Positions 1 through 64,000 of a stretch of DNA of 64,000 nt are shown here, piece after piece. The stretch is from Shimia thalassica. Its GTDB lineage: Bacteria; Pseudomonadota; Alphaproteobacteria; Rhodobacterales; Rhodobacteraceae. The position numbers and the translations under genes are program-made. The stretch covers positions 372,001 to 436,000 of the forward strand of contig NZ_CYTW01000002.1 of NCBI RefSeq assembly GCF_001458215.1. Direction: 5' to 3'. The notes beneath the pieces are model-generated. The model did not search any database. It was not told where the DNA came from and saw nothing but the letters and a program-made list of their open reading frames with translations. Every line of letters begins with the position of its first letter. Position 1 is the stretch's first letter.

Positions 1-212
1 GACAGAACCAAGGGGGCACCTGCGTGATAGTGCCAGATTTCCGTGGCATCGACGGTGTGCCAATGGCTGCGTTCGCCCGCTTGCAACAGGAAAAAAATTG
101 CGGTGCCCGCGGGGCGTGCACCCGAGCCGCCCCCGATCCATGTCTGTCTATAGTGTCCGCCTTCGGGATGCGGTTCCAGTTGCAGGTGTGCGATGATGTC
201 GGCAGCGGTCAT
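1..212 (-). CDS. Cupin (DUF985/cupin_5) family protein, 5' part only
   Basis: The first 70 or so codons of a minus-strand gene that runs off the left edge. The start ATG at 212-210 has a GGAG about 8 nt upstream. The translation contains LxLEPHPEGGHYRQTW, followed by AGTAIFFLLQAGERSHWH and EIWHYHAGAPL, the hallmark of the DUF985 cupin family: a PHPEGGxYR loop, then the HWHxxDxxEIWHYHxG metal-binding-like strand. Function is not established for the family; these are small soluble beta-barrel proteins. The remainder of the gene lies outside the window. Confidence 0.8.
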   Translation of the reverse strand, partial: MTAADIIAHLQLEPHPEGGHYRQTWIGGGSGARPAGTAIFFLLQAGERSHWHTVDATEIWHYHAGAPLVL

Positions 213-328
213 GTGCGGTCTCCGGAGCAATCGGATTTGTGCCATTGTCGATGAGTGCGAAAGGAAAGTCATCCCGTAAAACGGCAGGTAAGGAGGGCAT
301 CAAATGTCATCCGCGGTTCATCAGTCCG

Positions 329-362
329 AAAAAAGAAAACCCCGCCAAAAAGGCAGGGTTTT
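329..362 (-). terminator. Rho-independent terminator downstream of eno
   Basis: On the minus strand, arms AAAACCCTGCC and GGCGGGGTTTT flank a five-T loop, with one G-U pair, and are followed by TTTTCTTTTTT. It begins about 30 bp after the eno stop and so ends the eno transcript. Confidence 0.8.
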
Positions 363-391
363 CCTAGAATGATCTGAATGTCAGAACGATC

Positions 392-1705
<1,314 letters not shown>

Positions 1706-1875
1706 TCATAGCAGGGGCGAGGCGAAAGTAAACGGTTGGGGGCGCTGTAAACGACAGGTTAGGGCTAACCGCGACAGTTTTGCCCGCAGGATGGTCAAAG
1801 TTTAGAGCGCCTGCATGACGAACCCACCAAGGCTGGCCCCTGATTGCTTAACCCCCTTGCGGGCACAGATGCAGA

Positions 1876-2775
1876 TCAATCTGCGGGGAACTCGGACTGG
1901 GGCAGGGGAACAGGCTTGGCCAGCTGTCGCTCTCGCAGGAAGGTATACAGACCGGACCCGATGATCAGCGCCGCGCCGGCAAGGGTGGGCAGGTCGGGAC
2001 GTTCACCAAAAACCACCACCCCGATAATGATCGAGAACAGCAGACGGCTATAGCGATATGGCGCAACAACCGAGGCTTCACCCAAGCGCATGGCCGTGAC
2101 AATGCCCCAATACCCCAAGGCCCCGAACAAGATGGCGCCAGCAAACATGGCGGCTTCGCCGGACCCGATGACACCCGCAGCTTTGGTCGTGAAAGGCATC
2201 ATCACCAGACCCGCAACAACCATTGAACCAAAGCCTTGCATCGACACAACGTAAGACGAGATGGACGGATCAAGGCGGCGCGTGACAAGGTCTCGCACAA
2301 CAATTGCAAACACCGCGATCAGGACAAGAAGGGTTGCCGGATCAAAGCCTGCCATGCCTGGGCGAATGATCAACAGCACGCCAATGAACCCCAGTCCAAT
2401 CGCGGTCCAGCGGCGCCATCCTACCTTTTCCCCAAGAAACAGAGCGGCCCCCATGGTGATGACCAGCGGCAAGGCTTGAAAAACGGCAGCAACGGTCGAA
2501 ATGTCCACAAGCGCCAACGCCGAAGCAAAGGCCATGGCGGCAACGGCCTCGCCAGCGGCCCGGATCAGGGGCAAGGTTTTCCATGCTTCGGGGGCGAAAA
2601 TCTTGTCTCCGCGTAGAACGGCCAAGGCTGCAAAAATCAAGGACGACCCCAGACCCAGCCAGATCAAAATCTGGCTTGTCGGCAGCGGATCAGAAAGCTG
2701 CTTGATAAACATGTCTTCGATCGTAAACCCTGCCATGGCAAAGACGACCAGTAAGATGCCTTGAATATTGTTCAT
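1876..2775 (-). CDS. DMT-superfamily (EamA) membrane transporter
   Basis: 299 residues from the ATG of MNNIQG; a longer in-frame reading from 2802 adds nine polar residues and is less likely because the hydrophobic helix starts immediately after MNNIQ. About ten predicted transmembrane segments are arranged as two EamA repeats, for example LLVVFAMAGFTIEDMFIKQL in repeat one and VMMPFT/AGAILFGALGYWGIVTAM in repeat two. The family exports metabolites or amino acids through the inner membrane; the substrate cannot be told from sequence. It stands alone between eno and the CorC-type gene. Confidence 0.88.
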   Translation of the reverse strand: MNNIQGILLVVFAMAGFTIEDMFIKQLSDPLPTSQILIWLGLGSSLIFAALAVLRGDKIFAPEAWKTLPLIRAAGEAVAAMAFASALALVDISTVAAVFQALPLVITMGAALFLGEKVGWRRWTAIGLGFIGVLLIIRPGMAGFDPATLLVLIAVFAIVVRDLVTRRLDPSISSYVVSMQGFGSMVVAGLVMMPFTTKAAGVIGSGEAAMFAGAILFGALGYWGIVTAMRLGEASVVAPYRYSRLLFSIIIGVVVFGERPDLPTLAGAALIIGSGLYTFLRERQLAKPVPLPQSEFPAD

Positions 2776-2898
2776 GTCACGGCTCCTGTACGCGCTCTCC
2801 AAATCACAAGCGGAATTTGCGCAACAGGATCAAGCACGATTTCAGACCACATGCCTGTGATTTTGTTGGGGCAGATATCACAGAACGTGATGGACCCG

Positions 2899-4233
2899 TC
2901 AGAGAGGCCTGATTTTCAGGACAGTGATGCGGTTGGCCTCACGCTCCATGACCTCGAAACGAAATCCGTGAAACGAAAACACCTGACCCACTGTCGGGAT
3001 CATCTGAGCCTCGTGGATCACCAGACCCGCAATGGTGTTCGCCTCTTCATCAGGCAGGGTCCAGTCCGTGGCCCGATTGAGATCGCGCAGGGTCATGGCG
3101 CCGTCAATCAGGTACTGGCCATCGTCGGATCGTGCAATTTCGGGTTCGTCGTCTGTATCAAACTCGTCGGTGATTTCGCCAACAATTTCCTCGAGGATAT
3201 CTTCGAGCGTGATCAACCCCTGCAATGACCCATATTCATCCACCACAAGGGCAAAATGCGAATGGCGGCGCAGGAATTCACGCATCTGATCGTCAAGCGA
3301 TGTGGTTTCCGGCACAAAATAGGGTTTCTTGAGAACCTCGGACAAATCGAAATTCAACAGACCTTCTTGCGTTGCCTCGGACTCTGACGCGCGACGATAC
3401 ATTGCCCGAAACAGGTCTTTGGCGTGGATCACGCCGATGATGTTTTCCGGATCGTCCTTGAACACAGGAAGACGGGTGTGATTGCTTTCAAGACACTGGT
3501 TCAGGATTTCCCGTGCGGGGCTGTTGGCATCAATCATTTCGATGCCAGAGCGGTGCAACATGATTTCTTCGATGGCACGTTCAGACAGATCAAGCGCGCC
3601 AAGAATGCGGTCGCGGTCTTCTTTTTCGACAATCCCTTCCGAGTGGCCCAGCTGAATCGCACCAGCGATTTCTTCGCGCACCGCCAGAATATGGCTGTCG
3701 GGGTCGGTTTTGACGCCAAATACCCGCAACACCAGCCGGACGAGCCAGCGCACGGCAGACACAACGGGCGCAAATAGGGTAACAAGGACGCCGATAGGAC
3801 GCGCAACCGAAGCCGCCGCAGCCTCGGGGGCGGTGATGGCATAGGTCTTGGGAAGAACTTCGGCGAAAATCAGGACAAGCAAAGTCATCACAAGCGTGGC
3901 CAGGGCCACGCCGGATTCGCCAAAGGCCCGCGTGAACAGGGCCGTGGCCAACGAGGCCGCCAGAATGTTGACGAGGTTGTTTCCCAAAAGCACGGACCCG
4001 ATCAGCCGTTCGCTGTCATCGGTGATGTCCAGCGCGCGTTGAGCCCCGCGATTGCCTTTGTCCGCTTGGGTTCTCAGCTTGCCGCGCGAGGCGGCAGTCA
4101 GGGCCGTTTCCGAGCCCGAGAAAAAGGCGGACAGAACCAAAAGGCCAATAATGGCGCTTGCTGTAATCCAGAAAGCGGAATCAAATGGGGTCGACGCGGC
4201 CAGTTCGGCCGTTTGGGTAACAGTTGTGCTCAT
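2899..4233 (-). CDS. Hemolysin/CorC-type CNNM transmembrane protein with CBS pair
   Basis: 444 residues from the ATG of MSTTVTQ; the upstream extension starts at TTG and is not favoured. Order of parts: a DUF21/CNNM membrane domain (residues about 20-190, with FFSGSETALTAASRGKL and RLIGSVLLGNNLVNILAASLAT), a CBS pair (about 200-335, with RLPVFKDDPENIIGVIHAKDLF and HFALVVDEYGSLQGLITLEDILEEIVGEI), and a C-terminal CorC_HlyC domain (about 350-430). The family is implicated in Mg2+/Co2+ efflux or homeostasis in the inner membrane. It follows xerD by about 48 bp in the same direction and may be co-transcribed with it. 'Hemolysin' is a historical name only. Confidence 0.93.
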   Translation of the reverse strand: MSTTVTQTAELAASTPFDSAFWITASAIIGLLVLSAFFSGSETALTAASRGKLRTQADKGNRGAQRALDITDDSERLIGSVLLGNNLVNILAASLATALFTRAFGESGVALATLVMTLLVLIFAEVLPKTYAITAPEAAAASVARPIGVLVTLFAPVVSAVRWLVRLVLRVFGVKTDPDSHILAVREEIAGAIQLGHSEGIVEKEDRDRILGALDLSERAIEEIMLHRSGIEMIDANSPAREILNQCLESNHTRLPVFKDDPENIIGVIHAKDLFRAMYRRASESEATQEGLLNFDLSEVLKKPYFVPETTSLDDQMREFLRRHSHFALVVDEYGSLQGLITLEDILEEIVGEITDEFDTDDEPEIARSDDGQYLIDGAMTLRDLNRATDWTLPDEEANTIAGLVIHEAQMIPTVGQVFSFHGFRFEVMEREANRITVLKIRPL

Positions 4234-4281
4234 GAAAAGGGTTATGGGGTGCGTGTTGTCTGCAATCAAGCACGTCGCGTT

Positions 4282-5214
4282 TTATTTCGAGGATTTTGCC
4301 AGCGGATGATGCGTATGCACCAATTCTCGCAACCGTTCGTCCAGAACATGGGTGTAGATTTCGGTTGTTGCCACATCCGCATGGCCCAGCAAGGTCTGAA
4401 TGGTGCGCAAATCCGCCCCGTTTGCCAGAAGATGTGTTGCAAATGCGTGGCGCAATGTGTGCGGTGTGACTTTGGCAGGAGACACACCACCCGCGACGGC
4501 CAGCTCCTTGATTAAAAGATAAAAGCGGTTGCGTGTTAGGTGGCCGAGTTTGCCACGCGATGGAAACAAAAACTTCGAGACGGGTTTTCCCTTTGCCCGT
4601 TTGTCGTCTTCGATCAAGTCGCGTGCTGCGATCCAGTCGGCCAAGGCGTCACGCGCAGGCGGGGACAGGGGCACCATGCGTTCCTTGTCGCCTTTGCCGC
4701 GGATCAACAACATGCGGGGGTCGCCCCGCGTTGACGACACAGGCAGCGACACAAGTTCGCTCACGCGCATTCCGGTGGCATAGAGCAACTCCAGCAAACA
4801 GGTGTTGCGCAAGCGGTCGTGATCGTTGCGCCCGTGTTGGCGGGCCGCCTGGAGCAGGTGATCCACTTCTGACATATCGAGCGTTTTTGGCAGACGCTGA
4901 TCCCGACCAGGGCCTTTGATCTGGATCGCGGGATTGTCCTCGCGCCATCCTTCTTCGAAGGCAAACCGAAACAATTGTTTAACCGCAGAGAGACGCCGAG
5001 CGCGGGTCGATTTCGCCAGCCCCTGTTCCTCACAGTGAATCAGATAGGCTTCGATGTCAGAACGGGAGAGGCTTGAAAAGCTCTGGCCTTGCATCTGTGT
5101 CCGCTCGGCAAAGTCGCGCAAATCCCGCGCATAGGCCTCTTGCGTGTTTTGGGCCGCACCGTGTTCTGCGGCCTGTGCATCCAGAAACGAAGTGATCCAG
5201 TAAACATCTTTCAT
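4282..5214 (-). CDS. xerD: Tyrosine recombinase XerD
   Basis: 310 residues. N-terminal SAM-like core-binding domain (about 1-95) followed by the catalytic domain. The full RKHRH/Y set is visible: R in ATGMRVSELVSL, K in RGKGDKERMVPL, HTLRHAFATHLL, the H in LLGHADVATTEIYTHV, and the nucleophile Tyr in the same motif. It works with XerC at dif to resolve chromosome dimers; the XerD rather than XerC call rests on overall sequence character. Its start is 3 bp from the stop of the upstream 504-residue gene. This is a core gene and not part of the island recombinase set at 27-33 kb. Confidence 0.9.
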   Translation of the reverse strand: MKDVYWITSFLDAQAAEHGAAQNTQEAYARDLRDFAERTQMQGQSFSSLSRSDIEAYLIHCEEQGLAKSTRARRLSAVKQLFRFAFEEGWREDNPAIQIKGPGRDQRLPKTLDMSEVDHLLQAARQHGRNDHDRLRNTCLLELLYATGMRVSELVSLPVSSTRGDPRMLLIRGKGDKERMVPLSPPARDALADWIAARDLIEDDKRAKGKPVSKFLFPSRGKLGHLTRNRFYLLIKELAVAGGVSPAKVTPHTLRHAFATHLLANGADLRTIQTLLGHADVATTEIYTHVLDERLRELVHTHHPLAKSSK

Positions 5215-5217
5215 GCG

Positions 5218-6732
5218 TCAGCCCCGCGTGTCGATGATCGCGGCCTGAAGCGCGGCCTGTCGCGCGGTATCTTCAAGCCCCACAGCGCGGAATATGGCCA
5301 GCGCATCGGTCAGAGAGGTCAGGTCGCCCTGGCTGCCGTCTGCCATCAAGGACATCGCGTGAAGAATGGCCTCTCCCAACTGGCCACGGGCCAGCATGGA
5401 TGACACTTCTTGTGGAACGCGGGCGCCGTGGAACCCGTCAGAGATGGCCCGATGCAGCGGGTCCGCCGGTGTGCGCGGGGGATTGCCAAGTGCCAAGCCC
5501 GCCAGAAAATCGCGCGGTCCCAGACGGGCGGCAGCTTCGTATTGTGGAGAGAGAAGTGCGATATCGCGGGCCAGCTTGTGAGACACGCCTGTCAGGTCGA
5601 GATCCAGAAGTGCGGCGCCAAAGATGCGGGCAAAGGGCACTTCGAGATGCACAGATTGTGCGGCAGACCATGCCTTGGGCAGGGTTTCGGCCACCCTGCG
5701 CGTGTCCTGATTGGCCAGCGCCTCGTCAAATTTCTGGATCGCTGCCACACGATCCCAGATCATGCCCGAGGCAGACGGTTTGCCTTCGCTATATATCCCT
5801 ATCAGACGGTTTTCGGGCAATGCGCCGGTGCGCGCCAATCGCTCGGCAGCTTCAAGTCGGGACTTCCAGCCTGCGGTGCTGCGAATATCCGCATGCGCAA
5901 AGGGGCGTGGCAAAGGAGATGTTGGCTGGTGCTCTCCGATCGCTTCATACAGTCGAAATGTAAGCGGCGTCGGCGAGCGGGGCGCGAACATCATGGGTTC
6001 GCCTTCAAACAGTTCGGGATCAAGGAACCTGAGAAGCAAAGCGTCTTCTTCCTCGGTCAACAGTCTCAAGGCGTTTGCCGTTTCCAGCGTCAGCGCCGCC
6101 GCATTCCAGTCTCCGGCGCGGGCGGTGCAAAAAATACGAGAGGCATAATCAGGGGACAAATGCGGCGCAGCCGTCAATGCCTGACAGGCGGCTTCTTCTT
6201 CTCCCATCAGAAGGGCCACATCGAACCATCGTTTGAACAACGGCGGCGTGGTTGGGCCGGACCGTTCGACAAGCGCAGAGGCTTGTTCAAGCGCGCCCAT
6301 TTCAATCAGCTTGTCAATGCGGGCCAAAAGAAACCTGTCGCCGCTTGCGGTATCCATCGGCGTGTTCGCCTCGGCCAGCAGCAACGTATAGAGCAGGGCC
6401 TGCATCGCCGGCATCAGCTCTGGTCGTTGACGCGAGATCAGGGCGGACACGCGGTTGGCATCGCTGTTTTGCCAAAGGGAATTGGGCAGCCCCGTCACAG
6501 AAGTGGGCAACAATCCAACGGCATCGCGTGCTGGCGCATCCAGCGTATCCACGGAAATGGGAGCGGAGACAGGGCCGCTGAGTACCGGTGGTTCGAACAC
6601 GGGTTGTCCCATGTCGATTGTCACTGTTGGCGTCTGGTCCAGCCACTCAATCGCCGACAAAGGTGCATTCTGGGCCATGGCCATGCCTGCGAAAAAGGCA
6701 AAACCGATGGCAAAAGGTGTCTTAGCTGTCAT
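5218..6732 (-). CDS. Exported conserved hypothetical protein (helical repeats)
   Basis: 504 residues starting MTAKTPFAIGFAFFAGMAMAQ, a clear signal peptide with an AMA-Q cleavage site. The ATG overlaps the TAA of the upstream 52-residue gene (ATGACAGCTAA), supporting this start over a longer in-frame reading to 6825. The rest is alanine/leucine-rich and mostly helical, resembling a tandem helical (TPR/Sel1-like) array, without catalytic motifs. It is likely periplasmic. It lies 3 bp before xerD. I recognise it only as a conserved alphaproteobacterial protein of unknown function. Confidence 0.8.
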   Translation of the reverse strand: MTAKTPFAIGFAFFAGMAMAQNAPLSAIEWLDQTPTVTIDMGQPVFEPPVLSGPVSAPISVDTLDAPARDAVGLLPTSVTGLPNSLWQNSDANRVSALISRQRPELMPAMQALLYTLLLAEANTPMDTASGDRFLLARIDKLIEMGALEQASALVERSGPTTPPLFKRWFDVALLMGEEEAACQALTAAPHLSPDYASRIFCTARAGDWNAAALTLETANALRLLTEEEDALLLRFLDPELFEGEPMMFAPRSPTPLTFRLYEAIGEHQPTSPLPRPFAHADIRSTAGWKSRLEAAERLARTGALPENRLIGIYSEGKPSASGMIWDRVAAIQKFDEALANQDTRRVAETLPKAWSAAQSVHLEVPFARIFGAALLDLDLTGVSHKLARDIALLSPQYEAAARLGPRDFLAGLALGNPPRTPADPLHRAISDGFHGARVPQEVSSMLARGQLGEAILHAMSLMADGSQGDLTSLTDALAIFRAVGLEDTARQAALQAAIIDTRG

Positions 6733-6880
6733 TGCCACTCTGCAATGTAACGGGGACACGGATTTCTTCCTGAGGTGCCGAAAAATCGGCGCCAAGGATT
6801 GGGCCGAGATAGGCGTATCCCACAAAAGCGATAGCGGCCAATACGATCAGCACAATAAGAAGGCGGAAGAGTCTGCCCAT
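6722..6880 (-). CDS. Small membrane-anchored protein, 52 residues
   Basis: Reading the minus strand from ATG 6880 gives 52 codons: MGRLFRLLIVLIVLAAIAFV, then a short tail GYAYLGPILGADFSAPQEE..., ending TAA at 6724-6722. One N-terminal transmembrane helix with an inside-positive start (R3, R6). Its stop overlaps the ATG of the exported 504-residue protein, so the two are translationally coupled. It sits divergently from aroK with about 120 bp between. It is a typical short conserved gene missed by length cutoffs; function unknown, possibly a partner of its downstream neighbour. Confidence 0.75.
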   Translation of the reverse strand: MGRLFRLLIVLIVLAAIAFVGYAYLGPILGADFSAPQEEIRVPVTLQSGNDS

Positions 6881-7002
6881 GGTTTACCCCAATTATCTTT
6901 GCCTGTTTTTTCCAACTTATAACTGGCCTTTTCCGCAATATCACGTCATTCAATGCCGAAAGATGAAATTTGGGCAAAGCTTGGCCGATTACGGAAGATG
7001 AA

Positions 7003-7551
7003 ATGGGATTATTGCTGAAAAAGACGGTGGTTCTTGTGGGCATGATGGGTGCCGGTAAAACCGCTGTGGGCCGTGCTCTTGCACAGCGTCTTGGCGTGCC
7101 GTTCCTCGATTCGGATGCCGAAATTGTAAAAGCTGCCAACATGTCTATCGCAGAGATTTTTGCGCGCGATGGCGAGCCCTTCTTTCGAAGCAAGGAAACC
7201 CAGATCATTGAACGTCTTCTGGACGAAGAACGCGGCATCCTGTCGACCGGTGGCGGCGCTTACCTGAGCGATACCAACCGTGCGATGATTTCCGAAAAAG
7301 GCGTCGCCGTTTGGCTGGACGCCGATCTGGATCTTTTGTGGAACCGCGTCCGTCATAAAGACACCCGTCCTTTGCTGCGGACGTCGAACCCCAAGGCGAC
7401 CCTGACCGAGATTTTTGACGCGCGCGTTCCTGTGTACGAATTGTCGGATTTGTCGGTCAAAGCGGATCCGCGATATTCAATTGACGACATGGCGGAACGC
7501 GTTGTGACCGCGCTTTTGAGCCGCCCGGATGTGTTGGAGAAGACCCCCTAA
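7003..7551 (+). CDS. aroK: Shikimate kinase
   Basis: Phosphorylates shikimate with ATP in the aromatic amino acid pathway. 182 residues from ATG 7003, with GGAAG upstream; a TTG 33 nt earlier is in frame but gives an atypical N-terminus. Walker A is GMMGAGKTAVG (residues about 13-23), the shikimate-binding region contains DSDAEI and FFRSKE, then LSTGGGAYL, and the lid region contains RHKDTRPLL. The stop codon abuts the aroB ATG, so the two are co-transcribed. Confidence 0.96.
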   Translation: MGLLLKKTVVLVGMMGAGKTAVGRALAQRLGVPFLDSDAEIVKAANMSIAEIFARDGEPFFRSKETQIIERLLDEERGILSTGGGAYLSDTNRAMISEKGVAVWLDADLDLLWNRVRHKDTRPLLRTSNPKATLTEIFDARVPVYELSDLSVKADPRYSIDDMAERVVTALLSRPDVLEKTP

Positions 7552-8664
7552 ATGGAAACGGTACACGTTGGATTGGGCGACCGCGCCTATGATATTCACA
7601 TTGGTCCGGGGCTGTTGGCCCAAGCTGGCGCTTTGATTGCGCCTGTGCTGAAACGCAAACAGGTCTGTGTTGTAACGGACGAAAACGTCGCCCAGTTGCA
7701 TGTCGAAACCCTGCGTGCCGGATTGGCCGAGGCCGGTATCTCGATGGAAGTTCTCGTTCTTCCAGCTGGGGAAAGCACCAAGAACTGGCCAAATCTTGAG
7801 CGCACTGTTGAATGGCTTCTGGAGCAGAAAGTCGAACGCCGCGACATGGTTGTGGCCTTTGGTGGTGGCGTGATCGGAGATTTGACCGGATTTGCAGCCG
7901 CTGTTTTGCGGCGCGGCGTGGGTTTTGTTCAGATCCCGACGTCGTTGCTGGCCCAGGTTGACAGCTCGGTTGGCGGCAAAACAGGCATCAATTCCAAGCA
8001 GGGCAAGAACCTGATCGGGGCCTTTCACCAGCCTGCGCTTGTGTTGGCCGATACCGAGGTTCTGGGCACGCTGACCGCGCGCGATTTTCTGGCCGGGTAT
8101 GGCGAGGTTGTAAAATACGGCCTGCTGGGCGACGCCAAATTCTTTGAATGGCTGGAAGAGCAGGGGCCCGCGTTGGCCTCTGGCGATATGGATGCGCGCA
8201 TTGCTGCGGTCAAACGGTCCTGCGAAATGAAAGCCGAGATTGTCGCGCGCGATGAAACCGAGCAGGGTGACCGCGCCCTTTTGAACCTCGGGCATACCTT
8301 CTGTCACGCGCTGGAAGCGGCAACCGGATATGGGGATCGGCTTTTGCATGGGGAAGGCGTGGCGATCGGCTGTGCTTTGGCCTTTGAGCTTAGCCACCGT
8401 CTGGGCCTGTGTTCGCAAGAAGAACCAAGCCGCGTGCGTGTGCATCTGAAAGAGATGGGCATGAAGGTCGACATGTCAGACATCGAGGGGGACCTGCCGG
8501 ATGCGGAAGGATTGCTCGAGTTGATGGGACAGGACAAAAAAGTTGTCGATGGTCAGCTGCGGTTCATTCTGGCGCGTGGGATCGGACAGTCTTTTGTCAC
8601 ATCCGACGTGCAGCGGGATGTTGTGAAAACCCTTCTTGAAGACGAGTTGGCACGCCGCGGATAA
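7552..8664 (+). CDS. aroB: 3-Dehydroquinate synthase
   Basis: Converts DAHP to 3-dehydroquinate with NAD+ and a divalent metal. 370 residues. Motifs: the NAD-binding GGGVIGDLTGFAAAVLRRG, PTSLLAQVDSSVGGKTGIN, the metal ligand Glu in GYGEVVKYGLLGD, and the metal His residues in LNLGHTFCHALEA and LLHGEGVAIG. Start and stop are typical. It follows aroK with no gap, the standard proteobacterial aroKB arrangement. Confidence 0.97.
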   Translation: METVHVGLGDRAYDIHIGPGLLAQAGALIAPVLKRKQVCVVTDENVAQLHVETLRAGLAEAGISMEVLVLPAGESTKNWPNLERTVEWLLEQKVERRDMVVAFGGGVIGDLTGFAAAVLRRGVGFVQIPTSLLAQVDSSVGGKTGINSKQGKNLIGAFHQPALVLADTEVLGTLTARDFLAGYGEVVKYGLLGDAKFFEWLEEQGPALASGDMDARIAAVKRSCEMKAEIVARDETEQGDRALLNLGHTFCHALEAATGYGDRLLHGEGVAIGCALAFELSHRLGLCSQEEPSRVRVHLKEMGMKVDMSDIEGDLPDAEGLLELMGQDKKVVDGQLRFILARGIGQSFVTSDVQRDVVKTLLEDELARRG

Positions 8665-8680
8665 TCAGATGACGCCAGAC

Positions 8681-8760
8681 GCCCCCATCGAGGGGGCTCT
8701 GGCCTCTGTCCGCTGTGCGGACCTGTGTAGCACTGCTCTGAGAGCGGTGTTTTTCTTTTT
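8681..8760 (+). terminator. Cluster of hairpins ending the aroKB transcript
   Basis: Three successive stems follow aroB: GCCCCC-ATCGA-GGGGGC at 8681-8697, GTCCGC-TGT-GCGGAC just after, and CACTGCTC-TGA-GAGCGGTG at 8731-8749. The last runs straight into TTTTTCTTTTT, so it is the Rho-independent terminator. The earlier stems may only stabilise the 3' end. Confidence 0.65.
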
Positions 8761-8875
8761 CAGGCCTTTGAAAACGCAGACAGAAAGCAGAAGTGTTACC
8801 GCGTCAAGGTGACATCTCTACTTTGTGTAACAATTGGGCAAATGTCCTCTTCAACGTTACGTTGGAGGAAAACGG

Positions 8876-10081
8876 ATGTCTTCATATTTAAAATCACACC
8901 CCACCCGCGACGGGTTTTTCGGCACTTACGGCGGGGCGGATCTGCCACCGGTATTGCAGCCTCATTTCGAAGAAATTTCAAAGGCCTATGACACGATTTC
9001 AAGATCGGCCGAATTTATCCGCGATCTGCGCTATATCCGTAAACACTTTCAGGGGCGACCAACCCCTGTTTCACATCTCAAGAACCTTTCGGACAGATGT
9101 GGCGGGGCCCAGATCTATGCCAAACGCGAAGATCTGAACCACACCGGCGCCCACAAACTCAATCACTGTATGGCCGAGGCCCTGTTGGCCAAACACATGG
9201 GGAAAACCAAACTAATGGCCGAAACGGGGGCAGGGCAGCATGGCGTTGCTTTGGCCACCGCTGCGGCCTATTTCGGGATGGAATGTGAAATTCACATGGG
9301 CGAGATTGATATCGCCAAAGAGGCCCCGAATGTCACCCGGATGAAGCTGTTGGGCGCTGAAGTTGTACCAGTTTGTTTTGGCGGGCGCTCGTTGAAAGAG
9401 GCTGTTGATTCCGCCTTTCAATCCTATGTGCCACAGGCCGAAACGGCGTTGTTTGCTATCGGGTCGGTTGTCGGACCGCACCCGTTTCCGATGATGGTGC
9501 GCAATTTTCAACATGTTGTCGGGATCGAAGCGCGCGAACAGTTTCTTGAAATGACAGGAGAGCTGCCTGACATGGTTGGTGCCTGTGTGGGCGGCGGGTC
9601 AAACGCGATGGGGCTTTTTGCAGGGTTTATCGATGATCCCGATGTGGCTTTGTATGGGGTTGAACCGCTGGGCACGTCGTCCAATCTCGGCGATCACGCC
9701 GCGACGCTCACCTACGGAGAAGACGGGGATATCCACGGGTTCCGCACGATGCTTCTTAAAGATGAAGCTGGAGAGCCCGCGCCGGTCCATACGGTGGCGT
9801 CTGGGCTGGACTATCCCGGTGTCGGGCCAGAGCATGCCTATCTCTATCGTTCGGGACGGGCGACCTATACGGCAGCAGATGACAAAGAGGCCCTGAAAGC
9901 CTTCTATGACCTGTCACGTCACGAAGGCATCATTCCTGCTTTGGAAAGTGCGCATGCCGTGGCTTTTGCAATGCGCGAAGCTGGCAAAAACCCTGGTAAA
10001 TCCATTCTGATCAACCTGTCAGGTCGCGGTGACAAAGACATCGATTATGTCACTGAAACCTATGGGTTCAGCGTCGACTGA
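8876..10081 (+). CDS. trpB: Tryptophan synthase beta chain (stand-alone copy)
   Basis: PLP enzyme that condenses indole with serine. 401 residues from ATG 8876, with GGAGG 8 nt upstream. The PLP lysine sits in HTGAHKLNH, catalytic Glu in ETGAGQHG, and the phosphate and cofactor loops are [12 protein letters not shown] and LSGRGDKD, so the active site is complete. The middle (COMM) region is rather divergent from canonical TrpB ([36 protein letters not shown]), and neither trpF nor trpA is next to it; neighbours are aroB and, convergently, pepT. It may be a second TrpB acting without TrpA, or the only copy relocated. Confidence 0.88.
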
Positions 10082-10107
10082 TAACATCCGAAAAGTGGAA
10101 ACAACGG

Positions 10108-10145
10108 CGCGCGCCGAGGGGAAACCCGAGGCGCGCGTTTTCGTT
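10108..10145 (+). terminator. Terminator between trpB and pepT
   Basis: Arms CGCGCGCC and GGCGCGCG (10108-10115 and 10130-10137) with a 14-nt loop, followed by TTTTCGTT. It ends trpB. The convergent pepT stop lies in the tail. Confidence 0.7.
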
Positions 10146-11388
10146 AACGTGCGGCCGCTTCGACCAGACGCAGGCAGATACGCGTGGCCATGGCCATGTC
10201 CTGAACGCTGATCCATTCCAGAGGGCCGTGGATTTCCTGCATCCCTGTAAACAGGTTGGGGCAGGGGATGCCCAGCTCGGTAAAGCGGCTACCATCGGTG
10301 CCGCCGCGAATTGGCACAGACCTTGGATCAAGACCTTCGGCGCTATAGGCGTCGCGGGCGAGGTCCACGGGCGTCATATCCTTTTCCAGCCAATAGCGCA
10401 TGTTGCGGTATTGCTTGGTGATCTCGCAGGACACTTTTGCGCCGGGAAAGGCATTTTTGGCGTCTTCGCAAACCTGTCGCAGACGCTGGCGACGGGCTTC
10501 CAGTCCATCCATCTCGAAATCGCGCAAGATGAATTTGAGGGTCGCTTCGGAAGAGCCCCCCGCCATATCATAGACATGGATGAACCCATCGCGCCCGTCG
10601 GTGGTTTCGGGCGTTTCACCGTCAACATCCAGATCACCGATAATTTTGCCCGCAATATGCAGCGCATTTACAAGCTTGTTTTTGGCAAAACCGGGATGCG
10701 CGGAGACACCCGTGATCTGTACGACGGCGCTATCGGCAGAAAAGCTTTCGAATTCGATACTTCCCGCGCGGCTGCCATCCAGTGTGAAGGCAAAATCAGC
10801 CCCGAATTCTGCCGACAGCCTTTCGTCAACACCGCGACCGATCTCTTCGTCCGGAGTGAAGGCAAGTCGGATTTTGCCATGTTTGAGATCGGGCGTGTTC
10901 AGCAGGTGCTCGGCAAGCGTCATGATGATCGCGACGCCGGACTTGTCATCAGCCCCCAAAAGGGTCAGGCCGGACGCCGTGATAATTTCATCGCCAACTT
11001 TGCTGGCAAGGTAATCTGACATATCCGTGCCAAGATGCAGGTCAGCATTATCCGGAAACGTGATGTTCGCCCCGTCCCATGCTTTGTGAACGCGCGGCTT
11101 TACCCCGGTTGCATTGAACTGGGGCGCCGTGTCCACATGCGCGCAAAAGCCGATTGTGGGACAGCCCGCAACCGTGGCCGGGACGGTGGCCAGCACCGCG
11201 CCGTATTCCGTAAGGGTGACATCCAGGGCGCCGATCCTTTGCAGTTCGGCGACCAGATGATTTTGCATATCCAGCTGGATATCAGTGCTGGGCTGGTTGG
11301 ACGATGTTTCGTCGCTTTGGCTGTCGATGGCACAGTAGGTGACAAGTCGCGTTTCAAGGGCACGGTCAAAGTCGGGAAATCTGGTCAT
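10144..11388 (-). CDS. pepT: Peptidase T (tripeptide aminopeptidase)
   Basis: Di-zinc M20B aminopeptidase removing the N-terminal residue from tripeptides in the cytoplasm. 414 residues from the ATG of MTRFPDFDRAL, with AGAGG upstream; a reading from 11421 adds 11 residues without a better site. Metal and catalytic motifs: GFCAHVDTAPQF, LLGADDKSGVAIIM, AFTPDEEIGRG, FTLDGSRAGSIEFE, and the C-terminal RGGTDGSRFTELGIPCPNLFTG. The lid domain lies at about 210-325. Last core gene before the genomic island. Confidence 0.94.
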   Translation of the reverse strand: MTRFPDFDRALETRLVTYCAIDSQSDETSSNQPSTDIQLDMQNHLVAELQRIGALDVTLTEYGAVLATVPATVAGCPTIGFCAHVDTAPQFNATGVKPRVHKAWDGANITFPDNADLHLGTDMSDYLASKVGDEIITASGLTLLGADDKSGVAIIMTLAEHLLNTPDLKHGKIRLAFTPDEEIGRGVDERLSAEFGADFAFTLDGSRAGSIEFESFSADSAVVQITGVSAHPGFAKNKLVNALHIAGKIIGDLDVDGETPETTDGRDGFIHVYDMAGGSSEATLKFILRDFEMDGLEARRQRLRQVCEDAKNAFPGAKVSCEITKQYRNMRYWLEKDMTPVDLARDAYSAEGLDPRSVPIRGGTDGSRFTELGIPCPNLFTGMQEIHGPLEWISVQDMAMATRICLRLVEAAAR

Positions 11389-11664
11389 CACAGCCTCTTG
11401 GATCAAAAGGGTAATGGTCACAAAATTCTTCTATAATGTGTGAGTGAGTGGGCATTTTGTGCTTTTTTTCATGGGGAATTCTACGGTTTTGCAAATCATA
11501 TATCGACTCATTTGTCATTAGTGTTTATTTTTTCTGCCCAATTGAGAAAAAGGGCTCCGATTTCTCCAAAAAACAACTCTTTGCTGCTCTATCAATTGCT
11601 GTTGTTTGGGTTCTGTCGGTTGCGTCGACATGGGTACTACGTGATTGAACTTGTCGCAGCCTCT
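11389..11664. other. Intergenic stretch at the left island border
   Basis: About 275 bp between the pepT start and the last island gene, AT-rich. It contains a TATAAT-like hexamer at 11432-11437 and short hydrophobic open frames that I do not accept as genes. The left end of the island probably falls here or at the TCTTTACA sequence at 11662-11669. No tRNA or clear direct repeat was found. Confidence 0.4.
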
Positions 11665-12846
11665 TTACACCTTGGTGATTGATGCACTTGAGGGATCGTA
11701 GACACATTTCGCAATGGATCCATCTTTAATACGATCCACAACCTCATCAATCACCGGGAGCGGCACTAAGAACCACTCTCGTGGCGTGACAGGCTTTCCG
11801 AAACGATCCTTGATTTGAATGTTTAAACGGGCAGGAGCCAAAACCTTATGAATCAGGTTTTCAAGTTTGCTGCGGTTGATGTTGTACAACTCATAGCGAG
11901 CGACAATCTCTACGTCTGCCAACAAGAAAGTTGGATCATTTTTGGCGTTAGTGATACGTCGCTCGACTTGGCCACCAGTCACTCCTATTTTGTGAAGGAC
12001 ATCACGGTGGGGGGAAATCTGTGGATCGTTTGATTTGGACCTCAAAACGTACACTGTTCCGCTAGCCAAGTCTTGATCAGACGTTTCAGTTCCAAAAAGA
12101 GGCCCGGCATTTGGATCTGTAATGCGACGGCCAGCATCATCTTGATGGAGCAACCTCTGTAATGAGCGCATCAGCATATTGCTCTCAGTTCCGTTATCAA
12201 AAATCACCCGTAGACGTGCGTCAGTTCTTCCTTGTGCATTTGAAAAAATCTCCCCCATTTCAGCGACATAAGCTTTCTGCCCGCCAACAATGAAATAGCT
12301 TCCAGATCGAATCTCCGACTTCAACTCAAAGGGTTTTGTTATTCGTATTCCATTTGAGATTTCGTTTTGAACGCGTTCAAACATTGGCTTGAACTCTTCA
12401 AAATCTTCACATCTATCTCGATTTCCAGCTTCTTCTGCCGCTTTCTTATCTGAAACTGATCGAACATGTTTTAGTTCGGTAATGCCAGAAGTTTTCGTGT
12501 CGATATCTACACCGAGTTCAGCCAACAAAGCATCGTCATCCATGCTGTCATCAACTTCGAGATTGACGGGCTCTCCTGATAGCAATCCCTGATAATCCAA
12601 CTCGGCAACCAAATTCCGGCATTCGGTTAAGCCCTTAATTTGCTCCAACCGCACAGCGTACAAACGCTCGAATATGTCTTTGTCACCTCCTGAGAGAGGT
12701 GGCCGCCTATGCTCATCCACAAATCGTTGAATTTCTTCAAAACCGGCGATTACTCTCTCGTCGCGAGCACTAAGTGTTTTCTTCTTTTCAGGCTCAGTGC
12801 TGACTCCCAATTGTTTTAGGATATCGAAATCGGATGGTTCAGACAT
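11665..12846 (-). CDS. GIY-YIG superfamily (T5orf172/MUG113-like) nuclease
   Basis: 393 residues. The last 130 or so residues contain GTVYVLRSKSND, then VLHKIGVTGGQVERRI, then YNINRSKLENLIHKVL and REWFLVPLP. This is the pattern of the T5orf172/MUG113 branch of GIY-YIG domains: VYV for GIY, KIG for YIG, a conserved Arg in the following helix, a Glu in KLENLIH, and a terminal EWF. The N-terminal 250 residues are charged and of no recognised family, with a coiled-coil-like start. The start overlaps the helicase stop by 8 bp, making it the last gene of the defence operon and the likeliest DNA-cutting subunit. Confidence 0.72.
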   Translation of the reverse strand: MSEPSDFDILKQLGVSTEPEKKKTLSARDERVIAGFEEIQRFVDEHRRPPLSGGDKDIFERLYAVRLEQIKGLTECRNLVAELDYQGLLSGEPVNLEVDDSMDDDALLAELGVDIDTKTSGITELKHVRSVSDKKAAEEAGNRDRCEDFEEFKPMFERVQNEISNGIRITKPFELKSEIRSGSYFIVGGQKAYVAEMGEIFSNAQGRTDARLRVIFDNGTESNMLMRSLQRLLHQDDAGRRITDPNAGPLFGTETSDQDLASGTVYVLRSKSNDPQISPHRDVLHKIGVTGGQVERRITNAKNDPTFLLADVEIVARYELYNINRSKLENLIHKVLAPARLNIQIKDRFGKPVTPREWFLVPLPVIDEVVDRIKDGSIAKCVYDPSSASITKV

Positions 12847-14884
12847 TTTTGGCTTCCGCTGCTTTTCGTTGGAGGAAGGCTATACCTTCTGCCATTCGTT
12901 TTTCCCATGCATCCGGAGATGTGATCGAAGGAAGGCGACCTCGTTCTTCTTTGAATTTCACGGCACGCAATGCGAGCTCGCGGGCTTCCTCGTGGCTCAA
13001 GTTGACCTTCTTGCTAGAAATAATAGCAGCCACCTGCTTTAGGCTTTCTTCGCTCATAGTCTTGGCGAGGATCGAATATGCCTCACCGAATGGATTGATC
13101 CGGTCAATCAAGTCGATATCGAGATCTCTAACATCCATGGCAAATTTCCGAACACCGTCAATAAGTGCCGTATTGGGCGACGGCTCATCACTGTCGTCAC
13201 CCAAAATAACCTTCTTGGCTTCTTGCGTGATATTCAACGCTGCGACGGCATGCTGACGTACTGCCTCTTGGTCCTCTTGATCCAATTCAGGATATCGATC
13301 TTTTACTATCTTACCCATCCGGACTTGTGTGAGTTCTTCCGGCACCATTTCTTCGTCGAACAACCCTCTCTCCACATTTGTCTTATCTTGGACAAAGGCA
13401 GTGATGACTTCGTTTAGATCTTCTTGGCAAACTCGCTTGGCCTCGTCTGAAGTAGGGGCGACCAATCCCCCCACTTCTATATGAAACTGGCCCTGCTCTT
13501 CATTGAAGCCAACGTTAGGCTTGTCAGTCTGATAACCAGTTTCACCGTAGTCGAAACTCTCTTGCGGTCCACTGGTTTGCGTTTTTGGCGTGAAGTTGAA
13601 CCGTGGCGCCAAAACTTGTTCCATTAGGAGACTCGCCGCAATGGCCTTCAGCGTGTCGTTGATCGCTTCTGTGACTGCTTCTTCGGAGGCGTCGGGTTCA
13701 GCAATAAGGTTCGTAAACCTTGCTCGTGTCTTTTCTTTGGCATCTCGAGTTGCACGGCCAATAATTTGAACGATTTCGGTCAAGCTGGCCCGATACCCCA
13801 CCGTCAAAGCATGCTCGCACCAAATCCAGTCAAAACCTTCTTTGGCCATACCAAGAGCAATAATAATATCGACATGGTCACGGTTGTTCTTTTGGGCCGG
13901 ATCCTTCAGAGCGGCAGAAACTTTATCCCGTTTGCTAGGTTCATCATCAACCAGGTCAGCGATCTTCAGAATGCGGCCATCTTCAGTTTTGACCAACTGG
14001 AAACCAGTGATTTTGTCAGTTCCCTGCCACTCTCCTAGTTCTTCAATGATGTGTTCAACTTCCTGATGTTTGTCCTTGGTGGATTCACGGGAGTTTACGT
14101 TCGGAATATGCAGGATCGTTTTCTCGTTGGGATCCAGCACTTTCAACAAATCATCCGCATAAGGACCTGAATAGAAGAAGTAACCGATATCGAGCGTTTT
14201 CAGGTAAGTGTAGCCGTTCAACTGCTCGTAATAGGTATAGGTAACCGTATCGAACTTGCTTTCGTCCTGAGGTGCCAGAACAGCCTCAGCATCGCCTCTA
14301 AAGTAAGACCCGGTCATCGCAACGACATGCACATTATCGCGAGCGATAAAGTCTCCCAGATGCGCCCCCAGTTTGTTGTCCGGGTTGGCAGACACGTGAT
14401 GGAATTCATCTACGGCGATAAGTCGACCATCAAAGGCTTCTATTCCAAACTTATCCACGGCAAATCGAAAAGTGGCATGCGTGCAGACCAATATCTTGTC
14501 ACTACTGTCGAGGAAGGCCCTTACAGATTTCACCTTCCCGCCATCTGTGCCTGGGCTGTTACAAAGATTCCATTTTGGCGGCACAATCCAATCCGACCAG
14601 AAACCAAATTTTGACAAGGGTTCATCGTTGAAACTGGAGCCAATCGACTTCTCAGGAACAACAATGATTGCCTGTTTCAGCCCCTGGTTTTCCAGTTTGT
14701 CCAACGCGATGAACATCAAGGCACGGCTTTTACCTGACGCTGGCGGGGACTTGATCAGCAGGTATTGTTCACCACGCTTCTCGTAGGCCCGTTCCTGCAT
14801 TGGGCGCATACCAAGTTCATTGGATTTGTTGGAACTACCGTTTTGAGCGTAGTTCACCGATACGGATGGGACGGTCTTAGTCAT
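12839..14884 (-). CDS. SF2 DEAD/DEAH-type helicase
   Basis: 681 residues from the ATG that overlaps the upstream gene's stop (ATGACTAA); a longer in-frame reading to 14968 lies inside that gene and is rejected. Motifs: Walker A-like SPPASGKSRAL (about residue 45), DEFHH (motif II, about 156), VAMTGSYF (motif III), ALGMAKEGFDW (motif V region) and IIGRATRDAKEKTR (motif VI, about 376). The C-terminal 250 residues are acidic and unrecognised. The architecture resembles the translocating helicases of restriction systems. It lies between the zinc-binding protein and the GIY-YIG nuclease and probably powers DNA remodelling or translocation. Confidence 0.82.
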   Translation of the reverse strand: MTKTVPSVSVNYAQNGSSNKSNELGMRPMQERAYEKRGEQYLLIKSPPASGKSRALMFIALDKLENQGLKQAIIVVPEKSIGSSFNDEPLSKFGFWSDWIVPPKWNLCNSPGTDGGKVKSVRAFLDSSDKILVCTHATFRFAVDKFGIEAFDGRLIAVDEFHHVSANPDNKLGAHLGDFIARDNVHVVAMTGSYFRGDAEAVLAPQDESKFDTVTYTYYEQLNGYTYLKTLDIGYFFYSGPYADDLLKVLDPNEKTILHIPNVNSRESTKDKHQEVEHIIEELGEWQGTDKITGFQLVKTEDGRILKIADLVDDEPSKRDKVSAALKDPAQKNNRDHVDIIIALGMAKEGFDWIWCEHALTVGYRASLTEIVQIIGRATRDAKEKTRARFTNLIAEPDASEEAVTEAINDTLKAIAASLLMEQVLAPRFNFTPKTQTSGPQESFDYGETGYQTDKPNVGFNEEQGQFHIEVGGLVAPTSDEAKRVCQEDLNEVITAFVQDKTNVERGLFDEEMVPEELTQVRMGKIVKDRYPELDQEDQEAVRQHAVAALNITQEAKKVILGDDSDEPSPNTALIDGVRKFAMDVRDLDIDLIDRINPFGEAYSILAKTMSEESLKQVAAIISSKKVNLSHEEARELALRAVKFKEERGRLPSITSPDAWEKRMAEGIAFLQRKAAEAKNV

Positions 14885-15488
14885 CTTCTTTCGGCTTTCT
14901 TTTGAGACGTTTGGACACTTTATTTTCGATAGGAACTGCTCTGCTTGTTGCTTTCTCAGGTTTGCCATCTGCTACCCACTGCGCTTGATGGAGAGCAATA
15001 CGTTCTTGGCGCCTTTTCTCATTCTGTTTTTGGTGTTTGGCTTCTGACAAGATATGTCGGTGCTTGGATTTGAACCTACGGGAGCGTTTTGCGAACCCCT
15101 CGTGTACCTTCTTGGTAGGGTTCTCTGGTGCGCTTCCCGGACCATCAACCTTTCCAACGCCAACACTTTGCTTTGTAACTACTCTTGCTGATGTAATGGG
15201 CTCTGTTTCCATCCGGCGCGACCACTTTGGGCAATCATGTTTAGGCCAAGGCACTCCGAGCTTGTCAAAGAATACTCGGCTGCCAGCATCATTTCGGTAG
15301 AAGAAGACCGTGGCTCCACACCCAAAGCACCGCATATTGTATGTAACAGCACCGTTGATCAACGCCCGGCCTTTGTTCCAAGAAAGCCTAAATTCAGATT
15401 TCGTATTTGAGCTCTCGAAATTGTGCTCTCTCACCGAACATGTTGTTCCGAACCGGTTAGTGCGGAAATGTTTGCGCCGAATAGCCAT
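14877..15488 (-). CDS. Putative zinc-binding protein of unknown function
   Basis: 203 residues. The middle contains YNMRCFGCGATVFFYRND, then a GSRVFFDKLGVPWPKHDC stretch. The CxxC plus HxC spacing suggests a small zinc ribbon, and the flanking GSxVFFDxLGxPWPKHxC stretch looks like a conserved motif. The C-terminal third is very basic (KSKHRHILSEAKHQKQNEKRR...; KRLKRKPKED), consistent with nucleic acid binding. ATG at 15488 directly follows the TAA of the 96-residue gene, with GGAGGGAG upstream. The stop overlaps the helicase start by 8 bp. No family name can be given. Confidence 0.68.
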   Translation of the reverse strand: MAIRRKHFRTNRFGTTCSVREHNFESSNTKSEFRLSWNKGRALINGAVTYNMRCFGCGATVFFYRNDAGSRVFFDKLGVPWPKHDCPKWSRRMETEPITSARVVTKQSVGVGKVDGPGSAPENPTKKVHEGFAKRSRRFKSKHRHILSEAKHQKQNEKRRQERIALHQAQWVADGKPEKATSRAVPIENKVSKRLKRKPKEDD

Positions 15489-15779
15489 TTACTCTCCCTC
15501 CATTGCCGCCATCTTTGAGAGAGGTCTATCAGGGTTCGGTGATTTTTCTGAAACGATGGCCAGCTCAGATGCGTTTTGGCAATTTATCGTTGCAATCATG
15601 GGTAAGAAGCGAGGTGAAGACCATTCACTCAAACGCTCCAACAAAAGTATTTTGCCGCGAACAATCATGTTCTTTGCGTCTATTTGAATTGGGAGTAGGC
15701 TGAGACTTTTCATCCAAATAGAACTCGCGATTGCGCCCCTCCTACTCATAAGGTCTATGCCTGAAGCCACCCACCTCAT
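15489..15779 (-). CDS. Small unknown protein inside the defence operon
   Basis: 96 residues beginning MRWVASGIDLMSRRGA and ending SKMAAMEGE. No recognised domain. Evidence that it is real is mainly positional: its ATG is 2 bp after the TAG of the nuclease-EVE gene, and its TAA is immediately followed by the next ATG. It fills the only gap that would otherwise exist in the operon. The Shine-Dalgarno for the next gene lies inside its last codons. Composition is mixed and neither strongly acidic nor membrane-like. Confidence 0.45.
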   Translation of the reverse strand: MRWVASGIDLMSRRGAIASSIWMKSLSLLPIQIDAKNMIVRGKILLLERLSEWSSPRFLPMIATINCQNASELAIVSEKSPNPDRPLSKMAAMEGE

Positions 15780-15781
15780 CC

Positions 15782-16825
15782 CTATTCACCGACGCCGAAT
15801 TGCTCGACCAAGAAATCAACGGTTTCTTGCTGCCGGATTTTACACACAACATTCTGATTAGAAAAAATTCCACTGAATGTGTGGGCATTGTTGATATCTA
15901 CGGTAGATTTCCATTCCACCCCGACAACGTAAGCACATTTTTCAGGATCTTCCTGACTTCCCAATAGATAGTCACGAGGCAACGCGTCGGTGAGCTTTTG
16001 TCCGTCGAGTAGTTCGTATTCTGAGGCCGGTGTTTTTGTTGCCGTCACCAAGCCATATCCCAAGTATCCGTTTTTCTTTTGGTAATAGAATACTTTGTCC
16101 CCAACGGACAACTTATCCAGTTTTCCTGTATAGTGCTGACCACCACTAGCCGTGAAGAAGCCATAGTCCCGTAATTCGGCCCAAGGGCGGTCTTCCTCTG
16201 CGCCACCAGTGACATAGTAATAGCCTGACCATGGAGCCCGAACCTTCTTTTCAGATCGATCCTTTACCTCCTCTTGATCAAGCAAGTTTTCAGTAGTTAG
16301 CCACTCACGACCTTCAGCCTCAAAAATGTTGAAGAAGCTAGCGTTGATTCCGACATCGTGTTCTTCGGACAAGTACTCAATAATTCGACGTGTTCCTTCA
16401 TCTACCGAGCTCGCCACCACAAACATCTGGTGAGAGGTATTAAGAGATTGGGGAAGACTGGCCCCGAATTTTTCACGATAGGCAGTCGATAGGGGAACAC
16501 TCATCACATTCTGGGAAATGCGATGAACATCGCTTGTGGTTAGTCGGCATACCCAGGATGCATAATCCAATACCTGCGCAACAATATCTCTTGGGCTTTT
16601 GTCACGCTTTAGTTCGACAATGATGAGGTTTCCGCTCTCATCCATAGCTAGGACATCAATGTACTTGCCATGGTCGGTGGCAATTTGGCGTCCTATGACA
16701 AACCCATCAACACCAATCAATGAAAGATCCTCAGAGACCCATTTTTCAATCTTTTCTTCAAGATCCAAGCCCTTGCGCTTGGCCTCGATCAAGCTGTTTC
16801 CGCTGATGTTAAATAATCGGGTCAT
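15782..16825 (-). CDS. PDDEXK nuclease fused to a PUA/EVE-like domain
   Basis: 347 residues. Residues about 15-110 resemble the NucS/DUF91-type PDDEXK fold: EEKIEKWVSEDLSLIG, then GKYIDVLAMDESGNLIIVELKRDKSPRDIVAQVLDYASW, with D and the ExK (VELKRD) in the expected order. Residues about 200-345 read WSGYYYVTGGAEEDRPW, then YGFFTASGG, LSVGDKVFYYQ and GYLGYGLVTA, which I read as a PUA/EVE-like domain; such domains bind modified bases. The combination suggests a modification-sensing nuclease. Its start overlaps the upstream stop (ATGA). Confidence 0.65.
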   Translation of the reverse strand: MTRLFNISGNSLIEAKRKGLDLEEKIEKWVSEDLSLIGVDGFVIGRQIATDHGKYIDVLAMDESGNLIIVELKRDKSPRDIVAQVLDYASWVCRLTTSDVHRISQNVMSVPLSTAYREKFGASLPQSLNTSHQMFVVASSVDEGTRRIIEYLSEEHDVGINASFFNIFEAEGREWLTTENLLDQEEVKDRSEKKVRAPWSGYYYVTGGAEEDRPWAELRDYGFFTASGGQHYTGKLDKLSVGDKVFYYQKKNGYLGYGLVTATKTPASEYELLDGQKLTDALPRDYLLGSQEDPEKCAYVVGVEWKSTVDINNAHTFSGIFSNQNVVCKIRQQETVDFLVEQFGVGE

Positions 16826-17694
16826 TGTAATATCTTTCGCTGATCGAAACGCTGGATGAAAAGTCTGGCCGTAATCAATGTAATCTGAAGTCTAAAAGTC
16901 GCGTCTTCTTGTTCTGACAATCCTGCATGACTTCCCGCTGGATGCATCCGACTCCACAATCCCTGAACAAACTGGGGTTTTTGCAAATTTTCATTCCACT
17001 CGTTGTAGTCAGATAATAAAAATGGCGGTGTGAGCTTTCCCAAAAACTCTCGTTTCAGTGTGGTTTCGTCCTTACCCTGATAACCCAACCTGTCAGCGAT
17101 CTCATTCAAATAGCTTTCGAAAAAACTACGCAATTGGGCGTTTGATGCCTCCCAGTCTCCGCGTTGAAAGGCACTAACTGCCTGCCTTAGATGCTCTTGC
17201 GCCGTGGCAAATCCATGCTTTTTCAGCAAGGCTTCCAATTCATTATCGGCTTCCCGATTGTCTAGGCCTTCAATGCCCTCAGGTAGCATTCGTTTCAAAG
17301 CTCTCACGGTAACTTGTCTCGGGGCATCTTCAAACAAAGATGGGCGCCCTGATGGATCTGGTTTTTTTTGGTCCGTTATGACAAATCCATCGAAACGAAG
17401 TCCTGCGACAAACTTATGCCATGTCTGGTCATAACCCACGTGATCCGGTGCGAGCAAAGCCAACTCAACGAGCCCTCGTTGCAAGTTCATTTGACCGTTT
17501 TCTGTCCAGACAACTGGGTTATGTGTCAGAGCAATTTTTGCCCAACTACTGACACGGGCGTTCTTACTAGTGGTAGCAACTCCATACTGCTCTAAGTCCC
17601 ACTGAACTTCTAAAACTTTCATGTCGTCATTTGAATGCGACGCTGCCACAACTTCGACTGCGGCGACAATCGTAAGGCGGTTAAACTCGTTCAT
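16822..17694 (-). CDS. HEPN/Abi-like protein of the defence operon
   Basis: 290 residues. The C-terminal half (about 160-285) is helical: QEHLRQAVSAFQRGDWEASNAQLRSFFESYLNEIADRL, then GSHAGLSEQEDATFRLQITLITARLFIQRF. This resembles the C-terminal helical domain seen in abortive-infection and HEPN-like proteins, although no clear RxxxxH motif is present. The N-terminal half is unrecognised. ATGA overlaps with the methyltransferase stop upstream and with the nuclease start downstream show tight coupling. A toxin or regulatory subunit is possible, but function is unknown. Confidence 0.5.
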   Translation of the reverse strand: MNEFNRLTIVAAVEVVAASHSNDDMKVLEVQWDLEQYGVATTSKNARVSSWAKIALTHNPVVWTENGQMNLQRGLVELALLAPDHVGYDQTWHKFVAGLRFDGFVITDQKKPDPSGRPSLFEDAPRQVTVRALKRMLPEGIEGLDNREADNELEALLKKHGFATAQEHLRQAVSAFQRGDWEASNAQLRSFFESYLNEIADRLGYQGKDETTLKREFLGKLTPPFLLSDYNEWNENLQKPQFVQGLWSRMHPAGSHAGLSEQEDATFRLQITLITARLFIQRFDQRKILQ

Positions 17695-20432
17695 GCGGCC
17701 CCCACCTTGGTTGTCATCTTTGTGTAGAGGTCGAACAGCTTTTCCAGCCGTTCGGTATCATTGCGGAAACGGCGGCCGATGTAGATGCGCTCCAGGACTT
17801 CGTCGTTGCGGTCATGGGCGGCACGCAGGTTGTCTGGCATTTTTTCAGGGTCATAGAGCTCAGCAATAGTTGCCGGAAAATGCGCCTCGCGGGCCAGCAG
17901 GATATCCTCAGCACAGCGGGTTAGGTCATCTTTGTTTTTCTGGGTGAGTTTGGGGACGGGGAATGTGTTCCAGCCGAGTGTGTTGGAGTAGGAAAAGTCG
18001 GTTCTCATTCGAACGCAAACTGCCCCGATCCATACCCAGTGCAGTCTTGATGCAACCAGTGACAGGTTCCAGATTTCCGTATCGCACATGGTAAAGTTTC
18101 TATCCCCAACGATAGTACTTTCGTCATAGAAGCCGACCGGAAGATACTCTCGGTTCTCTGAACTAACACGAGGCACCACGACGCAATTCTCTTTGCTTAT
18201 ACCTTGGATTTGCCGAAACTTATGCGCGTACTTTGCATAGTCTCGTGTCGAACTAGCCTTGCTGTCAAGCCGCATTTTTCGAACGCTCTCGATGCGATTT
18301 TCGATGTCTGGTATAGTAAGGGCGTCAACTAAATCCTCATCCTCGATCCAAATGCAAAAGCGCGACAGCCCTCTAATCAACTCTTGAGCGCCGATGAATT
18401 TTTTGACAAATTTTTCGGCCTTGCTTGATGAAGCCAAAAGGAGAGACTTTTCATCCGAATTCAGAAGTAAATGACCACCGTCTGTAGGCATATTGCCTCG
18501 TATCATGAACCCTCTTTTATCTAGCGCATTGGTCAGGGGCTTTACGATGATTTTGGGTCCAGAAATTAGGTAAGCGTTAATGCTGGAAACAACTTGAACA
18601 CTTGTTTCTCCAGACTTGTCCTCATGAAACAGAGTTTTGCTGGTCGATGGCAGGGGTGATAGCCCCACGATCACCACTGTCACTCCAGCATTTTTGCTGG
18701 CCAGATTTGCCCACTTAAACGACGTTCGAGCAAAGTTAATGTCAACTCCGGCTTCATAAAGTATAGGCCAAACAATTGGTACTTGCTCACCTTGACAAAT
18801 AGAATTGGTGCTAACAAATGCAAACGCACCTGTGGAATGATTCAGAAAATCCGCTGCGAGTTTAAACCAGCATGCTACTAGGTCTAATGACCGCCACGTT
18901 TTTGTATGGGTTTCAAAAACATTTCTTACATCAGATTTTTGCGATTCAGTCTGCTTTGAACTGCCCACATAAGGGGGATTTCCGCAGATATAGGTTTCCC
19001 CTCCTTCATTCTCGAAATCGATCTCAGCCTGATCCAATGGTGTGTTGAATAGGTCATCCCCTTTGAGTTTCACCTTTGCCCCTGTTGGAGGGCAGACACT
19101 CAACCAATCCAAACGCAAGGCATTGCCGCACGTGATCCAGTTCATCGCATTCAATGGTAGGAATTCGGCCAAGGCTTCTTTCTGACCACGGTACAGTTGA
19201 TCGCATTGGAACTCGGCAATGATCAGGGCAAGGCGTGCAATCTCGGCCGGAAACTCCCGTAGCTCGATCCCGCGAAAATTGGTCAGCTTTATCTCGGTGC
19301 GGGCATCGTCTTCGCCACGACGTTTGTTGATCTCAAACTCAAGGACACGTATTTCTTTGTAAGCAATGACCAAGAAGTTTCCCGATCCGCAAGCAGGGTC
19401 AAACACCCGGATTTTGGCCATGCGATCACGAAGGTTTTTGAGCTTTGCACGATTGTCACCGGCCTCTTCCAGCCTGGTTCGTAGGTCATCCAAAAACAGC
19501 GGGTTTAGAACCTTCAGGATATTGGGAACAGAGGTGTAGTGCATCCCCAAGGACCCACGCTCTTCATCATCGGCCACAGCCTGGATCATGGATCCAAAGA
19601 TATCTGGATTGATCTTGGTCCAATCCAAAGACCCGATATGCATCAGGTACGAACGTGCAATCTTACTGAACACAGGCACATCAGTGCTGCCCGAGAAGAG
19701 ACCACCATTCACATATGGGAACACCTGAGCCCACCGTGGAAGGCTGGCATTGTTCTTGGTGTTCATCGCCTCGAAGAGGGTGCTGATGATCTCATGTGTG
19801 TTCGATGAATCTGAAGTACTCATCTTTGTAATAGTGTCAGTGAACAAGTTTTCTCCACTGAAGATCTCAGTGTCTTCAGCAAAAAAGCAGAAAATCAGAC
19901 GAGCCATAAAATGGTTCATTTCTGATCGGCGTTCGTTGGTGCCCCAATCAGGGTTGTGCTTTAGCAGTTCTACATACAGCCGGTTCAGGCGACTGGTCGC
20001 CCGAATATCAAAGGCACTTTCGCGGATCTGTTTAACTGTGCTGATACCGGCAAGGGGTAGGAAGAATCCGAAATGATCGGGGAAGTCTTTGTATTCACAG
20101 GCGACAACTTCGCCACTGGTCAAATCAGCGGACTGAAAATCTGCTCCATCAGTGACGACGACAAACTTTACCTTGCCCTTTTGTGTCGCAGAGCTGTTTT
20201 GAAGGGCTGTGAGCGTCTCTGTGACCCTTCCATGGGGGCACGTCGCAATATGGACGTTGTTACGCTGTAGGACGCCCCCTTGGTCCGACTTGTTGGTGTC
20301 ACCTTTCCGAAGGCGGTCTAAAGTGGCCTTCTTGGCTCCAAATGACTGAATGAACTGATATGGAAACTCATCCGCATCAAAGGGTTGCTCGGCCAATTCT
20401 GAAATGGCTTCTTCGATTTCAATGGCGTTCAT
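17691..20432 (-). CDS. MmeI-like class I adenine-N6 DNA methyltransferase
   Basis: 913 residues with the MmeI-type order: N-terminal domain (about 1-130), helical spacer (about 140-320), methyltransferase with SAM motif I DPACGSGNFL (about 342) and catalytic NPPY (about 482), a target-recognition region (about 600-780) and a C-terminal tail. In true MmeI-type enzymes the N-terminal domain carries a D...ExK nuclease. The equivalent place here reads VLQRNNVHIATCPHGRVTETLTAL, without acidic catalytic residues, so cleavage is probably done by another subunit. It is the first gene of the operon; ATGA overlap with the next gene. It likely marks host DNA and supplies specificity. Confidence 0.82.
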   Translation of the reverse strand: MNAIEIEEAISELAEQPFDADEFPYQFIQSFGAKKATLDRLRKGDTNKSDQGGVLQRNNVHIATCPHGRVTETLTALQNSSATQKGKVKFVVVTDGADFQSADLTSGEVVACEYKDFPDHFGFFLPLAGISTVKQIRESAFDIRATSRLNRLYVELLKHNPDWGTNERRSEMNHFMARLIFCFFAEDTEIFSGENLFTDTITKMSTSDSSNTHEIISTLFEAMNTKNNASLPRWAQVFPYVNGGLFSGSTDVPVFSKIARSYLMHIGSLDWTKINPDIFGSMIQAVADDEERGSLGMHYTSVPNILKVLNPLFLDDLRTRLEEAGDNRAKLKNLRDRMAKIRVFDPACGSGNFLVIAYKEIRVLEFEINKRRGEDDARTEIKLTNFRGIELREFPAEIARLALIIAEFQCDQLYRGQKEALAEFLPLNAMNWITCGNALRLDWLSVCPPTGAKVKLKGDDLFNTPLDQAEIDFENEGGETYICGNPPYVGSSKQTESQKSDVRNVFETHTKTWRSLDLVACWFKLAADFLNHSTGAFAFVSTNSICQGEQVPIVWPILYEAGVDINFARTSFKWANLASKNAGVTVVIVGLSPLPSTSKTLFHEDKSGETSVQVVSSINAYLISGPKIIVKPLTNALDKRGFMIRGNMPTDGGHLLLNSDEKSLLLASSSKAEKFVKKFIGAQELIRGLSRFCIWIEDEDLVDALTIPDIENRIESVRKMRLDSKASSTRDYAKYAHKFRQIQGISKENCVVVPRVSSENREYLPVGFYDESTIVGDRNFTMCDTEIWNLSLVASRLHWVWIGAVCVRMRTDFSYSNTLGWNTFPVPKLTQKNKDDLTRCAEDILLAREAHFPATIAELYDPEKMPDNLRAAHDRNDEVLERIYIGRRFRNDTERLEKLFDLYTKMTTKVGAA

Positions 20433-20827
20433 TGCTCGTCCTCGTTGCGTTATCTAGCGGTCTAGATTTGTCTGCTGTTTTGAGTCTGCTCTCAACTTGT
20501 AGCATTCACTCTCCGACCCAAGCATTCAACCTAAGAACCCAAAGCAAATAAACTTTCTGGGAGGGTAATCTCCCCATTTTCAGTTGGGGCTAGCCATAGA
20601 GTTCACGCGGCCTTTTTACTGCAATCAAACCTAATCTATATATTCCGGTGGCCAAATCAGTTTGGTTGGCTTTGGGTCATCGGTGTTTTTTTGCTCGCAA
20701 ACCTACACTTGTTTTGCGCAATGCTACTTCTCAACTTGCCACCCGAAGGATTGTTGTTAGCGGTGAAGACCTATCCGCTTTTCACACGAGCAAGGGTCGG
20801 CCTTAGCCGACTTTGGCGAGATTATCA
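20433..20827. promoter_or_regulatory. Upstream region of the defence operon with repeated AGCATTCA
   Basis: 395 bp without a gene. AGCATTCA occurs at 20501-20508 and again at 20521-20528, exactly 20 bp apart (about two helical turns), 69-96 bp before the methyltransferase start. The core AATGCT appears once more inverted at 20720-20725. A small GTCGGC-CTTA-GCCGAC hairpin lies near 20796-20811, beyond the stop of the PHP-ATPase gene. The region should hold the operon promoter; no convincing -35/-10 pair was identified. Confidence 0.4.
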
Positions 20828-23821
20828 CTAGATTTGGTACTTGAGCCGTCGCTGTACGAAAGCGGGTTTCGTTCCTTCAAGAACTTTCACTACATTTGCA
20901 TTGGTTCGAGGTTCTTCGATAGCACCAGATTCGTAAGAAAACTTGTAGTTCTTGTGCTTTTGTAGCTGCACATAGATGATCTGTTCGGCGTCCGCCCCGA
21001 CAGCCAGGTTGGGATTGTGTGTCACGAGTACGACCTGGCGGTTCTTTTTTGCGGTACGGATACACTTGGCAAGGACAGAGAAGATACTGTCGTTATCTAG
21101 GTTGTCTTCAGCCTGATCGATAATGAGAGGCGTGTTTTCCATGTCCAAATGGAGATAGAATACAAGTAGAAGAAGACCTTTCTCTCCCGGTGAGAGTTGA
21201 GTGAGGTTTTTGTTTCCAAGCCGAAGTTCGTACATCGTTTCTATGAAATCGAGTGAAAACAGGAAGTCACAGAATTCCTTGCCCGTTTTGTTTTGCCTGA
21301 TTTGCTTGGCAACGTCATGTTCCTCGACTTTTTGGAGGACCGTCTCGCAAAAACTGTAGACTGACTCAAAATCCCCCCAGTCCACTTCGGATACGAATTC
21401 TCGAAGGGCCTTTTCACCATCTGCCTGGAATGGCCCCCGAACCGCCTTGCTGATATACTCGAAAAACAGGTCGGAAAAGTTGGAAGTAAGGACAAAGGAT
21501 GCTTCAAGGCTCACATGGAAATTGTCTTCCTTAAAGATGCTTAGCTTGTCCTCGACGCTTTGCTTGAGCTCAGTGTAGAATGAGAGAACCAATTCTTTTG
21601 CCCTAAAAATGCTCTTCGAAATGGCCTTCCGCTCAGTCTCTAGCGCTGAAATCTCAGTTTCGAGCTCTTCCTCAATGTATGCGATCTGGTTTTTCGTATG
21701 ACGGATCGTTTTGGGGGCGGGCTGCTCCTCATCCCCGAGAAGAGTAGTCTTTTGCTTTTCGAGCTCAGCTATCTTGTGGAGATAGGACTGATACCGCTTA
21801 CCGGGAGCACTCAGTTGTTCTCTGAAGGAGGAAATCTTCTGTTTCAGCGCCTCCATCACCGAGTTAACGTCAGGGATGCTGTCGTAGTCACTCGCTTTCC
21901 CAAACCCTTGGTCCTCGGGGAACTGAAGCTTACTGTCTACCGAAAGTGCAGCGATTTCACCCTTGATCGAACTGTTAAGCTGAATGAGCGATGAGGTGTC
22001 GAAGCTGAGAGTGATGATTTCATCTGCGTTGAGACCAAGTTCCTTGCAAAGGGCAACGATACTCTCTTTTTCGCTTTGGACATAAACCCTTAGTTCAGTG
22101 AGCTTAATGGTGACGCGCTTGAGCTTTTCTGAGCGCTCTTTCGCATTTGCAAGTTGCCCGGTCAGTTCCTTTCTTCGCGCCTCAAGTTCAACAAGCAACG
22201 CGCTAAACGCTTCTATCTCCCTGCTGATAGCTTGCTGTTTGGGGCTTTCTTCTGAAGGCTTTTGGACCTCAGCCGGTGTGGAGGCTTCTAGCGCTTTGAA
22301 TTCGGTCTTGAGCTTTTCAAGCTCCCTTTGCAGTGTGTCCTTGAATTCTGGCTGACTGCGGCTCTTTAGTTCGTCCAGCCGATGATGTAGCTCACGAAGC
22401 TTCTGTTTTAGGTCGCTAACCTTGTCTCGGCTCTCTTGGGTTTTGAGCTCTTCGAGTTCCTTGAAGCTGCTCTGGTTTAGACGGTCGGTCTCCTCAACAT
22501 GTGAAAACACAACGTTTTCGATCTCGGTCTGAAACTGGCGAACTTCTTGAATCTCATTGGTCAGCGTTTCAAAGTAGTTCTGAGGGAGGTATTTAACCTT
22601 TTCAGGGTCTGTGAACCGAACGCCCTCGCTGAGGTTCTTTGAAACTGAATTTCCATCCGCCCAAGTGAGCGTTGCATCGAAGTTTTCTGCGTATCCTCGC
22701 TGTTTGAATTTTTTGTTTCCGCGAGAATTTGCAAGGAACGAAAAGCTATCTTCTGCTCGGGAATCTCCTAGAAGTCCGAGAATGTCGGCTAGAGCGCTTT
22801 TTCCACTTCCTTTGTTCCCAATGACAGCTGTGAGCTCGGGATTGAGCGGAACATCGACCTTCTTGAACCACAATCCATTCTCGTTTCCGTAGGTCGGAAC
22901 TTTTTCTATTCTCAAATGATCAATGAACTTCGTTGCCTCTGAGCTCCTCCGCTGCAAAACAGGAGGTTTCTCTCCGATAAACACCCGAGCTTCTGGCTCA
23001 AAGAGCGTTTGCTTTAGGCCTTCAAAGCTGGGGTTCGCCTTGATCCAGGTCGCTTCAAAGCCGGTGACATCTCCGCTGAGACGCTCTAGGTCATCAAAGC
23101 TGTGAGCATCACTAGCATCAAAAACGGGCTTTTTCTTTGCCTCGCCTTCTTCGTATCGCTCGGCATCCAAGAAATACCCGGTGCTGTCGCTGCCACCAAA
23201 GAAGCCATGCGCTGTCTTATCGATTTCTTCAGCAATGCTGATTTTTCGCGGTGAACCCGTATCCTGCGACTTCATCCCGTCATTCTTTGCAGGAAATATC
23301 AGGAGATAGGGTTTCGCGTCACCAAAGGTCTTTGTCAGTGCGTCCCGAATACCTTTGAGGCTCACTGTTGCCTGATCGTAATTTCCCTTGGAGGCGAGAT
23401 CAGCACAGGAAACTTCGACACCGTTTCCATCAGTGAGATGAGTTTTGAGATTTTGAAGAAATGCCGCAATCTTTTCCTGGGGGCAAACGTCCGAATTGTT
23501 GTCAAAAACAACATGCATGTCAGGGCTGTTGCCTTCTTTTCCGATAGCATCAGAAAGACGGAGTTCAATATTAGGAAAGAACACCTTTTTCCCATCTGGG
23601 AAACGCTCATGGTACTTCTCGACGGCAAGGAAGTAGTTTTCGCAGCAAAAATAGTCAGTGAGACCAAAGACCTGAACATCCGAGTCTTCGAGGGCGTCCA
23701 AGTAGGTATCCCATGCGTCCCCATCTTTGGTTTTTTAATCGTTTGCCAACTTGGTTTCAGGAGTATGGAGATGGAGGTCCCAACGTCGCCAAAGGGATAC
23801 TTGCTTAGAATTGGCTGTCAT
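20828..23821 (-). pseudogene. TrlF/Ppl-like PHP-SMC ATPase, broken by an in-frame stop
   Basis: A long open frame encodes a TrlF-family protein: PHP phosphoesterase-like N-terminus, long coiled coils (about 380-760 of the full frame) and an SMC/RecN-like ATPase with Walker A AVIGNKGSGKSALAD, signature LSPGEKGLLLLVF and Walker B PLIIDQAEDNLDN. The natural start is ATG 23821, giving MTANSKQVSLWRRWDLHLHT and on to LAND, then TAA at 23737-23735, then KTKDGDAWDTYLDALEDSD in the same frame. The stop therefore splits the PHP domain after its HxH motif. Restart at TTG 23701 would give 957 residues lacking HxH. PHP-SMC proteins are reported as anti-phage factors. Either the gene is inactive, or the base is a sequencing error. 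Confidence 0.8.
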
Positions 23822-24075
23822 ATTCTATCTACCCAAAAAATGCTTTTCTACTATCCGAGCTGCAATCTATCCGATGGACTATGGAATTCAATCCCGCTTT
23901 AGTTGCATTTTGGGTATTCGCGCACGAAACATTTGAGGAAGGGTTCTAGATGCTTATCAAAAAACCAAGGTCGTCTTACTGAACTTTGCAAAGTCCGTCT
24001 CTGTGCAGAACTGCCATTGGTGATATGTCATGATGTTGAGGCAAGGGGACAAAACAAAAGATAAACATAAGAAAA

Positions 24076-24120
24076 GGGGCTTTGCCCCCGTCGCCTCCGT
24101 CGCCTCCCCCAGGATATTTT
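24076..24120 (+). repeat. REP-like palindromic element
   Basis: GGGGC-TTT-GCCCC stem at 24076-24088, followed by GTCGCCTCC, repeated imperfectly, and CCCCCAGGATATTTT. A similar composition (palindromic G/C blocks joined to GGAGTATTTGAAGAACA on the minus strand) occurs at 38173-38236, so these look like members of one dispersed intergenic family. Confidence 0.4.
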
Positions 24121-24232
24121 CAGAACATTGAAAATGCTGATTTAATTAGTTTTTCTTTGACCGAAGTGCCCTTTACTGCTATCGGTTTCTTGCGGAACAG
24201 GGAGGGATCCCGATGGCCGTGAACGTTGAAAG

Positions 24233-24259
24233 CGGCGAGGGGAATCCTCGCCGTTTTTT
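24233..24259 (+). terminator. Strong plus-strand terminator without an obvious gene
   Basis: CGGCGAGG-GGAAT-CCTCGCCG followed by six T. Orientation is plus; on the minus strand the A-run precedes the stem, so it is not a good terminator for the RecD2-like gene ending at 24272. Confidence 0.7.
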
Positions 24260-24271
24260 CTTGGTTCCCGC

Positions 24272-26452
24272 TCAAAAATGGTTAAGCAAGTTCACAGTTC
24301 GCGTGCTGGCAAGTGACCCACGTTCAATAGCACGCTGAATGATCTCCTGATCAGGACAGCATACAACAAGGTTTTGCCGTGCTCGGGTTGCCCCAGTATA
24401 CAGTAATGTCTTGTCCAGCATCCTTTCGACTGCGCGAGATGCAGGAAGGGCCAGAATGACATTTTCCCACTGGGATCCTTGGCTTTTGTGGATCGTTATC
24501 GCAAACCCAAGTTCCAGTTTAGAAATGACTTCATCTGTCAGTTGGATTTCATCCCCGTCAATTATTGCTAGACCGTGGCTGCCGTCTAGTGGCTCATCGT
24601 AGGCTCTTGAAATTGTCCCCAGGAAACCGTTTCTGAGGCCAAGCGCGTAGTCGTTTTTGGTGACGAGTATAGCATCGCCTTCATGTAGCCGGCTCCCTTT
24701 GTCGGTGACAAAGTGCTGTAAGTTTCCGTCTTCGTCAGGGTATTGGATGCCCCTTCGGCAACTCCCGTAACCGGCTTGGATCACCTTGTTGATGTTTGTG
24801 ACTCCATCAATTCCCATGTCGGTTGGACACAAAACGATGCAGTCGTCGCGACCACCCAAATTCTCAAAAAGTTCTTTGATAGTGGTGGGATCCGTGGTCC
24901 CAAGGATAACGCAATCTGCTTTTGGTGATTCTGCGAAGGTTGGTAGCCGACAAGTGGTCTCCGAGTTGCGGACGGCGGTGGCAAATCTATGTATGCCGCT
25001 ATCTTCTCCCTGCCTCTTTACCGCTCTTAAATGAAATCTCGGGATGTCAGATTCCATAATTGCGTGAAAAACGAGGCCCATGCCAACTGGCGGCAATTGC
25101 TCGACGTCACCGACGAAAATGTACCGCGTGGCGCTGGGGAGGAGTGACATCAGATTGTACATGGAGACAATGTCGACCATGCTTGCTTCATCGATAACGA
25201 CTATCAGTTGATCAGGTCGTCGCTCTGGCGCCATTCTCTTCAGTTCGATAATATACTTTGAGATAGTATGTGCGGGCCGATTGGTCGCCTCTGACATTCT
25301 GGAAGCCGCTCGACCTGAGAGCGCTAGCTGAACTACTTCGGAACCCAAACTGACTTTGTCGATAATGGAGAGTACGGCATTCAGAATGGTCGTCTTACCT
25401 GTGCCTGCACCGCCCGACATAGCGCAAACTTTCGACTTAACCGCTCCGATAACCGCCTGTCGCTGCTCGCTAGTCAGTTCGAAAGAAATGCCAGCTTCGA
25501 ACCTAGTCAAAAAGACAGAAATCTCTCGGTCAGAAAGTGCCGTTTCCCAGCCAGCCAGAAGTGATCCTGCGCCATTGGGCCGGTTGAATGCCGACTTCAA
25601 CGTATGAGCGACGAAGTGTTCCAACAAAAACGGACCTTCCAATTGGAGTCCTGCCGGTGTTTGGGCCAACACTCTACGATCAGCAGCTGATTTTAGAATG
25701 GCTTGAGGATTAAGCCTCCTCCGGTTTGCCTCAGCGTGAAATGTTGAAACAGGTATTGCCGTCGAGCCAGTCTTCCGCGTGTATTTCTGGACAATATCCC
25801 TTACTTGAGCAGCTTGATAAACGTTGCTGGTTCTGGATATTCCTATGCTTTCAGCAACTTCACAACATTTGTTGAACGGTACTCCAAACTGAAGCAATAC
25901 AAAGGGATCAGCTTCCAGGTATTCGACAGTTTTGTCTTTCCACATACCAGAGAGGCTGTGAGCTATTCTGGCTGGAAAGTTTTTCTCTGCCAGCCAATTG
26001 ATCGCTTCAAGCATTTCGTCTCTGGGAAACGTCTTCAAAATTTGGCGGGCAGCATTGCTGGGTATGCCAAGGTCTAGAAGTGCATCGAAATCTTCGTTCT
26101 CGATAAGATCTAGAAGGTTTGGATTCCGTGCAAGTCGCCCAGCTTTAACTTCACCGATGCCGTCAATGTTCTTCTGAAGCCACGTTTCGATTAGGCTCGT
26201 GTTGGGCTTTATCAATTCGGCTTCGTCGACGTCGATCCGATCTTCCGTGACGGTGTAGCCATTTACTTCGAAACTAGCCTCATTTTGGGGGCCGCTGATG
26301 CGCCAAACATTTCCTGGCGTTGCTACGTCTTTGACGGCCCGTGGGAAACGAACAGAGAGGCCCTTTGATGAGTGGATGATGAAACCCTCATCAGACAGCC
26401 TCTTGGCGCTTAGAAGGCCGTTCAGTCGCGCTTTATGAATTTGGACAAGCAC
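24272..26452 (-). CDS. RecD2-like SF1B DNA helicase
   Basis: 726 residues with GTG start. The N-terminal part has an OB-like and helix-hairpin-helix-like region (DGIGEVKAGRLARNPNLLDLI, about 95-115). The helicase core has Walker A MSGGAGTGKTTIL (about 345), LSGRAASRMSEAT, Walker B VVIDEASMVD, GDVEQLPPVGMG, and the C-terminal TIHKSQGSQWENVIL and LLYTGATRARQ motifs. This is the RecD/RecD2/TraI-type 5'-3' helicase layout without RecBC partners. It is the last gene of the recombinase operon, 8 bp after the GIY-YIG gene. It may process DNA during island transfer or act in defence. Confidence 0.85.
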   Translation of the reverse strand: MLVQIHKARLNGLLSAKRLSDEGFIIHSSKGLSVRFPRAVKDVATPGNVWRISGPQNEASFEVNGYTVTEDRIDVDEAELIKPNTSLIETWLQKNIDGIGEVKAGRLARNPNLLDLIENEDFDALLDLGIPSNAARQILKTFPRDEMLEAINWLAEKNFPARIAHSLSGMWKDKTVEYLEADPFVLLQFGVPFNKCCEVAESIGISRTSNVYQAAQVRDIVQKYTRKTGSTAIPVSTFHAEANRRRLNPQAILKSAADRRVLAQTPAGLQLEGPFLLEHFVAHTLKSAFNRPNGAGSLLAGWETALSDREISVFLTRFEAGISFELTSEQRQAVIGAVKSKVCAMSGGAGTGKTTILNAVLSIIDKVSLGSEVVQLALSGRAASRMSEATNRPAHTISKYIIELKRMAPERRPDQLIVVIDEASMVDIVSMYNLMSLLPSATRYIFVGDVEQLPPVGMGLVFHAIMESDIPRFHLRAVKRQGEDSGIHRFATAVRNSETTCRLPTFAESPKADCVILGTTDPTTIKELFENLGGRDDCIVLCPTDMGIDGVTNINKVIQAGYGSCRRGIQYPDEDGNLQHFVTDKGSRLHEGDAILVTKNDYALGLRNGFLGTISRAYDEPLDGSHGLAIIDGDEIQLTDEVISKLELGFAITIHKSQGSQWENVILALPASRAVERMLDKTLLYTGATRARQNLVVCCPDQEIIQRAIERGSLASTRTVNLLNHF

Positions 26453-26460
26453 TTAGTAAC

Positions 26461-26922
26461 CTAGATCTTACCGTGTTGACCAAAGGCAGGCTGCATCTGC
26501 TCTGCAAAACACGCTTCGATGATTTGTAATAGGTTGGGGTTGATGTCTGGGAACAAGTAAACATCGATTTCGTAATCGGCCGTGCCCCATTCATTTAGAC
26601 GAAGAGCGCTGGTTGTATCCGATGCTTTTACCAGATGTTCTGCCAGACGTTTGCGAATATCGTCCTTATGTCTGCCTACGTACAGAATATGGTTAGGTTT
26701 CTGGTTGAGAGGCGGGCAGTTTAAATTCTCATTGTTTTCACGATAAACATTGTACTCGTTAAAGGCTGCCTGAGGTTCCCCCTTGACCTGCTTGATTATG
26801 TAAACACCGCGACTGCCCTTAAGTTCTTCGGGAATGCCATGCTTGACGCTGAAAGTTATCGGCTTTGTCTGCTTTGAACTCTCAAGATCTCTAATGAGAA
26901 GGTCTATGAAATCCCAATTCAT
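26461..26922 (-). CDS. GIY-YIG domain protein of the recombinase operon
   Basis: 153 residues. GSRGVYIIKQVKG (GVY for GIY), then NHILYVGRHKDDIRKRLAEHL (YVG for YIG, followed by Arg), and IIEACFAEQMQPAFGQHG with a Glu at the expected catalytic place. It is close to a bare GIY-YIG nuclease domain. Its ATG overlaps the upstream stop (ATGA) and it is followed by the RecD2-like helicase, so the two may act together on DNA ends or branched intermediates. Confidence 0.7.
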   Translation of the reverse strand: MNWDFIDLLIRDLESSKQTKPITFSVKHGIPEELKGSRGVYIIKQVKGEPQAAFNEYNVYRENNENLNCPPLNQKPNHILYVGRHKDDIRKRLAEHLVKASDTTSALRLNEWGTADYEIDVYLFPDINPNLLQIIEACFAEQMQPAFGQHGKI

Positions 26923-27386
26923 TTCAAACTCCTTGCGAACGTTTCGTTGGCATCGTCAAAAGCTCTCTTAGCGGCAGCAAACTTGTCCATCTCACTCAAA
27001 CGGAGTTTAAGTTGTCGATTTTCTTCCTCCAACATCGCGATCCGATCTAGCAGGCGACTATTGGATGTTTCAGAACGCTTAAGCTTGCTTATGGCGCGTT
27101 CGCGTGCGGCACTTTCTTCTCGTGCGGTCTTGGATTGTCGTCCATCGGATACGACAGATCCCCATTTGTCGTCGCAATTCTTCATAAGCGCATTGACTTC
27201 AGGATTTTGTGCAAAAACGCTACGGCTAAAACCCAATTCTTTTGCGACTTCAGTTCGGTTTAGCTTTCCTGATCTAACATAGTCCAGGAAATCGTTTTGC
27301 AGCTCACGTTCCTCAATCCAAAGAGCAAAGCGTTCGGCATATTCCAATGCCAAATCCGCTCCCGATTTCTTACCTGCTTTGGTCAT
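26919..27386 (-). CDS. HTH/coiled-coil accessory protein of the GInt operon
   Basis: 155 residues. N-terminal half: LQNDFLDYVRSGKLNRTEVAKELGFSRSVFAQNPEVNALM, with a helix-turn-helix-like element (RTEVAKELGFSRSVF). C-terminal half: a leucine/glutamate heptad region (AISKLKRSETSNSRLLDRIAMLEEENRQLKLRLSEM) that should form a coiled coil. The layout resembles the small DNA-binding partners of three-recombinase elements. It starts 10 bp after the ginD-like gene. It could be a directionality or target-site factor; no enzyme motif is seen. Confidence 0.55.
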   Translation of the reverse strand: MTKAGKKSGADLALEYAERFALWIEERELQNDFLDYVRSGKLNRTEVAKELGFSRSVFAQNPEVNALMKNCDDKWGSVVSDGRQSKTAREESAARERAISKLKRSETSNSRLLDRIAMLEEENRQLKLRLSEMDKFAAAKRAFDDANETFARSLK

Positions 27387-27396
27387 ATGGCACTGA

Positions 27397-27828
27397 CTAC
27401 CTTTTTGCTCTGTTGGTTTTGGGAAGCGGTTTGTTCAGCTGTTCATTCAGAGTAACCATGTTCACACCGGGCATCCTGTAAAGGTTGTATTGCCAGCGTG
27501 CGAACTGCTCGACGTACAGATCCCGTTCCCGCTGCAAGCGAGCGACTTTTGCCTCGAGTTTTTCTATTTCTAATAATGCCGCTTCAAGGGTATGATCTAC
27601 GGTCTCTCCGGCCTTGGTCGCCTTTGAAGATTTCAATTCAGCTTTTCTAGCACGGAATGCTTCAACAAGCTGCGGGTAGCTCAATAGCGTATGTCTGGAG
27701 ATACTCCTTACACCAATTTGTTTGGCTATCATTTCACCAACAAGTGGCCACGTCATCTTTCCCTGCCACCCATCCAGCTCGTTGAGGATGCGGGTCATAG
27801 CTTCTTCATTGATCAGCCTGGTCTTCAT
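27397..27828 (-). CDS. ginD: GinD/TnpC-like small recombination protein
   Basis: 143 residues. WPLVGEMIAKQIGVRSISRHTLLSYPQLVEAFRARKAEL reads as a helix-turn-helix region, followed by a coiled coil (ALLEIEKLEAKVARLQRERDLYVEQFARW). In GInt islands a fourth small HTH gene follows the three recombinases, and Tn554 TnpC plays a comparable role in orienting transposition. ATG lies 1 bp after the third recombinase's stop. The symbol is given by position and architecture, not by a search. Confidence 0.6.
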   Translation of the reverse strand: MKTRLINEEAMTRILNELDGWQGKMTWPLVGEMIAKQIGVRSISRHTLLSYPQLVEAFRARKAELKSSKATKAGETVDHTLEAALLEIEKLEAKVARLQRERDLYVEQFARWQYNLYRMPGVNMVTLNEQLNKPLPKTNRAKR

Positions 27829-27829
27829 T

Positions 27830-29977
27830 TCAAATACTCAGGAGGCCGCGGAGATAGTCGTCAGACAGCTTCTCGTCTGCTAAATCAACGATTTCGGTTT
27901 CGTAACCAGCGTTTTGAAGCGCCCTTTTGGTTTGGCTTGTATCGTACTCATCTGGAATACGGATAATTGATCCCTCGGGCGTTTCCGGATCTTCTAGTCT
28001 CAGACGCTGGGTTCGGATGAGCGCTAGCCGGTAACCCAGATGATCTACCCACCGAGACGCCCCGAAGTAGTTCAGGCCTTCAGCTTCGCGGGCCCGGTCA
28101 AACTCGGCCTCAACGAGTTTCTCTTCTAACCTGATTTTCTCAAGGTTATCAGATAGGCCCTTGATGACGCAGTGTTCCTTGCAGGTCAGGCAGTTGCCAC
28201 CCTTGGTGCATGGCTCCATGGCGAAGTCGTGTTCACAGAACCCCCACTTCGTTATTTCCGCCATGCCCAATCGGTCTTTGTGCCCAAGAGCCTCATAGGA
28301 TACAGGGCCATTTAGCTTGGCTTGTTGAAGAGCGGATTGCGAAGCTGGAAGTAAGTCGAGAACCTCACGTTCTTGTTGTTCTCTCTCAGCTGGAGTTCTC
28401 AAGTCATAGTGGCGATTATCGTCGATGCGAAGGCGCCCGGCCCATTGGGCTAGTTCAAGACTCTCCATATTCCCGCGTTCAGCGTTAGTGGACAGCCAAA
28501 CTCTAAGTTGGTGGCTGGTTAGCCTTACTTCAGACCCGTCTTCATTCTTTAAGTCAAAAATGTCAAAGATGGATGCAGATCTTCCACCGCTTTTGTTGTG
28601 GCGTCTGGCCAGAGCATGATTGACAAATTCTGAAGCGAAGGTTGGAACAACCAATTTATATGGCCTGGTTTTGTATTGCCGATTGGTTGCAAACTCCCAA
28701 GTAACAACCAGTGAGTCTTTCAATTTTATTTGGGTTCCCGAAATGTTTGGAAAGTCTCTTGGCAACATCCGCCTAGCCAGGTCTCCCAAATCCTCGTAGG
28801 TTATGCTTTCTTGGCCAACGACGTGATCCCAAAAATGCTTGTTAAGTTCTGGTGACCCAAAATTTGTTCCCAGAGCAATGCTCTTTGGGATGTTTTCAGT
28901 GTTTTTGAGGCTTGCATCAGAGACTTTTGGAGGCGCCGTTAACCCGAGCGCCGCATTGATCTGATATCCGTTCAAGGGCCCGCATTGGTTGAAGTCGCTG
29001 GAGGTCAAGCACCGCTCATGGACAAAAAAGCCACTTTCATTCTCATTGTAGAAAGCCGCTGCTTTTCTTGGTTCTTCGCTTATTTCACGGAGACGCCCAA
29101 TTGCCATTTCAACGACGGGCTCCATAACTTTGGGAACCCATTTCACAGTCTCGCCGTAGCCCTTGGCTGAATGCCAGCGGACTCCCATTCGCCGCTTTGT
29201 TTCACCGGATTCTTCATATTCTTCTATCGTCAAGCAATCGTGGGTCAGATGATTTAGTTCTGATACCCGACCTGGCGCGAAGATCAGCATGATAATAAGA
29301 CTGGTTGCATACTTGTCAGGAACTGTTTCGGCGCGATTGAATGCGTCCATAACGCACATCATTTCGTGCATAGAAGGGCATCGCTCTTCCTGCCACTTCT
29401 TGTCCTTTTCAGAGGTGCCCATGGACCTCTCGCGAGGTCGGCTCCAAGGGTTTCTCCAGATTGGCAGATCAATTACAATTTTGTTTACTCTAACATCGTC
29501 GTAAAGTTTTTCTAGCGCTTGACCAAAACGGTACAGGGCTGCGGGACCCATTCTTCCATTTGCCTCGATCAATTCGACGGCTTTTCCCTGAACGATACCG
29601 TCCAATTTCAATATGTCCGGTATTCCGTGAATTTCCACCAGAGCAGCGTAAACGTAGCGTAGTGCATTGATATTTTTGGTAATCGCTGTGGTGAGCCGTT
29701 TCGTAAGGTGCGTTCGAATATAGGCTTTGGCAAAATCCATAAATGGTTGTTCAAAGGGCACATTTTCCCGTTGGCCTAAGTTGCGCTTCTGCATTTTTGC
29801 TTGGGAAAATTGGACTGAGGTTTTATGGATTCCTGACTTGTACTCCCACTTGTCCACCAAAAATCCACCCTGGTCTTCGAACAATGTCAGCTCATCGCGA
29901 GCAAAACTGACAAAATCGCGAAGGTTGCGAGCTCCATCGGTGTCGTTTTGGGGAATAAAGACGACCACTTTACTCAT
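27830..29977 (-). CDS. ginC: Tyrosine recombinase, third of the GInt trio (GinC-like)
   Basis: 715 residues. Long N-terminal region, then a tyrosine recombinase catalytic domain: R in FAPGRVSELNHL, LTSHQLRVWLSTNAER (HxxR), and AQWAGRLRIDDNRHYD with W and the candidate nucleophile Y. After it comes a cysteine cluster, FCEHDFAMEPC...NCLTCKEHC, suggesting a zinc-binding tail as in Tn554-type TnpB relatives. Its start overlaps the second recombinase by 8 bp. Together the trio catalyses excision and integration of the island. Confidence 0.78.
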   Translation of the reverse strand: MSKVVVFIPQNDTDGARNLRDFVSFARDELTLFEDQGGFLVDKWEYKSGIHKTSVQFSQAKMQKRNLGQRENVPFEQPFMDFAKAYIRTHLTKRLTTAITKNINALRYVYAALVEIHGIPDILKLDGIVQGKAVELIEANGRMGPAALYRFGQALEKLYDDVRVNKIVIDLPIWRNPWSRPRERSMGTSEKDKKWQEERCPSMHEMMCVMDAFNRAETVPDKYATSLIIMLIFAPGRVSELNHLTHDCLTIEEYEESGETKRRMGVRWHSAKGYGETVKWVPKVMEPVVEMAIGRLREISEEPRKAAAFYNENESGFFVHERCLTSSDFNQCGPLNGYQINAALGLTAPPKVSDASLKNTENIPKSIALGTNFGSPELNKHFWDHVVGQESITYEDLGDLARRMLPRDFPNISGTQIKLKDSLVVTWEFATNRQYKTRPYKLVVPTFASEFVNHALARRHNKSGGRSASIFDIFDLKNEDGSEVRLTSHQLRVWLSTNAERGNMESLELAQWAGRLRIDDNRHYDLRTPAEREQQEREVLDLLPASQSALQQAKLNGPVSYEALGHKDRLGMAEITKWGFCEHDFAMEPCTKGGNCLTCKEHCVIKGLSDNLEKIRLEEKLVEAEFDRAREAEGLNYFGASRWVDHLGYRLALIRTQRLRLEDPETPEGSIIRIPDEYDTSQTKRALQNAGYETEIVDLADEKLSDDYLRGLLSI

Positions 29978-31532
29978 TTTCAGGCCTCAGTTGTTCAACA
30001 GCAGTCTTGATCGCGAAGGATCGTGAGATTTGTAGATCGTACGATTGAAGGACGCCGTTGCCGGCATTGGATTTTCGAAGTTCGTCACGTTCATCCAAAA
30101 GCTCTGACAACAAGTCACCCCAAGGCGCGTCCATCCATGGTTGGAACTGTGTGCAGACAAGACAAGACTTGATGCCCCCAGCACAAAAACCTTCATTTCC
30201 GCAATTTCCCATAGTTGTGCCTCCGGTTTTATGTACCCGGCTGTTTGGATCATTGGCTCGGATTGCATCTCTTTCGGACTCGATGAGCATGCCTCGGGCA
30301 GCCATTGCCAAGGGGGCTAAAGCAGGGAGCATGGCTTCGTCTATCCGTTCGGCAACATTGGGAGTGTTTTCTGTATAAACACCAATCTGCTGGGTATCTG
30401 AATGGTCCAATAGATAGGCCAACTCAGTGCCGCCGATGCCTTTTCTTGCGAGGTTAGTGGCTCGACTTCGCCGCATTCGTGTTTGTGTGATGTGGATGGT
30501 GTCGCCGGTTCGTTCTGATATGGCCGTGCACATGTGAGACAATTTCTCGATAATGTAGGAGGTCTTCTGCCCGTTGGCATGCAGGTAGTCAGGCGTCTCC
30601 CTTAGAATTCTATTCAGGTCACTCAAAGAACGTAATTCTTCGATGCGTGCATCATGTGAGAAAACAGGCAACTCTTGTAGGACATCAATCGGAACGTCTT
30701 CGGAAAGGCATTCCCTAACCCGATTGCAAACGCTCTCAGCCAAGTTTTTGAGCAATAGGTACAAATCTTCGCTAATAAGAATTTCGCGAAATTGGTTACG
30801 ATATGGAGCGCCCCGTTGTTTGGCCCTTGGCACAGCAAGTCGAAACTCACGAACTCCATTTTCATCGTTTGCCTTGAGATCCTTTCCGCGCAAGGCGCGT
30901 AAGTTCACGGAGCGCCGACCAGTAACAAATGAGCAAAAAAACCATGCATACTCTTTGAGTGAGATTTTGCCTTCCTCAAATTCATTTGTTGCCCAAACCA
31001 ACACGGCCGCCTGTTCCGTCGTAGTAAATGGTCCGCTGTAAGGGCATCGGTGTTCCACTGCGGCCCCTTTTTTGTTGCCTCGGAGTTTGAGTGTGTGGAG
31101 ATAGGGTACGACGTCCGGAGCCAAGCCGCTCTGACCGTAGTCGGCCAACGTTCGCAAAAATCCCCTAAAGTGACCGAGCCTGTATTCGTTTTCGGGTTCC
31201 AATGAAGCGCGATAATTCTTGAGTTGAGAGGCAGTTATTGGTTCGCCCGTGAAATGCGGCGACCTCAGGAAAAACAATGTATTATTGATACAGCCGGAGG
31301 TGTAGTCAGATGAAGCCTCTACGGCCAACCTCCCAAGCGTGTACCTTATCGCTTCAAAAAGAGTGGTCTGATTCTCAAGTAGCTCACTTAGGGACGAGAG
31401 ATTTAGGCTAACGCCACCGTCCAGTTGCCAGGTGTTGCCCCAGAAATCAAACTTATAACCGGCTTTGGAGCGTAGGAACTTTGAACGTTCAACCTTAGTG
31501 CTTCTGGCCAATGAGGGTTCAATGGAGTTCAC
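29970..31532 (-). CDS. ginB: Tyrosine recombinase, second of the GInt trio (GinB-like)
   Basis: 520 residues. Catalytic domain: R in FVTGRRSVNLRAL, box II TQTRMRRSRATNLARKGIGG, where the usual HxxR His is replaced by Arg, then LLDHSDTQQIGVYTEN with His and the nucleophile Tyr. A cysteine set CGNEGFCAGGIKSCLVC near residue 425 should bind zinc. The ATG overlaps the ginA-like stop (ATGA). The altered box II is visible directly; whether it lowers activity is not known. Confidence 0.77.
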   Translation of the reverse strand: MNSIEPSLARSTKVERSKFLRSKAGYKFDFWGNTWQLDGGVSLNLSSLSELLENQTTLFEAIRYTLGRLAVEASSDYTSGCINNTLFFLRSPHFTGEPITASQLKNYRASLEPENEYRLGHFRGFLRTLADYGQSGLAPDVVPYLHTLKLRGNKKGAAVEHRCPYSGPFTTTEQAAVLVWATNEFEEGKISLKEYAWFFCSFVTGRRSVNLRALRGKDLKANDENGVREFRLAVPRAKQRGAPYRNQFREILISEDLYLLLKNLAESVCNRVRECLSEDVPIDVLQELPVFSHDARIEELRSLSDLNRILRETPDYLHANGQKTSYIIEKLSHMCTAISERTGDTIHITQTRMRRSRATNLARKGIGGTELAYLLDHSDTQQIGVYTENTPNVAERIDEAMLPALAPLAMAARGMLIESERDAIRANDPNSRVHKTGGTTMGNCGNEGFCAGGIKSCLVCTQFQPWMDAPWGDLLSELLDERDELRKSNAGNGVLQSYDLQISRSFAIKTAVEQLRPENE

Positions 31533-32839
31533 AATGATTTCCCTTTGATTTCGGCAATTTCGTCCAATTGGCTTTGCATTAGGCGATCCGCTTTCTGTTT
31601 AATGTGCCTTAAGTTGTATGTTTCTGCCGTCTTCTCTGAACGCCAACGATTCAAGCGCATACGAATCTGTATCTCCTCTTTTTGCGAGATGCGCTTTTCA
31701 GAGGGATCATTCGCCGTAAGGGCATTTTGTTCGTCAATTTTTTTTGAGAGGCGGTAGTTGAAGTTGTGGCGAAAGCCATGTCGCGTGATTTCATTGAAAA
31801 TTTCCGGTGTCCGGCGTGATGCCGGCTTGGCAATTCTCGTTTTGAAGGTCACAATACCCACTGGCTGCCCATAGCCGGCACCCTTGCGATGGTTAACAAA
31901 AATATATGGATGACGCCGAGCCTCGGCAATTTGGGCGCGATGCTTCATTATGTATTGGTGAAGGTCACCGGCCAACGTTTCAGATACATAAACTTGCCCT
32001 TCTTCGGTTTTAGCAACCGGTTGATGCTTGCGGGTGTCGTTAGCGTCATCATGGCGTCGAACGATCCTTAGAACTCGCTGTGCCCAATCAATATCCCCGA
32101 TCTGGAGGCCGAGTATTTCTCCGCCCCGTGCCCCCGTTTCAAACAAAATGTCGAACATCACTTGATTGCGCAGACGAACATTTGCGCGGAATGGGTTTTG
32201 TGGGCTATCTACGCGGACTAGGCGCAGGACTTCGTCGTAGATCTCGGGAGGGGCAGAGCGGTAGTTGGGGTCGATTTGAATCCCTGAACTACGACGCACT
32301 TTTGGCGCCTTCGCGTGCATGTTTGCCGCCATTTCATCTAGCTCGTGGTAAAGATTGGCGCGATGACTGGAGTGACGGTGCATGGTTTTTCCGACAAAAA
32401 CCATAAAGCGGGCTGCGACACTCATTCTGTTTTTTTGCTGATGAGTGCTAACGGTTTCCAAAGCAGGCAAACTGTGCGGGTGATGGATTTGCATTGAAAT
32501 CACATCATTCGACTTCTGGATATTCAGACTTCTTTCAACCTCGGAACGCGTGAGAGTGAAGTGTTCATATAGCGACTCGATGTCGATGGGCGTCAAAAAT
32601 TTCCCATCTGCAAGCTCTGAGATTAGATCTCTTTCGTTAACGTACTCCCAGAGTCTCAAGTGACGAATTGAGGTCAGAACACTGAGGATGGTGTTCTGAG
32701 AAAGCTTGGAGCGCAACTCAACAGTAACAAACAGTGTCGACCAAAAGTCGGGTAGGCAGCCCTCAGATTCGAGGTAGCTGAACCGCTCGCCACTGGCAAA
32801 AATGATATTACGTTGTTTTGGCACAGGAGCGTCAACCAA
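31529..32839 (-). CDS. ginA: Tyrosine recombinase, first of the GInt trio (GinA-like)
   Basis: 436 residues if started at TTG 32839, or 431 from GTG 32824. A stop codon lies directly upstream of the TTG, there is no ATG nearby and no Shine-Dalgarno. Full catalytic set: R in FETGARGGEILGL, K in VAKTEEG, RHGFRHNFN (HxxR), RLNRWRSEKTAETYNLRH (W and Tyr). It is the first gene of the seven-gene operon and starts about 135 bp from the ssb stop, the typical border-proximal place for island integrases. Confidence 0.8.
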   Translation of the reverse strand: MVDAPVPKQRNIIFASGERFSYLESEGCLPDFWSTLFVTVELRSKLSQNTILSVLTSIRHLRLWEYVNERDLISELADGKFLTPIDIESLYEHFTLTRSEVERSLNIQKSNDVISMQIHHPHSLPALETVSTHQQKNRMSVAARFMVFVGKTMHRHSSHRANLYHELDEMAANMHAKAPKVRRSSGIQIDPNYRSAPPEIYDEVLRLVRVDSPQNPFRANVRLRNQVMFDILFETGARGGEILGLQIGDIDWAQRVLRIVRRHDDANDTRKHQPVAKTEEGQVYVSETLAGDLHQYIMKHRAQIAEARRHPYIFVNHRKGAGYGQPVGIVTFKTRIAKPASRRTPEIFNEITRHGFRHNFNYRLSKKIDEQNALTANDPSEKRISQKEEIQIRMRLNRWRSEKTAETYNLRHIKQKADRLMQSQLDEIAEIKGKSL

Positions 32840-32864
32840 TCAAAAATTTACATTTCAATTGGTT
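32834..32864. repeat. TTTACA-centred imperfect palindrome over the ginA start
   Basis: Arms AACCAAT (32834-32840) and ATTGGTT (32858-32864) surround an A-rich left half, TTTACA at 32847-32852 and TTTCA. It overlaps the presumed start of the first recombinase. Arm-spacer-arm geometry resembles a tyrosine recombinase core site or an operator. Confidence 0.4.
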
Positions 32865-32886
32865 TCGGAATCACGCCCCCTTGTCA

Positions 32887-32912
32887 GCCTCAAAAGTTTA
32901 CACTTTTGAGGC
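32887..32912. repeat. TTTACA-centred perfect palindrome near the island right end
   Basis: GCCTCAAAAG (32887-32896), TTTACA, CTTTTGAGGC (32903-32912): perfect 10-bp arms around a 6-bp spacer, followed by TTTTCTT. It could be a recombinase binding site, or a terminator for a plus-strand transcript. It sits between the ssb stop and the recombinase operon. Confidence 0.5.
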
Positions 32913-32974
32913 TTTTCTTACATCTTTACAGTCGGTTGGCGTTCGTAAATCTACAATTCTGATTTATGTTACTC

Positions 32975-33487
32975 TCAGAACGGGATTTCATCATCCAGAT
33001 CACGGGACGGCGCACCGCCACCCGATGGACCAGAAGGCGCACCGCTGTCATAGCCGCCGCCATAGCCGCCGCCCTGCTGGTCGCCGTAGCCACCACCACC
33101 GTAGCCGCCACCCTGACCGCCGCCACCGCCGCCGCTGCGCGCATCAAGCATTACCAGCGTGGCGTCAAAACCTTGCAGGACAACTTCGGTTGAATAGCGA
33201 TCATTGCCGGACTGGTCCTGCCATTTGCGCGTTTGCAATTTGCCTTCGATATAAACCTTGGAGCCTTTGCGCAGGTATTGCTCGGCAACACGCACCAAAC
33301 CTTCTGAGAAAATGGCGACCGTATGCCACTCGGTTCTTTCACGACGTTCACCGGTATTGCGGTCTTTCCACGTTTCCGAAGTTGCGATGCGCAGGTTACA
33401 GACCTTGCCGCCGTTCTGGAAAGTACGGACCTCTGGGTCGGCCCCCAGATTACCCACGATGATGACTTTGTTCACAGACCCGGCCAT
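32975..33487 (-). CDS. ssb: Single-stranded DNA-binding protein
   Basis: Binds ssDNA in replication, repair and recombination as a tetramer. 170 residues: OB fold (about 1-112: [67 protein letters not shown]), a glycine-rich linker ([17 protein letters not shown]) and the acidic tip DDEIPF that docks partner proteins. The gene is complete, so the neighbouring island insertion did not damage it. Confidence 0.97.
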
Positions 33488-33692
33488 ACGCCTTCTCCCC
33501 TCAGAATCTTAATTTGTCCGCGCCAGCATAGACCATTCCAACAAGTTTAATGGAACCCTAATTCGTGAGATTTTCCCTTACACACTGAGCAAAAAACAGC
33601 CGCCCGAAGTCGGGTGATGAAGAAACTGGATATTCCATAACAATTTCGTCTATATTGCGCAGGAATGACCTACGTGAGGCAGGTTACACCTG

Positions 33693-34280
33693 ATGAAGTG
33701 CCGCTTGATTGTTGCCGGACTGTTTGCCGGACTAGTGACATCCCCGCTTTTGGCGGCGGATTACACGTCGTCGAAATCAAACAAAAAACTGTTCAGGTCG
33801 CAGACCAAGGTGCTCGATACGCGTGCCAAACAGCAATACAAAAACTCTGTGCGCCTCAAACCTGTGCCGATCTACACGCCCAGCAAATGGGGGGATGGCA
33901 GTTTCAAAGGGAAATACAAAGGGCCTTATCTGGCGATGGCACGTGAAGCTGCGCTGCGCCACGGGGTTCCGGTGGATCTGTTTCTCAAGCTGGTGCAGCA
34001 GGAATCCGGCTGGAATGCCAAAGCCAAATCCCACAAAGGCGCTATGGGGCTGGCTCAATTGATGCCGCAAACCGCAAAATCTCTGGGTGTTGATCCAAAC
34101 GATCCCTATCAGAATCTTGATGGCGGCGCGCGGTATTTGTCTTTGCAATATAAAGACTTCGGATCTTGGAGGCTTGCTTTGGCAGCCTACAACGCAGGTC
34201 CTCAAGCCGTCAAAAAATATGGCGGTGTGCCCCCATATAAAGAGACCCGCAACTATGTGCGGATCATCTGGGGCAGTTGA
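33693..34280 (+). CDS. Lytic transglycosylase (SLT domain), exported
   Basis: 195 residues. Signal peptide MKCRLIVAGLFAGLVTSPLLA-A. The SLT domain covers about 80-190: AALRHGVPVDLFLKLVQQESGWN with the catalytic Glu in QQESGWN, then KGAMGLAQLMPQTAKSLG, NLDGGARYLSLQYKDFG, and ALAAYNAGPQAVKKYGGVPPYKETRNYV. Cleaves peptidoglycan glycan strands in the periplasm. Short enough to be a housekeeping or secretion-linked transglycosylase; no secretion genes are adjacent. Confidence 0.92.
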   Translation: MKCRLIVAGLFAGLVTSPLLAADYTSSKSNKKLFRSQTKVLDTRAKQQYKNSVRLKPVPIYTPSKWGDGSFKGKYKGPYLAMAREAALRHGVPVDLFLKLVQQESGWNAKAKSHKGAMGLAQLMPQTAKSLGVDPNDPYQNLDGGARYLSLQYKDFGSWRLALAAYNAGPQAVKKYGGVPPYKETRNYVRIIWGS

Positions 34281-34372
34281 TCTAAAAATACCCTAGCATT
34301 TTGATCTGGATTAAGGTTAGAGCGCAGTGACCGCTTTACATGCGACGTCATTGTACTTGCTGGAGATGCCCG

Positions 34373-35518
34373 ATGGCACGTTTTCTTACTGGTTTCGCAA
34401 TTGGCCTTGTCATTTCAACGGGGGCGATGGCCGAACCTGTCTTTGAAACGATTGAGAGCCTTGGCGAGGCCCTGTTCTTTGATGAAAACTTGTCAAAAAA
34501 CAGGACACAATCCTGTGCCTCCTGTCACGATCCCGAAAACGGCTTTACAGACCCGCGCGAAACGGATGCGGGCAAAGCGGTCAGCCTTGGTGATGATGGT
34601 GTCTCTTTGGGGGATCGATCGGCGCCCACGGCCTCTTATGCGGCATTTGTCCCCGAGTTTCACATCAACAAAGACGGCAAATATGTTGGCGGAATGTTTT
34701 GGGATGGTCGCGAAGCCGACCTTGAGGGGCAGGCCGGCGGCCCGCCTTTGAACCCGATCGAGATGGGAATGCCCGACAAAGCCAGTGTTGTAGGGCGCCT
34801 GCAAGAAAATCCGGGATATGTCAGCGCGATGAAAAGGCTGTTCTCTGAAACGGTTTTTGATGACGCTGATGCCGCCTATGCTGCGATGACAAAAGCCATT
34901 GCCGCTTTTGAAAGAACCGACTTTTTCGCGCCGTTTGATTCAAAATACGACAGGTTCTTGCGCGGTGAGGTGCAATTGACCCGCGAAGAAGAGCTGGGCC
35001 GGTTGCTGTTCTTTTCGCAGCAATTCACCAACTGCAACCTGTGTCACCAATTGCAACGCAGCGCGATCGACCCCAAAGAAACCTTTTCAAACTATGAGTA
35101 TCACAACATCGGCACGCCCGTGAACCACAAGGCAAGGGCGATGAATGGTGTTGGAAAGAACGTGGTGGACGATGGCTTGCTTGCAAATCCTGCGGTGAAC
35201 GACCCCGCCCATCAGGGGAAATACAAGGTGCCAACACTGCGCAATGTTGCGGTCACCGGTCCCTATATGCATAACGGTGTTTTCGAAGATCTGCGCACCG
35301 TTGTACTGTTTTATAATCGCTACAACACGAAATCGGCTGCCCGCCAGATAAACCCCGAAACCAACAAGGTCTGGGATGTGCCAGAGGTCGCGCATTCTTT
35401 GTCTTTTGCCGAATTGACCGAAGGACCAGCTCTGGAAGATGACCGGATTGATGCGTTGGTGGCGTTTATGAAAACACTGACCGACGCCCGTTACGAACAT
35501 CTTCTGGAGGAAGACTAG
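34373..35518 (+). CDS. Di-haem cytochrome c peroxidase (CcpA/MauG family)
   Basis: 381 residues from ATG 34373, with TGGAGA upstream. Signal peptide MARFLTGFAIGLVISTGAMA. Two c-type haem motifs: CASCH at residues 48-52 and CNLCH near 222-226. Also GMFWDGREADLEGQAGGPPLNPIEMGMP, typical of the family, and the C-terminal YKVPTLRNVAVTGPYMHNGVFEDL. Reduces hydrogen peroxide in the periplasm or acts as a MauG-like oxidase; the two cannot be separated here. Stands alone. Confidence 0.9.
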   Translation: MARFLTGFAIGLVISTGAMAEPVFETIESLGEALFFDENLSKNRTQSCASCHDPENGFTDPRETDAGKAVSLGDDGVSLGDRSAPTASYAAFVPEFHINKDGKYVGGMFWDGREADLEGQAGGPPLNPIEMGMPDKASVVGRLQENPGYVSAMKRLFSETVFDDADAAYAAMTKAIAAFERTDFFAPFDSKYDRFLRGEVQLTREEELGRLLFFSQQFTNCNLCHQLQRSAIDPKETFSNYEYHNIGTPVNHKARAMNGVGKNVVDDGLLANPAVNDPAHQGKYKVPTLRNVAVTGPYMHNGVFEDLRTVVLFYNRYNTKSAARQINPETNKVWDVPEVAHSLSFAELTEGPALEDDRIDALVAFMKTLTDARYEHLLEED

Positions 35519-35530
35519 ACGACCCGACGG

Positions 35531-35866
35531 TTAACGCCCTTCTGGCCCCGCATAGGCGCGTTCAACTTTGGCCACACGCAGGGTGTAATAGGAATACCAG
35601 CGGGTTTTCCCAAGCTTCTGGGCCAAAAGATGTTGGGCCACGTCTTTCCAGTCCTTCAGGCTGTCCTCATCCGCCCAATAGCTCACGGTGATGCCAAGGC
35701 CGGCGTCGTCTCGGGTGCTTTCAACCCCCAGATATCCGGGTTGGTTTTGGGCAAGTTCCCCCATTTGGTCGGCCATCGCGCCGTAACCGAAATCGCCTTC
35801 GGTGCGTTGTGCGGTGAAAATGACGGCGTAATAGGGCGGCTCGGGAAGGGGGGCAAAGCGGGACAT
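35531..35866 (-). CDS. Antibiotic biosynthesis monooxygenase (ABM) fold protein
   Basis: 111 residues. YYAVIFTAQRTEGDFGYGAMADQMGELAQNQPGYLGVESTRDDAGLGITVSYWADEDSLKDWKDVAQHLLAQ is the ferredoxin-like ABM dimer fold: strand, PGYLG turn, YW, W-x-xxxxH helix. Relatives include haem-degrading and quinol monooxygenases and many uncharacterised proteins; the substrate is unknown. Converges with the peroxidase gene, only 12 bp apart. Confidence 0.85.
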   Translation of the reverse strand: MSRFAPLPEPPYYAVIFTAQRTEGDFGYGAMADQMGELAQNQPGYLGVESTRDDAGLGITVSYWADEDSLKDWKDVAQHLLAQKLGKTRWYSYYTLRVAKVERAYAGPEGR

Positions 35867-36003
35867 GGGTTTCCTTTGAGTTGCTTGGGACTTTCATGGC
35901 GCAGTGCGGCCTCCAGGGCAAGCCTGCCGTATGAATTGTCGCGAGGACGTGGCCAAGACATTAGGTGGATTCCCTTCGCTTCGAACACGACGCGAAGGCA
36001 AAG

Positions 36004-36032
36004 AAAAACGCGCCGCCCGCTGGGGCGACGCG
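36004..36032 (-). terminator. Terminator of the ABC transporter operon
   Basis: On the minus strand, CGCGTCGCCC-CAGC-GGGCGGCGCG with one G-U pair, followed by five T. It begins about 28 bp after the ATPase stop. Confidence 0.75.
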
Positions 36033-36059
36033 CTGTGACTTCTGACTTTACCGCCAAGC

Positions 36060-38147
36060 CTATTCAGCGGCGATTTTGATAACGGGCTCCATCCGGGCAA
36101 GAATATCATCTGCAAGATGGCATTTGACCTGATGGTCTCCGTCCAGCACGCGCACTGGCGGCACTTCTTTCTCACAAAGTCCGCCGGGCACCTCCGATTT
36201 CCAGCGGCACCGCGTTTGGAAGGGACAGCCGGGGGGCGGGTTCATGGCAGAGGGGATATCCCCGTCCAGAACGATATGCTGCTTTTCGATAGACGTGTCC
36301 GCAATGGGCACCGCCGACAAAAGCGCCTCGGTATAGGGGTGATAGGGCGGGCTAAAGACCTGATCGGTCGTGCCCAGTTCCACCACATGGCCCAGATACA
36401 TGACCATCACCCGATCACTGAGATAGCGCACAATCGAAAGGTCATGGCTGATGAACAGAAGCGTGGTTTTGTGTTCACGCTGAATTTCCATCAACAGATC
36501 GGTCACTGCCGCCTGCACCGACACATCCAGCGCCGACACAGGTTCATCTGCAACAACAATGCGCGCATCGCCCGCAAAGGCCCGTGCAATGCCAACACGC
36601 TGTTTTTGTCCGCCTGACAGCTGGCGCGGCATCCGATCCGCAAAGGCACGCGGCAACTTCACAAGATCAAGCAATTCCAACATACGCTTGCGTCTGGCCG
36701 CCTCGCTGTCGCCAACCCCGAAGATTTCCAGCGCCCGCATGATCTGGCGCCCCACCGACATGGACGGGTTCAGCGTATCAAACGGGTTTTGGAAAACCAT
36801 CTGCACATCGGCGACGGTCTGGGTGCTGCGGTTCTCGATCGGGATCTGTTCGATGTTGCTGCCATCCAACAGAATTTGCCCATCCGTGGCGGTCTCAAGC
36901 CCCATCAGAACCTTGGCGAACGTGGATTTGCCACAGCCAGATTCACCCACAATCGCAAGCGTTTCAGACTCTCTCGCCTCGAACGAAAGCGTTTCGTTGG
37001 CTTTGACGACCTTTTTCTCGCCCCCACCGAACAGGGCATTGGCAGCCACTTCATAATATTTCTTGAGGTTGTCCATCTTCAGAACAACCTTGCCAATTTC
37101 ACCTTTTTCCTTCTGGTCGGCCAGTTCGAGCGGCGCATCCCAGTCGATCTCTTCAAACTTGACGCACCGCGTGGTGTGGCGGTCAAACCCGGCCACCGCA
37201 GACATGGGAATGTCCTGCGCATCACAGCGGCCCTTTTCGAAATAGTCGCACCGCGGACCAAAGTTGCAGCCGGGCGGACGTTCGTGCGGCAAGGGGAAGT
37301 TGCCGGGAATCGCCACAAGAGGGCGGGCATTTTTATCCGCCCCGGGAAGCGGGATCGACCGGAACAAGGCCTGCGTATACGGGTGCTGCATGTGGTCGAA
37401 CACATCTTCGATAGAGCCCCGTTCAACGGCCTCACCAGAATACATGACACACAACCGGTCACAGGTTTCCAGAACCAGACCAAGGTTATGCGAGATAAAC
37501 AGCATTGATGTGCCGTATTTCTTGCCCAGATCCTTGACCAGTTCGACCACCGCAGCCTCGACTGTCACATCCAGGGCCGTGGTAGGCTCGTCCAAAATCA
37601 ACAACGCCGGCTTTGACATCAAAGCCATCGCAATGACGATGCGCTGTTGCTGCCCTCCAGAAAGCTGATGCGGATAAGAATTCAACATGCGTTCAGGGTC
37701 GGGAAGCCGCACGTCGGTGACAACTTCCAGCGCCCGACTATAAGCTTCCTTCTCGCCAATGCCCTCGTGGATCATCGGCACTTCCATCAGCTGCTTGCCG
37801 ATTTTCATGGCCGGATTGAGCGAGGCCATGGGCTCTTGGTAAATCATCGCAATTTCGTTGCCGCGCACGTCGCGCAGTTCGTCGTCGCTCATCTCCGAAA
37901 GATCGCGCCCTTTGAACTTGATCGATCCACCAACGATCCGGCCGTTCTTGCCAAGGTCCTGCATCACGCCAAGCGCCACGGTGGATTTACCACAGCCTGA
38001 TTCCCCAACAAGGCCAACAGCCTCGCCGGGCATGACACGCACCGAGAAATCCATCACGGCCGGAATTTCTCTCAGTCGTGTGAAGAAGGAGATCGACAGG
38101 CGGTCAATCTCGAGGATCGGCCCGTCATAGTCTTCCATTTTACTCAT
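36060..38147 (-). CDS. Peptide/oligosaccharide ABC transporter, fused double ATPase
   Basis: 695 residues from ATG 38147, with GGAG upstream. Two complete nucleotide-binding domains are fused, DppD-like then DppF-like. NBD1: Walker A GLVGESGCGKSTVALG, signature LSGGQQQRI, Walker B LLILDEPTTALD. NBD2: AIVGESGCGKSTFAKV, LSGGQKQRVG, IVVADEPVSALD. Each is followed by the oligopeptide-type C-terminal extension (HPYTQALF and HPYTEALL with CxFxxRC-like cysteine loops). It energises import through the two permeases encoded upstream. Last gene of the operon. Confidence 0.92.
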   Translation of the reverse strand: MSKMEDYDGPILEIDRLSISFFTRLREIPAVMDFSVRVMPGEAVGLVGESGCGKSTVALGVMQDLGKNGRIVGGSIKFKGRDLSEMSDDELRDVRGNEIAMIYQEPMASLNPAMKIGKQLMEVPMIHEGIGEKEAYSRALEVVTDVRLPDPERMLNSYPHQLSGGQQQRIVIAMALMSKPALLILDEPTTALDVTVEAAVVELVKDLGKKYGTSMLFISHNLGLVLETCDRLCVMYSGEAVERGSIEDVFDHMQHPYTQALFRSIPLPGADKNARPLVAIPGNFPLPHERPPGCNFGPRCDYFEKGRCDAQDIPMSAVAGFDRHTTRCVKFEEIDWDAPLELADQKEKGEIGKVVLKMDNLKKYYEVAANALFGGGEKKVVKANETLSFEARESETLAIVGESGCGKSTFAKVLMGLETATDGQILLDGSNIEQIPIENRSTQTVADVQMVFQNPFDTLNPSMSVGRQIMRALEIFGVGDSEAARRKRMLELLDLVKLPRAFADRMPRQLSGGQKQRVGIARAFAGDARIVVADEPVSALDVSVQAAVTDLLMEIQREHKTTLLFISHDLSIVRYLSDRVMVMYLGHVVELGTTDQVFSPPYHPYTEALLSAVPIADTSIEKQHIVLDGDIPSAMNPPPGCPFQTRCRWKSEVPGGLCEKEVPPVRVLDGDHQVKCHLADDILARMEPVIKIAAE

Positions 38148-38172
38148 GTTCCAGTCTCCCTGTTTGGAGCGG

Positions 38173-38236
38173 TGGGGCAGTGCCCCTTTCATTGTTCTTC
38201 AAATACTCCGGGGGCCCGGGGGCAGGCCCCCGGTTC
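38173..38236. repeat. Palindromic intergenic element between transporter genes
   Basis: GGGGCAGTGCCCC (38173-38185), then the ATTGTTCTTCAAATACTCC block and a long G/C palindrome (CCGGGGGCCCGGGGGC...GCCCCCGG). It resembles the element at 24076-24120. It separates the permease and ATPase genes of one operon and may modulate mRNA stability. Confidence 0.45.
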
Positions 38237-38246
38237 CACCAGATTA

Positions 38247-39701
38247 TCAATCGCGCAAGCTTTCCTCCCGCAGGCCATCAGCCAACAGGTTCAACCCCAA
38301 TACCAGGCTGAGCAGGGCAAAGGCCGGAACCAGAGCAGGGTGCGGATAGATCGACAGCAACTTGCGACCATCGTTGATGGTTGTCCCCCAGTCCGGGCTT
38401 TCCGGTGGCAAACCCAGACCAAAGAACCCCAAGGTTCCCAAAAGGATCGTGGTATAGCCAATGCGCAGGCAGAAATCGACGATCAACGGCCCACGCGCGT
38501 TGGGCAGGATCTCCCACAGCATGATGTACCACGGTCCCTCACCACGGGTCTGCGCAGCCGCCACATAGTCACGCGTCTGGATGTCCAGCGCGAGCCCCCG
38601 CACGATACGAAACACGGTGGGCGAGTTGACAAACACCACGGACACAAAGACCACAAGGATCCCCGAGGCGATGTCGAACAGGTCAAGCGATCCAGGCAGG
38701 ATGTTGATCTTCGATCCCGGTGCCGAGATCAAAGACAGATAGAGCCAGCCCATCACAACCATGACACCTGCCAGCAGCGGTGTTCTCAGGCGCGGACGTG
38801 TGTAGAAACGGGAGTTCAGCAGGACCGCGACAAAGATCAGCGGAAAGATGAACAACACAGTCGCCATATAGTTCGGAATACCCGTCGCCACGATTTCCGG
38901 TGTCACCAGCAGATAGAACAGCAGGATGACAGGGAAGGCGAGGATCAGGTTCGCAAGGAACGATAGACCAGTGTCCAGCTTGCCACCGAAGTAGCCCGCC
39001 GGAAGGCCCAGCGTAATCCCGACCATAAAGGCAAACAGCGTGGCAAGGGGCGCAATCTGCACCACGATCCAGCTGCCGTGCACCATACGGCTAAAGACGT
39101 CCCGAGCCAGGTTATCGCCGCCCAGAAGGTACCAGCAGCTGTGGCCACAGGTCGCCGGATCCAGCCCGGCCACCGGTGTTCCGGGCAGCTTGTTCTTCAT
39201 GCGCGACACTTGCGACAAGGGATCATGGGTTGCGATCAGGTCGAAGAGGCCGGCAAACACCGCCATATAGACCCAGAACATCACAAGCCCAAAGCCGATC
39301 ATGCCAATCGTGCTATCAAACAGCTTGCCATAAAGTCCAAGGCGACGCTTGTAGACGAACGACAGGGTGAAGGTCACAAAAAGAGCGATCCACACCGGTG
39401 CAAGACGCGCCGACACGGCGCCGATAATGCCTGCTTTGCCAAAGGGCATCACCAGCCCCGCAGCCAGATACAGCACAACCAGCACGACCAGAGCGAAAAA
39501 CAGGTACTTCGATGCGATATCAACGTATTCTTTCGGGCCGTTTGCAGCACCTCCTGTCATCACCGCACCCACAGGGGCAGGGCGGAAAACGAAAGAGGCA
39601 ACAACTTGCAAAGCGACCGCGACGACGAAGGCCATCCCGACCCATGTGAACATGGGGTTCAAAACAGGGCCAAGAGCGCCAGTCCAGGTAATTGGTTCCA
39701 T
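38247..39701 (-). CDS. ABC transporter permease, DppC-type with extended N-terminus
   Basis: 484 residues, long for DppC (usually about 300). The first 190 residues contain several extra hydrophobic segments (GMAFVVAVALQVVASFVF; YLFFALVVLVVLYLAAGLVM; WIALFVTFTLSFVY; VMFWVYMAVFAGLF). The core follows: GGDNLARDVFSRMVHGSWIVVQIAP and the EAA-like loop RDYVAAAQTRGEGPWYIMLWEILPNARGPLIVD, ending SPDWGTTINDGR. Pairs with the DppB-type permease 15 bp upstream. Confidence 0.9.
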   Translation of the reverse strand: MEPITWTGALGPVLNPMFTWVGMAFVVAVALQVVASFVFRPAPVGAVMTGGAANGPKEYVDIASKYLFFALVVLVVLYLAAGLVMPFGKAGIIGAVSARLAPVWIALFVTFTLSFVYKRRLGLYGKLFDSTIGMIGFGLVMFWVYMAVFAGLFDLIATHDPLSQVSRMKNKLPGTPVAGLDPATCGHSCWYLLGGDNLARDVFSRMVHGSWIVVQIAPLATLFAFMVGITLGLPAGYFGGKLDTGLSFLANLILAFPVILLFYLLVTPEIVATGIPNYMATVLFIFPLIFVAVLLNSRFYTRPRLRTPLLAGVMVVMGWLYLSLISAPGSKINILPGSLDLFDIASGILVVFVSVVFVNSPTVFRIVRGLALDIQTRDYVAAAQTRGEGPWYIMLWEILPNARGPLIVDFCLRIGYTTILLGTLGFFGLGLPPESPDWGTTINDGRKLLSIYPHPALVPAFALLSLVLGLNLLADGLREESLRD

Positions 39702-39716
39702 TAGTCTGGCTCCTTC

Positions 39717-40802
39717 TTAAGAAATGCGGATACGCGGGTTCAGATAAACATAGCCGATATCCGAAATCAGCTGTGTCACCAGAACAACCACAACGGACAC
39801 CACCGAGACTGCAAGAAGCATCTCGATATCGTTGTTGCCTGCCGCATTCACCAGCTGCCAGCCAAAGCCGGAGTAGGAGAACAGGGTTTCAACAATCACG
39901 ACACCGTTCAGCAGCCACGGGAACTGCAGCATGATAACCGTAAACGGCGCGATCAATGCGTTCCGAAGGGCGTGCTTCATGACGATGTTGCGAAACGCAA
40001 CGCCTTTTAGGCGGGCGGTCCGGATGTACTGGGCGGTCATGACTTCGGCCATCGACGCTCGAGTCATCCGGGCAATATAGCCCATGCCGTAGAGGGCGAC
40101 GGTCAGCACCGGAAGGGTGAAGTTCTGAAGGTTTGCGCTGTCCATGGCGGTTTTGGCCGACCCTTTGAAAAGCGATTTACCTTCGATAATGCCCATTTCG
40201 TTCAACCACGGACCAAGACCATGTCGTGTCGATGCCAGCATTGCGATGAAAATCACACCCGACACATATTCCGGTGTCGCAGTGGACAGGATCGATACGG
40301 TGGACAGGGTCCGGTCCGTGCGGCTGCCTTCTTTCATGCCGGCCAGCACGCCAATGATCAGGGCCGAGGGCACCATGACCACCATCACCCAGAACATGAG
40401 TTTGCCGGTGTTGGCCAACCGTTTGCCCAAGACATCCGCAACGGGTGCTTTGGAAACCGTTGAAAAGCCCCAATCCCCTTGCAGAATTCCGCAATACCGC
40501 GGTGTGTCCTCGGGCGCGACGCCGGGGCGTACACATTTTCCGACGATGCTTCCGTCTTCTTTTTCGGTTACAAAGCCGGGCATCAGACCCAGCCACTGGG
40601 CGTATTTGATTGGCGTTGGCTGAAGATAGCCCCGTTCCCCGAGATAGGTTTCAACGGCCTCATCGCTCATGCGGAAGTTGCCTTGCGATTTGGCGAGTTT
40701 CTCGAGGTTGGGGTAAAGGTTGGTCATGAAGAATACGATGAAGGTCAGGCACAGTGCCGTCACAATCATCATTCCGACCCTTCTAAGGATAAACAGTCCC
40801 AT
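39717..40802 (-). CDS. ABC transporter permease, DppB-type
   Basis: 361 residues from ATG 40802, with AGGGGA upstream. MGLFILRRVGMMIVTALCLTFIVFFMTNLYPNLE is the usual first helix. Core: WGFSTVSKAPVADVLGKRLANTGKLMF, and the EAA loop AQYIRTARLKGVAFRNIVMKHALRNALIAPFTVIML, ending in VETLFSYSGFGWQLVNAA. Central periplasmic segment with CVRPGVAPEDTPRYCG is an insertion. First transporter gene of the operon; no substrate-binding protein gene is present on either side in this window. Confidence 0.9.
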   Translation of the reverse strand: MGLFILRRVGMMIVTALCLTFIVFFMTNLYPNLEKLAKSQGNFRMSDEAVETYLGERGYLQPTPIKYAQWLGLMPGFVTEKEDGSIVGKCVRPGVAPEDTPRYCGILQGDWGFSTVSKAPVADVLGKRLANTGKLMFWVMVVMVPSALIIGVLAGMKEGSRTDRTLSTVSILSTATPEYVSGVIFIAMLASTRHGLGPWLNEMGIIEGKSLFKGSAKTAMDSANLQNFTLPVLTVALYGMGYIARMTRASMAEVMTAQYIRTARLKGVAFRNIVMKHALRNALIAPFTVIMLQFPWLLNGVVIVETLFSYSGFGWQLVNAAGNNDIEMLLAVSVVSVVVVLVTQLISDIGYVYLNPRIRIS

Positions 40803-40870
40803 ATGGTCCCCTGTTGGTCTGTTCTTGTTGGGCCTTTTGTACATCCCCGGTTTTTAGGGCGTACAAAGAC

Positions 40871-40897
40871 AAAAAAGCCGTCCGGTTGTCGGACGGC
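40871..40897 (-). terminator. Terminator after the 38-residue ORF
   Basis: Minus-strand GCCGTCCG-ACAAC-CGGACGGC followed by six T. It lies 12 bp past the stop of the small gene at 40910, separating it from the transporter operon. Confidence 0.8.
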
Positions 40898-40909
40898 GCG
40901 TCTATGACT

Positions 40910-41026
40910 TTATGTTTTGGAGGCGGTTCTTGCGCGCACTGGTTTCGGCATAATATGGCGTGACAGAGCGGTCATCAGAAAAAGTGCTGTAACAAGAACA
41001 GTGGCGCTGGCAAATGCTTGCGTCAT
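40910..41026 (-). CDS. 38-residue single-span membrane peptide
   Basis: ATG 41026 with AGGGGG 4 nt upstream, 38 codons: MTQAFASATVLVTALFLMTAL, then a basic tail SRHIMPKPVRARTASKT, TAA at 40912-40910. One transmembrane helix with positive C-terminus. A Rho-independent terminator follows at once, so it forms a tiny monocistronic unit. Its strong ribosome binding site and own terminator are the case for a real gene; function unknown. Confidence 0.65.
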   Translation of the reverse strand: MTQAFASATVLVTALFLMTALSRHIMPKPVRARTASKT

Positions 41027-41228
41027 GTTTCCCCCTTGGCTGGTTCCGCGCTCTTTAAGAACCGATTGTTGTTTTGTTACACCTCAAAACCTGATGATTT
41101 CGGGCGTGATGAGCGTCTTCTTTCTTATTCGGCACCAGAAACCGGCATAGGTCAATGTTCTTGATCGTCATTTGGAGGACGAAAAGCGACACGCGTATCG
41201 GCTTTTTCCGACATGTTGCGGGCGCGGA

Positions 41229-42146
41229 TCATTTTTGAGCGGTTAGGAAACCTTTGGGCGATTCTTTGCGAATCTGGCTGGGGCTGGCCCCAAAGTGCTG
41301 CTGGCTAAAGCGCGAGAAGTAAGCGGCACTGCCGAATCCCAGCTCGCTGGCGATCTCGTTAATCGGCATGTCGCTGTGCTTAAGAAGCATTCGGGACTCG
41401 TGCTGGATCATTTGTGTCAGCATATCCGCCGCAGTCATTCCCGCACATTGTCGACAGACACGGGTCAGATGCGTCGGCGTGATCTCCAACTCATCCGCAT
41501 AGGACGCCATGGATTTGCCGGTATGAAACGAATCGGCCAGTAAATCACAGTACCGTCTCACGATACGTTCAGCGGCGGTTGCCCGAGGTTGCGCACCAAC
41601 CAGTTGCATCTGGCGCCGCAGCCAGATCGACATCAGGGAGGCTTCGGCAATCAGAGCTTCGGCAAGAAAACTGCGGTTCTCATGAATTTCTCGGCGCACG
41701 TCGTCAAACAGCCCCGTCAGTTCGGCCTGTGCCAACCCGTCCTGCATGCGCAATTGTTGGGTGCGGTCGGGCAGTTGCACACGCCCGTCGGCAGGCACCA
41801 CAAGAACCTGCCCCTGAATGTGGCGGCCGGTGTCCATCGCGAACAGCTTGCCTGCGGGAATGAAAATCGCGTTATGCGCGCCGAACCCACGCCGCAGCCC
41901 ATGTAACAAAAGCCGCCCCTGTCCGCGCGTGATCCAGATTAGCAGGTGATGATCCCGCATGTGCAATTGCTCGAGATGCCAAGCGCCATCAAGGGTCATC
42001 TGGGCAAGCGTCATCACATGGATCGCAGAGTGATCGGTGGTGCTGGGTTCTGCAGAAACGGGCTTTTCACGGTGAATGCCCTGCGATCCGCCGGTTTGAG
42101 GCGGTCGCGTCAAAAATGAGGGAATATGAACACTTTTCTCTGCCAT
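41229..42146 (-). CDS. AraC-family transcriptional regulator
   Basis: 305 residues. N-terminal cupin-like sensor region (about 40-180: GAHNAIFIPAGKLFAMDTGRHIQGQVLVVPADGRV), C-terminal double HTH (about 205-295: DELEITPTHLTRVCRQCAGMTAADMLTQMIQHESRMLLKHSDMPINEIASELGFGSAAYFSRFSQQHFGASPSQIRK). Resembles PobA-type activators. Its target is unknown; the nearest candidates are the small ORF and transporter operon downstream. Confidence 0.9.
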   Translation of the reverse strand: MAEKSVHIPSFLTRPPQTGGSQGIHREKPVSAEPSTTDHSAIHVMTLAQMTLDGAWHLEQLHMRDHHLLIWITRGQGRLLLHGLRRGFGAHNAIFIPAGKLFAMDTGRHIQGQVLVVPADGRVQLPDRTQQLRMQDGLAQAELTGLFDDVRREIHENRSFLAEALIAEASLMSIWLRRQMQLVGAQPRATAAERIVRRYCDLLADSFHTGKSMASYADELEITPTHLTRVCRQCAGMTAADMLTQMIQHESRMLLKHSDMPINEIASELGFGSAAYFSRFSQQHFGASPSQIRKESPKGFLTAQK

Positions 42147-42198
42147 TGGCGGGAATTACTGACAGAGACGTTCGAAACCGGCAAGGGCGTATCTGGTT

Positions 42199-43083
42199 TC
42201 ATACGGCGGATTCTGGCTGAAATTTGAACCAACTCTTCATTTTTGAGCGAAACCAAGTGCGCTGCCTTTTGGCGAACTGGCGGGTGGCGATTGTGGCGCG
42301 TTCCTGTGCCTCGTCCAGTGGCAACTCTCCGCGCAGATGCGCGATGAGTTCGGGGGCGCCAATGGCCTTTGACGATAAAAGGCTGGGGTCCCAGCGCTCA
42401 AGATTGTGGCGCGCCTCATCCAGAGCACCAAGATCAAGCATCATCTGGAACCGTCGGGCGATGCGAGCATTCAACCATTCGCGGTCCACATCGAACAGGA
42501 TCGGCACACAGTCGGTTTCAGCCAGCATCGGGGCAGGCGTGTCGTCTTGCCACGCAGCAAGTGGGCGCCCCGTTGCCCGCAGAACTTCCCATGCGCGCTG
42601 GACCCGCATCGGGTTCAACTGATCGATTCGCTGTGTGGTTTGGGAATCAAGCTCTGCCAGAAGGGCCCTGAACCCTTCTGTGGCGACCCTTGCATCGGCC
42701 TCGGCGCGAATTTCAGGTGGGGTTGGCGGGATATGGGCCAATCCTTTTGTCAGCGCGGTAAAATACAGCCCTGTTCCGCCTGTGATAATCGGGCGCTTTC
42801 CCTCCTCAAGCAGGGGGGCAACCTCGCGCAACCAATGCCCGACCGAGTATTCGGCGTCATACGGCAAATGCCCATAAAGTGCGTGAGGAGCCCGCAATTC
42901 GTCTTCTTTCGGGGGGCGGGCCGTCAAAATGCGCCAGTTATCATAAACCTGAATGGCGTCGGCATTCACGATCACGCCGCCCTGCCGCTCTGCGATCTCC
43001 AGAGCGAGTGCACTCTTGCCGCTGGCGGTGGGGCCGGCGATCAAAACGGGTTGTTCGGAAGAGATTTGGGGCAGGGTAGACAT
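42199..43083 (-). CDS. miaA: tRNA dimethylallyltransferase
   Basis: Adds the isopentenyl group to A37 of UNN-decoding tRNAs. 294 residues from the MSTLPQ ATG. P-loop [17 protein letters not shown], then [19 protein letters not shown], the [10 protein letters not shown] motif, and [11 protein letters not shown] and the C-terminal [14 protein letters not shown]. Divergent from pyrH, with about 118 bp between. Confidence 0.95.
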
Positions 43084-43201
43084 GTGCACTCTCAGTTTTT
43101 TGTGCCGGTTTGGGTCTGACTGGGTATCTCGCCATTGAATCCGACCGTGTTTTCCGACATTTTGCGCCCGATCCTAAATCTTTGCGCAGATGGAGTGCAA
43201 C

Positions 43202-43936
43202 ATGACCGAGGCGACCCCCGAACCCGAAACCACATTCAGCCGCGTAATGCTCAAGATTTCGGGGGAGGCACTGATGGGGGACCAGGGATTTGGTCTGCAT
43301 CCGCCAACCGTGCAACGTATCGCCCAAGAAGTGAAGCGCGTGAGCGACCTTGGTGTTGAAATCTGCATGGTGATCGGTGGCGGCAACATCTTTCGCGGGC
43401 TGTCCGGTTCTGCGCAAGGAATGGAGCGCACAACAGCGGATTACATGGGAATGCTGGCGACGGTGATGAACGCCCTGGCAATGCAATCCGCCTTGGAAGA
43501 GATCGGCGTGTTTACACGGGTGATCTCGGCCATCCGTATGGACGAGGTCGCGGAACCCTATATCCGTCGCCGCGCCGTGCGCCACCTTGAGAAAAAGCGG
43601 GTCTGCATCTTTGCGGCAGGCACCGGAAACCCGTATTTCACCACGGATACGGCCGCAACGCTGCGGGCCAACGAGATGGCCTGCGAAGCGATCTTTATGG
43701 GCAAAAACGGCGTCGACGGGATCTATGACAAAGATCCAAAAGAACACGCGGATGCGGTGCGCTATGACTCGGTCAGCTATGATGATGTGCTGGCCAAACG
43801 CCTGAAAGTGATGGACGCAAGCGCGATCGCCCTTGCCCGTGACAACAATCTTCCGCTGATCGTCTTCTCCTTGGATGAACCGGGGGGCTTCCGCGGTATT
43901 CTCGCAGGACGGGGCACCTATACAAAGGTCGGCTGA
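43202..43936 (+). CDS. pyrH: UMP kinase
   Basis: Phosphorylates UMP to UDP; hexameric amino acid kinase fold. 244 residues from ATG 43202, with GGAG 6 nt upstream; an ATG 12 nt earlier overlaps that site. Motifs: [78 protein letters not shown]. First gene of the long plus-strand run to lpxB. Confidence 0.96.
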
Positions 43937-43995
43937 TCCCTTTAGAATAGAAGATGAAACCGGCCGACGGGCCGCAAAACAAAAAGAGCATGAAC

Positions 43996-44559
43996 ATGTC
44001 AGATGATTTTGAACTCGACACCGCCGACCTGACCCGACGTATGGAAGGTGCCATCGGCGCGCTGCGCACGGAATTCGCGTCTTTGCGGACCGGCCGCGCC
44101 TCTGCGTCGATGCTTGAGCCGGTGATGGTCGAAGCCTACGGCCAAAAAACGCCTATCAACCAGGTCGGGACAGTGAACGTTCCCGAGCCGCGCATGGTCA
44201 CCATCAACGTATGGGACAAATCGATGGTGGGTGCTGTTGAAAAGGCGATCATGAATTCCGGTTTGGGCATCAACCCGCAAACCAATGGCACAATCGTCAT
44301 GCTGCCGATCCCTGAACTCAACGAAGAACGCCGGACCGAACTGGCCCGTGTTGCTGCGCAATACGCCGAACACGCCCGCGTCGCGGTGCGCAACCTGCGC
44401 CGTGATGGCATGGATCAGGTCAAGAAGGCCAAAGCGGACGGGCTGTCGGAAGATGACCAGAAGTTCTGGGAAGCCGAAGTTCAGGATCTGACCGACACCT
44501 ATATCAAGAACGTGGATGCGGCGCTGGAAAACAAGCAAGCCGAAATCATGCAGGTCTGA
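43996..44559 (+). CDS. frr: Ribosome recycling factor
   Basis: Splits post-termination ribosomes with EF-G. 187 residues from ATG 43996 (usual 185); an ATG six bases earlier is equally possible by spacing from [65 protein letters not shown], and [33 protein letters not shown] are conserved. Follows pyrH as usual. Confidence 0.96.
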
Positions 44560-44577
44560 TTGGTCAGGGCTGGATAG

Positions 44578-45303
44578 GTGACATCGGACTCTCCCCCCGC
44601 AAGTGGACCGCGACACGTCGCGATAATCATGGATGGCAATGGCCGCTGGGCGCAAGCGCGCGGGCGGCCTCGGCTGTTTGGGCACCACGCTGGCGCGCGG
44701 CGTGTGCGTGAAATCGTCGAAGCCTGTCCGTCGAACGGCGTGAAGTATCTGACGATATTTGCGTTTTCGACAGAGAACTGGAAACGGACCCAGATCGAAG
44801 TTGCGGGGCTGATGAGCCTGTTTCGCCGCTATATTCTCAAGGAAATGCAGGATTTTGTGAAGCGCAACGTGCGTGTCCGCTTTATCGGTGACCGCGTGCG
44901 GCTTGACGAAAAACTGCGCGGCCTGATGGATGAAGCCGAAGAGCTGACCGCCCATTGTACGGGTACGAACCTGACGATTGCCTTGAACTATGGCGGGCGG
45001 GATGAAGTGGCACGGGCCACGCACCGGCTGGCGCAGGACGTGGCCGCAGGCAAGCTCGACCCGAACAAGGTCGATGAAGAAACCTTGCCCAAGTATCTCG
45101 ATACCCATGTGCTGCCCGACCCTGATCTGGTGATCCGTACAAGTGGCGAGGCCCGCATTTCGAACTTCTTGCTGTGGCAATCCGCTTATGCGGAATATGA
45201 ATTTATCGACACACTTTGGCCGGACTTTTCGGCAGAAGAATTCCACACGCTGGTTTCAGGGTATGGCGGTCGTGACCGCCGCTTTGGCGCGGTGACCGCA
45301 TGA
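44578..45303 (+). CDS. uppS: Undecaprenyl diphosphate synthase
   Basis: Cis-prenyltransferase making the C55 lipid carrier. 241 residues with GTG start. HVAIIMDGNGRWAQARG holds the catalytic Asp; then GHHAGARRVREIVEACPSNGVKYLTIFAFSTENWKR, ALNYGGRDE, and DPDLVIRTSGEARISNFLLWQSAYAE with the substrate-binding Arg residues. Overlaps cdsA by ATGA. Confidence 0.95.
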   Translation: MTSDSPPASGPRHVAIIMDGNGRWAQARGRPRLFGHHAGARRVREIVEACPSNGVKYLTIFAFSTENWKRTQIEVAGLMSLFRRYILKEMQDFVKRNVRVRFIGDRVRLDEKLRGLMDEAEELTAHCTGTNLTIALNYGGRDEVARATHRLAQDVAAGKLDPNKVDEETLPKYLDTHVLPDPDLVIRTSGEARISNFLLWQSAYAEYEFIDTLWPDFSAEEFHTLVSGYGGRDRRFGAVTA

Positions 45304-46091
45304 GTGCGGCCTCTGGAAAGCCCGAAGGGAAGTGGGGGGATTTGCGTCTTCGCATTTTGTCGGCTCTGGTTCTTGCAGCAGTCGGAATTGTTGAAGTCTG
45401 GCTTGGCGGATTGTGGTTTCATGCCTTTGTCGCACTGATCGCAGGTGTGATGACTTGGGAACTGACCCGTATGTTGGGCCCAGAGTCTGATCCCTTGCCG
45501 ATTGCGATGGGGTGTTTGTCGGGCGTCGCATTGTTTGTGGCTTCGTCCTTTTTGCCGGGGCAGGCGATCTTTGCGGTGCTTGTTGCGCCTGCAATCGTCG
45601 GGGCGACCCAATTGAAAAAGGATCGGCTGATTTACGGGGCCTACACGGCGGCGCTGTTGTTGGCCTGCTATGGTCTGATCGTGTTGCGCGATCAACGGGG
45701 CATCGAATGGATTCTCTGGCTGGTGCTTGTGGTGATCGCAACGGACGTGGCGGGCTATTTCGTCGGACGCATTGTAGGCGGTCCAAAATTCTGGCCCAAG
45801 GTATCGCCTAAAAAGACATGGTCCGGCACCATTGGGGGCTGGGTGGCTGCGGCCATGGTTGGTGCAGCTTTCGGCGCTATGCCTTTGGTTATTATTAGCA
45901 TTATCGCGTCGTTCTTCTCGCAGATGGGCGATGCGGCGGAAAGCGCGATCAAACGGCACACAGGTGTCAAAGACAGTTCCAATCTGATCCCCGGACATGG
46001 CGGATTTCTGGACAGGTTTGACGGAATGATGGGGGCGGCCCTGTTCGTGTTGCTGGTCGGCACGTTTATAGGACTGCCTGCGGGGCATTGA
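45300..46091 (+). CDS. cdsA: Phosphatidate cytidylyltransferase
   Basis: Makes CDP-diacylglycerol in the inner membrane. 263 residues with about seven hydrophobic segments; the C-terminal signature reads SPKKTWSGTIGGWVAAAMVG, then SQMGDAAESAIKRHTGVKDSSNLIPGHGGFLDRFDGM. The TGA shares a base with the dxr ATG. Confidence 0.95.
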   Translation: MSAASGKPEGKWGDLRLRILSALVLAAVGIVEVWLGGLWFHAFVALIAGVMTWELTRMLGPESDPLPIAMGCLSGVALFVASSFLPGQAIFAVLVAPAIVGATQLKKDRLIYGAYTAALLLACYGLIVLRDQRGIEWILWLVLVVIATDVAGYFVGRIVGGPKFWPKVSPKKTWSGTIGGWVAAAMVGAAFGAMPLVIISIIASFFSQMGDAAESAIKRHTGVKDSSNLIPGHGGFLDRFDGMMGAALFVLLVGTFIGLPAGH

Positions 46092-47263
46092 TGAGAAAAG
46101 TATCCATTTTCGGGGCGACGGGTTCAATCGGACAAAACACGATTGACCTGATTGCCCGTGATCCCGAAAGCTATGATGTGGTCGCATTGACTGGCGGACG
46201 TAACACGGCTCAACTGGTACGGGACGCGCGTCGTCTGAAGGCCGATGTCGCCGTAACGGCCTTTCCCGAGTTGCTGGACGATCTTCGCGCGGCTTTGGAC
46301 GGCTCTGGCATCGAAGCGGCAGCAGGCGCGACCGCAATTGACGAGGCCGCATCACGGCCTGCGGATTGGGTGATGTCGGCAATCGTCGGGGCGGCGGGGC
46401 TTGCCCCGGGCCTCAAGGCTCTTGAACAGGGCGCGACACTGGCTTTGGCCAACAAGGAATCGCTGGTGACGGCCGGTCCTTTGATCATGGGCACAGCCAA
46501 GGCGCACAACGCCAGAATCCTGCCTGTCGACAGCGAGCACTCTGCCGTTTTCCAGGGTTTGATCGGCGAGGATTTTGATGCCGTCGAGCGCATCATTATC
46601 ACTGCAAGCGGTGGCGCGTTTCGGGATTGGTCGTTGGAAGACATGGCCCAGGCCACCCCGGCGCAGGCGTCGTCACATCCAAACTGGAACATGGGTCAGA
46701 GGATCACGATCGACAGCGCCAGCATGTTTAACAAGGCGCTTGAAGTGATTGAGACCAAAGAGTTCTTTGGGTGTTCTCATGATATGATCGAGGTGCTGGT
46801 TCATCCTGAATCGATGATCCATGCGCTGGTCGGATTTAACGATGGTGCGCTGATGGCGCACGTAGGCCCGCCGGATATGCGTCACGCCATTGGCTTTGCT
46901 CTGAATTGGCCCGAGCGGCGTAAATTGCCGGTGGAACGGCTGGATCTGGCAAAGATCGGATCGTTCCATTTTCGCGACCCTGATATGGTGCGCTACCCTG
47001 CACTGCGCCTTGCGCACGAGGTGCTCGAAGCTGGCGGGATGAATGGCGCGATTTTCAACGCAGCAAAGGAGCGCGCTTTGGACGGGTTCCTTGAGGGGCG
47101 CATCGGCTTTTTGCAAATGGCGGAAACGGTCGAGAAAGTTCTGACGCGAATGTCAGTGGACACCCGCCTTATTAATGCCGAAATGACACTTGATACCGTC
47201 TCGCAAACAGACCATCTGGCACGCAAGAGGGCCGACGAGGTCATGGCAGAGTGGCAAACATAG
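46091..47263 (+). CDS. dxr: 1-Deoxy-D-xylulose 5-phosphate reductoisomerase
   Basis: Committed step of the MEP isoprenoid pathway, NADPH and divalent metal dependent. 390 residues. NADPH loop IFGATGSIGQNTIDL; LANKESLVTAG; metal ligands in PVDSEHSAVFQ; ITASGGAFRDW; HPNWNMGQRITIDSASMFNKALEVIE. Supplies precursors used by the uppS product two genes upstream. Confidence 0.96.
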   Translation: MRKVSIFGATGSIGQNTIDLIARDPESYDVVALTGGRNTAQLVRDARRLKADVAVTAFPELLDDLRAALDGSGIEAAAGATAIDEAASRPADWVMSAIVGAAGLAPGLKALEQGATLALANKESLVTAGPLIMGTAKAHNARILPVDSEHSAVFQGLIGEDFDAVERIIITASGGAFRDWSLEDMAQATPAQASSHPNWNMGQRITIDSASMFNKALEVIETKEFFGCSHDMIEVLVHPESMIHALVGFNDGALMAHVGPPDMRHAIGFALNWPERRKLPVERLDLAKIGSFHFRDPDMVRYPALRLAHEVLEAGGMNGAIFNAAKERALDGFLEGRIGFLQMAETVEKVLTRMSVDTRLINAEMTLDTVSQTDHLARKRADEVMAEWQT

Positions 47264-47271
47264 GATAACAC

Positions 47272-48618
47272 GTGGATATTATTGGTCTGATCTCGGGATT
47301 CGGGAACATTTTCTGGGTGGTGATCGCCTTTGTGGTGGCGCTATCGGTCATCGTCGCGATTCATGAATACGGCCATTACATCGTCGGACGCTGGTCGGGA
47401 ATCGGCGCCGATGTGTTTTCCATCGGGTTTGGTCCGGTTCTTTGGTCTCGCTATGACAAGCGTGGCACCAAGTGGCAGATCGCTGCTTTTCCTCTGGGCG
47501 GATACGTCAAATTCAAAGGTGACGCCAACGCGGCCAGTGGCAAAGACGATGAAGCCATGTCCGATCTGACCGATGAAGAACGCCGCCACACGATGCATGG
47601 CGCGCCTCTTTGGGCGCGGACCGCGACCGTAGCTGCAGGTCCGATTTTCAACTTTATCCTGTCGATCATCGTTTTTGCTGCTGTGTTCCTGACACGTGGC
47701 GAAGTGGGAGACACCTTTAAGGTTGGCGAGCTGCGTGATCTGCCGCCACCGGCCTATACGCTTCAGGCCGACGACGAAATTCGCGCGATTGGCGGGCTGA
47801 CGGTGCCGAGCTTCGGCGATGCCGAAGGGTTCAGTGCCTTTGCAACGGACCTGCCGATTGCCGCGCCACTTGAATATGAAGTGATCCGTGATGGTCAAAA
47901 TGCGCGTGCCACCGGACCCTATCTCTATCCGCCGATTGTGTTGCATCTGGCCCCTCAATCTGCGGCCTATAACATTGGCATGGAAGTCGGAGACGTTATC
48001 ACCGCGATTGATGAACGTCCGATTCTCGCCTTCTCCGAATTGAAAGAAGCCGTTGAAACCGGAGAGGGCCGCGCCCTGTCGCTTACGGTTTGGCGCAGTG
48101 GTGAAGAAATCGACTTTACCCTCGTGCCGCGTCGCGTTGACGAGCCACAACCAGGCGGCGGCTTTGAAACAAACTGGCGCATCGGTATCGGAGGTGGTCT
48201 TGCCTTTGATCCGGCAACCGAAACACCCGGTGTCGGCAGTGCCGTCTGGGGCGGTGTCGTCCAGACGGGCCGTATCATCGAAGGTTCGATCTCGGGGCTG
48301 TATCATATGGTGACGGGCGCGATCAGCACCTGCAACCTGTCCGGACCCGTTGGAATCGCTCAGACTTCTGGTGCCATGGCAAGTCAGGGCGCGATGAGCT
48401 TTATCTGGTTTATCGCCGTGCTGTCGGCTGCGATCGGAATGTTGAACCTGTTCCCGATTCCCATGCTGGATGGTGGTCATCTGGTCTTTTACGCTTACGA
48501 GGCCGTTGCCGGTCGCCCCCCAAGCGATGGGGTCGTGCGCGTCTTGATGACAATGGGACTGGTTATCGTTCTGAGTATGATGGCGTTTGGCCTGACCAAC
48601 GATCTGTTCTGCCCATAA
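47272..48618 (+). CDS. rseP: Site-2 intramembrane metalloprotease RseP
   Basis: 448 residues, GTG start. Zinc motif AIHEYGHYIVGRWSG in the first membrane helix and the second-ligand motif NLFPIPMLDGGHL near the C-terminus. Two PDZ-like regions lie between (about 130-300; AYNIGMEVGDVITAIDE). Cleaves anti-sigma factors in the envelope stress response; precedes bamA as in many proteobacteria. Confidence 0.93.
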   Translation: MDIIGLISGFGNIFWVVIAFVVALSVIVAIHEYGHYIVGRWSGIGADVFSIGFGPVLWSRYDKRGTKWQIAAFPLGGYVKFKGDANAASGKDDEAMSDLTDEERRHTMHGAPLWARTATVAAGPIFNFILSIIVFAAVFLTRGEVGDTFKVGELRDLPPPAYTLQADDEIRAIGGLTVPSFGDAEGFSAFATDLPIAAPLEYEVIRDGQNARATGPYLYPPIVLHLAPQSAAYNIGMEVGDVITAIDERPILAFSELKEAVETGEGRALSLTVWRSGEEIDFTLVPRRVDEPQPGGGFETNWRIGIGGGLAFDPATETPGVGSAVWGGVVQTGRIIEGSISGLYHMVTGAISTCNLSGPVGIAQTSGAMASQGAMSFIWFIAVLSAAIGMLNLFPIPMLDGGHLVFYAYEAVAGRPPSDGVVRVLMTMGLVIVLSMMAFGLTNDLFCP

Positions 48619-48728
48619 AAGGAAGAGGGCAGGGCAGCTTCCCAAAGCTGTCTTAAACCTGCCCAATTTCCGCCCCATTCCTTGCTTAGCTTTGAGTCAC
48701 GGAAACAAAGCATTTGAGGAATGAAACC

Positions 48729-48863
48729 GTGCATACCATCGAACAAGGTTACCACGCATTGGGTCTGCTCATCGACATTAACTGGGATCGTCTGCTATTC
48801 CCCATGGCAATTCTGGCCGGTCTGATGGGCGCTGCTTTTTTGGGGTCGCTCGGCTTCTTTTGA
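48729..48863 (+). CDS. 44-residue small hydrophobic protein between rseP and bamA
   Basis: GTG 48729, with GAGGAA about 8 nt upstream, 44 codons: VHTIEQGYHALGLLIDINWD, then RLLFPMAILAGLMGAAFLGS, LGFF, TGA. One membrane span. It ends just before a terminator at 48888-48921. An alternative ATG frame from 48721 is shorter and less hydrophobic. No family recognised. Confidence 0.6.
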   Translation: MHTIEQGYHALGLLIDINWDRLLFPMAILAGLMGAAFLGSLGFF

Positions 48864-48887
48864 ATTCAAGACACACAGTCCAGTTTG

Positions 48888-48921
48888 AACCCCGGAGGAG
48901 ATGCAATCCTGCGGGGTTTTT
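48888..48921 (+). terminator. Terminator before bamA
   Basis: AACCCCG-GAGGA...TCCTG-CGGGGTT with an internal mismatch, then TTTTTC. It separates the upstream run from bamA, which must have its own promoter in 48922-49039. Confidence 0.7.
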
Positions 48922-49039
48922 CGGTTGTGGATAACTCTGTGGGTAAGTTTCCGACCTCCGCGACCTCGTGTGTTTTTGACAATGCGTTCTATTCAAGTTA
49001 GTGACATCGCATCTGGGATGTCTTGCAGGATACTGTGGT

Positions 49040-51391
49040 ATGAACACTCTTCCACGAGCAGAGGCACGGACCAAGGTCGTAGAAAACTCTTGGCTGCGTC
49101 ACTATCTGATCGGTTTTTTTATATTAATAACAGCGCTCTTTTTGCTATTGCCTGCCGCTGCCACGGCGCAGAACTATCAGTTCAGCTCGATTTCGGTCGA
49201 GGGTAATCAACGGATCGAATCTAGTGCGATTGAGACCTATGCGGGAATCAAACGTGGCCAGACCGTGAACGCGGGCGAGCTGAATTCGGCTTATCAGCGT
49301 GTACTGGCGAGCGGATTGTTTGAAAGCGTTGAACTCACACCGCGCGGCGGGACCTTGGCGATCAAGGTTGTCGAGTATCCAACCATCAACCTTGTGCGTT
49401 TTGAAGGCAATGCCCGTCTGAAAGACGAAGCTTTGTACGGGATTATCGAATCCGAACCTCGGCGCGTGTTGAACCCCACAATTGCCGAACGCGATGCAAC
49501 CAACATTGCAACTGCATACGCACAGGCCGGTCGTTTGTCGGCCCGCATCACCCCGCGTATCATCCGCCGCAGCGACAACCGTGCGGACCTGATCTTTGAA
49601 ATCTTCGAAGGTGGCGTCGTTGAAGTCGAGCGCGTGAGCTTTGTTGGCAACGAAGAGTTTTCGGACCGTCGCCTGCGTCGTGTTCTTGGCACAAAACAGG
49701 CGGGCATTCTGCGTCGTCTGATCCAGCAAGATACGTTTGTTGTTGATCGAGTCGAGTTTGACAAACAGGTCCTGCGCGACTTTTACCTTTCGCGCGGATA
49801 TGTTGACTTCAGGACTGTCGGTGTAAATGCCGAATTGGCGCGCGAGCGTGATGGCTATTTCGTGTCCTTCAACATTCAGGAAGGACAACAGTTCAAATTT
49901 GGTCAGATCACCGCCACCAGCGAAATCGCTGCTGCTGATCCCGAAGAGTATCTGGATGCCCTGAAGATCAAGCCCGGCGTGGTTTACACACCGTCCCTGG
50001 TCGAAAGCTCCATTGCGCGTTTGGAAAATCTGGCGATCAAGCAGGGGCTGGATTTTGTGCGGGTTGATCCGCGCATAACACGAAACGAGCGTGATCTGAC
50101 GCTTGATGTCGAGTTCGCAATTGTACGTGGTCCACGTATCTTCATCGAACGCATCGATATCGAAGGCAACACGACAACTCTTGATCGGGTTATCCGCCAC
50201 CAATTCCGCGCTGTGGAAGGCGATCCCTTCAACCCGCGTGAAATCCGCGAAAGCGCCGAGCGCATTCGCGCATTGGGCTTCTTTGAGAATGCCGAAGTGA
50301 ACGCCCGCGAGGGGTCGTCACCGGACAGTGTTGTTGTTGACGTGGACGTTGTAGAGCAACCCACCGGTTCGCTGTCGTTTGGTGGTACCTATTCGACCAA
50401 CGACGGTATTGGTCTTGTGGTACGTTTTGCCGAGACGAACTTTTTGGGTCGCGGACAAGCGCTCAGCCTGTCGTTCTCGACCGCATCTGAAATCAACGAC
50501 TATGTCTTCAGCTTTACAGAACCGGCCTTCCTTGGTCGGGATCTCGCGGCTGGCTTCCGTCTGAGCTTCCAGGAAGCGGATACAGACGAGGTTCGTTTTG
50601 CGAACACCGTTGGCGAATTCCGCCCGTCGATTGAGTTCCCGGTAAGCGACTATGGACGCCTGAACCTGCGCTATACCGCACAGAACGTCGAAATGGAGAT
50701 CGACTCGTCCGAGGCGATTGCCGGCTCTATCATCGACGCAGAAGCTGCGCGCTCTGACATCTGGAAAAGCTCGCTCGGGTATACCTACACCTACGACACG
50801 CGCCGGAAAGGTCTTGACGTGAACCGGGGTATCCTGCTCGAGCTGTCACAGGACTTTGGTGGTCTTGGCGGGGATTACGAGTTTATTCGCACAAGCGGTA
50901 AAGCCGTCGCGGAAACCCGCGTTTTCCACGAGGAAATCACGTTGCGGGCAAGCCTTGAAGGTGGGGCCTTGTACTCACCGAACAAAGACAGCCGCGTGAA
51001 CGACCGTTTCAACATCCGCTCACAGCAAATGCGGGGCTTTGAACCCTATGGTATCGGCCCGCGCGAGATCGGCGTCTCTGCAACGCAGGACGATGCCTTG
51101 GGCGGGAACTATTTTGCGGTGGCCCGTTTTGAAGCCGAGTTCCCTCTGGGTCTGCCAGAAGAGTACGGCATTGATGGCGGTATCTTCTTTGACATCGGGT
51201 CGGTCTGGGGACTGGATCAAACATCTGCGAATGTCCTTTATGAAGACTTCAGCCTGCGCCAAGTGATCGGTTTCTCCCTGTTCTGGGAAACACCAGTTGG
51301 TCCGATGCGTTTCAACTTCTCCAAAGCTTTGAAGAAAGAACAATTCGACAAAGAACAGAACTTTGACTTCACGCTTGAAGCACGGTTCTGA
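49040..51391 (+). CDS. bamA: Outer membrane assembly factor BamA
   Basis: 783 residues from ATG 49040. Signal region WLRHYLIGFFILITALFLLLPAAATAQ. Five POTRA domains (about 35-430: FSSISVEGNQRIESSAIETYAGIKRGQ, FEGNARLKDEAL, SFVGNEEFSDRRLRRVLGTK, DIEGNTTTLDRVIRHQFRAVEGD), then the 16-strand barrel (about 440-783), ending ALKKEQFDKEQNFDFTLEARF with the C-terminal Phe. Inserts beta-barrel proteins into the outer membrane. Confidence 0.96.
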   Translation: MNTLPRAEARTKVVENSWLRHYLIGFFILITALFLLLPAAATAQNYQFSSISVEGNQRIESSAIETYAGIKRGQTVNAGELNSAYQRVLASGLFESVELTPRGGTLAIKVVEYPTINLVRFEGNARLKDEALYGIIESEPRRVLNPTIAERDATNIATAYAQAGRLSARITPRIIRRSDNRADLIFEIFEGGVVEVERVSFVGNEEFSDRRLRRVLGTKQAGILRRLIQQDTFVVDRVEFDKQVLRDFYLSRGYVDFRTVGVNAELARERDGYFVSFNIQEGQQFKFGQITATSEIAAADPEEYLDALKIKPGVVYTPSLVESSIARLENLAIKQGLDFVRVDPRITRNERDLTLDVEFAIVRGPRIFIERIDIEGNTTTLDRVIRHQFRAVEGDPFNPREIRESAERIRALGFFENAEVNAREGSSPDSVVVDVDVVEQPTGSLSFGGTYSTNDGIGLVVRFAETNFLGRGQALSLSFSTASEINDYVFSFTEPAFLGRDLAAGFRLSFQEADTDEVRFANTVGEFRPSIEFPVSDYGRLNLRYTAQNVEMEIDSSEAIAGSIIDAEAARSDIWKSSLGYTYTYDTRRKGLDVNRGILLELSQDFGGLGGDYEFIRTSGKAVAETRVFHEEITLRASLEGGALYSPNKDSRVNDRFNIRSQQMRGFEPYGIGPREIGVSATQDDALGGNYFAVARFEAEFPLGLPEEYGIDGGIFFDIGSVWGLDQTSANVLYEDFSLRQVIGFSLFWETPVGPMRFNFSKALKKEQFDKEQNFDFTLEARF

Positions 51392-51397
51392 TCCGGC

Positions 51398-51955
51398 ATG
51401 ACCAAGGCTTATACCTTTACTCTGGCGGTCCTGATCCTTGTGATCGGGACCGTTTTTGCTTCTGCTCAGTCGGGCGTGCGTGTCATCACTCCGATTTTGA
51501 CGATTGATTCCGAACGGCTGTATGCCGGTTCGTCTTTTGGGGCGCGCGTTGCCAGTGAGATGGAGGCGGATCAATCCGTGCTGCTTGCCGAGAATCGCAA
51601 GATCGAAGCGGAACTTGCCGCGGAAGAAAAAGAGCTGACGGAACAGCGCAAGAATATGACACCAGAAGATTTTCGGGCCGTGGCCGATGCCTTTGACCGG
51701 CGTGTTCAGGACATTCGCCGCATTCAGGATACCAAGGCCCGATCCATCGGCGAGCGCCGAGAGCAGGAACAGGCCGTATTCGTACAGGCCGCGCGTCCCG
51801 TTCTTGTTGAACTGATGCAAGAGGCCGGCGCTTCGGTGATTTTGGAACGCAGGTCCATTCTCGCTTCCAATGACTCGATTGATATCACAGAGCAGGCAAT
51901 CGCAAGGCTGAATGCGGCAATCGGAGACGGCGCACAATTGCAGCGCGACCCCTGA
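51398..51955 (+). CDS. OmpH/Skp-family periplasmic chaperone
   Basis: 185 residues. Signal peptide MTKAYTFTLAVLILVIGTVFASAQ. RVITPILTIDSERLYAGSSFGARVASEMEAD, then long charged coiled coil (EAELAAEEKELTEQRKNMTPEDFRAVADAFDRRVQDIR), and ILERRSILASNDSIDITEQAI. Holds unfolded outer membrane proteins on their way to BamA, whose gene is 6 bp upstream. Confidence 0.88.
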   Translation: MTKAYTFTLAVLILVIGTVFASAQSGVRVITPILTIDSERLYAGSSFGARVASEMEADQSVLLAENRKIEAELAAEEKELTEQRKNMTPEDFRAVADAFDRRVQDIRRIQDTKARSIGERREQEQAVFVQAARPVLVELMQEAGASVILERRSILASNDSIDITEQAIARLNAAIGDGAQLQRDP

Positions 51956-52027
51956 TCCGCTTGCCCTGAAGGGCTGGGATTGCTAGGGCTGTTTTCCAAG
52001 AACAAAAGCAAATTCCAGGAGGTCGCG

Positions 52028-52492
52028 ATGACCGAACAACTGAAGACAGCCGATATTGAATTGATCCAGCGGATTATCCCGCACCGCTATCCTTTCCTCC
52101 TGGTGGACAAGGTCGTGGACATCGATGGCTATCATTCGGCGACCGGCATCAAAAACGTCACCATGAACGAGCCCCATTTTCAGGGCCATTTTCCCGGCAA
52201 GCCGATCATGCCCGGCGTGACGATTGCCGAAGCCATGGCGCAAACCGCTGCTGTTATGGTGGGTGTTGCTCTGGATATGGCCGACAAGGAATTGCTGGTC
52301 TATTTCATGTCGATCGACAAATGCAAATTCCGCCGCATGGTTGTTCCGGGAGATCAGCTGGAAATGCGTCTGACCACGGTGCGTGGCAAGCCCGGCGGCA
52401 AGGTGTGGAAGTTCTCTGGCGTTGCCACCGTTGACGGCGAAATGGCCTGTGAAACCGAATTTACTGCAATGATGGACTTGCCCAAGGAGTAA
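52028..52492 (+). CDS. fabZ: 3-Hydroxyacyl-ACP dehydratase FabZ
   Basis: 154 residues from ATG 52028, with GGAGG 6 nt upstream; the longer frame from 51980 is not used. [35 protein letters not shown] with catalytic His and Glu, hot-dog fold. Dehydrates 3-hydroxyacyl-ACP in fatty acid synthesis; competes with LpxA for the same substrate. Confidence 0.96.
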
Positions 52493-52498
52493 TCCGCA

Positions 52499-53296
52499 AT
52501 GGCTGTTTCCCAAGAAGCACAGGTTCATCCGTCCGCGGTAATTGAAGACGGCGCAGAAATCGCTGCGGGGTGTATCGTTGGTCCGTTTTGCGTGGTGGGT
52601 TCGAACGTCGTGCTGCGCGCGGGTGTCGAGCTGAAATCCCACGTTGTCGTGACTGGCAACACAGAGATCGGGGAAGACACGGTTGTCTTCTCTTTCTCGG
52701 TCATTGGCGAAATCCCGCAAGATCTCAAGTTCAAAGGCGAAGCGTCGGCTCTTGTGATCGGCAAACGCAACCGCATTCGCGAGCACGTTACAATGAACAC
52801 CGGCACCGAGGGTGGTGGTGGCATGACCAAGATTGGCGACGACGGGTTGTTTATGGCCGGTTGTCACATCGCACATGACGCTATTATTGGCGACCGTGTG
52901 ATTGTCGTAAACTGTTCTGCGGTTGCGGGGCATTGCGTGATCGAAGACGACGTGATCATCGGCGGGCTGTCTGGTATCCACCAATGGGTACGGATTGGCC
53001 GCGGCGCCATTATCGGCGCTGTGTCGATGGTGACAAATGATGTGATCCCTTATGGTCTGGTTCAGGGGCCACGCGGTCAGCTGGATGGTTTGAATCTTGT
53101 CGGTCTGAAACGTCGTGGTGTGGCACGGTCTGATATCACAGCCCTGCGGGCCGCGTTCCAGATGATGGCACAGGGCGAAGGCGCGTTTCAGGAACGGGCC
53201 AAGCGTATGGGCGAAGAATTCGACAGCGAATATGTTGACGAAATCGTAAAGTTCATCACGGGCGACACGGACCGGTCGTTCCTGACACCGGGATAA
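52499..53296 (+). CDS. lpxA: UDP-N-acetylglucosamine O-acyltransferase
   Basis: First step of lipid A synthesis. 265 residues. Left-handed hexapeptide repeats through about residue 190 (VHPSAVIEDGAEIAAGCIVGPFCVVG; IREHVTMNTGTEGGGGMTKIGDDGLFMAGCHIAHDAIIGD with the catalytic His), then a helical tail. Start preceded by AAGGAG inside the fabZ end. Confidence 0.96.
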   Translation: MAVSQEAQVHPSAVIEDGAEIAAGCIVGPFCVVGSNVVLRAGVELKSHVVVTGNTEIGEDTVVFSFSVIGEIPQDLKFKGEASALVIGKRNRIREHVTMNTGTEGGGGMTKIGDDGLFMAGCHIAHDAIIGDRVIVVNCSAVAGHCVIEDDVIIGGLSGIHQWVRIGRGAIIGAVSMVTNDVIPYGLVQGPRGQLDGLNLVGLKRRGVARSDITALRAAFQMMAQGEGAFQERAKRMGEEFDSEYVDEIVKFITGDTDRSFLTPG

Positions 53297-53300
53297 ACCG

Positions 53301-54104
53301 ATGACTGATCTCGCGATCCTGTCAGGGGCGGGCGCATTGCCTGTCATGCTGGCCGAAGCCCACCCCGAAGCCATCCATGTTGTGTTCCACGGCGTCGACA
53401 ATGCAATGACTGCGCCGCTGGCCGAACATCGGTTCGAAAAGCTTGGAACCCTGTTTGAGGATTTGAAGGCACAAGGCGTCACCCGTGTTGTGCTGGCGGG
53501 TGCCATGTCACGGCCCGCGTTGGATCCGGCACAGCTTGATCCCTTCATGATGCAGCTAGCGCCACGCCTGATGGCGGCAATGCAGGGCGGGGATGACGCA
53601 ATCCTGCGCCTGATCATCGCCGTGTTCGAAGAACAAGGGTTTAGCGTGGTTGGTGCCCATGAACTTCTTCCGCAAATCACGGCCGAAGACGGCGTGATTG
53701 CCGGTGCCGAGCCCAGCAAAGCGCAACTTGCCGATGCCAGCCGCGCGGCTGACATACTGTTGGCGCTGTCGCCGCTGGATGTCGGGCAGGGGGCGGTTGT
53801 TGCGGGTGGTCTTGTTCTGGGCATCGAAACGCTTCAGGGCACCGACGCCTTGCTGCGCTTTGTCGGGGACACACCTGCGCATTTGCGCCGTGGTCAGGGC
53901 GGCGTTCTGGTCAAGGCCCCCAAACGCGGACAGGACTTGCGTGTAGACATGCCTGCTATCGGCCCCGAAACCGTGCGCAACGCTGCGGCGGCCGGGCTTG
54001 AGGGTATTATGGTCTCCGCGGGCAAGGTCTTGGTTCTGGACAGGCCAGCCACCCTGCAGGCGCTGGAAGAGACCGGTCTGTTCCTAATGGCGCGGGTTCT
54101 GTGA
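53301..54104 (+). CDS. lpxI: UDP-2,3-diacylglucosamine pyrophosphatase LpxI
   Basis: 267 residues (DUF1009). ILSGAGALPVMLAEA, VVLAGAMSRPALDP, GDDAILRLIIAVFEEQGF, GAHELLP, and the C-terminal VLVKAPKRGQDLRVDMPAIGPETV with GLEGIMVSAGKVLVLDR. Replaces LpxH in alphaproteobacteria. Overlaps lpxB by ATGA. Confidence 0.93.
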   Translation: MTDLAILSGAGALPVMLAEAHPEAIHVVFHGVDNAMTAPLAEHRFEKLGTLFEDLKAQGVTRVVLAGAMSRPALDPAQLDPFMMQLAPRLMAAMQGGDDAILRLIIAVFEEQGFSVVGAHELLPQITAEDGVIAGAEPSKAQLADASRAADILLALSPLDVGQGAVVAGGLVLGIETLQGTDALLRFVGDTPAHLRRGQGGVLVKAPKRGQDLRVDMPAIGPETVRNAAAAGLEGIMVSAGKVLVLDRPATLQALEETGLFLMARVL

Positions 54105-55261
54105 TGAACGTCTTTCTTGTTGCCGGAGAAATGTCTGGCGACAGGCTGGGCGCGGCCCTTATGGAGGGCCTGAAAGAGGTGGCACCAGATGTTCGGTTTT
54201 CCGGCGTCGGAGGTCCTTTGATGCAGGCCCAGGGCATGCAAAGCCTGTTCCCGATGGATGAGCTGAGCGTGATGGGCATCGCCGAGGTCTTGCCCAAGTA
54301 CCGTCACCTGAAACGCCGTATGCATCAGACAGCCGAGGCCGTGCTTGCCGCACAGCCGGATGTCTTGATCACCATCGATAGTCCGGATTTTTGTTTGCGG
54401 GTGGCCAAAGAGGTCAAAGCAAAAAGCAATATCCGCACTGTGCACTATGTCGCCCCTTCGGTTTGGGCATGGCGTCCGAAACGCGCGGTTAAAATGGCGC
54501 GTGTTATTGATCAGGTTTTGGCGCTTTTGCCGTTCGAGCCACCGTATATGGAAGCGGTGGGCATGCGGTGTGATTTTGTCGGCCACCCCGTGGTGTCGGA
54601 ACCTGTTGCGCCGGAGGGCGAGGTTCAGGCGTTTCGCGATGACCACGGGATCGGGGACGCACCTTTGTTGATTGCGCTGCCGGGATCGCGCCGTGGCGAG
54701 GTCTCGCGTCTGACGCCTGCCTTTGGCGAGGTTGTCGAAAAACTGGTGGCCGCAAAACCGGATCTACGTGTGGTTCTGCCTGCGGCGGGGCCGGTTGCCG
54801 GATTGGTCAAAGAGCTTGTCTCTGACTGGGCACATGCCCCCGTTGTTCTTGATCCAAACGATGTGGCGCCTGATGTGGCACTTGCCAGAAAACGGGCGGC
54901 CTTTCGGGCAGCGGATGTGGCGCTTGCGGCGTCCGGTACGGTGTCGCTGGAACTTGCCGCCAATGCGACACCGATGGTTATTGCCTATGACATGAGCTGG
55001 TTGAGCTGGCAGATCATGAGCCGTGCCGCGCTGATCGATACGGTGACGCTTGTAAATCTTGTCTCGGACACGCGGGTTGTGCCCGAATTCCTTGGGCCAT
55101 CTTTCAAACCCGAAAACATTGCCCCTGCCATTCTGGATGTGTTGGGCAATCCCTCTGCCCAGACAGAAGCCATGGCCTTGACCATGCAACGTCTTGGCCA
55201 AGGGGCCGAGCGCCCCGGCCTGAGGGCTGCAAGGGCCGTTCTGGAAGGTCTTGAAGGGTAA
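54101..55261 (+). CDS. lpxB: Lipid-A-disaccharide synthase
   Basis: 386 residues. VAGEMSGDRLGAALMEGL, FSGVGGPLM, ELSVMGIAEVLPKYRHL, IDSPDFCLRVAK, HYVAPSVWAWRPKRA, FVGHPVV, LPGSRRGEVSRL, AASGTVSLELA: all GT19 hallmarks. Joins lipid X and UDP-diacylglucosamine. The TAA shares a base with the next ATG. Confidence 0.96.
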   Translation: MMNVFLVAGEMSGDRLGAALMEGLKEVAPDVRFSGVGGPLMQAQGMQSLFPMDELSVMGIAEVLPKYRHLKRRMHQTAEAVLAAQPDVLITIDSPDFCLRVAKEVKAKSNIRTVHYVAPSVWAWRPKRAVKMARVIDQVLALLPFEPPYMEAVGMRCDFVGHPVVSEPVAPEGEVQAFRDDHGIGDAPLLIALPGSRRGEVSRLTPAFGEVVEKLVAAKPDLRVVLPAAGPVAGLVKELVSDWAHAPVVLDPNDVAPDVALARKRAAFRAADVALAASGTVSLELAANATPMVIAYDMSWLSWQIMSRAALIDTVTLVNLVSDTRVVPEFLGPSFKPENIAPAILDVLGNPSAQTEAMALTMQRLGQGAERPGLRAARAVLEGLEG

Positions 55262-55845
55262 TGCTTGCACACCTGAGCATGGCAGCGTCCGCCGCACTTG
55301 CGTTGATTGCCACCAACCTCGACAATCTGGCGGTCATGGTGGGCCTGCTTCTTACGGCACCGCGCACACGGGTTCTCGGCGGCTTTGGCGCCGCGCAGGT
55401 TCTGGTGCTGGGCGGGGCATTGGCCGTTGCCGAGGGCGTCGAGACTGCAATTCCCGGCTGGACAGGCTATCTTGGGATCATTCCCTTGGGGCTGGGCCTT
55501 TGGGGCGTCTGGGGACAGTGGCACGCTGATGAAAACGCGGATCAGCCGGCAGACCTCAAAAGGGGCACGTTTCTGGCCTGTTTCGTCTTGTTTGCGAGCT
55601 TGTCTACAGACAGTTTTGCAGCCTTTGCCCCCTTGTTGGCAGACAGCCAGCCTGCGTTCCGTGTTTCGGCCCTGTTCGGCGCGGGCGTTGCTGCATTGAC
55701 CCTTGGCTTTGTGGGGGTGCGGCTTGTTGAAAATGCACGCGAGGGCAGCCCGCTCGTCAAAAAACTGGAACGATTTGGCCCCTACGCTATGATTGCGGTG
55801 GGTCTTTATGTGTTGGCCAACAGCGGAACCGACACCCTCGTTTGA
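55261..55845 (+). CDS. CadD-like cadmium resistance/LysE-superfamily transporter
   Basis: 194 residues with about five transmembrane helices. AASAALALIATNLDNLAVMVGLL holds a DN pair in the first helix, repeated in inverted half as FASLSTDSFAAFAPLL. This matches the CadD family (LysE superfamily), whose members are linked to cadmium or other cation export. Coupled to lpxB by a one-base overlap (TAATG); a role tied to lipid A is not implied. Confidence 0.72.
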   Translation: MLAHLSMAASAALALIATNLDNLAVMVGLLLTAPRTRVLGGFGAAQVLVLGGALAVAEGVETAIPGWTGYLGIIPLGLGLWGVWGQWHADENADQPADLKRGTFLACFVLFASLSTDSFAAFAPLLADSQPAFRVSALFGAGVAALTLGFVGVRLVENAREGSPLVKKLERFGPYAMIAVGLYVLANSGTDTLV

Positions 55846-55901
55846 CCCCAAACGGCTTTCGCCGCACTCTGTGCAGGTAAAAAACGTTGGGGGGAATGCA
55901 A

Positions 55902-56204
55902 ATGAGATATCTGCCAGAACTGATCGGGGCGATGTGCCTGATGGTCTTTTGCACCAGTTCCGCACATGCGACACTGGCGTGTAGCGTTATGAAAGATGCC
56001 GCGCTTTATGAGTTGCCAACGGAACAGTCCGCGATCATCCGGATTGTTCCGTCACAAGACCTTGTGCAGTTTCCACAACAAGACCTTGCGCCAGAACAGG
56101 TCGAGGACTGGTATTGGGTCAAACATGACCTCACACAGGAAGACATCTGGCAAGGTGGCGATCCCGGATGGATGCAGATCGCCATTCTAAACGACTGTGG
56201 CTAG
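55902..56204 (+). CDS. Exported small protein, SH3-like
   Basis: 100 residues from ATG 55902, with GGGGGG 8 nt upstream. Signal peptide MRYLPELIGAMCLMVFCTSSAHA. The mature part, LACSVMKDAALYELPTEQSAIIRIVPSQDLVQFP...WYWVKHD...GDPGWMQIAILNDCG, resembles a bacterial SH3-like fold with two Cys that may pair. Function unknown. Confidence 0.65.
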   Translation: MRYLPELIGAMCLMVFCTSSAHATLACSVMKDAALYELPTEQSAIIRIVPSQDLVQFPQQDLAPEQVEDWYWVKHDLTQEDIWQGGDPGWMQIAILNDCG

Positions 56205-56208
56205 GGGA

Positions 56209-57354
56209 TCAGTACCCGCGCCAGATCCAGCCACCGCCAAAGATGCGGCTGCTTTCATTTGAGTAGAACACACAGGCCTGACCCGGAGAAACGCCTTCTT
56301 CGGCGGTCAGAAGTTCCACTTCGGCAGTTGTCGGGCCGGTCGGGCGAATGATGGCTTCGCGTGGTGGGCGTGTTGAGCGCACCTTGACGGACAGCGTCCA
56401 TTCCTTGCGGCTTTCGAAGGGTTCATCACCCAACCAGTTGATTTCGCGCACAGGGATAATCCGCGTGGTCAGCATCTCTTTCGGGCCGACGATGACCTGC
56501 TTTTTGTCAACGTCCAGCTTGACCACATAAAGCGGCTCGCTCAGGCCACCGATGCCAATGCCGCGGCGCTGACCGATGGTATAGTGAATGACACCATTGT
56601 GGGTGCCACGGACATTGCCCTCGTGATCCACGATATCGCCGGGTTCAATCGCCCCGGGGCGCAGCTTTTCGATGACAGAAGCATAGTTTCCGTCTGGCAC
56701 AAAACAGATATCCTGGCTGTCCGGTTTGTCTGCCACGGCCAGCCCGTATTCGGCGGCAAGTGCGCGGGTTGCGTCTTTGTTCGGCAGGTGGCCCAGCGGA
56801 AACCGGAGATAGTCCAGCTGTTCCGGTGTCGTCGAAAACAGGAAATAACTTTGGTCACGGCGGGCATCCGCCGCAGAGTGCAGTTCGGCCCCGTTCTGAC
56901 CAACCTTGCGCTGGATGTAATGGCCCGTCGCCATACAATCCGCATCAAGGTCTTTCGCGGTTTCCAGCAGGTCTTTGAACTTCACACGCTCGTTGCAACG
57001 GATGCAGGGCACAGGGGTGGCGCCCGCAAGATAGCTTTCTGCGAACTCGTCAATGACCGCATCCTGAAAGATGTTCTCATAGTCGAGAACATAATGCGGG
57101 AAGCCTTTTTCTTCGGCCACACGGCGCGCATCGTGAATATCGATGCCGGCACAGCACGCCCCTTTTTTGGCAAGCGCTGCACCATGATCGTAAAGCTGCA
57201 GGGTGACGCCAACCACGTCATACCCTTCGTCTGCGAGCTTGGCCGCGACAACAGAGCTGTCCACGCCTCCGGACATGGCAACCACCACGCGGGTTTCTGA
57301 TGGGGGTTTGGCAAAGCCAAGCGAGTTCAGTTCCATTTCGGTGTCCAGCGCCAT
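56209..57354 (-). CDS. mnmA: tRNA-specific 2-thiouridylase MnmA
   Basis: Thiolates U34 of Lys/Glu/Gln tRNAs. 381 residues from the MALDTEM ATG, with GAGGAG upstream. PP-loop [18 protein letters not shown]; catalytic Cys in [14 protein letters not shown] and the second in [31 protein letters not shown]-terminal barrel ends GGGWIWRGY. Faces the SH3-like gene convergently. Confidence 0.95.
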
Positions 57355-57477
57355 GTGAGTCGCTCCTCTGGGAAGTCGCCAAGAATATAGGAAAATCCTA
57401 ACTACTCTCAAGAGGCAGTTTCATTCCCCGTTAAACACGATGCGCCAGCATCACAGCATCTATGAGAGGGAAGGGTG

Positions 57478-57756
57478 ATGTATCTTAAGAAAGTTGAATG
57501 TCCACGCACAGTTACACTTCACAATGGCCAGGTGATGAGCCAGGCCGACCTGCCGCCCGCAAATACGCGACGATGGGTTGCGTCCCGAAAGGCGGCGGTT
57601 GTAAAGGGGGTGGCATACGGGTTGATTTCGAAAACCGACGCCTTGCGCCGCTACAGTTTGAGCGAAGAAGAGTTCTCGGAATGGGTCAATGCCGTCAGTG
57701 TTCACGGCGTTGATGCACTTAAAGCGACAAATACGCAAAGATATAGACAACTTTAG
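57478..57756 (+). CDS. sciP: SciP-like CtrA inhibitor (DUF1153)
   Basis: 92 residues. TVTLHNGQVMSQADLPPANTRRWVASRKAAVVKGVAYGLISKTDALRRYSLSEEEFSEWVNAV is the whole DUF1153 domain with its helix-turn-helix (KAAVVKGVAYGLISKTDALRRYSLS). In Caulobacter SciP binds CtrA and blocks it from recruiting RNA polymerase. It sits just upstream of ctrA, which supports the name. Confidence 0.88.
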   Translation: MYLKKVECPRTVTLHNGQVMSQADLPPANTRRWVASRKAAVVKGVAYGLISKTDALRRYSLSEEEFSEWVNAVSVHGVDALKATNTQRYRQL

Positions 57757-57793
57757 GTTGTTTTGCTATTTTCCAGAAAGTGGTAACCGCGGA

Positions 57794-57819
57794 TTAACCT
57801 TTTTTGATCAGGGTTAACC
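57794..57819. promoter_or_regulatory. TTAACC half-sites upstream of ctrA
   Basis: GGATTAACC at 57791-57799 and GGGTTAACC at 57811-57819. The TTAA tetrads are 16 bp apart, not the 7 bp of the full CtrA box, so these are two half-sites. They lie 33-58 bp before the ctrA ATG, consistent with CtrA auto-control. Confidence 0.45.
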
Positions 57820-57851
57820 CCAATCTGGACCTGTTGAGCAAGGAGTTTTCC

Positions 57852-58571
57852 ATGCGCGTTTTGTTGGTAGAGGACGATCCCGCAACCTCGAAAAGCATCG
57901 AAATGATGCTGACCCACGCTAATCTGAATGTTTATGCGACCGATCTCGGGGAGGAAGGGATTGATCTGGCAAAGCTCTATGATTACGACCTGATCCTTCT
58001 GGATCTGGGCTTGCCTGACATGAATGGGCACGATGTGCTGCGACAACTGCGGTTGGCACGGATCGAGACCCCGATTCTGATCCTGTCTGGAGATGACAAT
58101 ACAGACAGTAAAATCAAAGGCTTCGGGTTTGGAGCGGATGATTATCTGACCAAGCCGTTTCACCGTGAAGAACTGGTTGCGCGTATTCACGCCATCATTC
58201 GGCGGTCAAAAGGTCATTCACAGTCTGTGATCCGCACCGGCAAGGTGTCCGTAAATCTGGACGCAAAAACCGTTGATGTCGACAATAGCCCCGTTCATCT
58301 GACCGGTAAAGAATACCAAATGCTCGAATTGCTATCTTTGCGCAAAGGCACAACGTTAACCAAGGAGATGTTTTTAAACCATCTTTACGGTGGCATGGAT
58401 GAGCCTGAGTTGAAAATCATCGATGTCTTTATCTGTAAATTGCGCAAAAAACTGTCCGAAGCCACGGGTGGGGACAATTATATCGAAACCGTTTGGGGGC
58501 GCGGCTACGTTCTGCGTGATCCACAGCCGGTCACACATGAAGATGAAGAACGTCTCGCGCTTAGGGCTTGA
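57852..58571 (+). CDS. ctrA: Cell-cycle response regulator CtrA
   Basis: 239 residues from ATG 57852, with AAGGAG upstream. Receiver domain [20 protein letters not shown] with phosphorylation site D51 ([10 protein letters not shown]) and K in DDYLTKPF. OmpR-type winged helix with [54 protein letters not shown]. In this clade it controls motility, gene transfer agents and related traits. The C-terminus is LRA, not the AA degron seen in Caulobacter. Confidence 0.95.
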
Positions 58572-58621
58572 TATCGACCGCTAGGTTCTGGACCTCCGCA
58601 GTTCTCCCGCCTATCACTTGA

Positions 58622-63009
<4,388 letters not shown>

Positions 63010-63118
63010 CCCGTTTCGTTCTATTTTGTTCGCTAATGTTCTCATAAAGTTCTTTACAGAATCTGAATCATGTGAGAACAAAGGGGCAACAAAGAAGAGA
63101 TTGAGCAGGAGACACCCC

Positions 63119-63241
63119 ATGATGAACCAAATCAAATCCGTTCTTCGCAATTCCGGCGACACGCTGGTGCAAGATGCGATTGGCGCTGTTGCGCTTGTGG
63201 TTATGATGGTTGTTGTTCTGCACGTGCCCGTCTTTGCCTGA
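63119..63241 (+). CDS. 40-residue small membrane protein
   Basis: ATG 63119 with AGGAG about 8 nt upstream: MMNQIKSVLRNSGDTLVQDA, then IGAVALVVMMVVVLHVPVFA, TGA. One hydrophobic helix following a basic amphipathic start. It is followed by an intergenic stretch and a strong terminator at 63397-63433, so it has its own transcript. Conserved-looking short protein of unknown function. Confidence 0.65.
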   Translation: MMNQIKSVLRNSGDTLVQDAIGAVALVVMMVVVLHVPVFA

Positions 63242-63396
63242 TTTTCTGCCTGTATGATGGTGCCGGAAAGTTTCCAGCATCCTGTCCCCACTTTGATGCG
63301 AAGCGACTGACACTGCCTGTCTTATGGTCTTTTGAAGGGACTGCCTCATCCCCCTTCACCGAAGCTTACCGGGTCCCACATCGTCATACACAACTT

Positions 63397-63433
63397 AACC
63401 GCCGCCTTCCTGCCAGAAGCGCGGCGGTTTTTT
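63397..63433 (+). terminator. Rho-independent terminator after the small ORF
   Basis: AACCGCCGC-CTTC...GAAG-C-GCGGCGGTT, running into six T on the plus strand. Lies between the 40-residue gene and the convergent scaffold gene. Confidence 0.8.
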
Positions 63434-63469
63434 CTTGTAAAACCAGATGATTGTAAGGCCGAAAGCGGT

Positions 63470-63919
63470 CTAGGCGCAGTTGGCCTGCTCTGCTTGGTCC
63501 ACGGCCTCTACTGCGGCATCCAAAGCGAGCATGATCGACGCGTGGCGGTTTTTGTAGTCCCGCGCGGGGCGCAGCACTTCGAGCCCATCAAACGGTGCAG
63601 GCGGGGTAGGTCCGTCCTGTTTCAGCATCCCCTTCAGACCCTCACGCGCCGCTTCGAGTTCAGCACGGTTGCGTCCGATGATATTGGCCCCCACAACAGA
63701 TGCGGCGGCCTGTCCAAGAGCGCAGGCTTTCACGTCCTGTCCGTACGCCACAATACGCCCGTCTTCGACGGCCACATCAACCGTGACAGTTGAGCCGCAA
63801 AGCGGCGAACGCTTTTTTACCGTCGCCTGCGGAGAGCTCAGGCGTGTTGTATTCGGAATCTCAGCGGCCAGCGCCAAAATGCGCCCGGAATACAGCTTGA
63901 TAAGATCGTTTTCGGACAT
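63470..63919 (-). CDS. Iron-sulfur cluster scaffold-like protein (IscU/NifU-N family)
   Basis: 149 residues. SPLCGSTVTVDVAVEDGRIVAYGQDVKACALGQAAASVVGANIIG matches the IscU/NifU-N fold, with Cys in LCGS and VKAC. The third ligand Cys of IscU is not found at its usual place; RPARDYKNRHASIML ends the domain with RH rather than HC. It may be a non-canonical scaffold, or a related protein with another role. Confidence 0.78.
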   Translation of the reverse strand: MSENDLIKLYSGRILALAAEIPNTTRLSSPQATVKKRSPLCGSTVTVDVAVEDGRIVAYGQDVKACALGQAAASVVGANIIGRNRAELEAAREGLKGMLKQDGPTPPAPFDGLEVLRPARDYKNRHASIMLALDAAVEAVDQAEQANCA

Positions 63920-63986
63920 CCGATGTTCCCTTTGACGTGTCTTTACTAGATAGAGGGCAAGATCGCAGATGCAAAGGAATTCTGTT

Positions 63987-64000
63987 ATGCAATTTGATCC
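63987..64000 (+). CDS. Possible gene start cut by the window edge
   Basis: ATG CAA TTT GAT with AAGGA about 8 nt upstream opens a plus-strand frame (MQFD) in the last 14 bases, divergent from the scaffold gene. Too short to identify; a hisI-type start is a guess only. Confidence 0.25.

What the first reader, a model, noticed from the sequence alone, without database searches (positions are those of the whole stretch)
11665..20432. Seven-gene overlapping operon: candidate multi-subunit restriction-like defence system
Seen: seven minus-strand genes whose six junctions are 4-8 bp overlaps, a direct abutment, or a 2-bp gap. Order: adenine methyltransferase, HEPN/Abi-like protein, PDDEXK-EVE-like fusion, 96-residue unknown, zinc-binding unknown, SF2 helicase, GIY-YIG nuclease. 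Known: methyltransferase plus helicase plus nuclease is the recurring logic of R-M, DISARM and BREX, but I do not recognise this exact set as BREX (no PglZ/BrxC), DISARM (no DrmB/PLD) or a type I system (no HsdS/HsdR). Inference: the methyltransferase gives recognition and self-marking, the helicase moves on DNA, the GIY-YIG protein cuts, and the EVE fusion may check modified bases.
Basis: partly seen in the sequence, partly recalled or inferred. Interest (0 to 1): 0.87.

Follow-up and report, generated by a model that had tools for sequence, protein, structure and literature searches.

The report
Restriction operon with swappable cargo slot
A known but poorly understood bacterial three-gene set that marks, unwinds and probably cuts DNA carries, at one fixed point inside its operon, an exchangeable slot that different bacteria fill with different toxin-like or nuclease genes, which suggests a first line of defence with interchangeable back-up weapons.

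Summary
The sequence reading is right: seven minus-strand ORFs at 11665-20432 overlap, abut or lie 2 bp apart. They are not one seven-subunit machine. Three (MmeI-family methyltransferase lacking MmeI's nuclease motif, SF2 helicase, T5orf172/GIY-YIG protein) are the DnmA-YeeB-YeeC set known from Bacillus subtilis. The other four lie in a variable slot between methyltransferase and helicase. In 98 loci the slot is empty in 44 and filled in 54; in 42 of 54 the first cargo ORF overlaps the methyltransferase stop by 4 bp. Eleven cargo families recur in three or more loci (RhuM, AlbA_2, HEPN-like, PLD-like, YhcG, BrnT and others). The helicase/GIY-YIG junction holds no insert of 100 bp or more (0 of 102). 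Loci with near-identical helicases carry different cargo. Here the slot holds a tentative HEPN-like protein, a NucS-EVE protein, a doubtful 96-residue ORF and a zinc-site protein. All lies on a ~21.5-kb island absent from three congeners. Most likely: a type I-like restriction core with interchangeable second-line effectors; guarding is inferred. The core and the HEPN-plus-R-M principle are known; ten library searches showed me no description of the slot.

The parts
17691..20432 (-). MmeI-family adenine DNA methyltransferase (DnmA/YeeA-like) with target recognition domain; nuclease motif of MmeI not found
   Evidence: All five MmeI Pfam domains; aligns to MmeI 5hr4 in two stretches, 83-447 and 481-908; D and E columns of the D..ExK motif of a nuclease-bearing relative are gaps in 84 of 84 trio methylases incl. 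this one; a chance-like D-x9-EYK at 103-115 is not conserved
16822..17694 (-). HEPN-like protein (tentative), first cargo gene of the slot; 4-bp overlap with the methyltransferase stop; R249-x6-H256
   Evidence: A2: H256 in 10 of 10, R249 in 8 of 10; AlphaFold model pLDDT 80; Foldseek: no hit at E<=0.001, 11 of the 50 rows shown have HEPN in the title, best of these E 0.57; no Pfam match
15782..16825 (-). NucS-like PD-(D/E)XK nuclease domain fused to an EVE-like domain (PADLOC PDC-S11)
   Evidence: PDC-S11 387.7 bits; profile hits to NucS 2vld (E 3.7e-5) and EndoMS 5gke (E 0.01); best of five models (pLDDT 72.5) matches NucS, and THYN1 with 5mC DNA, at E<=0.001; D57, E71, K73 invariant in 5 and in 8 aligned relatives
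15489..15779 (-). ORF96, doubtful gene
   Evidence: Open frame, no coding signal, no homologue found
14877..15488 (-). Putative zinc-site protein (CxxC...HxC read by eye), last cargo gene; 8-bp overlap with the helicase start
   Evidence: Partial homologues in 7 other genomes of 292 searched, best 49% over residues 4-116; coding signal weak
14885..17690 (-). Variable cargo slot between methyltransferase and helicase (2806 bp here)
   Evidence: Empty in 44 and filled in 54 of 98 loci
12839..14884 (-). SF2 helicase (YeeB-like)
11665..12846 (-). T5orf172/GIY-YIG protein (YeeC-like)
   Evidence: T5orf172 and MUG113 above cut-off; Y266, K286, G288, R297, E329 identical in 100 of 100 relatives longer than 350 aa
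11422..32974 (.). Low-G+C island between pepT and ssb; exact ends not determined
   Evidence: Composition; pepT and ssb adjacent in 3 of 3 same-genus genomes fetched; integrase-family genes at 29970-32839

Best explanation
This is a DnmA-YeeB-YeeC type operon on a mobile island. Inferred mechanism of the core: the MmeI-like protein supplies target recognition and adenine methylation of the host; lacking a nuclease of its own, it directs the SF2 helicase and the GIY-YIG protein, which move on and cut DNA without the mark (type I-like logic). Shown here: the junction between methyltransferase and helicase is a fixed slot in which cargo genes, mostly overlapping the methyltransferase stop, are swapped. 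Inferred for the cargo: second-line effectors. The HEPN-like protein would be an RNase held silent by the restriction complex and released when a phage blocks it (as PrrC with EcoprrI), and the NucS-EVE protein would cut phage DNA whose modified bases defeat the first nuclease.
For: Domains. MmeI nuclease D and E columns absent in 84 of 84. Trio conserved: GIY-YIG 102 of 103, upstream methylase 98 of 103. Slot: 44 empty, 54 filled of 98; 42 of 54 start on a 4-bp overlap; no insert of 100 bp or more at the next junction in 102. Turnover: 23 changes empty/filled and 47 of first cargo family on a quick helicase tree; related loci whose first ~1.4-1.5 kb of helicase are 92-96% identical carry different or no cargo. 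dN/dS in 7 pairs 0.02-0.08 helicase, 0.05-0.13 GIY-YIG; HEPN-like 0.11 in 1 pair. Representatives of cargo families match RhuM, AlbA_2, YhcG, PDDEXK_4, four match PADLOC phage-defence candidates PDC-S05, S02, S67, S26; BrnT above cut-off in 3 loci with no BrnA-sized space. NucS-EVE relatives follow a type I specificity gene by 10 bp in 4 of 8 viral loci looked at, two of these four confirmed by Pfam; in L201 the order N6-methylase/specificity fusion, HEPN-type protein, NucS-EVE recurs with 4-bp overlaps. HEPN-like relatives lie in a type I plus GmrSD cluster.
Against: In B. subtilis the same trio affected neither plasmid transformation nor three phages and was called a relic (passages). HEPN fold support is weak; the NucS-EVE model is the best of five that differ (pLDDT 72.5, 61.0, 52.9, 47.6, 39.1). 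BrnA genes exist elsewhere in all 3 BrnT genomes. Same-strand close genes also occur upstream of the methylase (15 of 83) and downstream of GIY-YIG (26 of 93). Slot state follows the tree more than shuffled labels do (20 changes against a shuffled mean of 30.3 with the first labels), so turnover is frequent but not free. Nothing here shows contact or silencing, and 44 of 98 loci do without cargo.
Confidence: 0.6

Rival explanations
1. Cargo genes are independent selfish or defence genes that only share the operon's expression; the slot is a tolerated landing place without functional coupling to the restriction core.
For: Cargo families are unlike each other and also live elsewhere: NucS-EVE without the trio, HEPN-like beside other genes; BrnA available in trans; 44 of 98 loci lack cargo; close same-strand neighbours also occur at the outer ends of the trio.
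Against: Within the trio one junction only; repeated refilling with the same families and a 4-bp overlap in 42 of 54; BrnT without BrnA in the slot.
Confidence: 0.27
2. The core is a decayed restriction system in which only the methyltransferase still matters (orphan methylation), as proposed for B. subtilis.
For: Phage and transformation tests in B. subtilis were negative (passages).
Against: dN/dS of helicase 0.02-0.08 and GIY-YIG 0.05-0.13 in 7 pairs; five key-looking GIY-YIG residues invariant in 100 of 100; PMC9973331 cites a study in which Vibrio crassostreae mutants became sensitive to some phages (passage).
Confidence: 0.1
3. All seven genes form one obligate multi-subunit defence machine.
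For: Tight junctions across all seven ORFs.
Against: EVE, ORF96 and zinc relatives in none of the other 102 loci; HEPN-like in 7 of 103; ORF96 without coding signal.
Confidence: 0.03

Closest known systems
DnmA-YeeB-YeeC of Bacillus subtilis (PMC7261158, PMC9973331; passages seen)
   Same: MmeI-like methylase lacking the nuclease motif, followed by SF2 helicase and T5orf172/GIY-YIG gene, in a low-G+C acquired region
   Different: Here four ORFs stand between methylase and helicase; the passages I saw do not describe a slot and mention only an 'Uncharacterized protein family' up- or downstream of dnmA in other bacteria
EcoprrI-PrrC and HEPN genes linked to R-M operons (PMC3710099, PMC12707154; passages seen)
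   Same: HEPN RNase gene inside an R-M operon as second line of defence; RhuM-like genes named in such neighbourhoods; at least 16 HEPN clades linked to R-M systems
   Different: PrrC is an ABC-ATPase-HEPN fusion in a type Ic system; here a 290-residue, tentatively HEPN-like protein in an MmeI-type operon that takes many unrelated cargo families at one junction
MmeI (PDB 5hr4)
   Same: All five MmeI domains by Pfam
   Different: D..ExK nuclease motif not found; separate helicase and GIY-YIG genes
EVE-PD(D/E)XK proteins, predicted type IV-like restriction (PMC7641849; passages seen) / PADLOC PDC-S11
   Same: Nuclease plus EVE-like reader; relatives often near R-M genes
   Different: Lies as cargo inside a DnmA-type operon

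Membership tests
DnmA-YeeB-YeeC | MmeI-family adenine methylase without PD-ExK nuclease motif | tested here: met
   Judged against one nuclease-bearing relative (L170). K column: T 55, R 21, K 3 of 84; one row (L098) has a DxK nearby; the loose pattern D-x7-13-[ED]xK occurs in 7 of 84, window included (103-115), but E and K there coincide in only 2 of 84 and the place lies beyond the L170 motif
DnmA-YeeB-YeeC | SF2 helicase, then T5orf172/GIY-YIG gene, downstream in that order | tested here: met
   helicase and GIY-YIG overlap by 8 bp
DnmA-YeeB-YeeC | Helicase immediately downstream of the methylase (the commonest position in PMC9973331) | tested here: not met
   Four ORFs intervene; 54 of 98 loci have inserts, so contiguity is common but does not define the family
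DnmA-YeeB-YeeC | Sequence homology to the B. subtilis proteins themselves | not tested
   Those sequences were not fetched; MmeI_N rings in two of 14 named controls, one being B. subtilis
DnmA-YeeB-YeeC | m6A at an asymmetric site | not testable with these tools
   Needs a long-read methylome
Type IIL (MmeI) | Own N-terminal PD-ExK nuclease | tested here: not met
BREX | PglZ and BrxC | tested here: not met
   Not among the listed hits of the 9 proteins scanned; PglX models hit the methylase only weakly (up to 31.5 bits)
DISARM | DrmB and DrmC | tested here: not met
   Not among the listed hits of the 9 proteins; a DISARM methylase model (DrmMI, 117 bits) hits the methylase far below the IIG model (957.7 bits)
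Type I R-M | HsdR, HsdM, HsdS | tested here: not met
   No HsdR_N, HsdM_N or Methylase_S hit in the 9 proteins; N6_Mtase and ResIII hits are generic
HEPN superfamily | HEPN helical fold | tested here: inconclusive
   Model pLDDT 80; HEPN entries among the weak hits, best E 0.57
HEPN superfamily | RX4-6H motif | tested here: met
   R249-x6-H256; R in 8 of 10, H in 10 of 10; that this is the HEPN motif is a reading by eye
PrrC-like guarded effector | Silenced by the R-M complex and released on its inhibition | not testable with these tools
   Needs genetics or biochemistry

The most novel reading that the evidence does not exclude
The DnmA-YeeB-YeeC complex is a general guard: it serves as antitoxin for whichever toxin or nuclease occupies the slot, so that disabling restriction (by a phage anti-restriction protein or by loss of the operon) releases a lineage-specific killer. 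The slot is a plug-in socket for abortive effectors, including BrnT without BrnA beside it.
Probability: 0.22. Interest if true: 0.8.

Novelty: new variant of a known kind. Interest (0 to 1): 0.58.

Why it matters
A fixed, fast-turning cargo slot is a reason to think it live, a way to find new effectors (four recurring cargo families gave no Pfam, PADLOC or NCBIfam match for the representative scanned), and a direct test of whether an R-M complex can guard unrelated effectors.

Tried and rejected
Rejected: one seven-subunit system; BREX, DISARM, type I and active type IIL membership. Rejected: my first slot count of 47 filled, 7 'gap', 44 empty; those seven loci hold ORFs that my picker had hidden behind opposite-strand ORFs. 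A recount with the helicase start fixed by alignment gave 54 filled and 44 empty. One of the 54 (L036) holds only a low-complexity 83-residue ORF.

Led nowhere: scan of viral contigs with the NucS-EVE protein alone (none), superseded by the alignment scan (13 loci, 8 looked at). PDB sequence search with the helicase: none at E<=0.01. Promoter scan at chance (9 found, 9.6 expected); terminators 17 against 10.4 +/- 3.6. No repeat marking the island ends: each of two 401-bp stretches was searched for repeats within itself, not against the other. NCBIfam on ten cargo proteins: one weak DrmC hit.

Literature: ten searches of an open-licence library listed no paper that I could see to describe a cargo slot in DnmA-type operons. 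Five papers were looked into by passages only; most subscription papers are not held. This is no proof of absence.

Limits of counts: the 103 loci are the window, 2 chosen because they carry the HEPN-like gene (L009, L010), 20 of the 23 genomes with a hit in an even phylum sample of 398 (own genome, G462 and G577 left out) and the best 80 of 553, hence biased to close relatives. In the even sample 8 of 20 slots are filled, in the best-80 set 44 of 76 that have an upstream methylase. 5 of 103 were dropped from slot counts for want of an upstream methylase; in all 5 the helicase starts within 1.1 kb of the end of the sequence held. Cargo family names rest on one representative each (all three for BrnT); members were grouped by blastp. 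The tree is a quick one with long branches in the far group and 29 of 95 weak inner branches. The 16 viral and 214 plasmid records with the helicase were not used in the slot counts.
Full report
Observation. The region lies in a low-G+C stretch from about 11.4 to 33 kb (about 0.48 against 0.54-0.59 on either side). The ssb flank was found in 20 other genomes of the genus; in the three of these that I fetched, pepT and ssb stand side by side, whereas here about 21.5 kb separates them. The island also encodes a TrlF-family ATPase, a RecD2-like helicase and integrase-family genes.

Identity of the parts. The 913-residue protein has all five MmeI domains and aligns with MmeI of PDB 5hr4 in two stretches, 83-447 and 481-908. 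In an alignment with one relative that keeps a D..ExK motif (L170), the D and E columns are gaps in 84 of 84 methylases of this family, window included; the K column holds K in 3 of 84, and one row has a DxK nearby. A loose D-x7-13-[ED]xK pattern turns up in 7 of 84, window included (residues 103-115), but its E and K coincide in 2 of 84 and L170 has neither there, so I take it for chance. PADLOC's top label, type IIG restriction enzyme (957.7 bits), is thus probably misleading. The helicase has DEAD and ResIII matches and the last gene T5orf172; Y266, K286, G288, R297 and E329 of the latter are identical in 100 of 100 relatives; that these are GIY-YIG catalytic positions is recalled. The 347-residue protein is PADLOC's PDC-S11. 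Its N-terminal part matches NucS. The best of five models (pLDDT 72.5, the others 61.0 to 39.1, pTM 0.44) has eight PDB matches at E<=0.001: NucS/EndoMS, MJECL36, PH1033 and THYN1, one of them with 5-methylcytosine DNA; that MJECL36 and PH1033 are EVE proteins is recalled. By sequence EVE was seen in 1 of 5 relatives, at E 0.014. The 290-residue protein has no Pfam match; its model (pLDDT 80) has no PDB match at E<=0.001, but 11 of the 50 rows shown are titled HEPN (best E 0.57), and it has R-x6-H. HEPN remains tentative. ORF96 is doubtful.

Known core. The trio methylase-helicase-GIY-YIG is the DnmA-YeeB-YeeC set. In the passages I read, PMC7261158 and PMC9973331 report m6A at GACGAG by DnmA, no effect on plasmid transformation (dnmA deletion) or on three phages (single deletions) in B. 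subtilis, conservation of the trio elsewhere, and, citing a study that I did not read, raised phage sensitivity of Vibrio crassostreae mutants. The MmeI-family paper that they cite for these relatives is not held.

The slot. I gathered 103 helicase-centred loci. GIY-YIG follows in 102 and a methylase precedes in 98. In those 98 the stretch between methylase stop and helicase start is -8 to 40 bp in 44 and at least 120 bp in 54. The next junction, helicase to GIY-YIG, has no insert of 100 bp or more in 102 loci. In 42 of 54 filled slots the first cargo ORF begins at -4, overlapping the methylase stop by 4 bp, usually as ATGA. Families in three or more loci: RhuM 9, fam139 9, AlbA_2 7 (four of them with a 62-residue companion ORF, a twelfth family), HEPN-like 6, Abi277 6, PLD-like 6, fam260 5, PDC-S67 4, fam325 4, YhcG 3, BrnT 3. 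Names come from one representative each, BrnT from all three; PLD-like rests on a sub-threshold Pfam hit; fam and Abi277 are my labels, and the RNxxxH likeness of Abi277 to HEPN is read by eye. RhuM, YhcG, PDDEXK_4 and PDC-S67 representatives match PADLOC phage-defence candidates. BrnT in L112, L117 and L118 leaves 46-158 bp on either side within the slot, too little for BrnA (68-position model), though BrnA genes occur elsewhere in all three genomes.

Turnover. On a quick helicase tree the state empty/filled needs 23 changes and the first cargo family 47. With the earlier labels the supported branches alone forced 13 changes for empty, and the labels were more clustered than shuffled ones (20 against a mean of 30.3): frequent exchange, not randomness. 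Pairs show it directly, measured on about the first 1.4-1.5 kb of the helicase: L059 (fam325) and L063 (HEPN-like) 94% DNA identity, L064 (Abi277) and L097 (empty) 95.7%, L066 (fam139) and L068 (empty) 92%; L010 (HEPN-like + AlbA_2) and L077 (fam139 + AlbA_2) are 97% identical over AlbA_2 gene and helicase together. In these pairs homology stops at or within about 50 bp of the methylase stop and resumes near the helicase start; a stretch of the methylase that overlaps the target recognition domain fails to align as well (occupants corrected). In seven pairs dN/dS is 0.02-0.08 for the helicase, 0.05-0.13 for GIY-YIG and 0.11-0.26 for the methylase; HEPN-like 0.11 in the one pair available. As a check, close same-strand genes also stand upstream of the methylase in 15 of 83 and downstream of GIY-YIG in 26 of 93: coupling as such is not unique to the slot, but insertion inside the trio is confined to it in these loci.

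Cargo elsewhere. Of 13 viral-collection loci with a NucS-EVE relative I looked at eight: in L203, L204, L206 and L207 the gene lies 10 bp behind an HsdS-like gene (L203 and L207 scanned and confirmed as Methylase_S). Of four plasmid loci looked at (of 92 records), two lie beside genes annotated as DNA methyltransferase and specificity subunit. In L201 the order is a fused N6-methylase/specificity gene, a HEPN-type protein (HEPN_RiboL-PSP, E 0.0046, below cut-off; RNKIAHP), then NucS-EVE, with 4-bp overlaps: the same kind of cargo, in the same order, in another R-M operon. HEPN-like relatives in L011 stand among HsdR-, HsdS-, HsdM- and GmrSD-type genes. Roseobacter plasmids carry the trio with HEPN-like and AlbA_2 cargo (AlbA_2 scanned in L152) beside type IV secretion genes, preceded by a coupled VapC gene.

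Mechanism. Shown: gene content, absence of the MmeI nuclease motif, slot position and turnover, purifying selection. Inferred: restriction of unmarked DNA by helicase and GIY-YIG under methylase guidance; HEPN-like protein as a guarded RNase; NucS-EVE as a cutter of modified DNA. The guarding idea rests on PrrC-EcoprrI and on the survey of HEPN genes linked to R-M operons (passages of PMC3710099 and PMC12707154). The main rival is that cargo merely rides along.

Verdict. Core known, second-line principle known; the fixed, fast-turning slot inside DnmA-type operons, and this cargo set, are the new part as far as my searches go. A new variant of a known kind, with a testable guarding hypothesis.

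Noticed in passing
window 20828-23701: TrlF-family AAA-like ATPase (602 bits) upstream of the operon on the same strand; in L091 a TrlF-like gene lies downstream of the trio.
   Followed up: no
window 24272-26922: RecD2-like helicase followed by a small protein with a weak, sub-threshold GIY-YIG match, same strand: a possible second defence pair on the island.
   Followed up: no
window 27397-32839: Four close-set genes, two of them integrase-family and a 715-residue one without a Pfam hit; Tn554-like in layout (recalled). In L108 relatives of two of them stand directly upstream of the trio.
   Followed up: partly
L152 2583-6004 and L193 4586-8004: A VapC toxin gene overlaps the methylase start by 4 bp on two Roseobacter plasmids, beside type IV secretion genes.
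   Followed up: no
L201 1-3550: Fused N6-methylase/specificity gene, HEPN-type protein and NucS-EVE with 4-bp overlaps on a viral-collection contig: same cargo order as the window in another R-M operon.
   Followed up: partly
L039 and L043 slots (about 7 kb): The two largest slots share seven small-gene families in partly different order, including an XRE/HigA-like and a metallopeptidase-like protein (read by eye).
   Followed up: no
locus pairs: A methylase stretch overlapping the target recognition domain fails to align while helicases are 86-97% identical, so specificity seems to be exchanged as well as cargo.
   Followed up: no
L054, L093, L131: Methylase read as two ORFs in these loci, possibly broken genes or sequencing frameshifts.
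   Followed up: no
viral contigs L154-L169: Sixteen IMG/VR contigs encode a relative of the helicase, so the trio may travel on phages or integrated elements.
   Followed up: no
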